Part shown: positions 1 through 64,000 of the stretch, piece after piece
How positions within the stretch are numbered: position 1 is the stretch's first letter
Layout of the letters: each line of letters opens with the position of its first letter
NCBI RefSeq assembly: GCF_001723685.1
Contig: NZ_MCBX01000001.1
Coordinates: forward strand, 172,501-236,500
DNA: 64,000 nucleotides
Source: Candidatus Marithrix sp. Canyon 246
Lineage (GTDB): Bacteria; Pseudomonadota; Gammaproteobacteria; Beggiatoales; Beggiatoaceae
Reading direction: 5' to 3'
Program-made: the position numbers and the translations under genes
The notes under the pieces: model-generated
Told to the model about the DNA's origin: nothing
The model's database searches: none
What the model saw: the letters and a program-made list of their open reading frames with translations, nothing else

Positions 1-661
1 ATTCTGATTCTAGTAATTGTTCTGATAATGCTCCACAGTTTATATCTAAAAATACTTCTTTACGACGTGGGCTAGCATTGTGAATAGCACGAGCTAATAA
101 TTCTTTGCCAGTTCCTGTTGCTCCACCGATAAAAACACTACTACCCGTTTTGGCTACACGTTGTGCTTGTTTTAATAGTTGAACCATTATTTGACTTTGG
201 TGAATAATTGCTGGTGCAAAATCAGTTGCTTGTTCTCCTATACTTACATGGTTTAAAGCATTTTTTATACTGTTAAATAATGGTTCAGGTGTAATTGGTT
301 TAGTTAAAAATTCAAAGATACCTTGATGTGTTGCTGAAACTGCATCTGATATTTCAGCGGCACCACTGAGCATAATAACTGGTAATACTGAGTTGTAATT
401 TTGAATTTCTTTTAGTAAGGCTATACCATCCATTCCTTCCATACGAAGATCTGTGATTACTAAATGAGGATCAAAGTCAGCTAAACTGTTAATGGCATCG
501 CTACCATTTTCTGTGGTTTTAACTTCATAAGCTTCTGCTTCTAACCAAGCTGATACCATTGTTAAAATAAATGGATCATCATCAACCAGCAATATTCTTA
601 ATGGACGAATTTGTTCTTCAATAATTGGTTTTTGTGATTTTTTTGTTGGTTTTCTAGGCAT
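1..661 (-). CDS. glrR: Sigma-54-dependent response regulator, GlrR/NtrC-like (partial, C-terminus beyond window)
   Basis: Open from an ATG at 661 to the window edge, 220 codons seen. Residues about 20-135 form a receiver domain: acidic DDD at 27-29, phospho-acceptor Asp71 in VITDLRM, Ser98 and Lys120 of the switch. The AAA+ domain begins near 150 with Walker A GGATGTGKE (178-186) and the family phrase AIHNASPRR, which is close to GlrR (YfhA) of enterobacteria. It should activate sigma-54 promoters after phosphorylation by a sensor kinase not seen here. The GAFTGA loop and DNA-binding domain lie outside the window, so the subgroup name is tentative. The 241 bases between it and yggS are very AT-rich and show no gene. 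Confidence 0.85.
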   Translation of the reverse strand, partial: MPRKPTKKSQKPIIEEQIRPLRILLVDDDPFILTMVSAWLEAEAYEVKTTENGSDAINSLADFDPHLVITDLRMEGMDGIALLKEIQNYNSVLPVIMLSGAAEISDAVSATHQGIFEFLTKPITPEPLFNSIKNALNHVSIGEQATDFAPAIIHQSQIMVQLLKQAQRVAKTGSSVFIGGATGTGKELLARAIHNASPRRKEVFLDINCGALSEQLLESE

Positions 662-902
662 ACCAAAATCCTTGGAATAATAAATGAGATATTAAGTTAT
701 GGTCAATATTGAATTGTGATCATGATATTGTTACTATATATAATGCAATTATTAATCCATATATTATATATAGCATTATATGTTTGATTTTTAATATCAT
801 TTATTTTTAGCATCTGTCTTTTTGTTATTTGTAGTTGTGTCTAAATTTAAACATTTTATATATATTATAGTAAACTATATGAGGATTTGATATATATAAA
901 AT

Positions 903-1586
903 ATGATTGGTAATAATTTAATTAGTATTAGAAGTGAAATTGGTGAAGCAAGTAGAAGGTTTAATCGTGATTTAGAAGATGTGCAGTTATTGGCTGTTAG
1001 TAAAACTCGTCCAATTGTTGATATCATGACAGCTGTGGAATATGGTCAATATAGTTTTGGCGAGAGTTATTTGCAAGAGGCTATTGAAAAAATTAGGGCT
1101 TTAGAAAGTTATTCTTTGGAATGGCATTTTATTGGTTCATTGCAAAGCAATAAAACGCGCTTGATTGCTTGTCATTTTGATTGGGTTGAGTCATTAGATA
1201 GTTTGAAGTATGCTCAACATTTAAATAGGCAACGTCCAACTAGTTTAGCACCATTAAATGTGTGTATTCAGGTTAATATTAGTGAGGAGCCACAGAAAGC
1301 TGGTGTGTCTTTAGTTGAGTTGCAATCATTAATCAATGAGGTTTTGGAATTACCGCGTTTGCGGTTACGAGGTTTAATGACTTTGCCAGCGCGTTGTAGT
1401 GATTTTGTTGAACAGCGTAATGCTTTTCATAAGTTGTCTGTGGTTTATAAGGAGTTGCAGGATTCAGGAATAGTCTTAGATACTTTGTCAATGGGGATGA
1501 CAAATGATATGGTGGCGGCTATTGCTGAAGGTGCGACTTTGGTTAGAGTTGGTACTGGTATTTTTGGTCAGCGATTAAATAATTAG
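903..1586 (+). CDS. yggS: YggS/PLPBP family pyridoxal phosphate homeostasis protein
   Basis: 227 aa, the usual length of the family. A single-domain alanine-racemase-like TIM barrel that binds PLP and buffers free PLP and amino/keto acid pools without known enzyme activity. Visible hallmarks: LLAVSKTRP (the Lys is the PLP Schiff-base residue), FGESYLQEAIEKI, WHFIGSLQSNK, IQVNISEEPQKAGV, LRGLMTLP, and the phosphate-binding SMGMTNDMVAAI and RVGTGIFGQR near the C-terminus. A GAGG sequence lies upstream of the ATG. The 3' end overlaps the convergent cysteine desulfurase gene by 12 bases. Confidence 0.95.
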   Translation: MIGNNLISIRSEIGEASRRFNRDLEDVQLLAVSKTRPIVDIMTAVEYGQYSFGESYLQEAIEKIRALESYSLEWHFIGSLQSNKTRLIACHFDWVESLDSLKYAQHLNRQRPTSLAPLNVCIQVNISEEPQKAGVSLVELQSLINEVLELPRLRLRGLMTLPARCSDFVEQRNAFHKLSVVYKELQDSGIVLDTLSMGMTNDMVAAIAEGATLVRVGTGIFGQRLNN

Positions 1587-2708
1587 TTGATTCAGATGTT
1601 GTATGATTGGTTGCCAATTTACGCTGGGTGTTAGATGGCACCAAGATATTCTTAATGCTCCTTGTATTTGTTGTTCTGATAGTTGCATGGCTTGTAAGAC
1701 ATGGCTGGAGCTGTAGTTGGATGAGGTGCAGGCTGATCCATTTGATATGGCTATTATTCCTTTTAATGTTAGAATCGCGGCTTCGCTATCTATTCCTTTG
1801 ATGGAGAAGTTGATGCAGTTTGGTAGGCTATGTTGTAAGTTGCCATGAATTGTTGGGTTTAATGGTGTTAATGCTGTTATTAGTTTTTGTTTGAATTGTT
1901 TGCAGGTTTGGTTGCGTTGTTTATGATTTTGAAGTGCTAATTGGCTTGCGATACCAAAACCTACAATTAGGGGTACTGGTAATGTGCCGGGTTTTAAGCC
2001 GCGTTCTTGCCCTCCTCCATACATTAGTGGTGTTAGTGGCATTTTTTGGTAGCCGCGACGACGTATTATTAATGTGCCTATGCCTTTTGGTCCATATATT
2101 TTGTGGGCACTTGCGCTGATCATGTCTATGCGTTGGTTGCGTAGTGTGGGTATGTCTTTGCCGTAGGCTTGAGCGGCATCTACGTGAAAATATGTTTGGT
2201 GTTGTTGTAGTTGTTCTGCTATTTTGGTTATTGGTTGTAGAATTCCGGTTTCGTTGTTAGCGTGCATTATGGATACTAGAAGGGTGTCTTTTCTGAGCGC
2301 GTTTTTTATAGTTTGGGGTTCAACATAACCGTCTTTATTAGGATGGATTAAGCTAATTTCAAATCCTTGTTTTTCTAGTTCCATTAGTGGTTCTAGTACG
2401 GCTTTGTGTTCAATTGTGGTGCTGATAATATGGCGTTTGTTATGTTGGATGCCATATTTTTGTAATCCTAATATCGCAATGTTGTTGCTTTCGGTTGCAC
2501 CACTAGTGAATATGACTTCTTCGCGTTTGGCGTTTACAAGTTTTGCTATTTGATCACGCGCTTGTTGTACTGCTTTTTTTGCTGTTAATCCATATTCGTG
2601 GGTGCGACTAGCAGCATTACCAAATTCTTCTGTCATGTATTTTATGATAGAATTTTGTACTTGAGCTTCTATTGGTGTAGTTGCATTGCAATCTAGGTAT
2701 ATTGTCAT
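1575..2708 (-). CDS. Cysteine desulfurase (NifS/IscS-like)
   Basis: 377 aa aminotransferase class V enzyme that takes sulfur from L-cysteine as a persulfide for Fe-S clusters or thio-cofactors. It begins like the family (IYLDCNATTP). The PLP lysine is K203 in SASAHKIYGPKG, HVDAAQ carries the PLP-binding Asp, and the persulfide cysteine is C327 in NGSACTSS. The short active-site loop is IscS/NifS-like, not SufS-like. No iscU, iscR or nif gene is adjacent, so a role in tRNA thiolation or general Fe-S supply cannot be separated. Its ATG shares the tetranucleotide CATG with the divergent lipoprotein start, so any promoter lies inside the neighbour. Confidence 0.92.
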   Translation of the reverse strand: MTIYLDCNATTPIEAQVQNSIIKYMTEEFGNAASRTHEYGLTAKKAVQQARDQIAKLVNAKREEVIFTSGATESNNIAILGLQKYGIQHNKRHIISTTIEHKAVLEPLMELEKQGFEISLIHPNKDGYVEPQTIKNALRKDTLLVSIMHANNETGILQPITKIAEQLQQHQTYFHVDAAQAYGKDIPTLRNQRIDMISASAHKIYGPKGIGTLIIRRRGYQKMPLTPLMYGGGQERGLKPGTLPVPLIVGFGIASQLALQNHKQRNQTCKQFKQKLITALTPLNPTIHGNLQHSLPNCINFSIKGIDSEAAILTLKGIIAISNGSACTSSNYSSSHVLQAMQLSEQQIQGALRISWCHLTPSVNWQPIIQHLNQLII

Positions 2709-2892
2709 GATAAAAAAATATGTTATATTATTATTTGTAGGTTTTATGTTAAGTGGATGTTTTTTAACTAAAGTTGTTACTGTTCCACTGCGTGTAGGTG
2801 GGGCTATAATTTCTGTAGTTCCAGTAGTTGGTGGTGCTGCTGATGAAGTTATTGATACTGTTGCTGATACTGTGGATAAGGTACCTTTATAA
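2707..2892 (+). CDS. Small putative lipoprotein (DUF6726-like)
   Basis: 61 aa starting at MIKKYVILLFVGFMLSGC. The basic start, hydrophobic stretch and lipobox LSGC predict lipidation of the Cys at about residue 18. The mature part is short and Val/Ala/Gly-rich (VVPVVGGAADEVIDTVAD) and resembles, from memory, small DUF6726 lipoproteins; function unknown. An upstream in-frame ATG at 2686 would put residues before the signal peptide and is less likely. An AGGT lies about 10 bases before the chosen ATG. The 3' end overlaps the convergent secretin gene by 6 bases. Confidence 0.7.
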   Translation: MIKKYVILLFVGFMLSGCFLTKVVTVPLRVGGAIISVVPVVGGAADEVIDTVADTVDKVPL

Positions 2893-4389
2893 TACTACTG
2901 GGCGTAAAAAAATCACAAGTTCTGTTTTAATTGATTGATTATTGCGATAGGTAAATAAGTCGCCAATAATTGGTAATTTTGATAAGACTGGTATTGTTTG
3001 GGTTGTTTGATTTATTGTGTCTTGCATTAATCCTCCAATTATAGCGACATTACCACTTTGAATTTTGAGCATGGTTTCCATTTCGCGTACTTGTATTTCA
3101 GGAATTTTACTAATTACACCTGCGCGGGCTAAGTCTGGATTTGGATCTTGTTTAAAGCTAATTATACGTGATATTGTTGGTCTAATATTTAGAATTATTG
3201 TTTGTTTTTCGCTGATTTGAGGGGTGACGTTCATGATTAATCCTACTGGTAGGATTTGTGGTGTTGTGGCGTAACTAAAGGCTGTGACTAAGTCTCCTCT
3301 TAAATTGACTTGTGTAGCTGGAATTGCTCTGACTGTGAAATAAATGTGGTTATCAACAATTTTTAGTATGGCGGTTTGATTGTTTAGTGCCATAATTTTT
3401 GGGCTAGATAGTACTTTTACATTTCCAAATTGTTGTAAGAGACGTATTTTGGTAAAAAAATTTCCAAATAGGCTATTTGGGTTGTTGTATTCTATAGAGT
3501 AAAATGGCGCGTTGGCTAAATTCCCTCCAAGTAATGATTGATTTATTTTGAAATCTCCTGCAATTAATTGCCAGTCTATTCCTGCTTGATATTGATCGTT
3601 GAGTTGTACTTCTATGATTGTTGCTTCTATTAATACTTGTCTTTTTATATTGGTTTTTAGTTTTTTTAGAAATTCCTTTATTGTTTGATGTTGTTTATGG
3701 GTGGCATTAATAGTAATTATGCCGCTTTCTTGGTTAATAATTACCTTATAAATTTCTTGTTTCTTAGTTTTTAATATGGCTAAGAGATTTTTTTTGAGGT
3801 TTTCCCAAAAATTATAATCAGATTCATTAGTAATTTTGGTGGTGGAGTTATTTTTTCCTAAATCGCTACCATTTTTTTCATTCATGCCTGAAATAATTTG
3901 TGTAGCTATATTCATTTCGCTAACTGTGTTTCTTTTGATATTTACATAAGATATTTTGTAGGTATGGAAGTATGGTGTGTCTGGTAATACTACTAAATTT
4001 TTGCCATGATATTGGTAACGTAGTTTTACTAATTTGGTAAGGCGTTGCAGTATTTGGGGCATGGTTTGATCAATTAGGTTTAGTGTTACATTGCCTTTTA
4101 TGTCTGGGTGAATGTCAATATTTAGTTTGGAATCACGTGCTAAATTAAATAATAAAGCTGAAACAGGTACCTTGTGAACAACTATTGTGTAGGTTTCTAA
4201 TGGTAATGTTGGTGGTGGTGGTGGGGGTTCCTCCTCTATTGGCGTTATATCTGGTAATGATGGTTGAGGAGGTGGAAAATGTGAAAGATGGTTGGTATGA
4301 ATCTGTGGTTTTGCTGGTTGTGGTTTTTGAACACAGGCTGGTATTAATAATATTATTATATAAAATAGTTTTATGTACATGTTGGGCAT
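2887..4389 (-). CDS. mshL: MSHA-type pilus secretin MshL
   Basis: 500 aa outer-membrane secretin. The N-terminus has a signal with LIPAC, a probable lipobox, then a Pro-rich linker (about residues 20-65), an STN-like segment (VHKVPVSALLFNLARDSKLNIDIHP), a secretin N1 region around 215-260 (ESGIITINATHKQHQ) and the C-terminal secretin core (VLSSPKIMALNNQTAILKI; VAIIGGLMQDT; PVLSKLPIIGDLF; TELVIFLRPVVL). The closest family in my judgement is MshL rather than PilQ. No other msh or pil gene is in the window, so its partners must lie elsewhere. Start at 4389 or at the internal ATG 4380; both overlap the end of moeB, indicating translational coupling. Confidence 0.85.
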   Translation of the reverse strand: MPNMYIKLFYIIILLIPACVQKPQPAKPQIHTNHLSHFPPPQPSLPDITPIEEEPPPPPPTLPLETYTIVVHKVPVSALLFNLARDSKLNIDIHPDIKGNVTLNLIDQTMPQILQRLTKLVKLRYQYHGKNLVVLPDTPYFHTYKISYVNIKRNTVSEMNIATQIISGMNEKNGSDLGKNNSTTKITNESDYNFWENLKKNLLAILKTKKQEIYKVIINQESGIITINATHKQHQTIKEFLKKLKTNIKRQVLIEATIIEVQLNDQYQAGIDWQLIAGDFKINQSLLGGNLANAPFYSIEYNNPNSLFGNFFTKIRLLQQFGNVKVLSSPKIMALNNQTAILKIVDNHIYFTVRAIPATQVNLRGDLVTAFSYATTPQILPVGLIMNVTPQISEKQTIILNIRPTISRIISFKQDPNPDLARAGVISKIPEIQVREMETMLKIQSGNVAIIGGLMQDTINQTTQTIPVLSKLPIIGDLFTYRNNQSIKTELVIFLRPVVL

Positions 4390-5111
4390 TTTGGATTTTT
4401 CTTTACTTTAATAGTCTGGAAATCCATTGTTATACCATCAATTAATAATAATTGCCCTATTAAATTATTACCAATTCCTATAATGACTTTCATTGCTTCT
4501 AAGGCTTGTAAGCTGCCAATAATTCCTACCATTGGTGCTAAGATTCCAGTTTCAGTACAAGTTTCAACTATTTCTTGATTGTTTGGATATAAGCAACGAT
4601 AACAAGGAGTATTTTCTAAATTACTATTAAAAACAGATATTTGACCCTCCATACGTATTGCCGCGCCAGATATTAGTGGTGTTTTTGTTTGAACACATGC
4701 TTGATTAATCGCCAGACGACTTTTTAAATTGTCTGTGCAATCTAAAACAATATCTACTTTATTTACTGGTTCAATTAATGCTTGATGATCTAATTGTTTA
4801 TATAGTGGGGTAACTGTTATTGAGGGGTTTAGTGCTAATAAGCTTTCACGGGCTGAGTCAACTTTATATTTTCCAATGTTGTTGGTATTGTGAATAATTT
4901 GACGTTGTAAATTAGATTGTTCGACTTTATCAAAATCAGATATATATAAATGCCCAACACCAGCGGCTGCTAAATACATGGCGGCTGGTGAGCCTAAGCC
5001 GCCTAAACCTATAATTAATATTTTGGCGTTTAATAAACGTTGTTGCCCTTCTATACCAATTTCTGGTAATAGAATTTGACGACTATAATGTAGTAGTTCT
5101 GTATCATTCAT
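4371..5111 (-). CDS. moeB: Molybdopterin-synthase adenylyltransferase / ThiF family protein
   Basis: 246 aa E1-like enzyme that adenylates the C-terminal glycine of a ubiquitin-fold sulfur carrier (MoaD or ThiS). The nucleotide-binding loop is GLGGLGSPAAMYLAAAG (about 35-51), followed by the conserved SDFDKVEQSNLQRQ with its ATP-binding residues, DCTDNLKSR with the Asp near 129, and the zinc pairs CYRC and CPTC at the C-terminus. Length and ending fit MoeB/ThiF without a rhodanese domain. Context does not separate moeB from thiF. It is upstream of and overlaps mshL. Confidence 0.9.
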   Translation of the reverse strand: MNDTELLHYSRQILLPEIGIEGQQRLLNAKILIIGLGGLGSPAAMYLAAAGVGHLYISDFDKVEQSNLQRQIIHNTNNIGKYKVDSARESLLALNPSITVTPLYKQLDHQALIEPVNKVDIVLDCTDNLKSRLAINQACVQTKTPLISGAAIRMEGQISVFNSNLENTPCYRCLYPNNQEIVETCTETGILAPMVGIIGSLQALEAMKVIIGIGNNLIGQLLLIDGITMDFQTIKVKKNPKCPTCT

Positions 5112-5159
5112 ATATGATATTTTATCAGTAAATCTCTTTTTTTAACAATTTAATTTAAT

Positions 5160-6518
5160 ATGCGTATTACAATTTTTGGTTCTGGTTATGTTGGTTTGGT
5201 TACAGGCACTTGTTTAGCAGATGTTGGTAATCATGTTTTATGTGTTGATGTTGATGAGGATAAAATTGCTCGTTTACAACAGGGTGAGGTTCCTATTCAT
5301 GAACCGGGTTTGGCTAGTTTGTTAAAAGCAAATGCAGCGGCTGGGCGTTTAGAATTTACTACTGATGTAGCTAAAGGGGTGGAGTATGGTGATATTCAGT
5401 GTATTGCTGTAGGAACACCGCCTGATGAGGATGGTTCTGCTGATTTACAGTATGTTTTGCAAGTAGCTGATACTATTGGTAAACATATGAAGGATTATCG
5501 TTTGATTATGGATAAATCTACGGTTCCTGTTGGCACTGCGGATAAGGTGCGTGCTACGGTGCAAGCTGCATTAGATGAGCGCGGTGTTGAGCATGAGTTT
5601 GATGTGGTTTCAAATCCTGAATTTTTAAAGGAGGGAGCTGCTATTGATGATTTTATGAAGCCTGATCGTATTGTGGTTGGTACTGATAATCCTCGCCCTA
5701 GTGAGTTGATGCGGGAGTTGTATGCTCCTTTTAATCGTAATCGTGATCGGTTGCTGATTATGGATATTCGTTCGGCTGAATTGACTAAGTATGCTGCTAA
5801 TTCTATGTTGGCTACTAAGATCAGTTTTATGAATGAGATGGCGCATATTGCTGAGGAGGTTGGAGCTGATATTGAAAATGTACGTTTGGGTATTGGTTCT
5901 GATCCTCGGATTGGGTTTAGTTTTATTTATCCGGGAGCTGGGTATGGGGGTTCTTGCTTCCCGAAAGATGTGCAAGCTTTAACTAGAACCGCTCAGAAGA
6001 TTGGTTTGGATGCTAGTATTTTGCAGGCTGTTGAAAGCGTTAATAAGGAGCAACAGCAAGTTTTGTTTACTAAGGTGAGTAAGCATTTTGATGGGAATTT
6101 GCAGGGACGTAAGTTTGCTTTGTGGGGTTTGGCTTTTAAACCTAATACTGATGATATGCGCGATGCTCCTAGTCGTAAACTTATGGAGGCTTTATGGGAT
6201 GCGGGGGCTAGTGTTCAGGCTTATGATCCTGAAGCTATGTCTGAGGCGCGACGTATTTATGGTGATCGCGCTGATTTGCTGTTATGCGATAATCCTGAAG
6301 CTACTTTGGATGGCGCTGATGCTTTAGTTATTATTACTGAGTGGAAGCTGTTTAGAAGCCCTGATTTTGATTTTATTAAGTCTCGTTTGAACACTGCTGT
6401 TATTTTTGATGGGCGTAATCTTTATGAGCCTGATAGAATGCGTGAACGTGGCTTTGTTTATTATGCTATTGGACGTGGAACTCCCACAGTAACTCGATCT
6501 AACCCGGCTAAATCCTGA
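5160..6518 (+). CDS. ugd: UDP-glucose 6-dehydrogenase
   Basis: 452 aa. Oxidises UDP-glucose to UDP-glucuronate with NAD for surface polysaccharides. N-terminal Rossmann motif [18 protein letters not shown] (8-25), central dimerisation helices, catalytic Cys in [10 protein letters not shown] (about residues 261-270), and a C-terminal UDP-binding domain ([18 protein letters not shown]). Divergent from moeB with 48 bases between. The last 58 bases overlap the convergent prmC; both C-termini look natural. Codon third positions are more G/T-rich than in many neighbours. Confidence 0.96.
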
Positions 6519-7279
6519 TAAGTTTTAACAGATTTAAACTGTTTCAATAATTGACGTACCGCAGCGGCTTGATCATAACCATGCTCTAATAATAAATATC
6601 CACCATCTGTAAGATGCTTAGGAGCTTGGGCAATGATGGTTCTAATATCTGATAATCCATCATTGCCAGCTACCAAGGCAGTTCGCGGTTCATGTTGATT
6701 TAAGTTATGATCAGCGGCTGCAATATATGGTGGATTCGATACAATCACATCTGCTATCCCTAAATTGTTCAACCAATCACTCTGCAAAAATTTTACTTGT
6801 TCTAAGCCTAAGTTTCTGGCATTTTGTTTTGCTATCGCTAATGCTGTGGTAGATTTGTCAGTGGCTATAACATTACAATTGACACGCTCTTTTGCAATTG
6901 CTAAAGCAATCGCGCCGCTACCAGTACCTAAATCTATAACTTTAGCTTGACTATCAGATTCTAAATGTGCTAATACTAACTCGACTAATAATTCAGTTTC
7001 GGGTCTGGGAATAAGTGTATTTTCAGAAACTTGTAAGTCTAATGACCAAAATTCTTTATGACCCATAATATAGGCAATAGGCACATTTTTAATGCGATGT
7101 TCCAATAATTGTTGAAATTGATTGTATTGATTATCTGTAATGATTTTATCAGACCAAGCATATAAATAACTGCGTGTCACATCTAATACATGACATAATA
7201 ATACTTCAGCATCTAAGCGCGGTGTATCAGAATGTGATAATTTTTCAATAGCGGTTGATATAACTTGATTTAGACGCAT
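6461..7279 (-). CDS. prmC: Peptide chain release factor N5-glutamine methyltransferase
   Basis: 272 aa. Methylates the Gln of the GGQ motif of RF1/RF2 with SAM. The N-terminal helical domain (1-75) recognises release factor; motif I is [16 protein letters not shown] and the catalytic NPPY motif occurs in [13 protein letters not shown]. The C-terminal GLDRVTVG is typical. The usual prfA partner is absent here. It overlaps the end of ugd by 58 bases and is divergent from yciB with 36 bases between. Confidence 0.95.
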
Positions 7280-7315
7280 AAAAACATTTTTTTAACTGTG
7301 GATTAACAATAATTA

Positions 7316-7849
7316 ATGAAATTTCTATTTGATCTTTTTCCAATTGTATTATTCTTTATAGCATATAAATTATATGATATATATGTAGCTACTGCTGTAA
7401 TAATTGTGGCTTCCATAATTCAAGTAGTGTGGTTTTGGTTTAAACATCATCGCATTGAAAAGATGCACCTAATTACATTAGTGTTAGTTGTAACATTAGG
7501 TGGAGCAACCATATTATTACACGATGAAAATTTCATTAAATGGAAACCGACTATAGTCAATTGGGCATTTGCAATTGCATTCTTTGGCAGCCATTTTATA
7601 GGTAAAAAAACTTTATTGCAAAGAATGTTGGATAGCCAAATTGAAGTCACAAAACAACATGTTTGGAAAGTATTAAATATAGCATGGGTAGCATTTTTTG
7701 TTACAATGGGTGTAATAAACCTATATGTAGCGTTTAATTTTGATACTGATACTTGGGTCAATTTTAAATTATTTGGTCTTATGGGATTAACCTTATTGTT
7801 TGTGATTGGTCAAGGTATTTATTTAGCCCGTTATATAAAAGAGAATTAA
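7316..7849 (+). CDS. yciB: Inner membrane septation/spanning protein YciB (IspZ)
   Basis: 177 aa polytopic protein with five predicted hydrophobic segments, the normal length for YciB. Typical phrases are the N-terminal [27 protein letters not shown] region, [15 protein letters not shown] and WVNFKLFGL. The family affects cell-envelope synthesis and septation; the exact activity is unsettled. First gene of a tightly packed run with yciI, bolA, a parvulin and dapE. Confidence 0.93.
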
Positions 7850-7851
7850 AA

Positions 7852-8151
7852 ATGCTTTATGCTATTATAAGTGAAGATGTAGCTAATAGTCTTGAAATAC
7901 GAGTTAAAACTCGTCCAGCTCATATTGAGCGTTTAGAAATTTTAAAGTCTGAAGGTCGTCTAGTTTTAGCTGGACCACATCCAGCTATTGATTCTATAGA
8001 TCCGGGTACTGCTGGATTTAGTGGCAGCTTAATTATTGCAGAATTTCCTTCATTAGAGGATGCGCAAGCATGGGCTGATGCTGATCCATATTATGAAACT
8101 GGTGTATATGCTAAAGTGACAGTTAAACCTTTTAAGAAAGTATTACCATAA
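7852..8151 (+). CDS. yciI: YciI family protein
   Basis: 99 aa ferredoxin-like fold protein of the muconolactone-isomerase-like superfamily. It has the family's [22 protein letters not shown] with the His near 25 and the A-x-ADPY motif ([13 protein letters not shown]). Biochemical role not established. It starts 2 bases after yciB and overlaps bolA by one base, so these are cotranscribed. Confidence 0.92.
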
Positions 8152-8429
8152 TGACAGATAGAGTAGATTTAATTAAAGAAAGATTAACAGCAGCAATTCA
8201 GATTTCTCATATAGAAATTGTTGATGATAGCAGTAAACATGCTGGTCATGTTGGTGCGCGTGATGGCGGTGGACATTTTAATGTCCATATTGTAAGCTCA
8301 GAATTCAATGATAAAAGCTTGATTCAGCGTCATCGTATAGTTTATGCAGCTGTAGATGATTTAATGAATACTGAAATTCATGCTTTAAGTATTAATGCTC
8401 AAACGCCAGAAGAATTTTCATCAAACTAG
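8151..8429 (+). CDS. bolA: BolA family protein
   Basis: 92 aa. Single BolA domain with DDSSKHAGHVGARDGGGHFNVHIVS, including the conserved histidines that ligate a shared [2Fe-2S] cluster with monothiol glutaredoxin, and HRIVYAAV. The C-terminal HALSINAQTPEE is typical of BolA itself, as opposed to IbaG. Probable role: Fe-S trafficking or stress-linked regulation. Overlaps yciI by one base. Confidence 0.93.
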   Translation: MTDRVDLIKERLTAAIQISHIEIVDDSSKHAGHVGARDGGGHFNVHIVSSEFNDKSLIQRHRIVYAAVDDLMNTEIHALSINAQTPEEFSSN

Positions 8430-8441
8430 GATAGTTAAATT

Positions 8442-9224
8442 ATGTTTAAACCTTTAATTCGTATTAGTGTTTTATCATGCTTGGTTTCTTTAAATGCTTA
8501 TGCAAAACCAGTAGTAACTATAAATGGCATTAGTCTGACTCAACAAGATTATGAGCAGTATGTTGAGATACGTAGCCAAAAAACTAAAACTAATGTTACA
8601 CCTGATAAGCGCACTATAATTGAGGAAATGATTGATCGCGAATTGTTGAGGCAAGATGCTCTTAATAATAAGTTGGATCAAGATCCTAAATTTATTGAGC
8701 AATTAAAACAGTTGCGTGATAATCTACTGATGTCATTTGCATTGCAGACTTATTTAGCAAACAATAAGATCACTGATGCTACTGTTAGAAATTTCTACAA
8801 TCAACGAATTACTCAAATTAAAATGCCGAAACAATATAAGGCACGGCATATTTTAGTAGAAACTGAAACTGAAGCTAAAGCAATTATTGCTGAAATTGAA
8901 AAAGGCAAATCTTTTGGTAAACTAGCAAAAGCAAAATCTAGTGATCTTGGATCAGCCAAACAGAATGGTAACTTAGGTTGGGTAACAAAACAAAAACTTG
9001 TACCTTCATTTGGTAATGCAATGGAAAAATTAGCCAAAGGTGAATATACTAAAACACCTGTAAAAAGTAGATTTGGTTGGCATATTATTAAAGTTGAAGG
9101 AATTAAATTTCAACAAGCACCTGCATTTAATCTGGTCAAGGAACAGATTAGAAATGGCTTACAAAGTCAACAAATGCAACAATATAGTTTTCAATTAAGA
9201 GCTAAGGCAAAAATTATTAAATAA
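8442..9224 (+). CDS. Periplasmic parvulin-type peptidyl-prolyl isomerase
   Basis: 260 aa. N-terminal signal peptide ending near NAYAKP, a SurA-like helical chaperone segment (residues about 25-125, with a conserved E-x-L-I-D-R-E-like region), then one parvulin domain (about 128-225: [22 protein letters not shown], and [10 protein letters not shown]). Assists folding of exported proteins. It belongs to the PpiC/PrsA-like group found after bolA in many gammaproteobacteria. The stop overlaps the dapE start. Confidence 0.9.
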
Positions 9225-10348
9225 TGTCGGATACCTTAGAACTGGCAATAGATTTTATTAGCCGCGCATCAGTAACTCCTAATGATGCGGGTTGTCAAAT
9301 TTTGATTGCGGAACGATTAGAAAAATTGGGTTTTACGATAGAGCATTTACGCTTTGGTGAAGTTGATAATTTATGGGCAAGGCATGGAGAAGCTGAACCC
9401 TTATTTGTATTTGCAGGGCATACTGATGTGGTGCCAACTGGTCCAGTAGAAAGTTGGCAATTCCCGCCTTTTGAACCAACTATAGATGATGGTTTGTTGT
9501 ATGGGCGGGGCGCGGCTGATATGAAAGGTAGTATTGCTGCAATGCTTACTGCTTGTGAACGTTTTATCATTGATAATCCTCAACATAAAGGTTCAATCGC
9601 ATTTTTAATAACTAGCGATGAAGAGGGTCCGGGAGTTGATGGAACTGTTAAGGTGATTGAGCATTTAGAAGCTCAGGGAGAGAAGATTGATTGGTGCTTA
9701 GTCGGAGAACCTTCTAGTACTGATAGATTATGTGATGTGGTTAAAAACGGGCGACGTGGTTCTTTAGGTGGAACTTTAATTATCAAAGGTTTACAAGGTC
9801 ATGTTGCTTATCCTCATTTAGCTGATAATCCTATTCATAAAGCGGCACCAGTATTAAAGATATTATGTGAAACTGAATGGGATCAAGGTAATGAATTTTT
9901 CCCAGCAACCAGTTTTCAGATTTCTAATATTAAAGCTGGAACAGGGGTAGATAATGTAATTCCCGGTGAGTTGGAAATTGTATTTAATTTTCGTTATAGT
10001 ACGGAAGTCACTCATACGCAATTGCAACAACAAGTGACTAATTTGTTAAATGAATATGGACTGAAATACAATTTAGCATGGAGGCACAGTGGTTTGCCAT
10101 TTCTAACTGAACCCGGAGAGTTAGTAGCGGCAACTGTAGAAAGCATTCATAATGTATGTGGTTATGAACCAACTTTATCAACTGCTGGTGGCACATCTGA
10201 TGGACGTTTTATCGCGCCTACAGGGGCACAAGTAATTGAAGTAGGACCACTGAATAATACTATTCATAAAGTTAATGAATGTGTCAGTGTGGAGGATCTT
10301 GATAAGTTATCTGAGATTTATCAAGCAATTATAAAGCAATTATTATAG
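9224..10348 (+). CDS. dapE: Succinyl-diaminopimelate desuccinylase
   Basis: 374 aa M20 metallopeptidase producing LL-diaminopimelate for lysine and peptidoglycan. Zinc ligands are visible: [12 protein letters not shown] (His), [10 protein letters not shown] (bridging Asp), [11 protein letters not shown] (catalytic Glu plus ligand Glu), [10 protein letters not shown], and the C-terminal [12 protein letters not shown] (His). DapE-specific GGTSDGRF is present. One-base overlap with the parvulin gene; length matches the family. Confidence 0.97.
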
Positions 10349-10360
10349 GAAATATAATAT

Positions 10361-11095
10361 ATGTCTAATTATAAAGTGCGTTTTTATAAAGGCGATTATA
10401 GATGGCGACAAAGACAAGCTAACCGAGATCGTTGTGTTGCTTATGTTGAGCAACATTTTAATGGTGCTGCTAATCGTCGTGCTGGTTATTCAATGGTAAT
10501 AGTAGGTTATCGTTCATCTCAAACTAGCCGCAATTGGGGGCGTTGGTATGCTCAACAAATAGGAAAAGTATTTAGTGTGCCAGTAGGTGGTAGAAGAGGC
10601 ATAAAGGTTGGAGGTTATGGTGGTCGTGGTAATGGTAATGTCAAACATACCAAGATGCCAGCGATTTTATTAGAGCCTTTATTTGGTAGTAATCCCCAAC
10701 ATGCCGAAATTATTCGTAGTAGCGCTGGACAAGATAAACTAGCTAAAGTCCTTGCTGATAGTATCATAGAAGCTTTTCCTAAAGGTGGTACTGTAGGTTT
10801 TAGTGTTGGGCATAAATATAAAAGCTCACGCCCTTGGGATCGAGGTGTACCAATTTATGGTGGTGGTACAGAAGCTGATTATGCCGAAATCGTAATGGAA
10901 AAGGCAAAGGCTTTATTAGAAGGTTATGATCCATCTAAGGTAGAAGAACCAAAGCAAGAAGATGATGATAAACCAGATAATGATATTCGTGTCATTAAAG
11001 ATGGTAAAGAAATCTGGTTACATACTGAAACAGATGAAGATGATAACATCCTTTGGGATGAAGAAAATCGTGTTTTATATATAAATACAAAATAA
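10361..11095 (+). CDS. Putative N-acetylmuramoyl-L-alanine amidase-like protein
   Basis: 244 aa, no signal peptide. Residues 1-150 suggest an Amidase_3-like zinc hydrolase: YVEQHFNGAANRRAG near 28-42 (compare the family's H-x-N-A strand), WGRWYAQQIG, and LLEPLFGSNPQHAEII, which resembles the catalytic-Glu strand E-x-x-F-x-S-N. A second conserved block, SVGHKYKSSRPWDRG, lies near 147. The last 50 residues are acidic and Asp/Glu-rich. A cytoplasmic or non-classically exported cell-wall hydrolase is the best guess. It follows dapE by 12 bases. Domain assignment is by eye and not certain. Confidence 0.5.
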   Translation: MSNYKVRFYKGDYRWRQRQANRDRCVAYVEQHFNGAANRRAGYSMVIVGYRSSQTSRNWGRWYAQQIGKVFSVPVGGRRGIKVGGYGGRGNGNVKHTKMPAILLEPLFGSNPQHAEIIRSSAGQDKLAKVLADSIIEAFPKGGTVGFSVGHKYKSSRPWDRGVPIYGGGTEADYAEIVMEKAKALLEGYDPSKVEEPKQEDDDKPDNDIRVIKDGKEIWLHTETDEDDNILWDEENRVLYINTK

Positions 11096-11105
11096 GTTCG
11101 TTCAA

Positions 11106-11138
11106 AGACCTGACAGGTTTTTAAAACCTGTCAGGTCT
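11106..11138. repeat. Palindromic repeat, GACCTGACAGGT family, long form (copy 1)
   Basis: 16-base arms AGACCTGACAGGTTTT and its complement around one T. Sits in the 45 bases between two convergent genes and could act as a bidirectional terminator. Other long copies are at 17195, 39594 and 63322; short copies at 34575, 41982 and 42135. Confidence 0.9.
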
Positions 11139-11140
11139 AA

Positions 11141-11836
11141 TTACATTTTCAACATTTCAGATTCAATTCTTTCTTCAACTATTTTGTTGATTTCTTTATA
11201 AGATTTACCTTTAGGATCAATTACCGGACCAATTACGATTTTTATAGTTCCGGGTTTTTTTATAAAACTATTACGTTGCCAAAATTTTCCTGAGTTAATT
11301 GCAACTGGTACTATTGGATAGCCGCTTTTTTCGGCTAATAATGCTCCACCTACGCGATAACGTTCTTTTTTTCCCGGAGCTACCCTAGTTCCTTCTGGAT
11401 ATATTACCACCCATAAACCACGCGATAAGCGTTCTGTTCCTTGTTTTATTAGTTCTTGCATGGCTTGATGACGCTTGTTGCGATTAATTGCAATTGGTTC
11501 AAGGCTTGCTAATGCCCAACCAAATAAGGGTATATAGAATAATTCACGTTTTAATAAGAAAACTTGTATGGGGAAGATTTTTTGATATACGATGGTTTCA
11601 AAAGTTGATTGGTGTTTACTTAATAATATTGCAGCACCAGATGGGATATTTTCTAAGCCTTCTATTTCATAAGTAATCTTGCAGGTTTTTTCTAACCACC
11701 AAACTACAAACTTTGCCCAGCCTGTCATTATGGTATAACGGTATCGGAATGGTAAAGGAAGAATTAGTAGAGCTAAAATAGCAAATATTAATGTAGCTAA
11801 TATTTGCCCTATTATAAATAATAATGAACCTAGCAT
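11141..11836 (-). CDS. plsC: 1-acyl-sn-glycerol-3-phosphate acyltransferase
   Basis: 231 aa. Makes phosphatidic acid from lysophosphatidate at the inner membrane. An N-terminal hydrophobic segment (1-40), the catalytic block LLSKHQSTFETI (H-x4-E in place of the usual H-x4-D, as in many PlsC proteins), GWALASLEPIAINR, and YPEGTRVAPGKK (acceptor binding) are all present. It follows gmhB by 5 bases on the same strand, an arrangement seen in many gammaproteobacteria. Confidence 0.93.
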   Translation of the reverse strand: MLGSLLFIIGQILATLIFAILALLILPLPFRYRYTIMTGWAKFVVWWLEKTCKITYEIEGLENIPSGAAILLSKHQSTFETIVYQKIFPIQVFLLKRELFYIPLFGWALASLEPIAINRNKRHQAMQELIKQGTERLSRGLWVVIYPEGTRVAPGKKERYRVGGALLAEKSGYPIVPVAINSGKFWQRNSFIKKPGTIKIVIGPVIDPKGKSYKEINKIVEERIESEMLKM

Positions 11837-11841
11837 TTTTT

Positions 11842-12378
11842 TTAGTTATCAGTTAATAAATTTTCAACTACTGCGGCTAAATCTTCATAGATTGGTACTG
11901 CGTCAACTAATTGATTTACTGTGCGTTTACCTTTGCCTGTTAGTACTAAAATAGGTTTGGCAGCAACTGCTTTTGCTGCTTGTAAATCGCGCAATGAATC
12001 TCCTACTGCTATTACATCAGTTAAGGTGGTATCAACATAATTAGCAATCTGATGAAATAAACCGGGCAGCGGTTTACGACATAGACAATTATCTTTTGGT
12101 CCATGTGGACAAAAGAAGATTGCTTCAATTTTACCATTAACTTGAGCAAGTTGCTGGTGTAGTTTGTTATGAATTTGGTTTAATTCATTTAATGTAAATA
12201 AGCCTCGTGCTATGCCTGATTGATTAGATGCTATAAATACTTGATAACCAACATGATTCAGTTTAGCAATTGCTTCTAAGCTGCCGGGAAGTGGTTGCCA
12301 TTCATTAGCTGATTTGATGAAGTCATCAGAGTCATAATTGATGACTCCATCGCGATCTAATATTATTATTTTTTTCAT
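11842..12378 (-). CDS. gmhB: D-glycero-beta-D-manno-heptose 1,7-bisphosphate 7-phosphatase
   Basis: 178 aa HAD-superfamily phosphatase of the LPS-heptose pathway. Nucleophile motif IILDRDGVINYDS, SNQSGIARG (motif II), zinc-loop FFCPHGPKDNCLCRKPLPG with Cys/His ligands, and VGDSLRDLQAAKA (motif IV). Overlaps the upstream DUF1501 gene by one base, so cotranscribed with it and with plsC. Confidence 0.93.
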   Translation of the reverse strand: MKKIIILDRDGVINYDSDDFIKSANEWQPLPGSLEAIAKLNHVGYQVFIASNQSGIARGLFTLNELNQIHNKLHQQLAQVNGKIEAIFFCPHGPKDNCLCRKPLPGLFHQIANYVDTTLTDVIAVGDSLRDLQAAKAVAAKPILVLTGKGKRTVNQLVDAVPIYEDLAAVVENLLTDN

Positions 12379-13790
12379 TAAATAAACAATTGCGTCAAAT
12401 CAACGCCAGTTTCTAATGTAGCAGCGGTTTGATTTGGAAAAATCATACTGCCGCTATTTGGCGCAATCCAATCACAAATTGGTGCAAATATGTGGTCATA
12501 TTCTGTTAATCCAGTAATATCAGGGCTATTATCATCTAATCTGGCTAGTTCTGCTTCTGGATACATATTTCCATAAATTCCACCATTGACACTATCGCCA
12601 ATTACTAAAAATGATGTGCCTCGCCCATGATCAGTACCATTATTACCATTTGCTTTTAATTGACGACCAAATTCTCCACCTATTAATAATACTGAATTTT
12701 GTCTTACTATTGCTGGAAGGTTTTGAGATAAAGCATCAAATGCTTTGTTGGTTCCAAATAAGTCACTAAAATTCTTTTCAATAGTTGATTTTTGATCTTT
12801 GTGCGTATCCCAGCCACCCATTGCTAATGATGCGGCTCGCAGATTCACAATATCATTAACTGCTAGACTATCATATAGATTTCTTATTTGTTTACCTAAA
12901 CCACGATTATTTAATACATTAGAACTACCAGCAGTATAAAGTCCTTCAATATTACTAGGAATAGGAAATTGACTTAAACGGTCATCAATAGCATCACCAA
13001 ACTTACGGGATTTAGATTCCATATCAGTAAATCGTTTATATATTGAGTCTGAAGCTATTTCTTCACGTTTAGCTGCATAATAAGCTCTGAGGCTTCTAGC
13101 TATACGCCCTGCATAAGTCTTTTCTTTGCCTGCTGAGGGATGATATAATCGCATTGTTCTAGTATCAGCCGCTGATATTACATTGGCATTAGAGCGTTGA
13201 CTCAGATTATTAGGATTTGGTCCAAAACAAAAATTTCGTGGGCTTGATGTCAATGCTAAAACATTACCATCAGTTACATAAGCTAATTTACCGCCCCAAC
13301 CGGGATTACCAGAATCATTACGCCCGGCATTGACATTACCCTGATCTTTAATCATTTGACAATAGGAATGATCGCGACTATTACTGCCAATAACATTATT
13401 GACAATTGCTAGAAAACCCTGATCCCACATGGTTTTTAACCATGTTGCTTCTTTAAGCAAACCAAAAGCAGTAGTACCATCAGTTAAATGGTAATAATCA
13501 TTTTCCCAACGTTGTTCCCAAGCGGTTGGATCATCCGATAAATTATGAGCTTGGGCATTTTCCTGCCAATAACGATAACCAAAACTATTAGGATCTGACT
13601 CATAAGGAGGTGGCATTAAATGCCGTAAATTTGGTCCACCATGTAACATCAGATCGACTAATACGCGACTACCAAGTGTTGGAAAGCCACCAACACTAGC
13701 ATGTGCTATTTGGTTAAATAATGAAAATCCACCAACGCCATAAAGTGCGCTGGAGACAAGTGTAGATTTAATAAAATTACGACGTTTCAT
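12378..13790 (-). CDS. DUF1501 family protein, Tat-exported
   Basis: 470 aa. N-terminus MKRRNFIKSTLVSS with twin Arg and a hydrophobic stretch up to Ala-His-Ala near 32 is a Tat signal. The mature part has the DUF1501 (alkaline-phosphatase-like fold) features LVDLMLHGGPN, GWDTHKDQ, LIGGEFGRQL and NNGTDHGRGTSFLVIG. Such proteins are nearly always paired with DUF1800, as here (2 bases apart). Substrate unknown; a periplasmic metal-dependent hydrolase is an inference from the fold. Confidence 0.88.
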   Translation of the reverse strand: MKRRNFIKSTLVSSALYGVGGFSLFNQIAHASVGGFPTLGSRVLVDLMLHGGPNLRHLMPPPYESDPNSFGYRYWQENAQAHNLSDDPTAWEQRWENDYYHLTDGTTAFGLLKEATWLKTMWDQGFLAIVNNVIGSNSRDHSYCQMIKDQGNVNAGRNDSGNPGWGGKLAYVTDGNVLALTSSPRNFCFGPNPNNLSQRSNANVISAADTRTMRLYHPSAGKEKTYAGRIARSLRAYYAAKREEIASDSIYKRFTDMESKSRKFGDAIDDRLSQFPIPSNIEGLYTAGSSNVLNNRGLGKQIRNLYDSLAVNDIVNLRAASLAMGGWDTHKDQKSTIEKNFSDLFGTNKAFDALSQNLPAIVRQNSVLLIGGEFGRQLKANGNNGTDHGRGTSFLVIGDSVNGGIYGNMYPEAELARLDDNSPDITGLTEYDHIFAPICDWIAPNSGSMIFPNQTAATLETGVDLTQLFI

Positions 13791-13792
13791 GA

Positions 13793-15556
13793 TTAGCGTC
13801 CCTCGCGTGCAAATAGATATGGTGTGCCTAAAATAAAACTCACTGCTAAACCTATATTTCGATTAGCTGCTTGACGTTCTTTATCATCCTTACTTTTTAA
13901 AGCCATTTTGGTGCTAGCGAAATCTTCCAATAGACTAATCAGATTAACGTCTGTTTCCAATTCATTAGTTGTGAATATTCGATCTAAATCATTTGCATCA
14001 ATAGCATAAGCCAAATCTTTACCAGAAGCTAATAATGAATTGACATAAGCACGTTCCAAAGTAGCATAATTTTTCAAGCCATCACCAATAAAGCGATCCC
14101 AGAGAAATTCACCAATTTTATCGACTTCATATTTAATACTTAATTTTTTAGATAGTACAGAAGCCCAATCCTTACGCCATGTATCATTACCACTACCAGC
14201 TACTTTCACAAACACATAATTTTTTTCAGTTACACTATTGTAATGGGCACGAAAAATATCACTACTATTTGCAGCCTCTTTACCAGTTTGACCACCAAAT
14301 ACATTATGTACAGGTTCAAATGGATAAGCTTGTTCTTCTCTTAAATAAGCAGGAAGATAATAACGATCAATTTCCGCATTATTTAATATAAATTGAGTAT
14401 AAATAAGCATACGTCGATCAATGCTGGTCAAATATTTTACTCGACTAGCGTTATGAAATTGAGTTGAAATGGCATAAGCGCGTAAGAAAGAGAGAAGATT
14501 TTTAGTCTTCATAGAAGACCATGCTGCACGAATTTGAGCAATATCAGCATCACTTAAATTATCATCTGCTAAGCCACTTATAATGATAACAGGTAAATTA
14601 TCTCTACTTTCATGATAATACATTGCAACTTTAGACAATTTCTTAATTCTCTTTAAAGCATTACGGCCTTTATTAAGACTATAAAGAATATCCAAAGTAC
14701 CCGGCGTATGAAATTCAGTACCAAAAGTTACATGATCAACTCTACCTTGACCAGATACATATTCAATTTTCATATCAGTCAAAGCTTTAGCTGTATTTTT
14801 AATAGTTATTTCTTCATGATAATCAGGATCTTCATCACCTAAAATACCAAAAAACAATTGAAAATACTCACGAGCAAAATCTTCATTACATAAACACAGA
14901 TAATTTTTATAGACATTATTACGATGACCATAATGTTCAGCAACAGCGGCTGAAGTTCCAGCAATAGTCAGAGTTTTATCATAAGCGCGTTTTGTATTAC
15001 CTAAACTTTTAACAACATCATCATAATAAGTGAGCATTTGTTGAGCATTTACAGAAGATTTGAGATTAACAGCCATATGATAGTTGGTTTCCCAAATACC
15101 AACTTTTTGACGAAATGGATTTAAACCATGACTAACAGTAGCTCGTAACCATAATTCAGCGGGTCGTACATTAGTACCTAATGCAACAGAATATTTATAA
15201 CGTTTATTTTCAGCCACATCATTATCAGAATGATCTGAAGACCAAAATTCACCTAATCCACGTAAGCTACCATTAGTTTTTTTAGACAATCTAGCAGCAT
15301 CAATTTTAGCTCGTTTAGAAATATTACCATTAGACTTACCAAAAGTAAGCATTTTTTTAATTGCAGCTTTAGGTGACATTTTAGCAAGCTTTATAATCAT
15401 TTTTTCATTGGTCTGACCACCATAAGCAAAAGCATGTAATACGCGACGTACTGCTCCTTCATCCCAATCAGCATTACTAATAGTCTGAAAACCAGCAGCG
15501 TAACTATTAGCAGTGATTAATATCACTGAGGCTGTGGTCAATATTTTTTTTAGCAT
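13793..15556 (-). CDS. DUF1800 family protein, secreted
   Basis: 587 aa with a Sec signal peptide (residues 1-20, ending SYAAG). DUF1800 features: RRVLHAFAYGG near 36, a helical repeat-rich body, ENLCNEDFAREYFQL-like segment (CNEDFAREYFQLF), TAKALTDM, and a C-terminal VSFILGTPYLFAREGR. Function unknown; the DUF1800/DUF1501 pair is conserved in diverse environmental bacteria. Probably first gene of an operon with DUF1501, gmhB and plsC. Divergent from purM with 73 AT-rich bases between, which must contain both promoters. Confidence 0.88.
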   Translation of the reverse strand: MLKKILTTASVILITANSYAAGFQTISNADWDEGAVRRVLHAFAYGGQTNEKMIIKLAKMSPKAAIKKMLTFGKSNGNISKRAKIDAARLSKKTNGSLRGLGEFWSSDHSDNDVAENKRYKYSVALGTNVRPAELWLRATVSHGLNPFRQKVGIWETNYHMAVNLKSSVNAQQMLTYYDDVVKSLGNTKRAYDKTLTIAGTSAAVAEHYGHRNNVYKNYLCLCNEDFAREYFQLFFGILGDEDPDYHEEITIKNTAKALTDMKIEYVSGQGRVDHVTFGTEFHTPGTLDILYSLNKGRNALKRIKKLSKVAMYYHESRDNLPVIIISGLADDNLSDADIAQIRAAWSSMKTKNLLSFLRAYAISTQFHNASRVKYLTSIDRRMLIYTQFILNNAEIDRYYLPAYLREEQAYPFEPVHNVFGGQTGKEAANSSDIFRAHYNSVTEKNYVFVKVAGSGNDTWRKDWASVLSKKLSIKYEVDKIGEFLWDRFIGDGLKNYATLERAYVNSLLASGKDLAYAIDANDLDRIFTTNELETDVNLISLLEDFASTKMALKSKDDKERQAANRNIGLAVSFILGTPYLFAREGR

Positions 15557-15629
15557 GATAACTCTCCTAAGTGTGTTTATATATTATAATAACAATATAC
15601 TCAAAAATACAAGTTTATAAAAAATAAAT

Positions 15630-16628
15630 ATGACAAATTCTTATCGCGACGCTGGTGTTAATATTGATAATGGTAATTTATTGGTTGAACGCATTAAACC
15701 AATTGCTGCTCGTACTCGCCGCCCTGAGATGTTGGGCAATTTAGGTGGGTTTGGGGCTTTATTTGAAATTCCTTTAGATCGTTATCAGAAGCCTGTTCTT
15801 GTTTCTGGTACTGATGGTGTGGGTACTAAGTTGAAATTAGCACAAACTTATGCGAAATATGACACAATAGGTATTGACTTAGTTGCAATGTGTGTTAATG
15901 ATATTGTTACTTCTGGTGCTGAGCCGCTATTTTTTTTAGATTATTATGCTACTGGTAAGCTTGATGTTGAGGTGGCTAGTCAGGTTATTGCTGGTATTGG
16001 TAAAGGCTGTGAATTAGCTGGTGCTGCTTTAGTTGGTGGCGAATCTGCTGAAATGCCGGGTATGTATAGTGGTGGTGATTATGATTTGGCTGGGTTTTCG
16101 GTTGGTATAGTTGAAAAGGATGCTGTTATTGATGGTAGTAAAGTTAAGGCTGGTGATGCTTTAATTGGTTTAGCTTCTAGTGGTCCACATTCTAATGGTT
16201 ATTCTTTAATTAGAAAACTTTTAGAACCAGATGTTAATAAGAATATTATTAATACTTTATTAAAACCTACTAGGATTTATGTTAAATCATTGCTTGAATT
16301 GATTTCACAAGTACCAGTACATGCTTTGGCGCATATAACTGGTGGTGGGTTGTTAGAAAATATACCACGTGTATTGCCTGCTGATTGTTGTGCTAATATT
16401 AATAGTAAGAGTTGGTCACGCCCTTCTATTTTTGATTGGTTACAAGATCAAGGTGGTATTAGTGATACTGAAATGTATCGTACTTTTAACTGTGGTGTTG
16501 GAATGGTTATTTGTGTTCCAGCCGCTGAAAAAAATAAGGCTTTAAATTTATTAACAGATTTAGGTGAAATAGCTTGGCATATTGGGGATATTGAGAGTAA
16601 TTCTAGTCAACAAATCAAAATCGTATAA
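15630..16628 (+). CDS. purM: Phosphoribosylformylglycinamidine cyclo-ligase (AIR synthetase)
   Basis: 332 aa. Fifth step of purine synthesis. N-terminal [13 protein letters not shown], then [14 protein letters not shown]-like [42 protein letters not shown] and C-terminal [13 protein letters not shown]; all normal for the family. Overlaps purN by one base. Confidence 0.97.
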
Positions 16629-17236
16629 TGAAAAAATTATCCATAGTAGTTCTTATTTCTGGGCGTGGTAGTAATTTAAAGGCTATTATTGATGTTGCTA
16701 ATCCTTTAGTTAATATTAGTGCTGTTATTAGTAATCGTCCAGAAGCTGCTGGTTTAATTTATGCTGATGAAGCTGGAATTAGTACTGAGGTTTTGGATCA
16801 TAAGGATTTTGCAACGCGATTAGAATTCGATTCTGCGTTACAGGAATGTGTTGATAAGTATGATCCGCAATTAGTTGTATTGGCTGGGTTTATGCGTATT
16901 TTAAGTCAGGGGTTTGTTAGGCATTATAAGGGGCGTTTAATCAATATTCATCCGTCTTTGTTGCCAAAATTTAAGGGTTTGGATACTCATAAACGCGCTA
17001 TAGAAGCAGGTGAGAAGGAACATGGGCTTAGTGTACATTTTGTGACAGAGGAGTTAGATGCTGGGGAGGTTATTCTTCAGGCACGGGTTCCAATATTAGC
17101 TGATGATACTGAAGAAAGTTTAGCTGCACGAGTTTTGCAGCAAGAACATAAGATTTATCCAGAAGCTATACAGTTATTTGCAGAATCGGGTTTTAGACCT
17201 GACAGGTTTTTAAAACCTGTCAGGTCTGATAATTAA
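16628..17236 (+). CDS. purN: Phosphoribosylglycinamide formyltransferase
   Basis: 202 aa. Transfers formyl from 10-formyl-THF to GAR. LISGRGSNLKAIID binds the phosphate, ISNRPEA and the catalytic block INIHPSLLPKFKG (Asn-His), and SVHFVTEELDAG (Asp) are all in place. The last residues, RPDRFLKPVRSDN, are encoded almost wholly by a GACCTGACAGGT palindrome (17195-17227), so the natural C-terminus has been replaced or extended by repeat sequence. Confidence 0.96.
   Translation: MKKLSIVVLISGRGSNLKAIIDVANPLVNISAVISNRPEAAGLIYADEAGISTEVLDHKDFATRLEFDSALQECVDKYDPQLVVLAGFMRILSQGFVRHYKGRLINIHPSLLPKFKGLDTHKRAIEAGEKEHGLSVHFVTEELDAGEVILQARVPILADDTEESLAARVLQQEHKIYPEAIQLFAESGFRPDRFLKPVRSDN
17195..17227. repeat. 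Palindromic repeat, GACCTGACAGGT family, long form, inside purN (copy 2)
   Basis: Same 33-base palindrome as at 11106, here read through in frame as the tail of PurN (R-P-D-R-F-L-K-P-V-R-S); the stop codon lies 7 bases beyond it. May also terminate or stabilise the purMN transcript before the caspase-like gene. Confidence 0.9.
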
Positions 17237-17252
17237 TCAATGAGGCATTAAA

Positions 17253-18200
17253 ATGAAAAATTTTATTTTAATATTAGTAATACAGTTTTTTTTGCTGTCT
17301 AATTCTTTGGCGGCTAATTTTCATGCGATTATTATTGCTGATACTAATGATAGCACTATTGGTAGTAGTGTTATTATTGATAAACGGAAAATTAATACTT
17401 TCACTAAAAATATTGCTAGAAATACTGGTTTAATATTAAGAGAGCAAAATATATATGGTTATAATTTTAATTTTAATACTATAAAGCGTAGTTTAAATAG
17501 TTTGTCAGTTAGGCGGGATGATGTTGTGATGTTTTATTATTCTGGTCATAGTAGTAATGCTGGGGCTAAATGGCCAGCGTTAAATTTGAAGGGGCGTTCT
17601 TTGAAATTAGATAATGTTATTTCTAGTTTAAAGGCTAAAAAACCTCGTTTATTATTAATCATTGCTGATAGTTGTAATAATCTTACTAGTCGCGGTTCAA
17701 GTTTAAATAGTTTTATGAGTTTACGAGGTGTTCAGACTGCTAAAAAGGAAAATTATCAAAAATTATTTTTAAAACATAAAGGGATTATCGTTATGGGGGC
17801 GGCTCGTCGGGGAGAATATGCTTGGGGTAATGGTCAGCATGGTGGTTTTTTTACTTATCAATTGTTAGAAAGTTTAAATACAGAGCTTGCTAGTTCTTCT
17901 CCAAATTGGAATCAATTAGTTAAACGTGCTGAAGTCCCAATACGTTTGCCTAATGGTATTGTGCAACACCCTCAATCTGAAGTCAGGATTAAAAACTTTC
18001 AGAAAACCCGTCCTAATCTTGTTCCTTCAGGTATAGAAAAATGTTATTATTATTATAATAATAAAGGTGATCTTTGTTGTCGTAAATCTAGTGGAACTAC
18101 ATGTGAACAAGCAACAATCAGAGGTGAATGTCCCTATTATTTCTATAATAGAAAAGGTTACTTATGTTGTCGTCGTTCAACAGGTATTACATGCGAATAG
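17253..18200 (+). CDS. Secreted caspase-like (peptidase C14 / metacaspase-like) protein
   Basis: 315 aa. Signal peptide 1-20 (…SNSLAA), then a caspase p20-like domain: FHAIIIADTNDS, DDVVMFYYSGHSSN with the catalytic His near 96, and RLLLIIADSCNNLTS with the catalytic Cys near 138. AARRGEYAWGN and GGFFTYQLLESL (about 183-210) are typical of prokaryotic C14 proteins. The C-terminus holds two tandem ~25-residue Cys-rich repeats (CYYYYNNKGDLCCRKSSG and PYYFYNRKGYLCCRRSTG). Predicted to act outside the cytoplasm; substrate unknown. 16 bases after purN; overlaps the convergent acetyltransferase gene by 14 bases. Confidence 0.8.
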   Translation: MKNFILILVIQFFLLSNSLAANFHAIIIADTNDSTIGSSVIIDKRKINTFTKNIARNTGLILREQNIYGYNFNFNTIKRSLNSLSVRRDDVVMFYYSGHSSNAGAKWPALNLKGRSLKLDNVISSLKAKKPRLLLIIADSCNNLTSRGSSLNSFMSLRGVQTAKKENYQKLFLKHKGIIVMGAARRGEYAWGNGQHGGFFTYQLLESLNTELASSSPNWNQLVKRAEVPIRLPNGIVQHPQSEVRIKNFQKTRPNLVPSGIEKCYYYYNNKGDLCCRKSSGTTCEQATIRGECPYYFYNRKGYLCCRRSTGITCE

Positions 18201-18870
18201 CTTGTTCCACTTTGGCTAAATAATCTTTTGTCAGAGGTTCTACTAAGGGGGGTGTTGCTGTAACATCTCTTTTTAAAAAATGTTTGGATAATCTTTGCAT
18301 TGATTTACTACTACGAAAGTCATTTTCAGTTAAGCCATTGAAGTACATATTTATAAAGCCTTTGGGTGTATTAATATGATCTCTTAATAAGCCTTCTTGA
18401 ACAAATCCTAAGTGTTCTACAGTTTTTTGAGCTTTATCGTTATAACCATAAATTAAAGCTGTTACTTTATGAAGTTTAATTATGTTAAAAGCAAATTCTA
18501 AGACTAATAAATAGGATTCTAAACTGCTAGCAGTACCTCGATATTTACTATCAGTGAGACCAAATAATAATTCAGCGCGTTGATGATATTTTTTATAATC
18601 AACCAAAGCTGCTAAGCCAATAGGCTGCTTTTGTTGATGAATTACCCATTCAATACCTTTTAGTTGTTGAGGTAAATGTTGTTGTTCTTTAACTAAACGT
18701 TGTTTAATTTGAGCTTCGGTTTCATCACGATTCTGCGCTAAGCGATATAAATCCATAAATTCCTCATTCTGATAACATTCCCGCAAGAAGGGTGCATGTT
18801 TAGGCGCAGAACGTTCCAAAACCACTCTGCATCCTTGCAGAGGCTGAAGCCCAATAGGGGCAAATTCCAT
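18187..18870 (-). CDS. GNAT family N-acetyltransferase (RimJ-like)
   Basis: 227 aa. Residues about 15-165 fit Acetyltransf_3: AELLFGLTDSKYRGTASSLESYLLVLEFAFN includes the acetyl-CoA-binding region (R-G-T-A replaces the commoner R/Q-G-x-G), followed by NIIKLHKVTALIYGYNDKAQKTVEHLGFVQEG, typical of the family. The C-terminal 55 residues (from SSKSMQRLSK) are an extension without a recognised motif. Substrate unknown. It follows the unrecognised gene upstream by 2 bases. Confidence 0.82.
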   Translation of the reverse strand: MEFAPIGLQPLQGCRVVLERSAPKHAPFLRECYQNEEFMDLYRLAQNRDETEAQIKQRLVKEQQHLPQQLKGIEWVIHQQKQPIGLAALVDYKKYHQRAELLFGLTDSKYRGTASSLESYLLVLEFAFNIIKLHKVTALIYGYNDKAQKTVEHLGFVQEGLLRDHINTPKGFINMYFNGLTENDFRSSKSMQRLSKHFLKRDVTATPPLVEPLTKDYLAKVEQAIRM

Positions 18871-18872
18871 AA

Positions 18873-19772
18873 TTATTGAACCTTGCCTTGAGTTGAAGGA
18901 ATATCTTGACCATCAGTAGTTCCATTAGAACCAGACAATGGGTCTGCTTTACTACCACTACCCGGTTGACCTTCTTCAGGTTTAACAATAAAAAAACGAT
19001 CACATTCAGAAACTTGTGCTTCAGGAAAATTGATGGTTTCGCCAACTGGAACAGCCATAGCTTGAAAATATAACTCATCACCTTCAAAATTATGTAAATC
19101 TGACAAATTTACAGAAACTGAAACTGAATTAGGATTTGGAAGAGCTTGACCTAATGGAGTTGGAGTATCAATTAATTGTTGTAGAGCTTTAACACGAACA
19201 CCTGCAAGTATTTGAACATTAGTCATATCTAAACAAAGTTTACCAGCACCAACTTGAGGAGGTTTAGGAGCTTGTTTATTAGGTTTTACACGATCACCTA
19301 AAGGCTTACCCGGTTTATATACTGGTCTTTTACCATGATCACCCATATGACCAGCTCTTTCTTCTGAATCATCATAATCATCCTTGTCTCCAAGTCCGGG
19401 TAAATATTCATTATCTTCAAAATAGCCAACACTAGAACTATAAGCGACAAAAACATCCAATTCATTAACACCTTCAGGAAAGTACAGATGATTTATTAGA
19501 AAGTCTAAACGTAGTTTTTCACCTTGCTCACCAGCAAAAATTAGCCCTGCACCTTTAAAATCTTCACCACTTTGTTCAAAAGAGGTACCTTTATGCTCAT
19601 AATCACCATGATTCATAGGGGGAACAATGGCATCAATAGGATTAGCCATTTCATGTAAGGCTAATGGCGGTCTTTCTTTAGGGGCTTCTTCTTTGCCTTC
19701 AGCGACACTAGTTCCGGGTATAGTGGCAAGTTTGCCTGCGGAAACTAACATAATAGTTTTAGTAGAATTCAT
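18873..19772 (-). CDS. Hypothetical protein, Pro/Gly-rich, acidic
   Basis: 299 aa, not recognised. No signal peptide or membrane segment. The N-terminus has an Ala/Glu/Pro-rich stretch, the middle (about 115-165) a low-complexity acidic then basic Pro-rich linker (GDKDDYDDSEERAG, KPNKQAPKPP), and the ends look structured: LIFAGEQGEKLRLDFLINHLYFP near 75-97 and VSVSVNLSDLHNFEGDELYFQAMAVP near 215-240, mainly beta-like. The Ser/Gly/Asp tail resembles a flexible linker. It precedes and is probably cotranscribed with the GNAT gene. Confidence 0.6.
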   Translation of the reverse strand: MNSTKTIMLVSAGKLATIPGTSVAEGKEEAPKERPPLALHEMANPIDAIVPPMNHGDYEHKGTSFEQSGEDFKGAGLIFAGEQGEKLRLDFLINHLYFPEGVNELDVFVAYSSSVGYFEDNEYLPGLGDKDDYDDSEERAGHMGDHGKRPVYKPGKPLGDRVKPNKQAPKPPQVGAGKLCLDMTNVQILAGVRVKALQQLIDTPTPLGQALPNPNSVSVSVNLSDLHNFEGDELYFQAMAVPVGETINFPEAQVSECDRFFIVKPEEGQPGSGSKADPLSGSNGTTDGQDIPSTQGKVQ

Positions 19773-20212
19773 TGACTTATTCCTAATTATTATTTAATAC
19801 TGACATCTCTTAGTTGTAAGTCTAGTTGATGATTTTTAATTTATCAATTTTTTTTGAAAATATTTTTTGAATGGAAAATTTTGATGACATGTATGATTGA
19901 TTTTAGCAATATATTATATTATTATTAAAAACTAAAAATATTGAAGACAGTGCAAGGTAATTAATAATGAATACATTAAGTTTACGAGAAGCTTCTTCTA
20001 ACTTACCAATTAAAAATCCGTTTATTCCGTAAATCCGTTGTACTTTATTTTCAAATGGAATAGTACAACGGATTTACGGAATAAACGGGTTTTTTTGAGA
20101 TGTGTGATTTTTATATTCATGATAACTACAGGGATGCTATATAAGCAGGGATAAAGCGGTTTTATTGAGTAATGGGCAACTAAAAGACGTTGCTCACTCT
20201 CTACCTAATTGT
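19773..20212. other. 440-base intergenic region with an inverted repeat
   Basis: No convincing gene. A 21-codon ORF (19967-20032, beginning MNTLSLREASSNLP) runs into the left arm of the inverted repeat at 20018 and stops there. It could be the start of a gene, perhaps an antitoxin by its first residues, cut by the element; the evidence is thin. Confidence 0.4.
20018..20088. repeat. 71-base element with 27-base perfect inverted repeats
   Basis: Arms 20018-20044 and 20062-20088 are exact reverse complements around a 17-base loop; right arm ends ...GGAATAAACGG and a T-run follows, so the transcript would fold as a strong terminator-like hairpin. A partial match (TAGTACAACGGATTTAC) lies at 35475-35491. 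It may be a small miniature inverted-repeat element. Confidence 0.75.
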
Positions 20213-21265
20213 TTACTTACTAAACGTTAAAACTTCAATATCGCTACTAATGGTTTCACCACTAAACGTATGTAGAAGCCTACCATTAATTTCATATGAA
20301 CCAATAGGCTCAGCACCACCAAAGGTGTATTCAAAAATTTTGCTATTAGCATCATATCCGGGCAATAAACTCAGCATGGTGAATGGTTTAATCAGAGATA
20401 TTACAGAATTGTTAGGTAATGTAGCCCAGAATTTTAGTTCAACTTTTGTCTGCAAACATGATGAGTCAGATATACTGGGACCTTTGATATGAGTGTTAAT
20501 GACGACTCTATCACCTGTTACGCGATTATTGCTGTTGAGTTTAATGTCAATGGATGGTTGGCAAGGTTGGTAAAGTTGTTGGATTTCGGAGTCAGAAAGA
20601 GCGCGGTTGTATATGCGGATGTCGTCAATATCACCTTTAAAGAAGTTTGTAACTGCTTGGTGAGTTCCAATATGGGTGATGGTATCAGCATTTACAGGCG
20701 ATACAATATCTAAAGTATCTGTTTGTTTTATCCCATTGACATACATTTTTAGTCCGATATTACCCCATTTAAAGGCAAAGTGATACCACTGGTAATCCCA
20801 ACTATCAGAATCACTAAAAATGGATTGCCCAAAATCACCATAATCCAATTTTATTTTCCCTGTATTACGATCGAAATATGCTTCTATAACGTTTTGCTCG
20901 TGTGCTTGGTTATCCTTACTAAATAGATTTATTGCCTTATTCCCAGTATGGAAACCTGTTGCTAGTTTAAACCACAATGTAACCGTTCCATTTTTAAAAC
21001 CAATACTATCTAATGAAGATAGATGAATATAATCCTTCTTCCCATTAAAACTATACCCATTTTCAGCATTCCCATTTCTATCCCTAATTAAAGTGGCTCC
21101 ATGCACCGTTCCATGATTCCCATTCCCAGATTCATCATTAGCATTCCCATCAAACGGATAATAGGCAACTAAGCCATCACTCAAATCAGCCCAAACAACC
21201 GGAATCAAAGAGAATCCAATTGCAATCAAAAGTACAGCGCGTAAACAGCATTTTAATCTTTTCAT
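20213..21265 (-). CDS. LamG-domain (concanavalin-like) secreted protein
   Basis: 350 aa. Signal peptide 1-26 (…PVVWA). Residues about 27-230 form a LamG/laminin_G_3 jelly roll: DGLVAYYPFDGNANDESGNGNHG, AENGYSFNGKKDYIHL, NGTVTLWFKL and the closing GDIDDIRIYNRALSDSEIQQLY. The C-terminal 115 residues are beta-rich and not recognised. Probably binds carbohydrate or protein at the cell surface or outside. The gene stands alone, 29 bases downstream of polA on the same strand order (polA ends at 21295 further upstream in coordinates). Confidence 0.85.
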   Translation of the reverse strand: MKRLKCCLRAVLLIAIGFSLIPVVWADLSDGLVAYYPFDGNANDESGNGNHGTVHGATLIRDRNGNAENGYSFNGKKDYIHLSSLDSIGFKNGTVTLWFKLATGFHTGNKAINLFSKDNQAHEQNVIEAYFDRNTGKIKLDYGDFGQSIFSDSDSWDYQWYHFAFKWGNIGLKMYVNGIKQTDTLDIVSPVNADTITHIGTHQAVTNFFKGDIDDIRIYNRALSDSEIQQLYQPCQPSIDIKLNSNNRVTGDRVVINTHIKGPSISDSSCLQTKVELKFWATLPNNSVISLIKPFTMLSLLPGYDANSKIFEYTFGGAEPIGSYEINGRLLHTFSGETISSDIEVLTFSK

Positions 21266-21294
21266 TAAGTTTATCCTAATATAAAAAATATTAA

Positions 21295-23907
21295 TTAATG
21301 TGCCTCATCCCAATTATCCCCCACACCAACTTCAACCACCAAAGGCACCAACAGTTCCGCCACTGTTGTCATAGTTTCAATTATCTTGCTTTTTGCTTCT
21401 TCAACGCGATCTTTTGCCACTTCAAATACTAATTCGTCATGAACTTGCATTATCATTTTCATGTCTTTGTCCATTTTTACCATTGCCATTTTTATCAGAT
21501 CTGCGGCACTTCCTTGCATTGGGGCGTTTATCGCTGTACGTTCTGCATATTGTCGTCGTTGGGGGTTGCGGGATTTGATTTCTGGGATATATAAGCGTCT
21601 GCCAAATATGGTTTCTACATAGCCTTGTTGTTTGGCTATCTCTCGAATTTGTTCCATGTAGTTTTTGACACTCGGATAACGCGCAAAATATTTATCAATA
21701 TAAGTTTGTGCTTCTTGGCGTTTAATTCCTAATTGTTTTGCTAATCCAAAGGCTTGCATTCCATATATTAGTCCGAAATTTACCGCTTTTGCACTACGGC
21801 GTTGTTCAAAATTCACTTCTTCAATTGCTACTTCAAATACTTCTGCCGCTGTGGCTTTATGAATATCTTCATTGTTTCTAAATGCCGCTAATAATTTTTC
21901 ATCTTCTGACAGATGTGCCATTATTCTCAGTTCTATTTGAGAATAATCTGCCGCTAATAAGCTATAGCCACTAGGAGCTATAAATGCTTGACGAATTTTT
22001 CGCCCTTGTGCGGTGCGAATTGGTATGTTTTGCAAATTCGGTTGAATTGATGATAATCGCCCAGTTGCTGTAACTGCTTGTTGATAAGAGGTGTGAACGC
22101 GCTGAGTTTTTGGATTAATTTGTTGAGCTAGGCTATCTGTATAAGTTGATTTCAACTTGCTCAAACTGCGATATTCTAAAATTAATTTTGGTAATGGATA
22201 GTCTATTGCTAACTCTTCTAAGACTTCAACCGCAGTAGAGGGCTGCTTTTTAGGTGTCTTTTTTAATATTGGCAAATTTAATTTTTCAAATAAAATCGTC
22301 TGCAATTGTTTCGGAGAATTTAGATTAAACTCAGTTCCAGCTAAGGCATAAGCTTGTGTTTCAATAGTGTGCATACTCTTAGCTAACTCTTCACTATAAT
22401 CATAAAGTAGCTTTGCGTCGATTTTGACTCCATAAGCTTCCATGCGTTTTAATACTGAAATCAGCGGCTGTTCTATTTGTTGATAGATTTTAAGTAATTT
22501 AGCATCTAATTTAGCCCATAACTCTTGATGTATTTGTAAAATATTATTAAGCTTTTTAGTAGCATAATCCGCAGCAGTGTCAATTTCAATTTGATTAAAT
22601 GTTAATTGTTTTTTACCTTTACCAGCTATTGCTTCATATGCGCTAGAATCATCTTCTTTAGCAGTGCTATCTAATACATAAGATTCTAACATGGTATCAA
22701 AGGCAATACCTTGTAATTCAATACCATAACTAGCCAATACATGAGCCTGTTGTTTGAAATTATATCCAATTTTTAATTTGTTAGGATCTTCTAATAAATT
22801 TTTCAGTGCCGCTAGCGATAATTGCGGTGGAGCATTTAAATAATCATGAGCTAAAGGAATATAAACTGCCTCTTGCCCTTGTAAGGCAAATGAAATTCCA
22901 ATTATTTCAATATTAGTTTCGAGATTAAATGCAAAAATCTTAGCTTGATTTAGATGCTGTAAATAATCCTCAAATTCAAATTTTGTAGATATTGTAGGGT
23001 GGGTAGAGCGACAGCGAAACCCACCATTTTGCTGGATTGGTGGGTTTCGCTTTCGCTCTACCCACCCTACATCTACTGAAGGCAATTGATTTAACCATTT
23101 TTTAAAATTCAATGCAGTATATAATTGCCGTAATTTTTCTACATCAACAGGATTTAATGTTAAATCTTCTATACTTTTTGATAAAACAACATCAGGCTTA
23201 ATAGTAACTAATTGACGATTTAGCGGCAATTGCGGTAAAGCTTCACGTAAATATTCACCCACTTTGCCCTTAATTTTCGCAGCATTTTCAATCACTCCTT
23301 CCAAACTACCATAAGCATTTAACCATTTTACAGCAGTTTTTGGTCCTACCTTGTAAACACCGGGGATATTATCAACTTTATCACCAACCAAACTGAGATA
23401 ATCAACAATTAACTCAGGCGCAATTCCAAACTTTGCAATCACTGCTGAGACATCAAAGTTAGTTTTTTTCATGGTATCAACGATAGTGATTTTGGAATTA
23501 ACTAATTGAGCAAAATCCTTATCACCAGTAAAAATTAATACTTCCATTCCAGCGGCTTGCGCTTGCAAAGCCAAAGTACCAATAACATCATCAGCCTCGA
23601 CTCCAGCTTCCATTAACAATGGAAACCCTAAAGCCTGTACCATTTCATGAACATCAGGAATTTGCGCACTCAAGTCATCAGGGGTTTTGCTGCGATTAGC
23701 CTTATATTCTGGAAATAAACTATGACGAAAATTAGAGCCTTTAGCATCAAAAACAATAGCGGCATAAACTGGCTGATAATCCTTCAACAAGCTCTTTAAC
23801 ATATTCGTTATGCCATAAATAGCACCATTAGGCATGTTCTCTAAAGCATAAAATGCACGATATAAATAATTAGTACCATCTATTAAAATAATTCTTGCCA
23901 CAAACAC
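21295..23907 (-). CDS. polA: DNA polymerase I, proofreading site degenerate, with in-frame repeat insertion
   Basis: 870 aa. 5'-nuclease domain (1-280): ILIDGTNYLYRAFYA, EADDVIGTLA, GDKDFAQLV, YLSLVGDKVDNIPGV. Residues about 280-305 (VGWVERKRNPPIQQNGGFRC) are encoded by a palindromic repeat, in the linker before the 3'-5' exonuclease domain. In that domain the E. coli catalytic Asp355, Asp424 and Asp501 align with Asn (FNLET), Gln (NFKQQAHVL) and Lys (YATKKLN), with only Glu357 kept, so proofreading is probably lost. The polymerase domain is intact: LLAADYSQIELRI, RRSAKAVNFGLIYGM, MQVHDELVFEV. Overlaps dnaQ by 25 bases. Confidence 0.97.
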   Translation of the reverse strand: MFVARIILIDGTNYLYRAFYALENMPNGAIYGITNMLKSLLKDYQPVYAAIVFDAKGSNFRHSLFPEYKANRSKTPDDLSAQIPDVHEMVQALGFPLLMEAGVEADDVIGTLALQAQAAGMEVLIFTGDKDFAQLVNSKITIVDTMKKTNFDVSAVIAKFGIAPELIVDYLSLVGDKVDNIPGVYKVGPKTAVKWLNAYGSLEGVIENAAKIKGKVGEYLREALPQLPLNRQLVTIKPDVVLSKSIEDLTLNPVDVEKLRQLYTALNFKKWLNQLPSVDVGWVERKRNPPIQQNGGFRCRSTHPTISTKFEFEDYLQHLNQAKIFAFNLETNIEIIGISFALQGQEAVYIPLAHDYLNAPPQLSLAALKNLLEDPNKLKIGYNFKQQAHVLASYGIELQGIAFDTMLESYVLDSTAKEDDSSAYEAIAGKGKKQLTFNQIEIDTAADYATKKLNNILQIHQELWAKLDAKLLKIYQQIEQPLISVLKRMEAYGVKIDAKLLYDYSEELAKSMHTIETQAYALAGTEFNLNSPKQLQTILFEKLNLPILKKTPKKQPSTAVEVLEELAIDYPLPKLILEYRSLSKLKSTYTDSLAQQINPKTQRVHTSYQQAVTATGRLSSIQPNLQNIPIRTAQGRKIRQAFIAPSGYSLLAADYSQIELRIMAHLSEDEKLLAAFRNNEDIHKATAAEVFEVAIEEVNFEQRRSAKAVNFGLIYGMQAFGLAKQLGIKRQEAQTYIDKYFARYPSVKNYMEQIREIAKQQGYVETIFGRRLYIPEIKSRNPQRRQYAERTAINAPMQGSAADLIKMAMVKMDKDMKMIMQVHDELVFEVAKDRVEEAKSKIIETMTTVAELLVPLVVEVGVGDNWDEAH
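22994..23070. repeat. Palindromic repeat, GTAGGGTGGGTAGAGCG family, inside polA (copy 1)
   Basis: 77 bases bounded by GTAGGGTGGGTAGAGCGA and its complement, with an inner palindrome GCGAAACCCACC / GGTGGGTTTCGC. Related copies at 42002-42098 and 61247-61325 lie between genes. Here the element is translated as part of the PolA linker. Confidence 0.93.
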
Positions 23908-24590
23908 TTACCTTTACTAGCTTTATCAATCCGAGATAAAAATTGTTGATGTAATTCTAATTCTTCCTTGTTAGGAGTAATAAGCTTTAATTTAGCCCGA
24001 TTAGAAGAAATAGGTTTAATAATATTTTCTATATCAATTTGCTGGGCATTACCTGAAGATAATAAACTTACTTGACCACCAGTCATTGCCAAATAAACTT
24101 CTGCAAGTATTTCAGAATCAAGCAATGCACCATGTAATTGACGATTAGAATTATCTATATTATAACGTTTACATAAAGCATCAAGGTTATTTTTTTGGCT
24201 AGGATGAAGTTTTTTAGCCAAAGCCAAACTATCTAAAATCTTACAAGAAGCCTCTAACTGCTGCCGATTCTGATTCAACAATTGCAATTCATGATTAATA
24301 AATCCAACATCAAAGCGGGCATTATGAATAATTAACTCAGCACCCTTGATAAAATCCATAAATTCATCAACAATATCAACAAAACGCGGCTTACCCTTCA
24401 ACTGATCATTAGTAATACCATGAACACGAGCAGCTCCGGGATCAATTTGACGATCAGGTTGTAAATATTGATGAAAATTTCTATTAGTAATGCGTCGATT
24501 AACCATCTCGACACAACCAATTTCAATAATACGATGCCCTTGTTTGGGGCTTAATCCAGTTGTTTCTGTATCTAATATAATTTTACGCAT
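23883..24590 (-). CDS. dnaQ: DNA polymerase III epsilon subunit (3'-5' exonuclease)
   Basis: 235 aa from the ATG at 24590; the open frame extends to 24662 but family starts (MRKIILDTETTGL) fix this one. DEDDh exonuclease: LDTETTGL (Exo I), HNARFDVGFINHEL (Exo II), HGALLDSEILAEVY (Exo III with H-x4-D). TGGQVSLLS matches the beta-clamp-binding site after the exonuclease domain, and LDKASKGKCLW-like RIDKASKGKCLWQ ends the protein as in epsilon. Proofreading subunit of the replicase. 7 bases after ggt; overlaps polA. Confidence 0.95.
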   Translation of the reverse strand: MRKIILDTETTGLSPKQGHRIIEIGCVEMVNRRITNRNFHQYLQPDRQIDPGAARVHGITNDQLKGKPRFVDIVDEFMDFIKGAELIIHNARFDVGFINHELQLLNQNRQQLEASCKILDSLALAKKLHPSQKNNLDALCKRYNIDNSNRQLHGALLDSEILAEVYLAMTGGQVSLLSSGNAQQIDIENIIKPISSNRAKLKLITPNKEELELHQQFLSRIDKASKGKCLWQELF

Positions 24591-24597
24591 TATTTTA

Positions 24598-26262
24598 TCA
24601 GTAACCCAATGCCAGCCCTTGTTGTCTTGGATCGTGACTTCCATATAATGTATTTTGATCAATTAAGATACTGGCTGCTGCACCCATTGTATTTTTCACT
24701 ACTACTTTGTGTCCCTTTTCTGTTAATAACTTAATGGTATCAAGGCTCAATCCTTCTTCGATTCTAATCTCATCTGGCAACCATTGATGGTGAATTCTAA
24801 CTGCATTTGTGGCTTCTTGAATATTCATCTTGTGATCAATAACGTTCAGAATTACTTGTAAGGTGGTGGTAATAATTCTTGAACCGCCGGGGCTACCGGT
24901 TATGATAAAAGGTTTTCCGTCTTTTAGCACAATGGTTGGTGACATGGAACTTAACATCCGTTTCTGGGGTTGAATGGCATTAGCTGTACCACCAATTAAT
25001 CCATAAACATTGGCTACCCCGGGTTTGGCACTGAAATCATCCATTTCATTATTCAGTAAAAATCCCGCGCCGTTGACTACAATGCCGGAACCGAAACTAA
25101 AATTGATAGTGTAAGTATTGGAAACCGCATTACCTTCTTTATCAACCACAGAATAATGTGTGGTTTCATTACTTTCGTAATGAGTTGGATTACCCAATGC
25201 TGCTGCATAAGCTTTAGAAGTTAAACCTGTTAGAGGCACGGATACAAAATCTGTATCACCTAAATATTTTGATCTATCGGCATAAGCACGTTTCATAGCT
25301 TCAGCCATCAGATGGATAGTTGCGGCAGTGTTATGTCCCAATAAACCAATGTCATAATTTTCCAACATGTTCATAATTTGCACAATATGAACTCCCCCAG
25401 AACTGGGTGGAGACATAGAATAAATATCATAACCCCGATAAGTACCATGAATCGGTTTTCTTATTACGGGCTGATACTTGGCTAAATCTTTTTTGCTAAT
25501 CAAACCGCCATGCGCTTCCATGTCTTTGACAATCAAATCAGCAATTTGTCCTTCATAAAAGGCTTTAATACCTTGTTTAGCAATTGCTTTTAAGGTATTG
25601 GCAAGATCGTTTTGCACAAAGCGATCACCTGCTTGATAAAAGCTGCCATCAGCTTTAAAAAATATAGCGGCGGTTGTCGGGTGCTGGTTGAGATGTTTTG
25701 CTCTCTTTTTAATATCATTACTAAATGCACGGGTGATGATAAAGCCTTTTTCAGCTAAGGCAATTGCTGGTGCTAATGCTTCTGCCAACGACAATGTACC
25801 ATATTTTTCCAATGCCATTGCCATACCCGCGACAGTACCGGGTACTCCTGCCGATAGGTAACTAAATCGACTTAAATTGGAATCAATATTGTCTTTTTCA
25901 TCAAGGAACATATCCCGCGTTGCCTTGAGAGGTGCTTTTTCGCGGTAGTCAATCGCAATGACTTTTTTCGTTTTGGCAGAATAGATCAGCATGAATCCGC
26001 CGCCACCAAGATTACCCGCCCGAGGATAAGTAACAGCTTTTACAAATCCAATTGTTACCGCTGCATCAACGGCATTACCGCCTTTCTGTAAAACTTCCAC
26101 GCCAATTTGTGCCGCCATTTTCTCAGCCGTAACTACCATGCCATGCGTAGCGATAGTTGGGGTAAAAATATCTCGTTCACTGATAATGGCAGTTTGTGCT
26201 ATGCTTAATGTGGCAAACATCAATGATGTTGCCGCAACTGATACTCTAAATAAATATTTCAT
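24598..26262 (-). CDS. ggt: Gamma-glutamyltransferase
   Basis: 554 aa periplasmic N-terminal-nucleophile hydrolase/transferase acting on glutathione. Signal peptide 1-22 (…LSIAQ). The self-cleavage point is before the Thr of ETTHYSVVDKEGNAVS; other active-site phrases are DYREKAP, PPSSGGVH, NTYTINFSFGSG, LLNNEMDDF and SMSPTIVLKDGKPFIITGSPGGS. Length normal. Upstream of dnaQ-polA, presumably transcribed with them. The 149-base upstream gap shows no further gene. Confidence 0.95.
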   Translation of the reverse strand: MKYLFRVSVAATSLMFATLSIAQTAIISERDIFTPTIATHGMVVTAEKMAAQIGVEVLQKGGNAVDAAVTIGFVKAVTYPRAGNLGGGGFMLIYSAKTKKVIAIDYREKAPLKATRDMFLDEKDNIDSNLSRFSYLSAGVPGTVAGMAMALEKYGTLSLAEALAPAIALAEKGFIITRAFSNDIKKRAKHLNQHPTTAAIFFKADGSFYQAGDRFVQNDLANTLKAIAKQGIKAFYEGQIADLIVKDMEAHGGLISKKDLAKYQPVIRKPIHGTYRGYDIYSMSPPSSGGVHIVQIMNMLENYDIGLLGHNTAATIHLMAEAMKRAYADRSKYLGDTDFVSVPLTGLTSKAYAAALGNPTHYESNETTHYSVVDKEGNAVSNTYTINFSFGSGIVVNGAGFLLNNEMDDFSAKPGVANVYGLIGGTANAIQPQKRMLSSMSPTIVLKDGKPFIITGSPGGSRIITTTLQVILNVIDHKMNIQEATNAVRIHHQWLPDEIRIEEGLSLDTIKLLTEKGHKVVVKNTMGAAASILIDQNTLYGSHDPRQQGLALGY

Positions 26263-26411
26263 GATTTTTTTCCTTGTGTTTTTAAAATGCCTTTAATTTG
26301 TTGTTTAAACAACTTATATTTTACATCCATATTAATTACTATGGCTTTTCCAATATTGTAAAATATTACACGCTTTTATCAAAAAATACAAGAACAATTT
26401 TACTTATTTCA

Positions 26412-26594
26412 CTACGCCATATTTGCATGATGTTGAATAAGATTTCCTAAAGTGCGTAAGGCATGATTGACATCTTCTGAACTCGGAAACATAGCAGCTA
26501 CATCATCATCAAGCCGAGCTATATTCGTACCTTCTTTATACTGCGCTGCATACTTTCCTCGAACACCATTTGAAAAATCATATTCATCCAACAT
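26412..26594 (-). CDS. Antitoxin-like small protein (orphan)
   Basis: About 60 aa from the ATG at 26594 (the frame is open to 26657, but that extra part lies in the 131-bp repeat and does not resemble the family). MLDEYDFSNGVRGKYA followed by EGTNIARLDDDVAAMFPSSEDVNHALRTL is a pattern of small DNA-binding antitoxin-like proteins, often with a BrnT-, HigB- or PIN-type toxin. No toxin is next to it, so it may be a remnant or act alone. Confidence 0.6.
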   Translation of the reverse strand: MLDEYDFSNGVRGKYAAQYKEGTNIARLDDDVAAMFPSSEDVNHALRTLGNLIQHHANMA

Positions 26595-26615
26595 ATCTTG
26601 ATCTTTACTAAGATA

Positions 26616-26746
26616 AATTGGTATTTTTAGTTGAACTATTCGCGCTGGAATTGCCAAAATAACGATAATTAAATTGCATAATGTAATATTCCCATTAAAA
26701 TAGAAAATACTTCTCCTGTATCTTCTGGAATCGTATGACTATGAAT
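26616..26746. repeat. 131-bp perfect direct repeat (left copy)
   Basis: Identical, base for base, to 29392-29522. Covers the last 25 codons of the PD-(D/E)XK-like gene and the region upstream of the antitoxin-like gene. Together with the right copy it brackets the ATPase/TOPRIM pair and most of the nuclease gene. Confidence 0.95.
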
Positions 26747-27292
26747 ATTTTTGATTATATGTTTGTTTTTACGATCTAAAATGCCGAATTTCCATATATC
26801 TCCCAAGGTAACTGCACCATAAATGTATTCAATCTTTTCATTGTCTTCAAGTTTATCTAGGGCAATTAATTCTGCAACCAGTTGATTAAAACCGTTATCT
26901 ATATCTTTTTTCTTGGCTTCTATTATGATTAAATCTTGGTTTGCTATTAAAAGGTAATCTAATAAACCACTTAATTTATCATTCACATTAAGTGAATATT
27001 CAATATTAATTGTAATGTCGGATGTTCTAGCAATTTCAAGCAATAGTGGTGCTACCAAAAACTCTCTTTTAGCCATTTCAGAGTTTAAGTTAATTTTAGG
27101 TAAAATAGTATAGTAAGTCTCTTGGAGAGTTTTAACAAAATCTTTATCATAATCACTATATTTTGGTAGCTGCATCACCTCAAAGGCAAAAGAATAGCCA
27201 AATTCCGCTGCAATTTCCTTTGTAGGGTGATTCATTTCAAAGTAATCACTAAAAGTGTATTTTTTGTTTTTTTTGAAAATTGATGTTTTCAT
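26669..27292 (-). CDS. Putative PD-(D/E)XK family nuclease
   Basis: 207 aa. The core LSGLLDYLLIANQDLIIIEAKKKDIDNGFNQLVAEL (about 110-145) fits a PD-(D/E)XK nuclease: Asp in GLLDYLL, Glu-x-Lys in IEAKK, then a Gln in the following helix. No DNA-binding or transposase domain is seen. Such small nuclease-fold proteins are frequent in filamentous sulfur bacteria and cyanobacteria; role unknown, possibly defence or repeat-associated. Divergent from the ATPase gene with 98 bases between. Its 3' end lies inside the 131-bp repeat. Confidence 0.65.
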   Translation of the reverse strand: MKTSIFKKNKKYTFSDYFEMNHPTKEIAAEFGYSFAFEVMQLPKYSDYDKDFVKTLQETYYTILPKINLNSEMAKREFLVAPLLLEIARTSDITINIEYSLNVNDKLSGLLDYLLIANQDLIIIEAKKKDIDNGFNQLVAELIALDKLEDNEKIEYIYGAVTLGDIWKFGILDRKNKHIIKNIHSHTIPEDTGEVFSILMGILHYAI

Positions 27293-27390
27293 AATTTTAT
27301 TATGTTAATTCAATATTATATCATATTTTAATAAAACTACAAGGATATGATATAATCATAGCTTCGCTGACTGTACATAGCTAATAAAAT

Positions 27391-28710
27391 ATGATAACTT
27401 ACATTAAAATCAACGGCTTCAAATCTTTCCATGATTTTGAAATGGAATTTACGCCTTTTACAGTGGTTGCGGGAACAAATGCTTCAGGGAAAAGTAATTT
27501 GTTTGATGCTTTGAAATTGTTGGGAACTTTGGCAGAAACCGATAATATCAAAAAAGCGTTCAAAGAACAACGAGGAGAGTTTATTGAACTATTTACTCAG
27601 TATGATGAAAATAACTATGCTACTGAGATAGAGTTTGCCGTAGAGATGCTAGTCAATAGAAAAATAAAAGATTCTTGGGGCAACGAAGCCAAGCTCAAAT
27701 ATACCAGATTACGCTATGAACTCAAAATTAAACGTTTTACCAATTCTTTAGGCATAGAAAATTTGGCAGTGACTTATGAACATTTGGAAAATTTAAAACC
27801 TCAAAAAGATAAATGGGCTAAGCTGTTATCTAAAAATATAGTTGAAAATTGGCTACCAAATGTAAAGAAAGGAAAAAGGACTATTCCCTACATAAAAACT
27901 GAAATTGAAAATAACATACATATTGTACTTGTTCCTCAAGATGGCGTGCGAGGAGTTAATAAAAAACGTTTTCCACTCAATAACGCCACTAGAACCGTTT
28001 TAAGTAGTTTTGATACTATCGATTTTCCGCATGTTCTTGCTGTTAAAGAAGAAATGCGTAGTTGGAAATTTTTACAGCTTAATCCCGAAGACTTACGACA
28101 ACCTACTAATAAAAATATGGGAGATGATGTCATTTCTGAAAGCGGTAAAAATTTAGCAGCGGTTCTACATCGCATCAAACAAGAAGACATATATACTTTA
28201 AGAGAAATTTCACGGGAATTTCAAACATTTTTACCCAATTTTGTTGAAGTTGATGTGATAGATGACACTGAAAACAAACAATATCTTATCAAATTAAAAG
28301 ACAAAGATAAAAAAGAATATACCTCAAGAGTACTTTCGGAAGGCACTTTGCGAATTTTGGCATTGTGTATTTTAGAATACGATAATAAATATAGTGGCTT
28401 ATTGTGTTTTGAAGAACCTGAAAATGGCATAAACCCTTTTAATATTGAGACAATGGCAAAATTACTAAAATGTTTAAGTGTAGATTTTACAAATATTGAA
28501 ATGCCTTTGCGTCAGGTAATAGTTAATACACATTCACCAGTGTTAGTTGGTCATATTAATCATTGGAAACATGATAATAATGTAAGTATTTGGTATGCTG
28601 AAATTAGGAGTAGAGTTACAGACATTAAGAATTGCCGTTGTATTGTAAGTGTGACAAGCATTTTACCCGTGATTAAAGAAAAATATGTGCAATTAATGCT
28701 TAATTACTGA
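27391..28710 (+). CDS. AAA family ATPase, OLD/AbiL-like (defence-type)
   Basis: 439 aa. SMC/RecF-like AAA_21/AAA_15 ATPase: KINGFKSFHDFEMEFTPFTVVAGTNASGKSNLFDAL (Walker A about 28-37), signature-like VLSEGTLRILALCIL (about 316-330), Walker B LLCFEEPENGINP, and the His switch NTHSPVLV. It is followed by a TOPRIM-like protein, as in AbiLi/AbiLii and related two-gene phage-defence modules; that function is inferred from family and context. The C-terminus after W-H-K-H is short and may be decayed. Stop codon overlaps the next frame. Confidence 0.75.
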   Translation: MITYIKINGFKSFHDFEMEFTPFTVVAGTNASGKSNLFDALKLLGTLAETDNIKKAFKEQRGEFIELFTQYDENNYATEIEFAVEMLVNRKIKDSWGNEAKLKYTRLRYELKIKRFTNSLGIENLAVTYEHLENLKPQKDKWAKLLSKNIVENWLPNVKKGKRTIPYIKTEIENNIHIVLVPQDGVRGVNKKRFPLNNATRTVLSSFDTIDFPHVLAVKEEMRSWKFLQLNPEDLRQPTNKNMGDDVISESGKNLAAVLHRIKQEDIYTLREISREFQTFLPNFVEVDVIDDTENKQYLIKLKDKDKKEYTSRVLSEGTLRILALCILEYDNKYSGLLCFEEPENGINPFNIETMAKLLKCLSVDFTNIEMPLRQVIVNTHSPVLVGHINHWKHDNNVSIWYAEIRSRVTDIKNCRCIVSVTSILPVIKEKYVQLMLNY

Positions 28711-29362
28711 AGGTAATACTGATATTCGTTTTTTACAGAGTATAGTTCAAAAAACATTAGAAGCGGTTGCCTTTGATTGTTCTGGGCAGTTTGATATTGA
28801 ACTGAATCCAATAAAAATTAATAAAACTGGTTTAGGTTTTATTGAACAGGTATTAGAAGCCTCGAAAAAAGGTCAAGAAGATTTTGGTATGATGATTCTT
28901 TGTGTACAAACAGATGCTGATAGAAAACAACTCAATGATACTTATCAACATAAAATTAATCCTTGTCAAGTTGAATTGGAAAAACAAAATGAAAATCAGT
29001 ACTGTAAAATATTAGTTGCAGTAGTACCTATCCAAGAAACAGAAGCGTGGATGTTAGCAGATAAAGAATTACTAAAAAAAGAAATTAACACTGATGAAAC
29101 AGATATTAAATTAGGCATTCACAGGGCACCAGAAAGCATTGCGAACCCAAAAGAGGTAATAGAAAACGCTATTCGAGTCACAAGAAAAAATTTAACGAAA
29201 AAGAGAAGACGTAATTTGAGCATTTCAGACTTATATTTGCCCATTGGGCAAGGTATGGATTTAAAAAAATTAGAAAGTTTAGCTTCTTATCAAGATTTTA
29301 AAGAGAATATAAAAAAAGCTTTTAGAAAGTTAAATTTACTACACAACAAGCACAATAAATAA
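28697..29362 (+). CDS. TOPRIM/DUF4276-like nuclease partner of the ATPase (start unclear, possibly frameshifted)
   Basis: Open frame of 221 codons. It begins LITEGNTDIRFLQ, the conserved TOPRIM Glu, and has ILCVQTDADRKQ with a D-x-D motif near 70, then VAVVPIQETEAWMLADKE, which is typical of DUF4276/AbiLii-like proteins. No ATG, GTG or TTG precedes the Glu motif in frame; an in-frame TAA is at 28694. An ATG ten bases before the motif (28697 minus one) is in the ATPase frame, one base out, so a single-base change or a re-initiation at the overlapping ATGCTTAATTACTGA is likely. The first in-frame ATG (28889) would drop the TOPRIM Glu. Confidence 0.6.
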   Translation, partial: CLITEGNTDIRFLQSIVQKTLEAVAFDCSGQFDIELNPIKINKTGLGFIEQVLEASKKGQEDFGMMILCVQTDADRKQLNDTYQHKINPCQVELEKQNENQYCKILVAVVPIQETEAWMLADKELLKKEINTDETDIKLGIHRAPESIANPKEVIENAIRVTRKNLTKKRRRNLSISDLYLPIGQGMDLKKLESLASYQDFKENIKKAFRKLNLLHNKHNK

Positions 29363-29391
29363 AAACCCTGACATTTTACCACAAGATTTTG

Positions 29392-29522
29392 AATTGGTAT
29401 TTTTAGTTGAACTATTCGCGCTGGAATTGCCAAAATAACGATAATTAAATTGCATAATGTAATATTCCCATTAAAATAGAAAATACTTCTCCTGTATCTT
29501 CTGGAATCGTATGACTATGAAT
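29392..29522. repeat. 131-bp perfect direct repeat (right copy)
   Basis: Identical to 26616-26746. Here the last codons of the nuclease gene are fused in frame to an unrelated upstream segment. Confidence 0.95.
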
Positions 29523-30148
29523 TGGTAATTTTAAGTCTGGATATTGCGTATGTAAGTCACACATGGCTAGAATAAATTTTTCTTTATCCGTAATTGCATT
29601 ATATTGTAATAATTCGGCAAATAATCGCGCTACTTGTTTGTTTTTTTGAGCTTGAGTTTTTTGCCATCAATAACACCGCTTTAGCAAAGCATATCATTTT
29701 ACAATTATTTTAATAAATTTACGCGCATTTTGATAAAAATTCAATTCCTAAGCCTTGTACTTCTATTGCTGGGTGCTTAATTAAATCTTCAATCACTAAG
29801 AAATTTTTGGCAATAAATCCTTCATCGGATTAAACAATACCCAACGCAGCTTGTATTTTACAAGCAAATTCATGTACCAATTCACATAAACTCTGTTGCA
29901 ACAGATTAAATGCTAACTCTGGTTTTTGATCCCATAATTCTGGATAAGCCTCAGTACGATTTGGTTCAGGATCATTGTTCTTGAGTTGCCAACAAATTCC
30001 AGTCTTCAATAATCATGAGTTGTGGTTTTAGGTTTACTATCTTGATCATTAACCAGTTTTAAAATCGCCGCTGCCATGTCAACATAACGAGGATCTCCAA
30101 TGTCACCCATATTTTTCAACATTCGCCAAGCACGCCGACGAATTAAAA
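29445..30148 (-). pseudogene. Gene debris: repeat-fused ORF fragment and HEAT-like protein remnant
   Basis: Minus-strand fragments with several stops. Nearest the repeat, about 70 codons (beginning QKTQAQKNKQVARLFAELLQ) run into IHSHTIPEDTGEVFS, the C-terminus of the nuclease gene at 26669. Further upstream (about 29990-30148) is RRRAWRMLKNMGDIGDPRYVDMAAA..., which resembles HEAT-repeat proteins of the WGR/MolR-type; the rest is frameshifted. Nothing here looks expressed as an intact protein. Confidence 0.6.
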
Positions 30149-30149
30149 G

Positions 30150-30166
30150 TTGTCTGATTCAGACAA
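30150..30166. repeat. Short palindrome TTGTCTGATTCAGACAA
   Basis: Perfect 8-base arms around one T at the edge of the debris; the sequence resembles dispersed TCTGATTCAGA-type repeats. Only one copy was seen here. Confidence 0.6.
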
Positions 30167-30172
30167 ATGAGT

Positions 30173-30192
30173 TAATTAACATATGTTAATTA
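30173..30192. promoter_or_regulatory. 20-bp perfect palindrome upstream of DUF2141 gene (possible operator)
   Basis: TAATTAACATATGTTAATTA, centred on CATATG, 54 bases before the DUF2141 ATG. Its symmetry suggests binding by a dimeric regulator; low complexity makes chance possible. Confidence 0.35.
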
Positions 30193-30246
30193 CATTATTA
30201 TATCATATATGCTAACATCAACTTTCAAAAATTCAAAAGGTGATTT

Positions 30247-30657
30247 ATGAAAAAAGTAATTTTATTATCTTCTATATTGTTAGTATCCCCAAAAATATTT
30301 GCAGCCGATATAAATATTGACATATCAAATATCAAAAGTAACACCGGCAACCTTATTATTGGTTTATTTAACTCGAAAGATAGATTTTTAACAGACAAGT
30401 ATAAAGCCTTAAAGATAAAGGCTCAAGTAGGCTCTATTAATGGTAAATTTGAAAATATTCCAAATGGAACTTATGCAATTGCTTTGTATCACGATGAAAA
30501 TATGAATAACAAATTGGACAAAAACCTCTTCCATATACCAAAAGAAGGATATGGCTTCTCAAACAATGCAAAACCCTTTTTTGGACCACCCAAATTCAAT
30601 AAAGCTCAATTTAAACTTGATGGCAATTACCATGCTCAAATTAATATGAAATATTAA
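30247..30657 (+). CDS. DUF2141 domain secreted protein
   Basis: 136 aa. Signal peptide 1-20 (…PKIFAAD), then the DUF2141 pattern: NTGNLIIGLFNSKDRFLTD, FENIPNGTYAIALYHDENMNNKLDKN, IPKEGYGFSNNAKPFFGPP. A small beta-rich periplasmic or extracellular protein of unknown function. Alone, between island debris and rplM. Confidence 0.92.
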   Translation: MKKVILLSSILLVSPKIFAADINIDISNIKSNTGNLIIGLFNSKDRFLTDKYKALKIKAQVGSINGKFENIPNGTYAIALYHDENMNNKLDKNLFHIPKEGYGFSNNAKPFFGPPKFNKAQFKLDGNYHAQINMKY

Positions 30658-30670
30658 TTTGAAAAAAACC

Positions 30671-30698
30671 TGCAATAAAATTTTAATTATAATATAAT
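30671..30698 (+). promoter_or_regulatory. Probable promoter of rplM-rpsI
   Basis: TGCAAT at 30671-30676, 16 bases, then TATAAT at 30693-30698; a second TATAAT overlaps at 30688. The ribosomal operon starts about 40 bases downstream, with GGAG before the ATG. Confidence 0.5.
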
Positions 30699-30738
30699 AG
30701 CCTGTTATCTTATTTATTATACTATTGGAGTAACGCTA

Positions 30739-31173
30739 ATGAAAACCTTTAGCGCAAAGCCTCAAACCGTTAAGCATGATTGGTTTATCATGAATGCTGA
30801 AAATCTGGTTTTGGGACGGCTAGCGACTGAAATTGCAAGACGTTTACGTGGTAAGCATAAACCTGAATATACACCACATGTTGATACTGGTGATTATATT
30901 GTTGTAATTAATGCTGAAAAGGTGCATGTTACTGGTCGTAAGAAAACCGATAAAATGTATCATCATCATACTGGTTATCCCGGTGGTATTAAGTCCATTA
31001 GTTTTGAAAAATTGATGGTTAAAGCACCAGAACGTATTCTTGAAAAAGCAGTAAAAGGCATGTTACCTAAAGGTCCTTTAGGTCGTGCTATGTTTAAAAA
31101 ATTAAAAATTTATGCAGGTTCTGAACATCAACATGATGCGCAAAAACCTACACCATTAACTTTAAATAGCTAA
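30739..31173 (+). CDS. rplM: 50S ribosomal protein L13
   Basis: 144 aa, near the standard 142. [70 protein letters not shown] are canonical. GGAG lies 8-11 bases before the ATG. Two bases separate it from rpsI. Confidence 0.98.
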
Positions 31174-31175
31174 TT

Positions 31176-31565
31176 ATGACAGAGCAGTATTATGGTACGG
31201 GAAGACGTAAAAGTTCTATAGCCCGTGTCTATTTGACAGCCGGTGACGGTAAAATCTTAGTTAATAAACTTCCTATTGATGAATATTTTGGTCGTGAAAC
31301 TTCTCGGATGGTAGCACGCCAACCATTGGATGTTGTAGAAAAACAAGATAGTTTTGATATTAATGTAACAGTGACTGGTGGCGGTAATACCGGGCAAGCT
31401 GGTGCGATTCGACATGGTTTAACTCGCGCTTTAATGATGTATGATGAAAGTTTTCGTCCAGCATTACGTAAAGCGGGATATGTTACTCGTGATGCGCGTA
31501 AAGTTGAACGTAAAAAGGTTGGTCTGCATAAGGCTCGTAAGCGTCCACAATACTCAAAACGTTAA
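31176..31565 (+). CDS. rpsI: 30S ribosomal protein S9
   Basis: 129 aa. [16 protein letters not shown] at the start and the basic tail [17 protein letters not shown] reaching the P-site tRNA at the end. Canonical rplM-rpsI pair. A weak hairpin (TGCCAGT / ACTGGCA, 31580-31601) follows the stop. Confidence 0.98.
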
Positions 31566-31588
31566 GTTTTCCCCCCTCCTGCCAGTTA

Positions 31589-31645
31589 TTACTGACTGGC
31601 AAAATACCACGATAAAACCCATTCATGTATGTCTAATAACAAAAC
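31589..31645 (-). pseudogene. Remnant of a ClpB-like gene 3' end
   Basis: Minus-strand codons LLLDIHEWVLSWYFASQ-stop match the last residues of the ClpB-like protein at 35504 (LLDAHEWALLWYFARN). Nucleotides 31598-31645 also resemble 35513-35560. The rest of that copy is gone. Confidence 0.6.
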
Positions 31646-31729
31646 CCACATAAAGAAAACCAACTAGAAAATGGTCTAAAACCCGGGTTGAAAGTTGATA
31701 ATGTACTATCTTGATTAATGATCTCCCAT

Positions 31730-32065
31730 CTATTCAAAAACCACATTCAAAGCTCTTTTGCATTGCTCTAAAAGTTCATCTTCTATCACGCCTATTTTTT
31801 CAGATAATCGCTGATGAGACACAGATCTAACTTGAAATAAATCTATAACAGAAGTTTTTTCAAGACCATTCTCTGGAGTAGGTTCTACAACTATCATCCA
31901 CGGTACAAGTTTATAATGTTCTTTTAAGTCTGTTAATGGTGCTATGACTTTTAATGGTAATTTTCCCACTTTGTTACTGTTTAAGATGACACATGGTCTA
32001 GTCTTTTTTATTTCTGCACCAATCGTTGGATCAAGATTAATACGCCATATAGCTCCCTGTATCAT
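31730..32065 (-). CDS. MazF/PemK family toxin
   Basis: 111 aa CcdB/PemK-fold endoribonuclease. GAIWRINLDPTIGAEIKKTRPCVILNS at the start, VIAPLTD and SVIDLFQVRSVSHQRL are the standard blocks, including the Arg and Thr/Ser of the active site. Likely cleaves mRNA when free of its antitoxin. Overlaps the antitoxin gene upstream by 4 bases. Confidence 0.92.
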   Translation of the reverse strand: MIQGAIWRINLDPTIGAEIKKTRPCVILNSNKVGKLPLKVIAPLTDLKEHYKLVPWMIVVEPTPENGLEKTSVIDLFQVRSVSHQRLSEKIGVIEDELLEQCKRALNVVFE

Positions 32066-32310
32066 TGAAAATCCTCAGCATCCAAAACAGTGAGATAAGT
32101 TAGCTCTTCATTATTTTCATACTCTTTTGCCATTAATTTAACAGCTTTCTGTAATTTTTTTTCTTCTTGCACTTGAATAAAATATTCAATTGCTTGTTTT
32201 ATAATATCTGACTTAGTGCTGTGCAATTCACCTTTTAAGTTATCCAACGCCAGATTCATGCTGTGAGGAAGAGAAAAAGTAATACGATCATAACTATTTT
32301 GTAAATTCAT
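32062..32310 (-). CDS. RHH-type antitoxin of the MazF module
   Basis: 82 aa. A ribbon-helix-helix start (RITFSLPHSMNLALDNLKGELHSTKSDIIKQAIEYFI) then an acidic tail (EYENNEELTYLTVLDAEDF) that would bind the toxin. Overlap by ATGA with the toxin gene supports a bicistronic operon, probably autoregulated at the region around 32311-32360. Confidence 0.85.
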   Translation of the reverse strand: MNLQNSYDRITFSLPHSMNLALDNLKGELHSTKSDIIKQAIEYFIQVQEEKKLQKAVKLMAKEYENNEELTYLTVLDAEDFQ

Positions 32311-32427
32311 AGTGTATCTCCTATATGTTTAAATTCGACATCAATATGATACATCAAAATATGATGTTTGTAAACATACAGGAAATGCCAATATTGCCGT
32401 ATTGACAGATGGTAAGACATTGGATGG

Positions 32428-32450
32428 ATTGGGATTTGAGCTACGGGTTT
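32428..32450. repeat. Short dispersed motif TTGGGATTTGAGC..GGGTTT (copy 1)
   Basis: Overlaps the last codons of the DUF3368 gene. Related copies at 33285-33307 and 34543-34564, all at edges of toxin-antitoxin modules. Confidence 0.5.
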
Positions 32451-32866
32451 ATAGCTACTTTAATCGCTAAATGTTCTTGAATTGTTGCTGTCAAAATTAA
32501 CTTTTGTTGGTGAGCGAGTAGCAGAACGCCTATGGTACCAATGACATTCAAATCCATGAGTTGCGCTTTTCTACGTGCCAACTTGTCATCCAATATGACA
32601 TAATTTGCTTGAGTTTCTTGCGCCAAAACCATTGCTTCAAGTTCGCCAATATGTAAACTGCGTCTCATATCTAATGCACCTTTAACAAAATGTTGACCAG
32701 CTATGGAAATTGAGGTATGTTCAATGTATTTAGGTGGTAACAAATCACCTAATTCATTGCTAACCGCTGGAGGAATCATAACTTGATCAAAGCATTGAGG
32801 CAACAAGTCAAGTGCCTCAATCTTGGATAAAAAAATAATAGGACTTGTATTGGAAACAACTTTCAT
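32441..32866 (-). CDS. DUF3368 PIN-like toxin
   Basis: 141 aa. PIN-domain pattern: VVSNTSPIIFLSKIEAL (first Asp replaced by Asn, common in DUF3368), PPAVSNEL, HIGELEAMVLAQE (Glu), YVILDDKLARRKA (Asp pair), NVIGTIGVLLLA. Probable RNase toxin paired with the UPF0175 protein 2 bases upstream. Confidence 0.88.
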   Translation of the reverse strand: MKVVSNTSPIIFLSKIEALDLLPQCFDQVMIPPAVSNELGDLLPPKYIEHTSISIAGQHFVKGALDMRRSLHIGELEAMVLAQETQANYVILDDKLARRKAQLMDLNVIGTIGVLLLAHQQKLILTATIQEHLAIKVAINP

Positions 32867-32868
32867 AA

Positions 32869-33177
32869 CTATTTACTAACCAGATTCTTAATCGTTTCCA
32901 TATCTTCCAATATGCTTTCATCATCAAGGATATAACCAATATTAAAATGTTCTTTTAAACGGTAATGAAACTCATCAAAAGACAGTTCTGCCAAAGCCGC
33001 AGCAGCTTCAAAACTGACTTTGTGTGCATAATAGAGACTGGCGGCGAGAAAAAACTCAGCCGCACCAGAACCAATTGGTTCAAGTATTTCATTAAAATGA
33101 GGTTTAAAGTTATAGCGTTCCTGAGTTTTAACTGTGCCGCTATATGGTTCTTCAGAGGTAAATGCTATCGTTGACAT
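32869..33177 (-). CDS. UPF0175-like antitoxin of the DUF3368 module
   Basis: 102 aa from the ATG at 33177 (an upstream TTG at 33189 is also in frame). The C-terminal half, LAASLYYAHKVSFEAAAALAELSFDEFHYRLKEHFNIGY, has the UPF0175 helix-turn-helix-like pattern; the N-terminal half is an unusual extension. Pairing with DUF3368 is typical of this family. Confidence 0.75.
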   Translation of the reverse strand: MSTIAFTSEEPYSGTVKTQERYNFKPHFNEILEPIGSGAAEFFLAASLYYAHKVSFEAAAALAELSFDEFHYRLKEHFNIGYILDDESILEDMETIKNLVSK

Positions 33178-33284
33178 GAGATAATCCAATAGTTAAATTT
33201 CGTGATTAAACTAAATTATTATAACATTGATTTAAAAAGTGAACACAATCAGCAATATTAGGTGTAATAGATGGATTGCCTGAG

Positions 33285-33307
33285 TTGGGATTTCAGCGGA
33301 GGGTTTT
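33285..33307. repeat. Short dispersed motif TTGGGATTTCAGCGGAGGGTTTT (copy 2)
   Basis: Similar to the motif at 32428 and 34543; lies upstream of the DUF3368 module and 10 bases before a palindrome. Confidence 0.5.
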
Positions 33308-33317
33308 GTAAAAAATT

Positions 33318-33401
33318 GTAGGTTGGGCTGACGAAAGGAAGCCCAACTATTCGTGGAAGAATTGTGAATTTGTTGGGCTTCCTCTCATCAGCCCAACCTA
33401 C
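33318..33401. repeat. Palindromic repeat, GTAGGTTGGGCTGA family
   Basis: 84 bases bounded by GTAGGTTGGGCTGA and TCAGCCCAACCTAC, with inner GGAAGCCCAAC / GTTGGGCTTCC arms. One copy in the window. The 33190-33584 stretch otherwise holds only repeat and the decayed fragment at 33445. Confidence 0.88.
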
Positions 33402-33444
33402 AGGATATATCAAATTAAGCAAACAGCTACTAGCTTAGTGAGTT

Positions 33445-33517
33445 ATTTATAACTATATTCTTTTATTTTATCATCATAAAATTCCACTTTACCTATAATA
33501 TCTCTTCCAACCTGTTG
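33445..33517 (-). pseudogene. Degenerate copy of a small secreted-protein gene 3' end
   Basis: Minus strand encodes GKVEFYDDKIKEYSYK-stop, matching 34604-34656; relative to that copy about 75 bases are deleted in the middle. Confidence 0.6.
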
Positions 33518-33584
33518 TATATCAATACTGATATAATCCAGATACCACAAGTACTAATTCACTAACTCAAAGTATATTTTTATT

Positions 33585-33912
33585 ATGCAACCAAATAACA
33601 CTATGAAAATAAACGAAAAAATAAAATTCATTCGCTCACTAAAAAGTTGGACGCAAGAACAAGTGGCTGATACATTAGGAATAAGTACTCATGCATGTAA
33701 ATTTTTCTAGGTAACAACAATTTGCTGAGATAATGGAAATAGATTTGTTACAGTTACTGAGTTTCGATGAAAAAAATATATTTAATTTTAATGAATATAA
33801 CTCTCAATCTCATATTGTTTTTCAAGTTAATTCTTCAATGCAACAATCAGAAAACAAACATGACACGAAGAAAGCAATAATGTTCTGGAATTATTGTAAT
33901 AATCAGATTTGA
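33585..33912 (+). pseudogene. XRE-family regulator, internally deleted (copy 1)
   Basis: Starts MQPNNTMKINEKIKFIRSLK then WTQEQVADTLGISTHA, a helix-turn-helix start, but the reading frame ends at 33713. After a shift the frame resumes as QQFAEIMEIDLLQLLSFDEKNIFNFN, the usual continuation. About 10 residues of the HTH (recognition part) are missing and a stop replaces the Leu of SRLQQ. Same lesion as in copy 2 at 35155. Confidence 0.7.
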
Positions 33913-33970
33913 TTTATTTCTGATATAGATTTATAATACATTATATTATCATTTACAATGAGGTACAACT

Positions 33971-34246
33971 ATGCTAAGCACTACTAAAACACCATCATCC
34001 GTTTTCAGAGTAGATGATCTTGAAACACAGCAGAGTTTAAAAACTGTACTTGAGCGAGCTAAGCAAGACAAACAACGTTTGACATTGGTCTATGAAAATA
34101 CGCTATTTTTGACCGTCGTGCCAATTGATGATGTTGAACTAATCGAAAAACTGGAAGATTGTATTGATAATGCCAATGCAGATAAAGCTCTCAAAGAAGA
34201 AGGTTTCATTTCTGAAAAACAACTTGATCAAGAACTTGGATGGTGA
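33971..34246 (+). CDS. Antitoxin (YefM/Phd-like or RelB-like)
   Basis: 91 aa. VFRVDDLETQQSLKTVLERAKQDKQRLTLVYENTLFLTVVPIDDV resembles a Phd/YefM-type DNA-binding half, and the acidic C-terminus (DNANADKALKEEGFISEKQLDQELGW) is a toxin-binding tail. 3 bases before the RelE-family toxin. Confidence 0.8.
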   Translation: MLSTTKTPSSVFRVDDLETQQSLKTVLERAKQDKQRLTLVYENTLFLTVVPIDDVELIEKLEDCIDNANADKALKEEGFISEKQLDQELGW

Positions 34247-34249
34247 GCT

Positions 34250-34507
34250 GTGGCTTATACAATTAAATATAAACCTGCCGCCTCACGCCAACTCGCCAAA
34301 CTGAATAAAAATATTCAATCCCGACTTAAACCTAAAATAAAAGCTTTAGCTAATAATCCACGTCCACATGGTGCTATAAAGCTGCAAGCTTATGAAAATC
34401 GTTATCGTATTCGAGTGGGAGATTATCGCATTATCTACGAAATATGGGATAATATTTTAGTTGTGGTAGTAACTGAAATTGGTCATAGAAGTGGTATTTA
34501 TGGATAG
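34250..34507 (+). CDS. RelE/ParE family toxin
   Basis: 85 aa from a GTG start. YTIKYKPAASRQLAKLNKNIQSRLKPKIKALA, then HGAIKLQAYENRYRIRVGDYRIIYEI and VVVTEIGHRSGIY: the classic RelE fold with basic catalytic residues (K, R, R) and C-terminal Tyr. Ribosome-dependent mRNA interferase by family. Confidence 0.92.
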   Translation: MAYTIKYKPAASRQLAKLNKNIQSRLKPKIKALANNPRPHGAIKLQAYENRYRIRVGDYRIIYEIWDNILVVVVTEIGHRSGIYG

Positions 34508-34542
34508 AATAAAACATCCAAATAAAGATATGAACTCCAAAA

Positions 34543-34564
34543 TTGGGATTTGAGCGGTGGGTTA
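34543..34564. repeat. Short dispersed motif TTGGGATTTGAGCGGTGGGTT (copy 3)
   Basis: Downstream of the RelE-type toxin, 10 bases before a short GACCTGACAGGT palindrome. Confidence 0.5.
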
Positions 34565-34574
34565 AAAAAAATTA

Positions 34575-34589
34575 AGACCTGACAGGTCT
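34575..34589. repeat. Palindromic repeat, GACCTGACAGGT family, short form (copy 3)
   Basis: AGACCTGACAGGTCT: the two outer arms without the central TTTTTAAAACCTG part. Confidence 0.8.
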
Positions 34590-34603
34590 TATAGCTTGAG
34601 TAT

Positions 34604-34795
34604 TTATTTATAACTATATTCTTTTATTTTATCATCATAAAATTCCACTTTACCTGCTCCATAAATCTCAACACCTACATAAACCCATTCCGCATGTGGT
34701 TGAACATATATATGAGGGGTATAATATCTCTTCCAACTTGTTGTTCCTTTTATTCTTTTGCCCCATTTGGTGTTTATATATTTCTTTTGTTTATT
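34604..34795 (-). pseudogene. 3' fragment of a small secreted-protein gene
   Basis: Minus strand encodes about 60 residues without a start: KYINTKWGKRIKGTTSWKRYY..., HAEWVYVGVEIYGAGKVEFYDDKIKEYSYK. It is probably the missing C-terminal half of the truncated ORF at 34852. Confidence 0.6.
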
Positions 34796-34851
34796 TTGTA
34801 AAAAAATAGGGTGTGACCGTAATTTGATGTTGATTTTTATTATGGGTGGGT

Positions 34852-35052
34852 TTAGCTAGTGTAACTCACTGTAGGGTGTATAAGCGAAGCGTCATACACC
34901 CTACTTTTGACTTTTCCATCCTTTTTTAGATAAGGAACTATAGACTTTATTCCACCATCATCTAAATCACCCCAATAATAATACTCTTTTTCTTTAGCAT
35001 AAGACGTTGTACTTATAACAAACAATACAAATAACAAAAGTGTTTTCTTCAT
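34852..35052 (-). CDS. Small secreted protein, truncated by a palindromic repeat
   Basis: 66 aa. Signal peptide 1-19 (MKKTLLLFVLFVISTTSYA), then EKEYYYWGDLDDGGIKSIVPYLKKDGK. The last 16 residues (RVYDASLIHPTVSYTS) come from the palindrome at 34871, and the original continuation seems to lie at 34604-34795. Function unknown; no known family seen. Confidence 0.55.
   Translation of the reverse strand: MKKTLLLFVLFVISTTSYAKEKEYYYWGDLDDGGIKSIVPYLKKDGKVKSRVYDASLIHPTVSYTS
34871..34904. repeat. Palindromic repeat, GTAGGGTGTATAAG family, inside a small ORF
   Basis: 34 bases bounded by GTAGGGTGTAT and ATACACCCTAC around AAGCGAAGCGTC. Translated in the truncated secreted protein. Confidence 0.85.
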
Positions 35053-35154
35053 TTCAATTTTCCTATTGTGATAAAGTTGGTATTATAAATAATAATATTA
35101 GTATAATCCAGATACCAGAAGTACTAATTCACTAACTCAAAGTATATTTTTATT

Positions 35155-35477
35155 ATGCGACCAAATAACACTATAAAAATAAACGAGAAAATAAAATTCA
35201 TTCGCTCACTAAAAAGTTGGACGCAAGAACAAGTGGCAGATAAATTAGGAATAACTACTCATGCATGTAAATTTTTCTAGGTTGCAACAAATTGCTGAGG
35301 TAATGGAAATAGATTTGCTACAGTTACTGAGTTTAAATTATTTGCTTTACTTCATCAATGGAACAATCCGACAACAAACATGACACGAAGAAAGCAAATT
35401 TAATGAATGAGCAATTGCAAAAAGAAGTGGAATACTTGAAAGAAATTACAAATAACTTATTGCTTATTAAAAAATAG
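35155..35477 (+). pseudogene. XRE-family regulator, internally deleted (copy 2)
   Basis: MRPNNTIKINEKIKFIRSLK, WTQEQVADKLGITTHA, then the same premature stop as copy 1; the continuation SRLQQIAEVMEIDLLQLLS is intact in another frame. A third frame ends with a coiled-coil-like tail (EQLQKEVEYLKEITNNLLLIKK) typical of this regulator family. Adjacent to the ClpB-like gene end. Confidence 0.7.
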
Positions 35478-35503
35478 TACAACGGATTTACCAGCACTAC
35501 CCC

Positions 35504-38500
35504 TCAATTTCTAGCAAAATACCAAAGTAAAGCCCATTCATGTGCATCTAACAAGGTACTATTTAGCATTCCTGTATTAAAATCGGTTAATACTCCGGTT
35601 TTTTTATCGTCAGCTAGGGCATAGCTACGGATAATAGGTAGTTGTTCTTGATCATTAGTATTGGTGAAGCTTACTTCAATTGGTATTGCATTTTTATTTG
35701 AAAGATGAAATAGGTGAATTCCTATTTCATTAGCTAGTAAGTTTTCTAATCCGGCTCCTTTTATATGCAATTGTGTGTCTATGCGTGTACTTTCTATTCC
35801 TAGATAAATCAATGTTTTTTCGTAAGCATTTAGAAGGTAGTTTAGTTCGGGTTCTCCGCTTCCATATATTCTTGATTGTAAAACTAATGTTAGTTGTTGC
35901 TGATTATTTATTTGTTGGCAGAAATATTCTGAAAAATTTAGTTTCATGATTAAATTTACCCAATTGCTGTTTAATTCTTGAATTAGTTTTGGGGCAATTA
36001 CATAAATTTCTTCTAAATAATCATGAATATCTTGGTGAGCATATAAGTCAGCAGCATTTATAGTTTGATAATTAGTCCAATTATATTTAGTTGATGTAAA
36101 ACGGATTTCTCTAAAATCACGCGCTGTTTCCATATTCCATAATAGTTCATCTAATTGTTCTTTCAGTTCAAATAGCGATTCTTGCAAGTTTAAAATAAAA
36201 CGTATTTTTTCATTAGAACTACTTAAATCTATATCGTTTTCTGTTCTTAAAGCATATAGTTGTTGTCTTAAATCAATAACTAAATCTAGTTTTTCACTGA
36301 CAATGTCTATTGATGGTATTTGTGGAATTGTAATCGGTTTCTGGCTTGAACTAGCAATTAATGCGGTTATTTTAGGTTCTAAACGTTCATGTCGCCAATC
36401 TATATCTAAAATAATTGGTTGTGTAGCTTGTAATTTTACTAATTGTTTAGCCGCTAAGGCGGTTAAGTCGCGTTCTATTCCTCGTTTTAATGCACGCCCA
36501 CCTAATAAGGCATCAAATCCACGTATTGTTACTTGCTTTAATGCCGCTTCTGATATATTCAGTATGGTTGTTCGTCTTACAAAGCCGTCTCTTTGTAATA
36601 AGTCATTGAGTTGTATCTTAGTTATCGCAATTGCATCTTTTAAATTCAGGGATTTAAAGGCTACTAAGCGATCTATACGATTTAATAATTCTGGGCGAAA
36701 GAAGTCTTCAACAGCGGCGCGATAACTACTATTTTGTTGTGCTTTTTTATCTATAAATCCCAGATTACGACTAGCTTGTTCTGCTCCTAAGTTAGAAGTT
36801 AAAATAATAATTGTATTAGTAAAATCTGTAGTACGCCCTAAAGCGTCAGTCAATCGCCCCTCTCCTAAAACTTGCAATAATAAATCATGAATTTTAGGAT
36901 GAGCTTTTTCAATTTCATCTAAAAGTAAAACACAAAATGGTTGATGACGTATTTGAGTAGTTAATAAACCTTCAGGTTTGCGCCAATCTCCAATTAAACG
37001 CCCAACATCAGCATCAGTCACAAATTCATTCATATCAAAACGAATTAGTTGCGATTCATCAGTAAATAAATAACGAGTTAGCACTTTTGCCGCTTGAGTT
37101 TTCCCTACTCCTGTTGGACCTATAAATAACAAAGTAGCCGTAGGCTTTTTAGGGTCTTGAAGTCCTGATTTTATTGTTTGTACTACATTTGCTAAACATT
37201 CAACTGCTTCTGTTTGCCCAATTAATTGAGTAGCAAGCTTGGCTAAATCTAATGTATTTTGGGTGTTTATATGACTAATTTCATTAACAGCGGCTTTAAC
37301 TTCTGCAATACCGACTTCGCTATGACGAATTGCTAAGCGTTCCATAAAATTAACAATATTGCCCGGCTTGGCACTGGTTCGTAATAATGAGTTTGTTAAA
37401 GCAAAAATACGCGCAATAGCTGTATTATCAATTTTACAGTTATGTAATTGTTCTAAACGTGATCTTTCTAATAGGGCAACTGAAGCACTGTCAGTCATAT
37501 TCAGTTCATTTAGACGGAAAACTTGACATAAATCAGCAAATCGACGATCTGTTTCCATGACAATATTCCATTCTTCTTGACTAGCTTCTGCAATAAATGT
37601 AAGGGCTTGTCTTTCTAAATATGGTTTGAGTACATCGCTAAGAGTTAATGAGTTTTGGGCAGATTTACCAATCCTAAATAAAGCGACAATATTATCAATA
37701 AATAAACGTGGGCGTTTTTCAGGTGATGGTTTAATCAGATATTCTAAAATTGATTCAAAGCGGCGTTGCCACATACCGACAATACTCATGCCTGCAATGA
37801 TACGATTTGGATCAAGATGCCAAATTGTTGCTTTTGCTTGGTTTTTTTGTAGAGAACGATAAAAACATTCATGTAATAAACTGGTTCTGCCACAACCGGG
37901 TGAACCAATAATTACTACTGCTGTCATTTTTTCACTAAAAATTAAATTACTAAGTGTTTCTATTTCAGAATCACGCAATAAGGCGCGTTGTAATTTATTA
38001 GGATATTTTTCAAATAAATTGCTACCAACTCGTGCAATTTCACTGGCTCCAGAAAACTTTTGTTGTTGATTACTTAAAGAAGCAAACCAATTAATAAAAG
38101 TATTTTCAAAAGGAAATTTAGCGCGTTTAACATTTATTGATACGTTTAATGTGGTGATAAATTCTCCACCGATTGCATAATAATCATTAGGAGAAAAATT
38201 ATCCTGCTTGCGCTTTAATTGCATTTCATCGCGAGTAATGTTTATAATTTGTTCAAACAAATCACCATGTTCTATGATGTTATCATGAATAATTGCAAAC
38301 TTATTAAATGCAGGTAAGAATACAAATTGATGTTGTTTTAGAAAAAAACGAATAACTAGAAATTTGCCAAAAACCATATGTTGCCCAAGAGAAAAATATA
38401 GTTTTTGAAATTCTAATTTTAGTTTAGGATTAAAAGTAATCCATAATAAATCATCAATTGTCTCACGCTCTGTCTGAAAAGAACGAAAATAGCGGCGTAT

Positions 38501-38638
38501 TTCTTTAGCAAGCAAATCCATGCCATCACGAAAACGTCTAGCACTAGAGAATGGATTATCTAAAAATAATGGTTTTAAATGATAACTATCTTTGGAGGGA
38601 GTTACAAGAACAGGAATTTCTAAATTTACTTTCGGCAC
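35504..38638 (-). CDS. ClpB/ClpA-like double AAA+ ATPase with novel N-terminal and release-factor-like C-terminal regions
   Basis: 1044 aa. Residues 1-215 are unrecognised and lack Clp_N repeats. AAA-1 (about 220-450) is degenerate: GSPGCGRTSLLHE has Arg for the Walker A Lys, and Walker B is LFIDNI. AAA-2 (about 470-740) is intact: GPTGVGKTQAAKVL, LLLDEIEKAHP, ILTSNLGAEQ, FFRPELLNRID, GGRALKRGIERDL. From about 800 a helical region leads to LVLQSRIYGSGEPELNYLLNAYEK and IKGAGLENLLANEIGIHLF (about 960-1010), which resemble the PCRF domain of RF1/RF2. Possibly a ribosome- or aggregate-linked unfoldase; function not established. Divergent from ispA, 89 bases apart. Confidence 0.85.
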   Translation of the reverse strand: MPKVNLEIPVLVTPSKDSYHLKPLFLDNPFSSARRFRDGMDLLAKEIRRYFRSFQTERETIDDLLWITFNPKLKLEFQKLYFSLGQHMVFGKFLVIRFFLKQHQFVFLPAFNKFAIIHDNIIEHGDLFEQIINITRDEMQLKRKQDNFSPNDYYAIGGEFITTLNVSINVKRAKFPFENTFINWFASLSNQQQKFSGASEIARVGSNLFEKYPNKLQRALLRDSEIETLSNLIFSEKMTAVVIIGSPGCGRTSLLHECFYRSLQKNQAKATIWHLDPNRIIAGMSIVGMWQRRFESILEYLIKPSPEKRPRLFIDNIVALFRIGKSAQNSLTLSDVLKPYLERQALTFIAEASQEEWNIVMETDRRFADLCQVFRLNELNMTDSASVALLERSRLEQLHNCKIDNTAIARIFALTNSLLRTSAKPGNIVNFMERLAIRHSEVGIAEVKAAVNEISHINTQNTLDLAKLATQLIGQTEAVECLANVVQTIKSGLQDPKKPTATLLFIGPTGVGKTQAAKVLTRYLFTDESQLIRFDMNEFVTDADVGRLIGDWRKPEGLLTTQIRHQPFCVLLLDEIEKAHPKIHDLLLQVLGEGRLTDALGRTTDFTNTIIILTSNLGAEQASRNLGFIDKKAQQNSSYRAAVEDFFRPELLNRIDRLVAFKSLNLKDAIAITKIQLNDLLQRDGFVRRTTILNISEAALKQVTIRGFDALLGGRALKRGIERDLTALAAKQLVKLQATQPIILDIDWRHERLEPKITALIASSSQKPITIPQIPSIDIVSEKLDLVIDLRQQLYALRTENDIDLSSSNEKIRFILNLQESLFELKEQLDELLWNMETARDFREIRFTSTKYNWTNYQTINAADLYAHQDIHDYLEEIYVIAPKLIQELNSNWVNLIMKLNFSEYFCQQINNQQQLTLVLQSRIYGSGEPELNYLLNAYEKTLIYLGIESTRIDTQLHIKGAGLENLLANEIGIHLFHLSNKNAIPIEVSFTNTNDQEQLPIIRSYALADDKKTGVLTDFNTGMLNSTLLDAHEWALLWYFARN

Positions 38639-38727
38639 TGCTTATTTATTAGCTAATGTAGTTATATAATGAAGTATAGCAAATGATTTTGCATTATGCT
38701 TATAACTATTAATTATAAGAGTATATT

Positions 38728-39588
38728 ATGACCTTAGAATATTTAATGAAACACTATCAACAAAGAGTTGATAAACAATTAGATTTATGTTTACCATTTG
38801 CTAACATTAATCCTAGTCGTTTACATGAAGCGATGCGTTATTCAGTATTTAATGGTGGTAAAAGAATACGCCCATTATTAGTTTATTTAACTGGTAAAGC
38901 ATTAGGTGTTGATGATATAGCTTTAGATGCGCCGAGCTGTGCGGTTGAATTAATTCATGCTTATTCATTAGTGCATGATGATTTGCCTGCAATGGATGAT
39001 GATGATTTACGTCGCGGCAAACCTAGCTGTCACAAAGCTTTTGATGAGGCAACTGCTATTTTAGCAGGGGATGCTTTACAAAGTTTGGCTTTTGAGCTGT
39101 TAAGTCATAATTCAGAAATGATTAAAACACTAGCAGTTGCTATTGGATCACGTGGAATGGTAGGTGGTCAAGCTATTGATATAGCTGCGATTGGACAGTC
39201 TTTAAATATCGCTGAATTAGAAAATATGCACATTCATAAAACCGGTGCTTTAATTCGTGGCTGTGTAAAAATGGGTGCATTAGCTTCTGAAATGATTGAT
39301 GAAAATTTATTAAATAAATTAGATCATTATGCTAAATGTATTGGTTTAGCTTTTCAAATTAAAGATGATATTTTAGATATAGAAGCCAATACTGAAACAC
39401 TAGGAAAAACCCAAGGTGCTGATCTTGCTAATGATAAAGTAACTTATCCTTCTTTATTAGGATTAACTGGTGCTAAAGAAATGGCGACAGAATTAATTGC
39501 AGATGCTATAAATAGCCTTAATGATTTGGATCAGAAGGCTGATCCATTACGATGGATGGCTAGTTATATTTTAAATCGTAATTATTGA
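38728..39588 (+). CDS. ispA: (2E,6E)-farnesyl diphosphate synthase
   Basis: 286 aa polyprenyl synthetase. FNGGKRIRPLLVYLTGK, first Asp-rich motif DDLPAMDDDDLRRGKPSCHK, second motif IKDDILDIEANTETLGKTQGADLANDK. Makes C15 isoprenoid for quinones and undecaprenol. No xseB or dxs neighbour. A palindrome follows 5 bases after the stop. Confidence 0.96.
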   Translation: MTLEYLMKHYQQRVDKQLDLCLPFANINPSRLHEAMRYSVFNGGKRIRPLLVYLTGKALGVDDIALDAPSCAVELIHAYSLVHDDLPAMDDDDLRRGKPSCHKAFDEATAILAGDALQSLAFELLSHNSEMIKTLAVAIGSRGMVGGQAIDIAAIGQSLNIAELENMHIHKTGALIRGCVKMGALASEMIDENLLNKLDHYAKCIGLAFQIKDDILDIEANTETLGKTQGADLANDKVTYPSLLGLTGAKEMATELIADAINSLNDLDQKADPLRWMASYILNRNY

Positions 39589-39593
39589 TAAAA

Positions 39594-39626
39594 AGACCTG
39601 ACAGGTTTTTAAAACCTGTCAGGTCT
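39594..39626. repeat. Palindromic repeat, GACCTGACAGGT family, long form (copy 4)
   Basis: Immediately 3' of ispA; identical 33-base core to 11106. Confidence 0.9.
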
Positions 39627-39934
39627 AAAACTTCAAAATTCAAAATTAAACCCAATACTTATTGAATGTATAGAATCTGTATGCTGACCAAATATCATAT
39701 CAGTTCTATATGTTATTATCTGGTTCCCATCCTATATTTGAGCTTAGCCCTATTAGATTTTATGATTCTACACCATAATTAAAATATCCATATTTCCTGA
39801 CATTACTTGCTGATAATAACATACGCCCAGCATAATGATATACACTGTTACCATCAAGAGAGCCATATCCAAAGTGTGGTCTAAATAATTTAGCTGATTT
39901 TTCTTCTGTATATTTCAGCGCGTTTTTGTAATTC

Positions 39935-40070
39935 TACTGGAAGTAATAGGAAAATGTATAAATCATGCGATACAACAAATTTTTGAACTCACGATAGGGC
40001 AACCGTGGTTAGTAAACGCATTAGGTAGAGAATTATGTTTTGATGATTATGCTATTGCTTGGAATAAAAC
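39935..40070 (+). pseudogene. Remnant of an AAA-ATPase-like gene
   Basis: Codons around 39950-40060 read IQQIFELTIGQPWLVNALGRELCFDDYAI, which fits the end of the AAA-ATPase-like family (G-Q-P-W-L-V-N-A-L). No intact frame. The 39627-39934 stretch before it shows only AT-rich non-coding sequence. Confidence 0.45.
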
Positions 40071-40089
40071 TATGTGTATCAATTACCCG

Positions 40090-40593
40090 CATTAAATATT
40101 TTGGGTAAATCACAATTACATAACATAGATTACTCACATGATGTGGTTTTACTAACAAGTAAAAATCAGTTGTTATATTTAGCTAAAAAAATAATTTTAC
40201 ATGGGTTATGTGGGGAGGATATTTTTACTTTCCTGAAACTCAAAGTTGGATAAATTAAGAAAATATAAGGATATAGATATTTGTACCTTTATCTTACGGA
40301 GACCCAAAAGGAGTATACATAAAAGAGGTTATATCAACAGGTACGAAGATATTTGGAGACAAATTCATACCTATGACTGAATTCATGGATTTTGACAAGT
40401 ATCTAAACTTTTTAGGGAGTATAAATATTACTATTTTTAATCATAATAGACAGCAAGCTATGGGAAATACAATCACACTTCTTGGATTTGGTAAAAAGGT
40501 TTAAATGTGAAAAAACATAACATAGAAAGAGTCAAAAGATATTTTTCAAAAGAAAATTATATGAAACAATTTCAAATGTTATTTGAGAGTTAA
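40090..40593 (+). pseudogene. Decayed Fuc4NAc/TDP-sugar glycosyltransferase (WecF-like)
   Basis: Frames in several phases give VLLTSKNQLLYLAKKIILHG, then VPLSYGDPKGVYIKEVIS, KIFGDKFIPMTEFMDF, INITIFNHNRQQAMGN and ITLLGFGKKV, followed by a C-terminal RVKRYFSKENYMKQFQMLF. I recognise this order as the TDP-Fuc4NAc:lipid II transferase family (Glyco_transf_56). Multiple frameshifts make it non-functional. Confidence 0.65.
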
Positions 40594-40594
40594 A

Positions 40595-40849
40595 ATGGCA
40601 TATTATACTGACAATGAGATAAATGATAATTCTAGAATTGATGATTTAATAGTAGGAGCTGGTTCTGTTATTATGCCCGGTGTTATTGTGGATGAAGGAA
40701 CATCTATAGGGGCAATGTCTTTAGTTAGAAAAAAAACAGAACCTTGGAGTATTTATATAGGCAATCCAGCTAAAAAAATTAAAAAGTCATATTTGAATAA
40801 AAAATTAGTAATGGGAACTTTTAACAACATCCTGCACCCATGCCCTTGA
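40595..40849 (+). pseudogene. Truncated hexapeptide acyltransferase (C-terminal part)
   Basis: 84 codons: DDLIVGAGSVIMPGVIVDEGTSIGAMSLVRKKTEPWSIYIGNPAKKIK is the last turns of a left-handed beta-helix acyltransferase as found in sugar-modifying (O-antigen/ECA) clusters. The N-terminal coils and catalytic His are absent. The final codons run into the WecE-like fragment. Confidence 0.65.
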
Positions 40850-40931
40850 AATGGCTGCAATATTGATTGATATACAGCCAAATGATGAAGTAATCATGCC
40901 TAGCTACACTTTTGTAAGATATTTTTATTAA
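40826..40931 (+). pseudogene. Fragment of a DegT/WecE-like sugar aminotransferase
   Basis: In another frame: TSCTHALEMAAILIDIQPND then EVIMPSYTFV, a typical piece of the PLP-dependent sugar transaminase family (WecE/RffA), then a stop. About 35 codons survive. Confidence 0.65.
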
Positions 40932-40980
40932 AATGATTAAACCCAATGAAAAACATAATAATATTTCTCAAGGTCAATAT

Positions 40981-41814
40981 ATGCAAACATTAGTTTCAGT
41001 AATCACACCAGCCTATCATGCCCAAGCTTTTATTACTCGTGCGGTTCGCTCCATATTGTCACAAACGGAGACTAATTGGGAATTATTAATAATTAGTGAT
41101 GATGGTTTTGATTATCAGAATTTTCTTAAACAGCGAGGGATAGATGATAAGCGCATTCGTTATTTTTATTCCCGTAGCATTGGCAGCGGTCCTAACGCGG
41201 CACGTAATGTCGCATTGGCGGAACTTAGATCTACCTTTATTGCGCCTTTAGATGCTGATGATTTATATTATCCATCGCGCTTAGAACGTTTATTGCCACT
41301 AGCAGAAAAATCAGGTTTAGCATTAGATAATGTACGAGTCATCAATGAAGCAGCCGGCGAATTAATTGGCTTAGCCTTTGATGAAAAGCCTATAATTAAT
41401 TTTACTTATGAGGATTTTGTGAAATCTCAAGTGCCTTTAGTGTTTTTATTCCATACGCGGCTAATAGAGCAAGGCTGGGATGAGGATATTCTTTTGGGAG
41501 CAGATACGCTGTTTAATTTGCGGGCTTTAGAAAAAGCCCAATCTGCTTTATTTGTGTCTGAACCTCTTCATGAATACCGAGTACATAATCAATCCATTTG
41601 TCATTCAGCAGATGCTGGAACACGCGCCGATTCTGCCTATCAGCTATCCCTAAATAAGCTGGCAGAAAATGGTTTAGGTTTTACGAGTGCAGAATACCAA
41701 TTGAAAGTTCAATCTATGTTAGAACAAAAACGTATTCTTAATCGTCGATATATGCAGGCTAAAGCAGCCAATTTGGTGGGTAGTTTTCAAGAATTTGTAG
41801 CTAAACTACTTTAA
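40981..41814 (+). CDS. Family 2 glycosyltransferase
   Basis: 277 aa from the ATG at 40981, preceded by AAGG; an ATG at 40933 is in frame but has no ribosome site. GT-A fold: VSVITPAYHAQAFITRAVRSILSQT, WELLIISDDG, GPNAARNVALAELRSTFIAPLDADDLY with the D-x-D metal site, then LLGADTLFNLRALEKA. Acceptor unknown; it is the only intact gene of the decayed polysaccharide segment 39.9-41.8 kb. Confidence 0.88.
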   Translation: MQTLVSVITPAYHAQAFITRAVRSILSQTETNWELLIISDDGFDYQNFLKQRGIDDKRIRYFYSRSIGSGPNAARNVALAELRSTFIAPLDADDLYYPSRLERLLPLAEKSGLALDNVRVINEAAGELIGLAFDEKPIINFTYEDFVKSQVPLVFLFHTRLIEQGWDEDILLGADTLFNLRALEKAQSALFVSEPLHEYRVHNQSICHSADAGTRADSAYQLSLNKLAENGLGFTSAEYQLKVQSMLEQKRILNRRYMQAKAANLVGSFQEFVAKLL

Positions 41815-41981
41815 GTAATAAGTAGTAGTGATAACTAAAGTATTTTAATTTTAGTCTTAGGAAATTCAGAATAATCACTATCTAAAGTAGAAGCTAGTAC
41901 AGGCATAGATGTAGATGCTACAGATGCCAAGAACTGGTTGGCTATTGATTGTAAGGGGACTGTGATTCAGTGAATTATCTC

Positions 41982-41996
41982 AGACCTGACAGGTCT
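41982..41996. repeat. Palindromic repeat, GACCTGACAGGT family, short form (copy 5)
   Basis: AGACCTGACAGGTCT, within the left ~41-base direct repeat. Confidence 0.8.
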
Positions 41997-42001
41997 AAAA
42001 T

Positions 42002-42098
42002 GTAGGGTGGGTAGAGCGGATGCGAAACCCACCAAAGTAGCTAAAATGGTGGGTTTCGCTTCGCTGACTTCGTATCGCTGCCGCTCTACCCACCCTAC
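42002..42098. repeat. Palindromic repeat, GTAGGGTGGGTAGAGCG family (copy 2)
   Basis: 97 bases, longer than the other copies by an extra GACTTCGTATCGCTG-type loop. Lies between two ~41-base direct repeats. Confidence 0.9.
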
Positions 42099-42134
42099 AA
42101 AAACTACAAAAACTGTGATTTAGTGAATTCTCTC

Positions 42135-42149
42135 AGACCTGACAGGTCT
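42135..42149. repeat. Palindromic repeat, GACCTGACAGGT family, short form (copy 6), at the nirD stop
   Basis: AGACCTGACAGGTCT. On the minus strand its outer bases form part of the TAG stop codon of nirD (42148-42150). Confidence 0.85.
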
Positions 42150-42447
42150 AAATTTCCAAAACCAATTGCCCATCCGCATCAACATCAATCTTAAAATGCC
42201 CAGCACAGCCTTCATCTGGTGCTATTGCTTCTCCATCAGCTAAATTTATACGCCAATTATGTAGTGGGCAGGTTACTGTATGACCATGTACGATACCTTG
42301 TGATAAGGGTCCATTTTTGTGGGGGCATTTGTCTGCTAATGCGAATACTTTGTCATCTGCTGTTCTAAATATCGCAATATCGCCTTGTTTAGTTTTAACA
42401 ACTCTTGCACCTAAGCGCGGTATGTCTTTTATATTTCCTATATTCAT
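42148..42447 (-). CDS. nirD: Nitrite reductase small subunit, Rieske-type NirD
   Basis: 99 aa. Rieske [2Fe-2S] fold: CPHKNGPLSQG and CPLHNWRI supply the Cys-x-His and Cys-x2-His ligands. Small partner of the assimilatory NADH nitrite reductase. Overlaps the upstream nirB by 4 bases. The stop codon lies in a palindrome. Confidence 0.93.
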   Translation of the reverse strand: MNIGNIKDIPRLGARVVKTKQGDIAIFRTADDKVFALADKCPHKNGPLSQGIVHGHTVTCPLHNWRINLADGEAIAPDEGCAGHFKIDVDADGQLVLEI

Positions 42448-44882
42448 GATAGTTCCTTTAAAAATGTAAATTCATGTTGATCTACGCCTTCTGTAGCGCG
42501 TTGTTGCCAAGGGTCGATTTGTGCATGTGTTTGTGCTTCTAAAAAGCGTTGTGCCAGTATTTTACGATTTTCTTCATCTTCAACTATATGTTTTTGAACA
42601 TGATTTAATCCTACTCGTTCTATCCAAGGCGCGGTACGTTCTAAATAATGCCCTTCTTCACGATACAATTGTAAGAAAGCGGAACAATATTCTAATACTT
42701 CTTGTTCTGTTTCTACTTTGCATAGTAAATCAGTAACACGTACTTTAATTCCACCATTACCGCCAACATGTAATTCCCATCCTGAATCTACTGCTACTAC
42801 TCCAAAATCTTTGATTGTAGCTTCTGCACAATTACGCGGACAGCCTGATACTGCCAGTTTAAACTTGTGAGGTGTCCATGATCCCCATGTCAATTTCTCT
42901 AGTTTAATTCCCATTCCAGTAGAATCTTGAGTTCCAAAGCGGCACCAAGTGCTACCTACACATGTTTTTACGGTACGCATTGCTTTGCCATAAGCATGTC
43001 CTGATACTAATCCAGCTTTATTAAGTTCAGTCCAAATTGCCGGTAAGTCTTGTTTTTTTACTCCTAATAAATCCAGTCTTTGTCCACCAGTAAATTTGAC
43101 TTCTGGTACATTAAATTTGTCTGCTGCATCAGCAATTGCACGTAATTCTTTAGGTGTGGTAACTCCGCCCCAAATTCGCGGAATCACTGAATATGTACCA
43201 TCTTTTTGAATATTTGCATGGGCGCGTTCATTAATAAAACGGGATTGATAATTGTCTTTAAATTCTCCCGGAAATGCACAAAGTAAATAATAATTTAGTG
43301 CTGGGCGACAAACATGACAGCCATCTGGGTTTTTCCAATTGGTAAACTCCATTACTGCTTCAATGCTGGTTAAATGTTGTTCTCTGATAACGCGCTGTAT
43401 ATCATCATGGGAATGTTCAGTACAGCTACATAGAGGTTTAGTCTTGGGAGATTCTGAATAATCACTACCTAAAGTAGAGGCTAGTATTTGTTCGACTAAT
43501 GCGGTACAAGAGCCACAAGAGCTTGAAGCCTTGGTATGAGAACGAATATCGTCTAAAGTAAATAGTTTTTTCTCAACAATAGCATTAACAATAGTACCCT
43601 TACAAATACCATTGCAACCACAAATTTCAGTGTCATCACTCATCAAAGCAACGGCTTGATTTGCACCATGCCCACTATCACCTAAATGTGCTTGCCCAAA
43701 TAATAAACGATTTCGTTGCCCGCTAATATCAATATTATCGCGCATCATTTGAAAATACCATGCACCATCTATAGTTTCACCATATAAGACAGCACCTTTG
43801 ATACGGTTATTTTCAATGACTAATTTCTTATACATCCCTTGACTTGGATCTTGAAAAATTAGTTCTTCAGTATTTTCATTACCATTAAAATTACCAGCAG
43901 AAAATAAGTCGATACCAGTAACTTTCAACTTAGTTGAAGTCACAGAACCCTGATAACGAGAATAACCTAATTGTGCAATGTGATTAGCACAAACCTTAGC
44001 CTGTTCAAACAATGGAGCTACTAAACCATAAACTTTGCTACGATGTTGTACACATTCACCAACGGCATAAATACGAGGATCATAAGTTTGTAATGTATCA
44101 TTTACTACAATACCTCGTTCACAATATAAGCCGATTTGTTTGGCTAAGCTGATATTTGGGCGAATACCAACTGCCATTACAATTAAATCAGCGGCTATTT
44201 CACTGCCATCTTTAAAGCGTATCCCAGTAACTTTAGATTCCCCTAAAATTTCACTGGTTTGAGCTTCCATTAAAAATGTTAAACCGCGTTGCTCCAAAGA
44301 ACTTTTTAATAAAGTGGCAGCGGCTTGATCTAATTGTTGTTCCATTAAACTATCTAATAAATGTACAACCGTAACTTGCATACCTTGCTTATGCAAACCA
44401 TTAGCGGCTTCCAAACCTAACAAACCACCACCAATAACTACAGCATGTTTTCCTTGCTGAGCCGCTTCAAGCATAACATCTACATCTTGAATATCTCGAA
44501 AAGCGACAACACCGGGTAAAGTATGCCCCGGCACTGGAATTATGAAAGGATTAGAACCAGTGGCAAATAACAAGCGATCATAATTAATGCTAACACCTTG
44601 ATCACTAACAACTTGCCGTTTACGTCGATCTATAGAAACAACGATCTGACCCTTGTGTAAAGTGATATTATTATCTTGATACCATTGTTCCTCATTAAGC
44701 ATAATATCATCAATGGTTTTCTCACCAGCTAAGACTGGAGATAATAAAATTCGATTATAATTACCATAATTTTCAGCACCAAAAACGGTAATATCATACT
44801 TATCTGGTTCGATTTTTAATAATTCTTCTACGGTACGAATACCAGCCATGCCATTGCCAATACAGACTAATTTTTCTTTCAT
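42444..44882 (-). CDS. nirB: Nitrite reductase (NAD(P)H) large subunit
   Basis: 812 aa from the ATG at 44882, chosen because AGGA lies 8-11 bases before it (the frame is open to 44921). FAD/NAD domains with CIGNGMAGIRTVEELL and VIGGGLLGLEAANGL, two BFD-like [2Fe-2S] segments (CGCNGICKGT...CGSC; CSCTEHSHDD...CHVC), then the sulfite/nitrite reductase core with siroheme-4Fe4S ligands TCVGSTWC and SGCPRNC. Reduces nitrite to ammonium in the cytoplasm. Transporter and siroheme synthase are not in the window. Confidence 0.96.
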   Translation of the reverse strand: MKEKLVCIGNGMAGIRTVEELLKIEPDKYDITVFGAENYGNYNRILLSPVLAGEKTIDDIMLNEEQWYQDNNITLHKGQIVVSIDRRKRQVVSDQGVSINYDRLLFATGSNPFIIPVPGHTLPGVVAFRDIQDVDVMLEAAQQGKHAVVIGGGLLGLEAANGLHKQGMQVTVVHLLDSLMEQQLDQAAATLLKSSLEQRGLTFLMEAQTSEILGESKVTGIRFKDGSEIAADLIVMAVGIRPNISLAKQIGLYCERGIVVNDTLQTYDPRIYAVGECVQHRSKVYGLVAPLFEQAKVCANHIAQLGYSRYQGSVTSTKLKVTGIDLFSAGNFNGNENTEELIFQDPSQGMYKKLVIENNRIKGAVLYGETIDGAWYFQMMRDNIDISGQRNRLLFGQAHLGDSGHGANQAVALMSDDTEICGCNGICKGTIVNAIVEKKLFTLDDIRSHTKASSSCGSCTALVEQILASTLGSDYSESPKTKPLCSCTEHSHDDIQRVIREQHLTSIEAVMEFTNWKNPDGCHVCRPALNYYLLCAFPGEFKDNYQSRFINERAHANIQKDGTYSVIPRIWGGVTTPKELRAIADAADKFNVPEVKFTGGQRLDLLGVKKQDLPAIWTELNKAGLVSGHAYGKAMRTVKTCVGSTWCRFGTQDSTGMGIKLEKLTWGSWTPHKFKLAVSGCPRNCAEATIKDFGVVAVDSGWELHVGGNGGIKVRVTDLLCKVETEQEVLEYCSAFLQLYREEGHYLERTAPWIERVGLNHVQKHIVEDEENRKILAQRFLEAQTHAQIDPWQQRATEGVDQHEFTFLKELS

Positions 44883-44931
44883 TACTTTCATTCCTAAAAT
44901 AGTTTCTTTAATTATAGGCAAATACTACACC

Positions 44932-44958
44932 ATTGATAAAATATATATATTTATCAAT
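44932..44958. promoter_or_regulatory. 27-bp palindrome upstream of nirB
   Basis: ATTGATAAA, nine AT bases, TTTATCAAT; a perfect inverted repeat 50 bases before the nirB start and downstream of ntrX. Could be an operator for nirB or a weak terminator. The spacing does not fit an FNR site. Confidence 0.4.
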
Positions 44959-45043
44959 GTTATATGAATCTGAGTGATAGGTGGAATGTAATGAAAAAGA
45001 CATATGATGGATTATTTTGTAATTAAGCAGACAATCACTACAC

Positions 45044-46396
45044 TTATTTTTTAACAGATTTTTTAGGATCAATATCAAGCGAGCGTAATTTACGATATAA
45101 ATGAGTACGTTCTAATCCTATCCGTGCTGCTACTTTACTTACATTACCCCCTAACTCTTGTAATTGATATTCTAAATAAGCTTTTTCAAATTGTTCCCTA
45201 GCCTCACGTAATGGTAATTCATAAATTGATAAATTACCGGTATTACTTTGACGATGTTTTAAAATCGGTTCAATTTCATTAACATCAATTATGTCATCAT
45301 TAGCTAAGATTAATAATCTTTGCACCATATTTTTTAATTCACGTATATTACCCGGCCAAGAATAATTACTAAGTCTATTTTGTGCCGCTACAGTAAAACG
45401 ACGATAAGGCAGATTGTCTTGATTTAAAAATAAATTTATATAGAATTCTAATAATTCTGGTATATCTTCACAATGTGAACGTAAAGGAGGAATCGGAAGA
45501 GGCAGAATATTTAAATAATAATATAGTTCTTTATTTAATTCTCCTATACTAACAGCTGTCTTTAAATCATGTGATGTAGCGGCAATCACACGAATATTAG
45601 CTTTAATCTGTTCTGTACCATTATTGCGTACAAATGATTTTTTTTCTAAAACCTTTAACAGACGAACTTGAATAGAATGATCTAGTTCTGCAATATCATT
45701 TATAAATAAAGTTCCTTCATCTGCCTGCTCAATACGCGCTAAAGTACTACTGCCATAATTGCCAAATAATTCAATACTTTGCTTGTCTGCACTTGCTGCT
45801 GTCACTCGCATCTGAACAAAAGGTCCAGAACTATTTTGACTATTTTGATGAATATAATTTGCAAATAAAGTGCGACCGCTACCTGATTCTCCACTCAGTA
45901 AGACATGTGTGTTATGTAAATTTATTTTTTCAACTTGCCTACGTAAAGCCGCCATTATGTCACTATGACCTAATGGTTCTATAACAGATTCAGTATTTTT
46001 ACGTAATACAATATTTTCTTCTTGCAAAGAAGACATTCCTAATGCTCTATTGATAGTAATCAATAGTTTAGAAATAGATAAAGGTTTTTCGATAAAATCG
46101 TATGCACCTAAACGAGTCGCTTCAACAGCGGTTTCTACCGTACCATGCCCTGAAATCATAATAATTGGTATATTTCTCAGACCACCATCATACCACTCTT
46201 TTAATAGTGAAATACCATCAATATCTGGCATCCATATATCAAGTAAAATTAAGTCAGGCGGTGCTTCACGTCGTATTTCTCGCGCACTATTTCCATCCTC
46301 CGCAAGGCTTACAGTAAAACCTTCATCTTCTAAAATTTCTTTTATCAGATTACGAATATCTGGTTCATCATCAACTACTAAAATATGTCCATTCAT
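45044..46396 (-). CDS. ntrX: NtrX-like response regulator, AAA+ without GAFTGA
   Basis: 450 aa. Receiver domain 1-120 (VVDDEPDIRN, phospho-Asp in LILLDIWMPD, KPLSISKL). AAA+ domain 145-370 with Walker A GESGSGRTLFAN (Lys replaced by Arg), GTLFINDIAELD Walker B-like, and R-finger region. The usual GAFTGA loop is absent: ELFGNYGSSTLARIEQADEG. Fis-type HTH at the end (VSKVAARIGLERTHLYRKLRSL). Such NtrX variants cannot act as classic sigma-54 activators and may act differently. Second gene of ntrY-ntrX, 17 bases after. Confidence 0.9.
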   Translation of the reverse strand: MNGHILVVDDEPDIRNLIKEILEDEGFTVSLAEDGNSAREIRREAPPDLILLDIWMPDIDGISLLKEWYDGGLRNIPIIMISGHGTVETAVEATRLGAYDFIEKPLSISKLLITINRALGMSSLQEENIVLRKNTESVIEPLGHSDIMAALRRQVEKINLHNTHVLLSGESGSGRTLFANYIHQNSQNSSGPFVQMRVTAASADKQSIELFGNYGSSTLARIEQADEGTLFINDIAELDHSIQVRLLKVLEKKSFVRNNGTEQIKANIRVIAATSHDLKTAVSIGELNKELYYYLNILPLPIPPLRSHCEDIPELLEFYINLFLNQDNLPYRRFTVAAQNRLSNYSWPGNIRELKNMVQRLLILANDDIIDVNEIEPILKHRQSNTGNLSIYELPLREAREQFEKAYLEYQLQELGGNVSKVAARIGLERTHLYRKLRSLDIDPKKSVKK

Positions 46397-46413
46397 CTAA
46401 TTCAGTTATCACT

Positions 46414-48528
46414 TTAAATGGTTGGTAAACGGATAACAACACAAGCTCCTGATGTATTTTCTATCCAGACCGTTCCATTATGTTCTTCAATAATTTTTTT
46501 AACAATAGCTAACCCTAAGCCAGTTCCTTTCTGTTTTGTTGTTATATAAGGTTCAAAAATTTTATCTATTAATTTTTCACTAATGCCCGGACCCTGATCT
46601 TGAATACTTATTTCAATACATTTATAACCATTATTTGTTTGATAATTGGTTGAAATCGTAATTTCATTATTTATAGCTTTTGCTTCTAATCCGTTCTTAA
46701 TTAAGTTATGTAATACTTGCCGCAAACGACCTCTATCTGCATCAATTTTTGGTAAATTATCATCAAATACTGTTTTAATTTTAATATTGCTATGATGGTA
46801 TAATTCTAATACTTCTTTAATCAGCTGATTCAGATTTAATGCGGTTTTATTCATTTTTGGTGTTCTTGCATAATCTGAGAAAGCATTGACCATATCCTTC
46901 ATTGTATCTACTTGTTGGATAATGGTATTAGTCATACGATCTAAAGTACCTGCATCTTTAGCTGGTAATTTATGTAAATATTTTTGTCTTAGACGTTCAG
47001 CCGATAATTGAATTGGGGTTAATGGATTCTTAATTTCATGGGCTAAACGACGTGCAACTTCACTCCATGCTGCTGTTTTCTGAGCTTGCACCATAGTTGT
47101 AATATCATCAAAGACTATTACATAACCTTCTGATTTTAACTGTAACATAGTACCAGAACATTTAAGTACTTGACGACCATTACCGCCAAAGAGATTTATT
47201 TCTTCACTCCAATCATTATCATTATCAAGTAAATGAGGTTCAATGATATTACATAGTTCTTGTAATGATGGATACTCAGATTTTAAATTTGTTATGCTGT
47301 TATTTGATAAACCATCTAAGCTTAAACCTAAAATTTTTGCTGCTGCTGAATTAGCAGTCTGTAATTGTTGTTTAGAATCAATAGAAATTACTCCTGAAGA
47401 TAAACGTTCTAATACAGTCTCTAAATAAGCACGTTGATTATTCACTTCATCACGAGCTTGTGAAATCTTAGTAGTCATATCATTAAATGACTGTACCACC
47501 ACATCAAGATCATAGAATGGATTTGATGGTAATTGTTTTTCATAATTACCATTAGCTACTGCTTTTGTTCCTTCTAATAACTGACTTAATGGTTTGACAA
47601 AATGACGAGCTACAAAAAATGCCATCCATGCCGCACTAAGAACACTTAACAATACTACTAAAGATAAAACTAGAGTTAAACTGTCTTTTACAGGGTTTGC
47701 TAAATATGCTTTTTCTCTAAATTCATGAATTGCTTCTTCTACACTTTGAGTTAATTCACTAATACGTGTTGGAATCGGAAATAATGCATGTAATAAACGC
47801 TGTTGATGATTATGAAAAAATTTAATAATGACACGAATATGTAATCCACTATTTTCTATAGGCTTTATACTAATATAACTATCTGATTGCTTTAATTGTA
47901 ATAATACACTTTCACTAGGGCGATGTGGTAATAATTGTTCTATATAAACACTATTAGATGCAATAATCCGTCCATTAGGAGCTAATAAAATTAATTCAGC
48001 AGCACCACTATTTTTACGTAATTCATTTAATTGTAAACTAATCATCATATCATTTTCTAATGCAATCTTTTCAATAATAGTTTGTGTTTTTTTGAAAGAT
48101 TCACGCATTCGTGCATCTAAATCAGCTCTACTTAAATCTAAAGCGTGATTCAGAGCTTTATTTATATGAATATCAGATAAATTATCTAAATTATTATGTA
48201 AAAACGTTAATGAAAAATAATAGACGATTAGTACTGGAATAGTGGATAAAATAGTTAAAGAACTAACTAAACGTAGTGTTAAATGTGCTCCTGCACGCTT
48301 TTGATGTACTTGATTAAGCAGGTTATGTAAATTTAACCCAATTAGTGTTAGCAAAGCTAATAATGCCATTATATTTATCAATAATAATATTGAATATAAA
48401 TGTTCAAAACGTTCAGAATTATGTAATGCTTCAGTAATTATCCATAAGGAAGCTAATAAAATAATTAATGAAACAACTAGTAGGCTGATATTCAGCCATT
48501 TTTTTAATTTCGAGCTTGTAATGGACAT
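46414..48528 (-). CDS. ntrY: NtrY-like sensor histidine kinase
   Basis: 704 aa from the ATG at 48528 (an in-frame TTG at 48537 is upstream). Several N-terminal membrane helices (about 15-35, 45-65, 85-110, 285-310), HAMP segment (VAGNYEKQL-like AVANGNYEKQLPSNP), PAS (LETVLERLSSGVISIDS), HisKA with H in ARRLAHEIKNPLTPIQLSAERL, and HATPase_c (LIKNGLEAKAI, DQGPGISEKLIDKIFEPY, KGTGLGLAIVKKI). Nitrogen or redox sensing by family. Overlaps DUF4390 by about 25 bases. Confidence 0.95.
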   Translation of the reverse strand: MSITSSKLKKWLNISLLVVSLIILLASLWIITEALHNSERFEHLYSILLLINIMALLALLTLIGLNLHNLLNQVHQKRAGAHLTLRLVSSLTILSTIPVLIVYYFSLTFLHNNLDNLSDIHINKALNHALDLSRADLDARMRESFKKTQTIIEKIALENDMMISLQLNELRKNSGAAELILLAPNGRIIASNSVYIEQLLPHRPSESVLLQLKQSDSYISIKPIENSGLHIRVIIKFFHNHQQRLLHALFPIPTRISELTQSVEEAIHEFREKAYLANPVKDSLTLVLSLVVLLSVLSAAWMAFFVARHFVKPLSQLLEGTKAVANGNYEKQLPSNPFYDLDVVVQSFNDMTTKISQARDEVNNQRAYLETVLERLSSGVISIDSKQQLQTANSAAAKILGLSLDGLSNNSITNLKSEYPSLQELCNIIEPHLLDNDNDWSEEINLFGGNGRQVLKCSGTMLQLKSEGYVIVFDDITTMVQAQKTAAWSEVARRLAHEIKNPLTPIQLSAERLRQKYLHKLPAKDAGTLDRMTNTIIQQVDTMKDMVNAFSDYARTPKMNKTALNLNQLIKEVLELYHHSNIKIKTVFDDNLPKIDADRGRLRQVLHNLIKNGLEAKAINNEITISTNYQTNNGYKCIEISIQDQGPGISEKLIDKIFEPYITTKQKGTGLGLAIVKKIIEEHNGTVWIENTSGACVVIRLPTI

Positions 48529-49076
48529 AAATACCAATCACTATTCAAATGCCATGATGAAGATAAATAAGCTATTGGGCGTAAAACAATCGGTAAAGAT
48601 TCAATATCTAAACTGACTTTTAAATACACCCAATAATTCGCCTTTGTATTTGTAATATGTTTATCTATTAATGGATAATTTTTTATTTTTCCTAAACGAT
48701 TAAATACAGCAGATAAGCTTAAAAAAGTTTCTGTTATCCCTGTATTTAGGTATTTTAATATATATTGCCTACTCAAGGCTAAATATTTTATTTCGTATTT
48801 TAATTTTAACTTAGTTATCGTTTTATCCCATAAATAAGCTCTATCACGTTGAATAGTAATATTCAAAACTAATACCAATGAAATTCCATTATGTAATGCT
48901 TCCTTGGCTGTTTCTGTTAATTTATAATTAATATTTGCATTTAATAGATAAATATTATTTATTAAATTGCTTTTTGCATAATTGATAGAAAAATCAGCAA
49001 CAGAACTATTTGAATATATTAATAAATATAAAACGATGATTAGTTTCCAATTAAAGTGTTTTAGATAGACATGCAT
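48504..49076 (-). CDS. DUF4390 family protein
   Basis: 190 aa from the ATG at 49076 (frame open to 49136). Signal-like hydrophobic start (WKLIIVLYLLIYSNSSVA), then DUF4390 features: INYKLTETAKEALHNGISLVLVLNITIQRDRAYLWDKTI, LKYEIKYLALSRQYILKYL, and a proline-containing C-terminal part (SLDIESLPIVLRPIAYLS). Position between rsmB and ntrY is its conserved place in gammaproteobacteria. Function unknown. Confidence 0.85.
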   Translation of the reverse strand: MHVYLKHFNWKLIIVLYLLIYSNSSVADFSINYAKSNLINNIYLLNANINYKLTETAKEALHNGISLVLVLNITIQRDRAYLWDKTITKLKLKYEIKYLALSRQYILKYLNTGITETFLSLSAVFNRLGKIKNYPLIDKHITNTKANYWVYLKVSLDIESLPIVLRPIAYLSSSWHLNSDWYLCPLQARN

Positions 49077-50307
49077 AATAAAAACCGTCAAGCTGACTTT
49101 CACCGGGTAAAATTTGCCTTCCAATTGGCTGTTCATGACCCCAATTCACGGCTAATTTGCTATCTTCTGCATCAAGATGTGTATTTAAAAAATCTTGAAT
49201 TTGCAAATAATTCTCTTCAGCAAAAATAGAACATGTTACGTAAAGTAATTTACCTCCATTTTTTAGTAAAGGCCATAAAGCTTCAAGTAAACGCTTTTGT
49301 TGAGCTGCTAATTTCATTATATCGTTTTTTTGACGTAAATATTTAATATCTGGATGGCGGCGAATAACACCACTGCCTGAACAAGGGGCATCCAATAAAA
49401 TACGATCAAAAGCTTTTCCATCCCACCACGATTCTGGTTTAGCTGCATCTGCACAATGTATCTGAGCATTGTTAAATTGTAAACGCTGCAAACTTTCAGT
49501 TAAGAGTTTTACACGATTAGCTTGACTATCTAAGGCTATTAAGGTGTCAATTTCATACTTTTCTAATAAGTGTGCACTTTTGCCACCGGGTGCTGCACAT
49601 GCGTCTAATACTCGCGCTCCATTAGGTACATCTAGTAATTCTGCCGCAAATTGTGCTGCACCATCTTGTACTGATACCCATCCTTGAGCAAAACCGGGTA
49701 AGCTTTGTACATCTACTGCTTTTGATAGTGTAATACCATACTCTGTATCTGTGATTATTTCAGCTTGTTGCAGATATTTCATATAAGCATCGCGCGACAT
49801 AACACGACTATTCACACGTAAACTAAATGGTGGGTGAGTATTGTTAGCTTTAGCTATGTCTTGCCATTGAGTTGGCCAATCTTTTTTTAAATATTCCAAT
49901 ATCCATTCTGGATGTGCTAAATGATCAATATCAATTTGCTGACGCTGAAAATTACGTAATACTGCATTAACTAATGAAGTAGCCCAAGTCTTTTTTAACA
50001 ATTTTGTTACTTCAACGGTGGCAGAAGTTGCAGCATGAGGCGGAATGCGTAGATAAATATGTTGATATAAACCTATTAATAATAGTACTTCTATATCTAT
50101 ATCTTTATTTCTAAATTTCTTTTTAACTAAAACCTTTAAAATCGCTTGCAAACGTGGCAACCAACGTAATACTCCATAACACAATTCTTGTGCTAAGGCT
50201 CGTTCACGACTATCAGTCAAACTAGATAAATCTAAACATTCAGATAATGAGCGTTTATTTTTAATGACTTGAGTTAAAATTTTAGTAGCAACACTACGTG
50301 CGTTCAT
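49051..50307 (-). CDS. rsmB: 16S rRNA m5C967 methyltransferase
   Basis: 418 aa. N-terminal NusB-like RNA-binding domain (1-140: ILTQVIKNKRSLSECL, ALAQELCYGVLRWLP), then SAM fold: VLDACAAPGGKSAHLLE, LLDAPCSGSGVIRRHPDIKYLR (first Cys), LLYVTCSIFAEENYLQI (catalytic Cys). Operon fmt-rsmB-DUF4390 with 4- and 26-base overlaps. Confidence 0.96.
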   Translation of the reverse strand: MNARSVATKILTQVIKNKRSLSECLDLSSLTDSRERALAQELCYGVLRWLPRLQAILKVLVKKKFRNKDIDIEVLLLIGLYQHIYLRIPPHAATSATVEVTKLLKKTWATSLVNAVLRNFQRQQIDIDHLAHPEWILEYLKKDWPTQWQDIAKANNTHPPFSLRVNSRVMSRDAYMKYLQQAEIITDTEYGITLSKAVDVQSLPGFAQGWVSVQDGAAQFAAELLDVPNGARVLDACAAPGGKSAHLLEKYEIDTLIALDSQANRVKLLTESLQRLQFNNAQIHCADAAKPESWWDGKAFDRILLDAPCSGSGVIRRHPDIKYLRQKNDIMKLAAQQKRLLEALWPLLKNGGKLLYVTCSIFAEENYLQIQDFLNTHLDAEDSKLAVNWGHEQPIGRQILPGESQLDGFYYACLSKTL

Positions 50308-51188
50308 TTTTTAATACCATTCAAAAAATCCGCTACACTCATAGGTTTTTTACCGGCTTTTTGAACTTTTAAGATACGTAAAACTCCTTTTGCTGTAACA
50401 ATATCAATACCATCAGCTTGATCACTGGTTTCTGCTAATGCCTTAGCTTCCCAAATACGTAAAGTTTGATCAAAAATTTTTGCTTGAGCAATCGGATATG
50501 GATTAAAAGCTCGTACTTTACGTTCTAATAACATTGCATCTTGATTCCAATCTAATTCGGCTTCAGCTTTTTCTAATTTGTTAGCGTAAGTTGCTAAAGC
50601 CTCATCTTGTGGAGTTGCTGCTAAATTTTCAATTTCATCTATATGTGATGCTAACATTTGTCCACCTAATTCAGATAAACGATCATGAAGACTTTGCCCA
50701 GTGTCATCTGGTAAAATTTCACAGCTTTGTTTTTTTAAGATTGCCCCCACATCAAGACCAACATCCATATTCATCAATGTAATTCCGGTGGTAGTATCAC
50801 CAGCAATTATGGCGCGTTGAATTGGAGCAGCACCACGCCAACGTGGTAATAAAGACGCATGGACATTTATACAGCCAAAACGGGGTATATCTAACACTGC
50901 TTTTGGCAATATAAGCCCATAAGCAGCGACAATGATCAAGTCAGGCTTTAATGCTTTGAGTTGCGCTTGTGCCTCAATATCTTTTAAACTAACTGGTTGA
51001 TAAATATCAAGTCCATGTTCTAAAGCTAATAATTTAATTGGGCTGGCTTGTAACTTTCTTCCTCTGCCTGATTTTCGATCCGGTTGAGTATATACTCCAC
51101 AGATACTATGTTTAGAATTTAACAGCGCAACTAAACTTGGCACTGCAAATTCTGGTGTACCAGCAAAAATAATACGTTTTTTATTCAT
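50304..51188 (-). CDS. fmt: Methionyl-tRNA formyltransferase
   Basis: 294 aa. RIIFAGTPEFAVPSLVALL, N-H-D active-site region CINVHASLLPRWRGAAPIQRAI, TGITLMNMDVGLDVGAIL; C-terminal OB-like domain with VRAFNPYPIAQ. Formylates initiator Met-tRNA. Overlaps def by one base and rsmB by four. Confidence 0.97.
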   Translation of the reverse strand: MNKKRIIFAGTPEFAVPSLVALLNSKHSICGVYTQPDRKSGRGRKLQASPIKLLALEHGLDIYQPVSLKDIEAQAQLKALKPDLIIVAAYGLILPKAVLDIPRFGCINVHASLLPRWRGAAPIQRAIIAGDTTTGITLMNMDVGLDVGAILKKQSCEILPDDTGQSLHDRLSELGGQMLASHIDEIENLAATPQDEALATYANKLEKAEAELDWNQDAMLLERKVRAFNPYPIAQAKIFDQTLRIWEAKALAETSDQADGIDIVTAKGVLRILKVQKAGKKPMSVADFLNGIKK

Positions 51189-51691
51189 TATAAAGATTTT
51201 TCTCTTTGTTTGCTCAACTTCTTAGCAATACGTTGGCGTTTTAAGGATGATAAATAATCGACAAATAATTTGCCGTTTAAATGATCCATTTCATGTTGAA
51301 TACAAACAGCTAACAAACCATCAGCATTGAAGCTTATTGTTTCAGCTTTTTCATTTAGTGCTTGCACTGTAATATTTTCAGCGCGTTCAACTTTATCAAA
51401 TATTGATGGTACTGATAAACATCCTTCTTCCGTAATTTGCAGACCGTCTTTATCAGAGATTTGAGGATTAATAAGACACAAAGGTTGATTTTTATCTTCT
51501 GAAATATCAATCACAATAATTTGTTGATGAATATTAACTTGAGTTGCAGCTAAGCCAATACCCGGTGCATCATACATAGTTTCAAACATATCAGCGACTA
51601 TTTTACGGATATTATCATCAACTAATGTTACTGGTTTAGCAACAATGCGTAATTTTGAATCAGGAAAATGTAAGATTTTAAGTAAAGCCAT
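51188..51691 (-). CDS. def: Peptide deformylase
   Basis: 167 aa. [17 protein letters not shown] (metal Cys) and [12 protein letters not shown] (two metal His and catalytic Glu) are all present. Removes formyl from nascent proteins. First gene of def-fmt-rsmB-DUF4390-ntrYX. Divergent from pcm with 13 bases between, so promoters must overlap the coding starts. Confidence 0.97.
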
Positions 51692-51704
51692 AATATTATA
51701 AGAT

Positions 51705-52334
51705 ATGTTAAATCATTATCGTAAACGTTTAATTGAACAATTACTTGCTCAAGGAATTTCTAATTCTAATGTTTTAGAAGTAATGGGTGCAACAGAACGA
51801 CATATGTTTGTCGATGAAGCTTTATCAAGCCACGCATATACTAATAATGCCTTACCTATTGGATATGGTCAAACAATATCTCAACCATATATTGTTGCAC
51901 GTATGACTCAAGCTTTATTAAGTCAAACTAACATTTCTAAAGTATTAGAAATAGGTACAGGATGTGGTTATCAAACAGCAATCTTAGCTCAATTAGTAAA
52001 AAAAGTTTATACTGTAGAACGAATAAAACCCTTATTAGATAAAGCACAAAAACGATTAGAAATTTTAGGCTTAAATAATATCGTTTTTAGTCATAATGAT
52101 GGATATTTGGGTTGGAATAAATATAAATCCTATCAAGGTATAATTGTTACAGCGGCACCTACTGAAATACCAGAAGCTCTATTAAATCAGTTGTCTATAG
52201 GAGGATGTTTAATTATTCCAATAGGTTATAAAGGCAAACAATCATTATTAAAAATAATTCGTAACCATAATACTTATGAGCAATATGTTTTAGATCAAGT
52301 AAGTTTTGTGCCATTACAAAAAGGCTTAATTTAA
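51705..52334 (+). CDS. pcm: Protein-L-isoaspartate O-methyltransferase
   Basis: 209 aa. SAM repair enzyme for isoaspartyl residues: [48 protein letters not shown], and the C-terminal [17 protein letters not shown]. Two bases before coaD. Also close to the DUF/Rpe type, but motif order is Pcm. Confidence 0.92.
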
Positions 52335-52336
52335 AT

Positions 52337-53079
<743 letters not shown>

Positions 53080-53139
53080 CAAAAAAAAGTAAAAAAATGC
53101 TTGCCGTATAGCATATATATTTAGTAGAATATATCAAAT

Positions 53140-53212
53140 GGGCCGTTAGCTCAGTTGGTAGAGCGGCTGACTCTTAATCAGCATGTCATAGGTTCAATCC
53201 CTATACGGCCCA
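53140..53212 (+). tRNA. tRNA-Lys (CTT)
   Basis: 73 bases, cloverleaf GGGCCGT ... ACGGCCC, anticodon stem GCTGA/TCAGC with CTT at 53173-53175, T-loop GGTTCAATCC. No encoded CCA. Confidence 0.95.
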
Positions 53213-53251
53213 TATATTCTAATCTAAATAGCTCGCCTTGAATATCTTTTA

Positions 53252-53336
<85 letters not shown>

Positions 53337-53359
53337 ATTCATTTTATGAGGTTTAAGAC

Positions 53360-54376
53360 ATGCAAGTGTCTGTAGAAACAACTGGTACAGTTGAACGTCG
53401 TCTGACGATTGGAGTACCAAAAGAACATATCAAACCAAAAATTCAAAATCGTCTTCAATCTTTAGCAAATCAAACCAAATTTAATGGTTTTAGACCGGGT
53501 AAAGTCCCCATGCGCGTTGTGGAACAACGTTATGGTGAAAAAGTGCGTGAAGAAATTTTCAGTGAGGTATTGCAATCTAGTTTTTCTGAAGCAATCACAC
53601 AAGAAAAGTTATACCCAGTAGGCGATCCTAATTTTGACTTTCAAAGCGATATTAAAAAAATTGAAGATGGCTTATCTTATGTAGCTGTTTTTGAAATTTA
53701 TCCCGATATTCCTCCATTAAAAGTTGATAGCTTTGCTATCGAAAAACAAGTAACAGAAATTACTGAAGCTGATGTTGATTCGATGTTAGATCGATTACGT
53801 GAACAGCGTAAAACCAGTGAAGATGAATTACCAGAAATGGATGCGGATTTTATCAAGTCATTTGGTGTAGAGGATGGTACGGTTGAAACATTGCGTATTG
53901 AAGCACGTAAAAATATGGAGTCTGAATTAAAATATGCAGTTGATGCAGAAGTTAAAAATCAGTTATTAGATGCTTTATTAGAAACTAATCCTATTGATGT
54001 GCCTAATGTTTTAGTTCAGCAAGAAGCTAAGTATTTATTAGAAGGCAAGTTAAAAAATACGCCTGATTTAGAAGTTACTGCTGATATGTTTAAGGATGAA
54101 GCTACTAAAAAGGTTAAAATAGGATTTTTAGTACGGGAACTTATTAAAGAATATAAACTTGAAGCCCCATCTGATAAAGTTCAGAAAATTATTAATAATT
54201 TAGCTGTGGCTTATAATATGCCTGAAGAAACAGTAAAGCAATATTATTCAGATAAACAACGCTTGCAAGAAATAGAATCCTTAGTATTAGAAGATGAAGT
54301 GGTGGCATTCTTGTTAGATAAATCTAATGTCACTGAAAAAACCAGTGAATTTTATAAAATTATAGATAACAAATGA
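53360..54376 (+). CDS. tig: Trigger factor lacking the PPIase domain
   Basis: 338 aa; the family is normally about 430. The ribosome-binding domain is intact (1-~118, with GFRPGKVP near 43-50 and [10 protein letters not shown]), then the linker [17 protein letters not shown] passes straight into [35 protein letters not shown], the start of the C-terminal chaperone domain. The ~95-residue FKBP-like PPIase domain is cleanly missing, and no frameshift is seen. Co-translational chaperone still expected. GAGG 10 bases before the ATG; overlaps clpP by 4. Confidence 0.95.
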
Positions 54377-55023
54377 GTGAAATGTCACAATCGAATATTG
54401 TAGCAGCTGGTGGTTTAGTACCAATGGTTGTCGAGCAATCAGCACGTGGTGAAAGAGCTTATGATATTTATTCAAGACTTTTAAAAGAACGTGTAATTTT
54501 CTTAGTGGGTCAGGTTGAAGATTATATGGCTAATTTAGTAGTGGCTCAACTACTATTTTTAGAATCTGAAAATCCTGAAAAAGATATACATTTATATATT
54601 AATTCACCGGGTGGATCAGTAAGTGCTGGTTTAGCTATTTACGATACTATGCAGTTTATTAAACCTGAAGTCAGTACTTTATGTATTGGTCAAGCTGCAA
54701 GTATGGGGGCTTTATTATTAACCGGTGGGGCAAAAGGAAAACGTTATTGTTTGCCTCATTCACGTATGATGATTCATCAACCTTTAGGTGGATTTCAGGG
54801 TCAAGCTACTGATATTGATATTCATGCACGTGAGATTTTAAATGTGCGTACACGTTTAAATACAATATTAGCTAACCATACCGGACAAGACGTTCAAAGC
54901 ATTGAAAAAGATACTGAAAGGGATAATTTTATGGGTGCTGATACCTCTGTAGAATATGGTCTTATAGATGCAGTGTTGTCAAGTAGAGAAGCTTTACAAA
55001 ATCAGGAAGTTAATGATGTCTGA
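54373..55023 (+). CDS. clpP: ATP-dependent Clp protease proteolytic subunit
   Basis: 216 aa. Catalytic Ser in [11 protein letters not shown], His in [14 protein letters not shown] and Asp in [20 protein letters not shown] follow the family order. Forms the tetradecameric chamber fed by ClpX, its downstream neighbour. ATGA overlap with tig. Confidence 0.97.
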
Positions 55024-56257
55024 TCAGATCATGATTTGTTCTTTTTGTGGTAAGAATAAAGATGAAGTACAAAAGCTTATAGCTGGACCATCGGTTTTTA
55101 TTTGTAATGAGTGTATTGGTTTATGTAATAACATTATAGAAGAAAAGAAGCCAGCAACAGAAGAAACAAGTCATAGCAATCATTTAGCTACTCCACAAGA
55201 AATCCATCAACATTTAAATGAATATGTAATTGGGCAGGATTATGCAAAAAAAATCCTATCAGTAGCAGTTTATAATCATTATAAACGTTTAGAAAATAAA
55301 GATAATACTGAAATAGAAATTTCTAAGAGTAATGTTTTACTTCTTGGACCAACTGGTTCTGGTAAAACTTTATTAGCTGAAACTTTAGCGAAATTTTTAA
55401 ATGTGCCATTTGTAATGGCAGATGCAACTACTTTGACTGAAGCTGGTTATGTTGGTGAAGATGTTGAGCATATCATACAAAAACTATTGCAAAAATGTGA
55501 TAATGATGTCGAAAAGGCTCAAACGGCTATCATTTATATAGATGAAATTGATAAGATTACCCGTAAATCAGAAAGTGCATCAATTACTAGGGATGTTTCA
55601 GGTGAGGGTGTACAACAAGCTTTATTAAAACTGATTGAAGGAACCGTTGCATCAGTTCCACCACAGGGTAGTAGTAGAAAACATCCAAAAAAAGAATTTA
55701 TATCTGTTGATACAACTAATATTTTATTTATTTGTGGTGGTGCTTTTGCTGGTATAGAAAAACTTGTTAAAGCACGTTCTGATAAAACTGGTATTGGATT
55801 TGCCGCTGAAGTTGCATCTAAAGAAGATACACGCAGTTTAAATCAATTACTTAATTCTTTAGAGCCAGAAGATTTAATTAAATATGGATTAATACCTGAG
55901 CTAGTAGGTCGATTACCAGTTTCAGTGACGCTTGAAGAATTGAATGAGGAACAACTAGTACAAATTTTGACCGAGCCTAAGAATGCTTTAAGCAAACAAT
56001 ATAAGCATTTATTTGAGATGGAAAATGTAGAACTAGAGTTTCTAGCTGAAGCATTTAAAGCCACAGCTCGTAAAGCAAAAGATAGGAATACTGGTGCCCG
56101 GGGCTTGCGTTCAATTTTAGAACATGCTTTATTAGATATAATGTATGATCTACCATCTATGGACAATGTCAATAAAGTAGTTGTTGATAAGGGTGTAATT
56201 GAAGGGCTAACTCAACCGTTAATTGTATATGATAATGTGAAACAACAGGCTTCTTAA
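55016..56257 (+). CDS. clpX: ATP-dependent Clp protease ATP-binding subunit ClpX
   Basis: 413 aa from the ATG at 55016, whose Shine-Dalgarno AGGA is at 55004. Zinc-binding [30 protein letters not shown], Walker A GPTGSGKT, Walker [16 protein letters not shown]-like pore loop GFAAEV region, and sensor/arginine-finger [12 protein letters not shown]. Overlaps the clpP stop. Unfolds substrates for ClpP. Confidence 0.97.
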
Positions 56258-56260
56258 TCA

Positions 56261-58657
56261 ATGATTATTCTACCAGTTCTCCCTTTAAGGGATCTAGTTG
56301 TTTATCCATATATGGTAGTGCCATTATTTGTTGGACGAGAAAAGTCTATTGAGACTTTGGAAAAGGCACTAGCAGAGAATACACAAATACTTTTAGTCAC
56401 ACAAAAAACTGCCACTGAAAATGATCCAACAAGTAAGGATATTTATGATGTCGGCACTATTGCTAGTATTTTACAATTATTAAAATTACCAGATGGTACA
56501 ATCAAATTGTTGGTTGAAGGTAAAGAGCGTGCTAAAATTAATAATTTTATTATTAATGATAATGAATTTAAAGCAGAGGTAAATTCATTATCAACTATTA
56601 ATAAGATTGATGAGACAGAAGTTGAAGTTTTATCTCGCTCTATTATATCACAATTTGAAGAATATATCAAGTATAATCAAAAAGTAGCTAAAGAGTTATT
56701 AACTTCTTTATTAAATATTGATGATCCCAGTAGATTAGCAGATACTATTGCCGCTCATCTTACAATAAAAATTGATGCTAAACAAAAAATTCTTGAAATT
56801 GTGGAATTAGCGGAACGTTTAGAATATATAATTAATGTAATTGATTTAGAAATTGATTTACTTCAAGTTGAAAAGCGTGTTCATAAACGAGTTAAAAGCC
56901 AGATGGATAAAAGTCAGAGGGATTATTATCTCCATGAACAAATCAAGGCGATTAAACTTGAATTAGGCGAAGTTGATGAAGAAGAAGATACGCCCAATGA
57001 AATTGATGAGCTGAGTCAAAAAATTGAAGCTGCTGGTATGTCAAAGCAAGCTAAAGATAAGGCTTTAGCAGAATTGAAAAAGCTGAAAATGATGTCGCCT
57101 ATGTCATCAGAGGCGACAGTGGTGCGTAATTATCTTGATGTATTATTAGAAGTTCCGTGGAAAAAACGTTCCAGAATTAGTCGTGATCTTGCTAAGGCTG
57201 AAAATATTTTAGATTCTGATCATTATGGTTTAGAAAAAGTTAAGGAACGTATTCTTGAATACTTAGCTGTGCAACAGCGAGTAAAAAAAATGAAGGGTCC
57301 GATTTTATGTTTAGTTGGACCACCGGGAGTAGGTAAAACCTCCTTGGGTAAATCTATTGCTAATGCGACTAATCGTAAATTTGTGCGTATGTCTTTAGGT
57401 GGAGTACGTGATGAAGCTGAAATTCGTGGACATCGTCGTACTTATATAGGTTCAATGCCCGGTAAAATCATTAGAAATTTGTCTAAAGTGGCAGTACGTA
57501 ATCCATTATTTTTATTAGATGAAATTGATAAAATGTCGATGGATGGTCGTGGAGATCCTGCATCTGCTTTATTAGAAGTTCTTGATCCTGAACAAAATAA
57601 TACTTTTAATGATCATTATATGGATGTAGATTATGATCTATCTGATGTAATGTTCGTGGCAACTGCAAATAGTTTAAATATTCCAGCTCCTCTGTTAGAT
57701 AGAATGGAAGTGATTCATTTATCAGGATATACGGAAGATGAAAAACTTAATATTAGTAAGACTTATTTGTTAGAAAAACAATTAAAAAATAATGGTCTTA
57801 AACAGTCAGAACTATCAATTAGTGATGCTGCTATTCGTGATATAATTCGTTTTTATACCCGTGAAGCTGGTGTGCGTAATTTAGAACGTGAACTTGCAAA
57901 AATTAGTCGTAAGGTTATTAGGGAAATTTTGCAGGCAAGTAAAAAAGTTGCGGTTAGTGCAAAAAATCTAAATAAATATTTGGGTGTTCAACGTTTTCGT
58001 TATGGGCGTGCTAAAGAAACGGATCATATTGGTCAAGTTACTGGATTAGCATGGACTGAAGTAGGTGGTGATTTACTTACAATTGAAGCTGCTATGATGC
58101 TGGGTAAGGGTAAATTATCATATACTGGGCAGTTGGGTGATGTAATGCAAGAATCTATTCAGGCGGCTATGAGTGTGGTTCGTGGGCGTTCACAGAGCTT
58201 GGGCATAGAAACAGATTTTTATCAAAAGTATGATTTGCACATTCATGTACCAGAAGGGGCAACACCTAAAGATGGTCCTAGTGCTGGTATTAGTATGTGT
58301 ACAGCGATAGTTTCGGTATTGACAAATATTCCAGTGCGTTCAGATGTGGCAATGACTGGTGAGATTACTTTGCGTGGAGAAGTTTTACCAATTGGCGGCT
58401 TAAAAGAAAAATTATTAGCGGCTTTAAGAGGCGGTATTAGTTTGGTTTTAATTCCCTACGAAAATCAGCGTGATTTGGCAGAAATTCCAGATAAGATAAA
58501 GAAAAACATTAAGATACATCCAGTAAGATGGATTGAAGAAGTGCTGGAAATTGCTTTGCAACGTATGCCAATCCCACAAAAAGAAGATATGATTTTTGAT
58601 TCAAATGTAAAAAATGCTATTGGCATTGAAGAAAATCACCGCATACAAACACATTAA
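56261..58657 (+). CDS. lon: ATP-dependent protease Lon
   Basis: 798 aa. LON substrate-binding N-domain (1-200, [13 protein letters not shown]), coiled-coil, AAA+ ([29 protein letters not shown]-like RREL), and serine-lysine protease: [12 protein letters not shown] (Ser) and [22 protein letters not shown] (Lys). Starts 3 bases after clpX. Degrades misfolded proteins and regulators including antitoxins. Confidence 0.97.
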
Positions 58658-58722
58658 CGTGTTATAATAAGCTTGTATCTTCATTCTTTGGGTAGTGATT
58701 AAAAAAAATTTTGCAAACACTA

Positions 58723-58751
58723 TTGATTTTTCCAATCGATTACCTTATAAT
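58723..58751 (+). promoter_or_regulatory. Sigma-70-type promoter of hupB
   Basis: TTGATT (58723-58728), 17 bases, TATAAT (58746-58751); GGGGGA ribosome site then ATG at 58778. Confidence 0.75.
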
Positions 58752-58777
58752 AGTCTGCAACTCCATTTGGGGGATAA

Positions 58778-59050
58778 ATGAATAAATCAGAATTAGTTCA
58801 AGCTGTCGCTGACTTATCAGAGCTTACAAAAACCGATGCGGCAAAAGCAGTAGATGCTTTATTAGAAAGTATTAAAGACACTTTAGCAAAGGGTGATACT
58901 GTAACTCTAATAGGTTTCGGTACATTTGGAGTACGTGAACGTGCTGCACGAGTAGGACGTAATCCACGAACAGGTGAACGTCTTGATATTAAGGCTGCTA
59001 ATGTACCAGTATTTAAACCTGGTAAAGCTCTTAAAGATGCGGTAAACTAG
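58778..59050 (+). CDS. hupB: DNA-binding protein HU-beta
   Basis: 90 aa. [58 protein letters not shown] arms with the intercalating Pro, [13 protein letters not shown]. Nucleoid protein; its lon-hupB-ppiD position is conserved in gammaproteobacteria. Confidence 0.97.
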
Positions 59051-59059
59051 AAGTTATCT

Positions 59060-59132
59060 GGGTGTTTAGCTCAGTTGGGAGAGCGTCGCCCTTACAAGGC
59101 GAATGTCGGGGGTTCAAGTCCCTCAACACCCA
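59060..59132 (+). tRNA. tRNA-Val (TAC)
   Basis: 73 bases GGGTGTT ... AACACCC; anticodon stem TCGCC/GGCGA with TAC. 9 bases after hupB. Confidence 0.95.
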
Positions 59133-59181
59133 AAAGTATTTGCATATACTCTTAAATAAGAGTATAATAATAAAAATAATT

Positions 59182-59258
59182 GGAGCAGTAGCTCAGCTGG
59201 TTAGAGTATCGGCCTGTCACGCCGAGGGTCGCGGGTTCGAGTCCCGTCTGCTCCGCCA
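59182..59258 (+). tRNA. tRNA-Asp (GTC)
   Basis: 77 bases, GGAGCAG/CTGCTCC acceptor, anticodon GTC in stem TCGGC/GCCGA, CCA encoded. Confidence 0.95.
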
Positions 59259-59265
59259 ATTTGAT

Positions 59266-59300
59266 AAAGCGTATCTTATACTATAAGATACGCTTTTTTT
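59266..59300 (+). terminator. Rho-independent terminator after tRNA-Asp
   Basis: Arms AAAGCGTATCTTATA and its complement 59282-59296 with a one-base loop, then a run of T. Confidence 0.85.
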
Positions 59301-59333
59301 ATGTCTAAAATTTCTTAAATAGGTAATTAAATT

Positions 59334-61238
59334 ATGTTACAAAGTATTCGTGAAGGTGTTCAAGGTTGGTTAGCTTGGGTTATTGTTATTATTATATGTA
59401 TTCCTTTTGCTTTATGGGGGATACAGGAGTATGTATCCCCAACACCAAAAAGTTTGGTAGCTGAAGTTAATGGAGTGGAATTATCTGAGCGTGAGTTTCA
59501 AGATTTAGTGCGTCAACGCAAACAGCAATTACGTAATCAGTTTCAAAATGCAGATATAGATTTCTCGTTTATGGATGCTCAAATTAAGAAAAGCGTGTTA
59601 AATCAGATGATAGAGGAGCAGGTATTATTACAAGCTGCTGAAAATGCTGGTATGCGTATTGGTGATAATTTGTTAGTACGAAAGATTCATGGTATTCCTG
59701 CTTTTCAAGAGAATGATGTTTTTTCTCAAGCTAGATATGAGCAGCTATTAAGCAGTAATGGCATGTCTAAACAGAAATTTGAGATTGATATGCGAAACGC
59801 TACATTGTTAGAGCAACTGAGATTGGGAGTTGCGAATTCTGCTTTTATAACTGATTATGATCTACAACAACGCGCTAGCCTTGAAAAGCAAGAACGTTTA
59901 TTAAGTTATGTGATTATTCCTGCTAATCGTTTTAAAGCTGAAGTTGAGATTAGTGATGCTGATGTTAATGCTTATTATAAGAAAAATGCTGCTAGATATA
60001 TGACTGATGAAAAAGTCAGTGTTGAGTATGTGGAATTTTCTCAAGCAGATTTAGCTGATATTAAGATAAAGGAAGAATCTATAAAAGAATATTATGAAAC
60101 TAATAAGGAAAAATTTAAGACTCCTATACAATGGAAAGCTCGACATATTTTGATTGAAGCTGGTAGTGATGCTACAGATGAAGAAGTTAAAGAAGCTGAA
60201 AAACAGACACAAGATTTATTGGTGAAAATTAATGCTGGTGAATCATTTGAAGATTTAGCTAAAAAGTTTTCTGATGATTTTGGTAGTAGAAAAACTGGCG
60301 GTGATTTAGGTTGGTTTGGTGCTAAAACTATGGTTAAACCATTTGAAGATGCTGTAAAAGCCATGAAGGTTGGTGATGTTACTACGGCTGCTGTTAAAAC
60401 TCAGTTTGGTTTTCATTTGATTAAGTTGGAAGATATTAAACCTGAAGTTGTGCGTCCATTTGAGGATCTGCGTGAACAGTTATTAGCTGAATTGAAGAAA
60501 GAACGCGCTGAATCTGCTTTTTATGGGCAAGGTGAGCAGTTTGCTAATTTGGCTTTTGAAAACCCTAATAGTTTAGAAGTTTTAACTAAAACTTTAAATT
60601 TAAAGAGTAAGACTACTGAGTTATTTGACAATTCAGGAAGTCAGGATAAAGATTCCATTCTTTCTAAGCCTAAAGTGGTTCGAGCTGCTTTTAGTAATGC
60701 TGTGTTAAAAGATGGCTATAATAGTGAAGTTATTAAAATCGCTGAACAACATATTGTGGTATTGCGTTTAAAAAATCATGAAGTTGCTAAAGCTAAACCG
60801 ATTGAAGATGTGAAAGATGAGATTGTTGCGACTTTAACTAAGGAAAGAATACAGGAACAGGCTGCTGCTTTAGGTAAGAAGTTATTAACTGAAATTAAGG
60901 ATAAAGTTGATGTACTTGAAGCTTATGATGATTTAAATTGGTCAGCTGCAATGTGGGCTGGAAGAGATGATACTATTGTTCCAAAAGCAATTGTTAATGA
61001 AGCATTTAAGCTTGGAAAAGTTGAGAGTGATGCAGCTATTTATGCAGGAATTGAGTTAAATAATGTAGATTATGCTTTGGTTGCTTTATTAGGTGTTAAG
61101 GATGGTAAGAAAGATTCTGAAGCCGATGTTAAGAAATTGGAACAAGCGATTGGTGATAATGAGTTTAAACAATTTGTTGCTAGTTTAAAAGCTAAAGCTG
61201 AAATTAAAGATCATTCTAAAAAGTTATCAGATAGTTAA
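59334..61238 (+). CDS. ppiD: Peptidyl-prolyl isomerase/periplasmic chaperone PpiD
   Basis: 634 aa. N-terminal uncleaved membrane anchor (GWLAWVIVIIICIPFALWGI), SurA-like helical N-domain, one parvulin domain (about 265-365, ARHILIEAG, GGDLGWFG, KTQFGFHLIKLED), then a C-terminal chaperone domain. Acts near the Sec translocon. Position after hupB is typical. Confidence 0.94.
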   Translation: MLQSIREGVQGWLAWVIVIIICIPFALWGIQEYVSPTPKSLVAEVNGVELSEREFQDLVRQRKQQLRNQFQNADIDFSFMDAQIKKSVLNQMIEEQVLLQAAENAGMRIGDNLLVRKIHGIPAFQENDVFSQARYEQLLSSNGMSKQKFEIDMRNATLLEQLRLGVANSAFITDYDLQQRASLEKQERLLSYVIIPANRFKAEVEISDADVNAYYKKNAARYMTDEKVSVEYVEFSQADLADIKIKEESIKEYYETNKEKFKTPIQWKARHILIEAGSDATDEEVKEAEKQTQDLLVKINAGESFEDLAKKFSDDFGSRKTGGDLGWFGAKTMVKPFEDAVKAMKVGDVTTAAVKTQFGFHLIKLEDIKPEVVRPFEDLREQLLAELKKERAESAFYGQGEQFANLAFENPNSLEVLTKTLNLKSKTTELFDNSGSQDKDSILSKPKVVRAAFSNAVLKDGYNSEVIKIAEQHIVVLRLKNHEVAKAKPIEDVKDEIVATLTKERIQEQAAALGKKLLTEIKDKVDVLEAYDDLNWSAAMWAGRDDTIVPKAIVNEAFKLGKVESDAAIYAGIELNNVDYALVALLGVKDGKKDSEADVKKLEQAIGDNEFKQFVASLKAKAEIKDHSKKLSDS

Positions 61239-61246
61239 GTAGTTAA

Positions 61247-61325
61247 GTAGGGTGGGTAGAGCGATAGCGAAACCCACCAATATGGCCAAGCAATGGTGGG
61301 TTTCGCTCCGCTCTACCCACCCTAC
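61247..61325. repeat. Palindromic repeat, GTAGGGTGGGTAGAGCG family (copy 3)
   Basis: 79 bases between ppiD and metG; ends 21 bases before the likely metG start. Its right half contains an ATG in frame with metG. Confidence 0.92.
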
Positions 61326-61346
61326 AAAGTTATTACGGATTCGTCA

Positions 61347-63317
61347 GTGAGAAAAATTTTAGTTACTAGTGCTTTACCTTATGCTAATGGTTCAATTCAT
61401 ATTGGGCATTTAGTTGAGTATATTCAAACAGATATATGGGTAAGGTTTCAGAAGTTACGGGGTAATGAGTGTTATTATGTTTGTGCTGATGATGCTCATG
61501 GCACTCCTATTATGTTACGCGCTCAACAGGCTGGTATTGCTCCTGAAGAGTTGATTGCTGGTTTTAATGCTGAGCATCAGGCTGATTTTCGTGAGTTTGC
61601 GATTGAGTTTGATAATTATTATTCTACTCATAGTTCTGAAAATAGGGTTTTAGCTGGGCAAATTTATCAAAGTTTGAAAGATGGTGGACATATTATTAGT
61701 CGTACCATTAGTCAGGCTTATGATCCTGAAAAGCAGATGTTTTTACCTGATCGTTTTGTTCGGGGTGAATGTCCTAAGTGTGGTGCTAAGGATCAGTATG
61801 GGGATAATTGTGAGAGTTGTGGTGCTACTTATAATCCTACTGATTTGAAGAATCCTATTTCAGCAGTTTCTGGTGCTACTCCGATTGAAAAGGATTCGGA
61901 ACATTTTTTTGTTAATTTGTCCGATTTTGAGACTATGTTGCAGGAGTGGATGAGTGATAGTAATGTATTGCATCCTGCGGTTAAGCATAAGCTTAATGAG
62001 TGGTTTGAGTCTGGTTTGCAGGCTTGGGATATTTCTCGTGATGCTCCTTATTTTGGTTTTGAAATTCCTGATCAGCCGGGCAAGTATTTTTATGTTTGGT
62101 TAGATGCGCCTGTTGGTTATATGGCGAGTTTTCAAAATCTATGTAATAGGGAAAACATTGATTTTAATGAGTTTTGGTCTGCGGATAGTGAGGCTGAATT
62201 ATATCATTTTATTGGTAAAGATATTGTTTATTTCCATTCCTTATTCTGGCCTGCGATGTTGACTGCTGCTGGTTTTAGAAAGCCAACTGCTATTTTTGTA
62301 CATGGCTTTCTAACGGTGGATGGACAGAAAATGTCTAAGTCACGCGGTACTTTTATTAATGCTAGAACTTATTTGGATAATTTAGATCCTGAATATTTGC
62401 GTTATTATTTTGCGGCTAAATTGGGCAATGGCGTTGATGATCTTGATTTGAATTTAGATGATTTTATTCAACGTGTTAATTCTGATTTAGTGGGTAAGAT
62501 TGTTAATATAGCTAGTCGTTGTTCTGGTTTTATAACTAAACGTTTTGATGGTAAATTAGCGGCTAGTTTGGCAGATAGTGAACTTTATCAATTTTTTCTT
62601 GATAAGGAAACTGTGATAGCGTCGGCTTATGAGAATCGTGAATATAATAAGTTAGTTCGTGAGATTATGGCTTTGGCTGATCGGGCTAATCAGTATGTTG
62701 ATCAATATAAGCCTTGGGTGATGGCTAAGCAGGCTGATAAGGAAGTTGAATTACAGGCTGTTTGTAGTCAGGCTTTAAATCTGTTTAGGGTGTTAATGTC
62801 TTATTTGTCACCTATTTTGCCGCTGATGGCAAGCAAGGTTGAAGATTTTTTAGCGGCTGCTTTGATTTGGAAACCTGAACCGTTGTTGGATCATAGTATT
62901 AATAAGTTTAAGCCTCTGATGAAGCGAGTTGAACAAAAACAGGTGGATGCTATGATAAAACCAAAAGAGACTAAGGAAGCAGAACCTGAATTTCTTGATT
63001 ATGAAGATTTTGCCAAGGTTGATTTACGTATTGCTCATATTGTCAAAGCTGAACATGTTGAAGGTGCAGCAAAATTATTGCGTTTAACTTTAGATGTTGG
63101 AGAAGAGAAGACGCGCAATGTATTTGCTGGAATTAAGGATGCTTATACGCCTGAAGAGTTGACTGGGCGTTTTACATTGATGGTGGCTAATTTGAAACCG
63201 CGTAAAATGCGATTTGGTTTCTCAGAAGGAATGGTATTGGCTGCTGGTCCGGGTAAGAAGGAGATATTTTTGCTGCAACCTGATGATGGGGCTAAGGCTG
63301 GGATGCGGGTTAAATAA
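61347..63317 (+). CDS. metG: Methionyl-tRNA synthetase
   Basis: 656 aa from the GTG at 61347 ([12 protein letters not shown], matching family N-termini); an ATG at 61293 in the palindrome would add 18 residues of repeat. Class [15 protein letters not shown] (HIGH), zinc knuckle [25 protein letters not shown] (KMSKS), anticodon domain ([15 protein letters not shown]), and a C-terminal Trbp111-like tRNA-binding domain ([16 protein letters not shown]). Confidence 0.96.
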
Positions 63318-63321
63318 ATAA

Positions 63322-63354
63322 AGACCTGACAGGTTTTTAAAACCTGTCAGGTCT
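63322..63354. repeat. Palindromic repeat, GACCTGACAGGT family, long form (copy 7)
   Basis: Five bases after the metG stop. The following 63355-63654 region has no gene: a short AGCCCTGAAGGGCT palindrome (63399-63412) and a run of ten C (63454-63463) are the only features. Confidence 0.9.
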
Positions 63355-63654
63355 AAAACCCGATTGCTTCCTTAATAACTAATATGATTTAATTTTAAAG
63401 CCCTGAAGGGCTATTCAAAATCAAAATACCACTATATTATCCCCATTTCAACTCCCCCCCCCCACATTATAAGTTGTGCCTAGTTCTTCTCTCCGGTTTG
63501 GTGAGTTTAATTATTGAGCAAAATTATGCTATAATAAAATTGAAGCTACAATACCTAAGAATGGTAAATTATATTTGGATGCTTTGCCTTTTGCTTAAGC
63601 TGCTAAAAAATTCCAAGCTTGTATAAAAAAATGTGAAGGATATTTAACACCGCT

Positions 63655-63842
63655 ATGAAAGTTAAAGAAGTAATCAAATTATTAGAAGATGATAGTTGGG
63701 AGTTAGTTAGAACTAAAGGTAGTCACCGACAGTTTAAACATCCATTCAAGCAAGGTTGTGTAACAGTTGCTGGTAAGCTTAATATAGAGGTACCACCGGG
63801 GGTACACTTAACAATATATTGAAACAGGCTGGTTTAAAGTAG
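63655..63842 (+). pseudogene. hicA: HicA-type toxin, frameshifted near the end
   Basis: MKVKEVIKLLEDDSWELVRTKGSHRQFKHP has the HicA catalytic His and dsRBD-like start. At the run of G near 63798-63802 the frame shifts; the other frame continues TLNNILKQAGLK-stop, the usual ending. One-base loss from a G run or a sequencing error would explain it. The intact prefix stops at 63822. Confidence 0.8.
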
Positions 63843-63854
63843 AAGGATTGAAAT

Positions 63855-64000
63855 ATGCGTTATGTTATCATTATAGAAGAAGGTGAAAATAGTTTTGGTG
63901 CTTATGTACCAGATTTACCGGGTTGTGTTGCAGTTGCTGAAACTAAAATTGAAGTCTTGGAATTAATAGCTGAAGCTATTGAATTTCATTTAGAAGGATT
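63855..64000 (+). CDS. hicB: HicB-type antitoxin (partial)
   Basis: 49 residues before the window ends: MRYVIIIEEGENSFGAYVPDLPGCVAVAE and IAEAIEFHLEG are the standard HicB domain. Likely the antitoxin of the preceding hicA; 12 bases between. Confidence 0.9.
   Translation, partial: MRYVIIIEEGENSFGAYVPDLPGCVAVAETKIEVLELIAEAIEFHLEG

Follow-up and report, generated by a model that had tools for sequence, protein, structure and literature searches.

A probably inactive HEC-01-type ATPase-TOPRIM pair next to a 131-bp repeat of probable local duplication in Candidatus Marithrix sp. Canyon 246

Do perfect direct repeats around a set of putative defence genes mark a unit that was gained as a whole, or are they the trace of another event? 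The question is raised by a locus in the window, the 64,000-nucleotide stretch of DNA analysed here, which a preliminary description read as a gained or mobile defence unit bounded by its repeats. The best explanation overall, given a probability of about 0.8, is that a HEC-01 pair was broken by a 110-bp deletion and that the repeats were left by a separate local duplication. The locus is an ordinary one with a clear decay story.

Layout of the locus

The two repeats are identical over exactly 131 bp and the nuclease, ATPase and TOPRIM-like genes lie between them, both as first described. The features are the following.

26412–26657, minus strand: small ORF on the left side of the nuclease gene, for which the compared loci gave no homologue
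26616–26746: left copy of the perfect 131-bp direct repeat, made up of the 3'-terminal 78 bp of the nuclease gene and a further 53 bp downstream
26669–27292, minus strand: PD-(D/E)XK-type nuclease gene, full length against its homologues, of a multicopy family and outside HEC-01
27391–28710, plus strand: HEC-01A-type ABC ATPase (PADLOC PDLC04184, 1.1e-137), about 30 C-terminal residues lost according to the alignment
28696–28706, plus strand: junction of the 110-bp deletion joining the ATPase and TOPRIM genes, from the DNA alignment with the relative L006
28697–29362, plus strand: startless HEC-01B-type DUF4276/TOPRIM-like frame (PADLOC PDLC04212, 8.5e-86), first ATG/GTG/TTG at 28889
29385–29405, plus strand: left bracket of the right repeat copy, GATTTTGAATTGGTATTTTTA
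29392–29522: right repeat copy (131 bp), most plausibly the derived one and bracketed by AATTGGTA at 29392 and 29520
29513–29533, plus strand: right bracket of the right copy, GACTATGAATTGGTAATTTTA
29523–30170, minus strand: debris, consisting of a frame-broken remnant of a gene of about 1060 aa (about 29740–30140) and a short orphan fragment adjoining the repeat

The TOPRIM ORF listed as 28889–29362 is only the C-terminal part of the frame open from 28697. The repeat copies display 100% identity at a spacing of 2776 bp, and the next-longest direct repeat in the same 12 kb is 37 nt at 70%, which places the 131-bp repeat far beyond chance. The outer side of the right copy is, as had been noted, fused in frame to debris, with ...YPDLKLPI before the junction and HSHTIPEDTGEVFSILMGILHYAI followed by a stop after it. 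When searched with a longer query that spans the repeat, the genome gives matches at three places: the two copies themselves and, outside the window, an identical 63-bp piece (G000:C22:248833-248895). The latter lies on the same contig at a distance of about 50 kb, in a decayed copy of the nuclease gene. All three places are tied to the nuclease 3' end, and the repeat was rejected as a dispersed element. No Rfam match to a structured RNA was found across 26000–30800. The 63-bp tract of locus L004 (12333–12395) is 100% identical to window 26688–26750, while the rest of that decayed nuclease copy is at 88–89%; this hints at gene conversion, with the caveat that the nuclease end holding the tract is also somewhat more conserved in relatives.

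Identity of the ATPase-TOPRIM pair

The locus holds a two-gene candidate defence pair of the HEC-01 type. The ATPase matches the HEC-01A profile PDLC04184 with 457.8 bits over residues 1–434 of 439, and lower PADLOC scores are obtained with the next-best HEC-01A subfamily (142.6 bits), AriA (94.9), AbiLi (61.0) and Old (44.7). The partner, in the open frame 28697–29359, matches the HEC-01B profile PDLC04212 with 285.5 bits. In Pfam the ATPase corresponds to AAA_21/AAA_15 and the partner to DUF4276, at 28.1 bits just below the cut-off of 30.2. A TOPRIM-like partner lies directly downstream of the ATPase in seven relatives taken from genome contigs (a Parabeggiatoa, several Bacteroidetes and a cyanobacterium) and in three relatives of the same family. 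The pairing is thus real, since the relatives all carry the partner. The preliminary description had named ATPase homologues that never have a TOPRIM partner as a ground for refutation, and the relatives do not bear this out. The earlier proposal of a defence-type ATPase-TOPRIM pair is borne out by the HEC-01A and HEC-01B assignments of genes that stand side by side in relatives. The window pair shares with the PADLOC-DB candidate system HEC-01 the same two genes, order and orientation, and HEC-01 profiles give its best matches by a wide margin. It differs in carrying a 110-bp deletion across the gene boundary and in being probably inactive; as its two genes are not both intact, it is filed as a decayed HEC-01 relic and not as a working member.

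The HEC set is attributed in PMC12988326 to Payne et al. 2024 (bioRxiv 10.1101/2024.01.29.577857), and several HECs including HEC-06 are antiviral according to this 2026 paper on archaeal immunity (PMC12988326). Among the papers searched, none testing HEC-01 and none mentioning DUF4276 was found, and the text matches to HEC-01 were unrelated.

Among known systems, PARIS (AriA ATPase and AriB Toprim nuclease), a proposed Class 4 OLD (PMC10568477), similarly places an ATPase and a Toprim nuclease on two adjacent genes. In contrast to PARIS, the window ATPase scores far lower with AriA than with HEC-01A, and its partner matches HEC-01B and DUF4276 with no AriB match among those listed; the pair was not assigned to PARIS. 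OLD proteins of Class 1/2 also combine an ABC ATPase with a Toprim domain, although in one polypeptide, and the Old profile gives the low score reported above. The two activities occupy separate frames in the window and separate genes in relatives, and membership of OLD was likewise rejected. MAD3 of MADS is a related ATPase, whose NCBIfam score of 179.7 bits is far under the curated cut-off of 420. Intact relatives of the pair would probably act like a split OLD or PARIS, with the ABC ATPase sensing infection and the TOPRIM nuclease as the effector, in analogy to OLD, Gabija and PARIS, where an ATPase sensor controls a Toprim nuclease (PMC10568477).

Structural comparison is no more than suggestive of a Toprim-like fold in the modelled partner. 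The matches to the Toprim regions of OLD are weak: 6nk8 gives Z 6.9 (rmsd 4.5, 173 residues aligned) and 6njv gives Z 6.3 (rmsd 5.1, 169 aligned), and the rows of higher Z are other, unrelated alpha/beta folds. The model of a relative's TOPRIM protein has a pLDDT of 88, and the E and DxD motifs are conserved. A Foldseek search of the TOPRIM model against the PDB gave no significant match, and no convincing sequence relative was found in the PDB for the TOPRIM, the ATPase or the nuclease.

The neighbouring nuclease

The nuclease, which the preliminary description had put forward as a possible third component, matches PADLOC PD_DExK (9.3e-29) and belongs to a multicopy family with 14 matches in its own genome and up to 50 in relatives. 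Its dN/dS of 0.075 against the homologue L045 indicates strong purifying selection. None of the HEC-01 relative loci contains a nuclease match and none of the nuclease relative loci contains a HEC-01 match. Thus, of the suggested co-occurrence of three genes, the ATPase and TOPRIM genes do recur together but the nuclease is never alongside. It was rejected as a third component of HEC-01 and is a neighbour of the pair, not a partner.

The 110-bp deletion

The alignment of the window with its closest relative, L006, reveals a lesion in both genes of the pair that the preliminary description had overlooked. DNA identity is 86% up to 28705 (L006 3335) and 83% again from 28700 (L006 3440), and thus 110 bp are absent at 28700. 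The ATPase is reduced to 439 aa, versus 457–474 in the seven relatives, by the loss of about 30 C-terminal residues. In these relatives the TOPRIM gene has a separate start, located from 8 nt before to 12 nt after the ATPase stop codon. The deletion removes the TOPRIM start codon and most of the first strand, which spans residues 2–11 in the structure predicted for the TOPRIM-like protein of a relative and leads into the invariant E11-G12-T14-D15. The remaining frame has no ATG, GTG or TTG before 28889, a position beyond the invariant EG.TD motif. The pair is probably inactive, as follows from the shortened ATPase together with a TOPRIM frame lacking a start before EG.TD.

Several features count against this reading. 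The TOPRIM frame is open for 221 codons without a stop, and the lesion is therefore either recent or tolerated in part; ATT at 28703, a rare start codon, could in theory serve. The dN/dS values against L006 (0.22 for the ATPase and 0.27 for the TOPRIM) are such that selection acted for most of the divergence. Compared with 0.066 for the ATPases of L050 and L051 they are raised, a mild sign of decay to be read with the stop that L006 itself has in its TOPRIM gene.

For the pair to be active still, the short ATPase would have to work and the TOPRIM part to be made in one of two ways: translation reinitiates at ATT 28703, or a +1 frameshift yields a fusion with the ATPase that resembles single-chain OLD proteins. 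The TOPRIM frame is indeed +1 to the ATPase frame, both are open over 28697–28707, and the EG.TD and DAD motifs are retained. However, the frame lacks a standard start codon, a slippery site is not evident, and in the EPENGIHPF motif the ATPase has N in place of the H of the seven relatives. Deletions in the TOPRIM part have also damaged the only other HEC-01 copy found in the same genome (L056) and that of the sister species (L057). An active pair is considered very improbable. The same holds for a new architecture in which the deletion is no lesion but a transition from a split to a fused system, with the short ATPase and the startless TOPRIM frame joined into one OLD-like product through a +1 frameshift or through reinitiation. 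What looks like a defence module bounded by repeats is better read as a decayed representative of an already known candidate family. Annotation by profiles might nevertheless score the locus as a complete HEC-01 system, because both profiles match well.

Separate lesions in the TOPRIM genes of related genomes are located at L057 7524–7988, L056 4079–4540, L006 3724 and L051 about 8600–8650, and include deletions, a stop (L006) and a frameshift near the start (L051). The TOPRIM genes of HEC-01 relatives from other phyla are intact.

Origin of the right repeat copy

The first 8 bp of the repeat, AATTGGTA, are present at 26616, 29392 and 29520. The last of these is positioned at the outer edge of the right copy, within a 21-nt imperfect direct repeat. 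A second AATTGGTA at this edge is natural if a segment entered a pre-existing AATTGGTA site next to the TOPRIM gene. The pre-insertion right flank would then have read TOPRIM gene, GATTTTGAATTGGTAATTTTAAG, debris, without the 131-bp insert. In a local event, separate and recent, at least 131 bp of the nuclease 3' end would have been copied to the far side of the pair. One route would start with a tandem duplication of 2776 bp bounded by two AATTGGTA sites, after which a deletion at a TGAAT microhomology took away most of the second copy; the other would be a templated insertion of 131 bp that used the same AATTGGTA sites. Both routes give exactly the observed sequence and are indistinguishable here. 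Tandem duplication followed by deletion, as in general bacterial genome decay, shares with the locus the direct orientation, the short distance and the junction microhomology. The difference here is that only 131 bp of the second copy are left, at 100% identity.

The preliminary description took the repeats as the ends of a recombination unit, through which the segment with the nuclease and the ATPase-TOPRIM pair enters or leaves. Most of the three genes are indeed bracketed by perfect direct repeats, and 131 bp is enough length for homologous recombination; excision of the segment by this route could in principle occur. However, the nuclease gene's own end lies inside the left repeat, HEC-01 relatives share the two genes only and never the repeats or the nuclease, and direct repeats of this sort occur at many places in the genome. 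The second AATTGGTA is moreover left to chance; for a unit brought in through recombination of ancestral repeats with each other it would be a coincidence of about 0.0036, the chance of TGGTA after AAT in the window. No comparable flanking repeats were found around the 12 HEC-01 relative loci, some of which have short flanks, and the similarity to L006 extends from the ATPase start codon to the vicinity of the TOPRIM stop. A recombination unit is considered unlikely, and the claim of a gained or mobile unit gives way to that of a local duplication, in which the repeats are a by-product and did not bring the pair in.

The empty site is deduced from the 8-bp bracket only. The search of 42 family genomes, 398 genomes of the phylum and plasmids gave no homologue of the orphan fragment beside the right repeat, and no relative that retains the right flank as it was before the duplication. 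The sister species G001 was rejected as a source of the empty site: the neighbours ggt (left) and rplM (right) lie on different contigs there, and the region is thus not syntenic.

Direct repeats across the genome

Repeat pairs of at least 60 bp, at least 85% identity and 250–6000 bp apart were counted in genome samples. The 491 kb sampled from the same genome contain 31 direct and no inverted pairs, and 400 kb of the sister species contain 29 direct and one inverted. Of the two further genomes of the family that were sampled, G028 displays a similar density (18 direct and one inverted in 200 kb) and G003 does not (two direct, no inverted). Several pairs are collinear pieces of one duplicated segment, whose second copy has lost parts and is otherwise 90–100% identical. 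The 131-bp pair is the sole one in the sample with at least 100 bp at 99% identity or more, and is therefore probably the youngest of the same kind. Because segments in this genome have often been duplicated locally in direct orientation, with copies that then eroded, even a perfect direct repeat does not on its own point to a mobile element here.

The right copy could also be an error of assembly, the genome being a 44-contig assembly with an estimated contamination of 3.8%. In contrast, the flanks on the two sides of the copy are distinct and show microhomologies typical of real rearrangements, and the many diverged local direct repeats cannot be assembly errors. An artefact is held to be just as unlikely as a recombination unit.

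Further duplications of varied layout were observed. In L056 (G000:C10) a decayed HEC-01 copy (2520–4168) is duplicated downstream (4768–5509) as a shrunken collage of about seven pieces, 90–100% identical, with the stretches between the pieces deleted. In L004, moaD-moaE is duplicated about 2 kb apart (10488–11045 and 12553–13176), each copy with different internal deletions, and the nuclease remnant carrying the 63-bp tract adjoins the second copy. The window itself holds another local duplication in direct orientation, at 33431–33877 and 34592–35397, split into several unequally spaced pieces of 91–96% identity. In addition, a dispersed sequence of 33–44 bp occurs in both orientations across the contig, 97–100% identical between most copies, including window positions 11104–11140, 17184–17254, 39568–39631 and 63320–63365.
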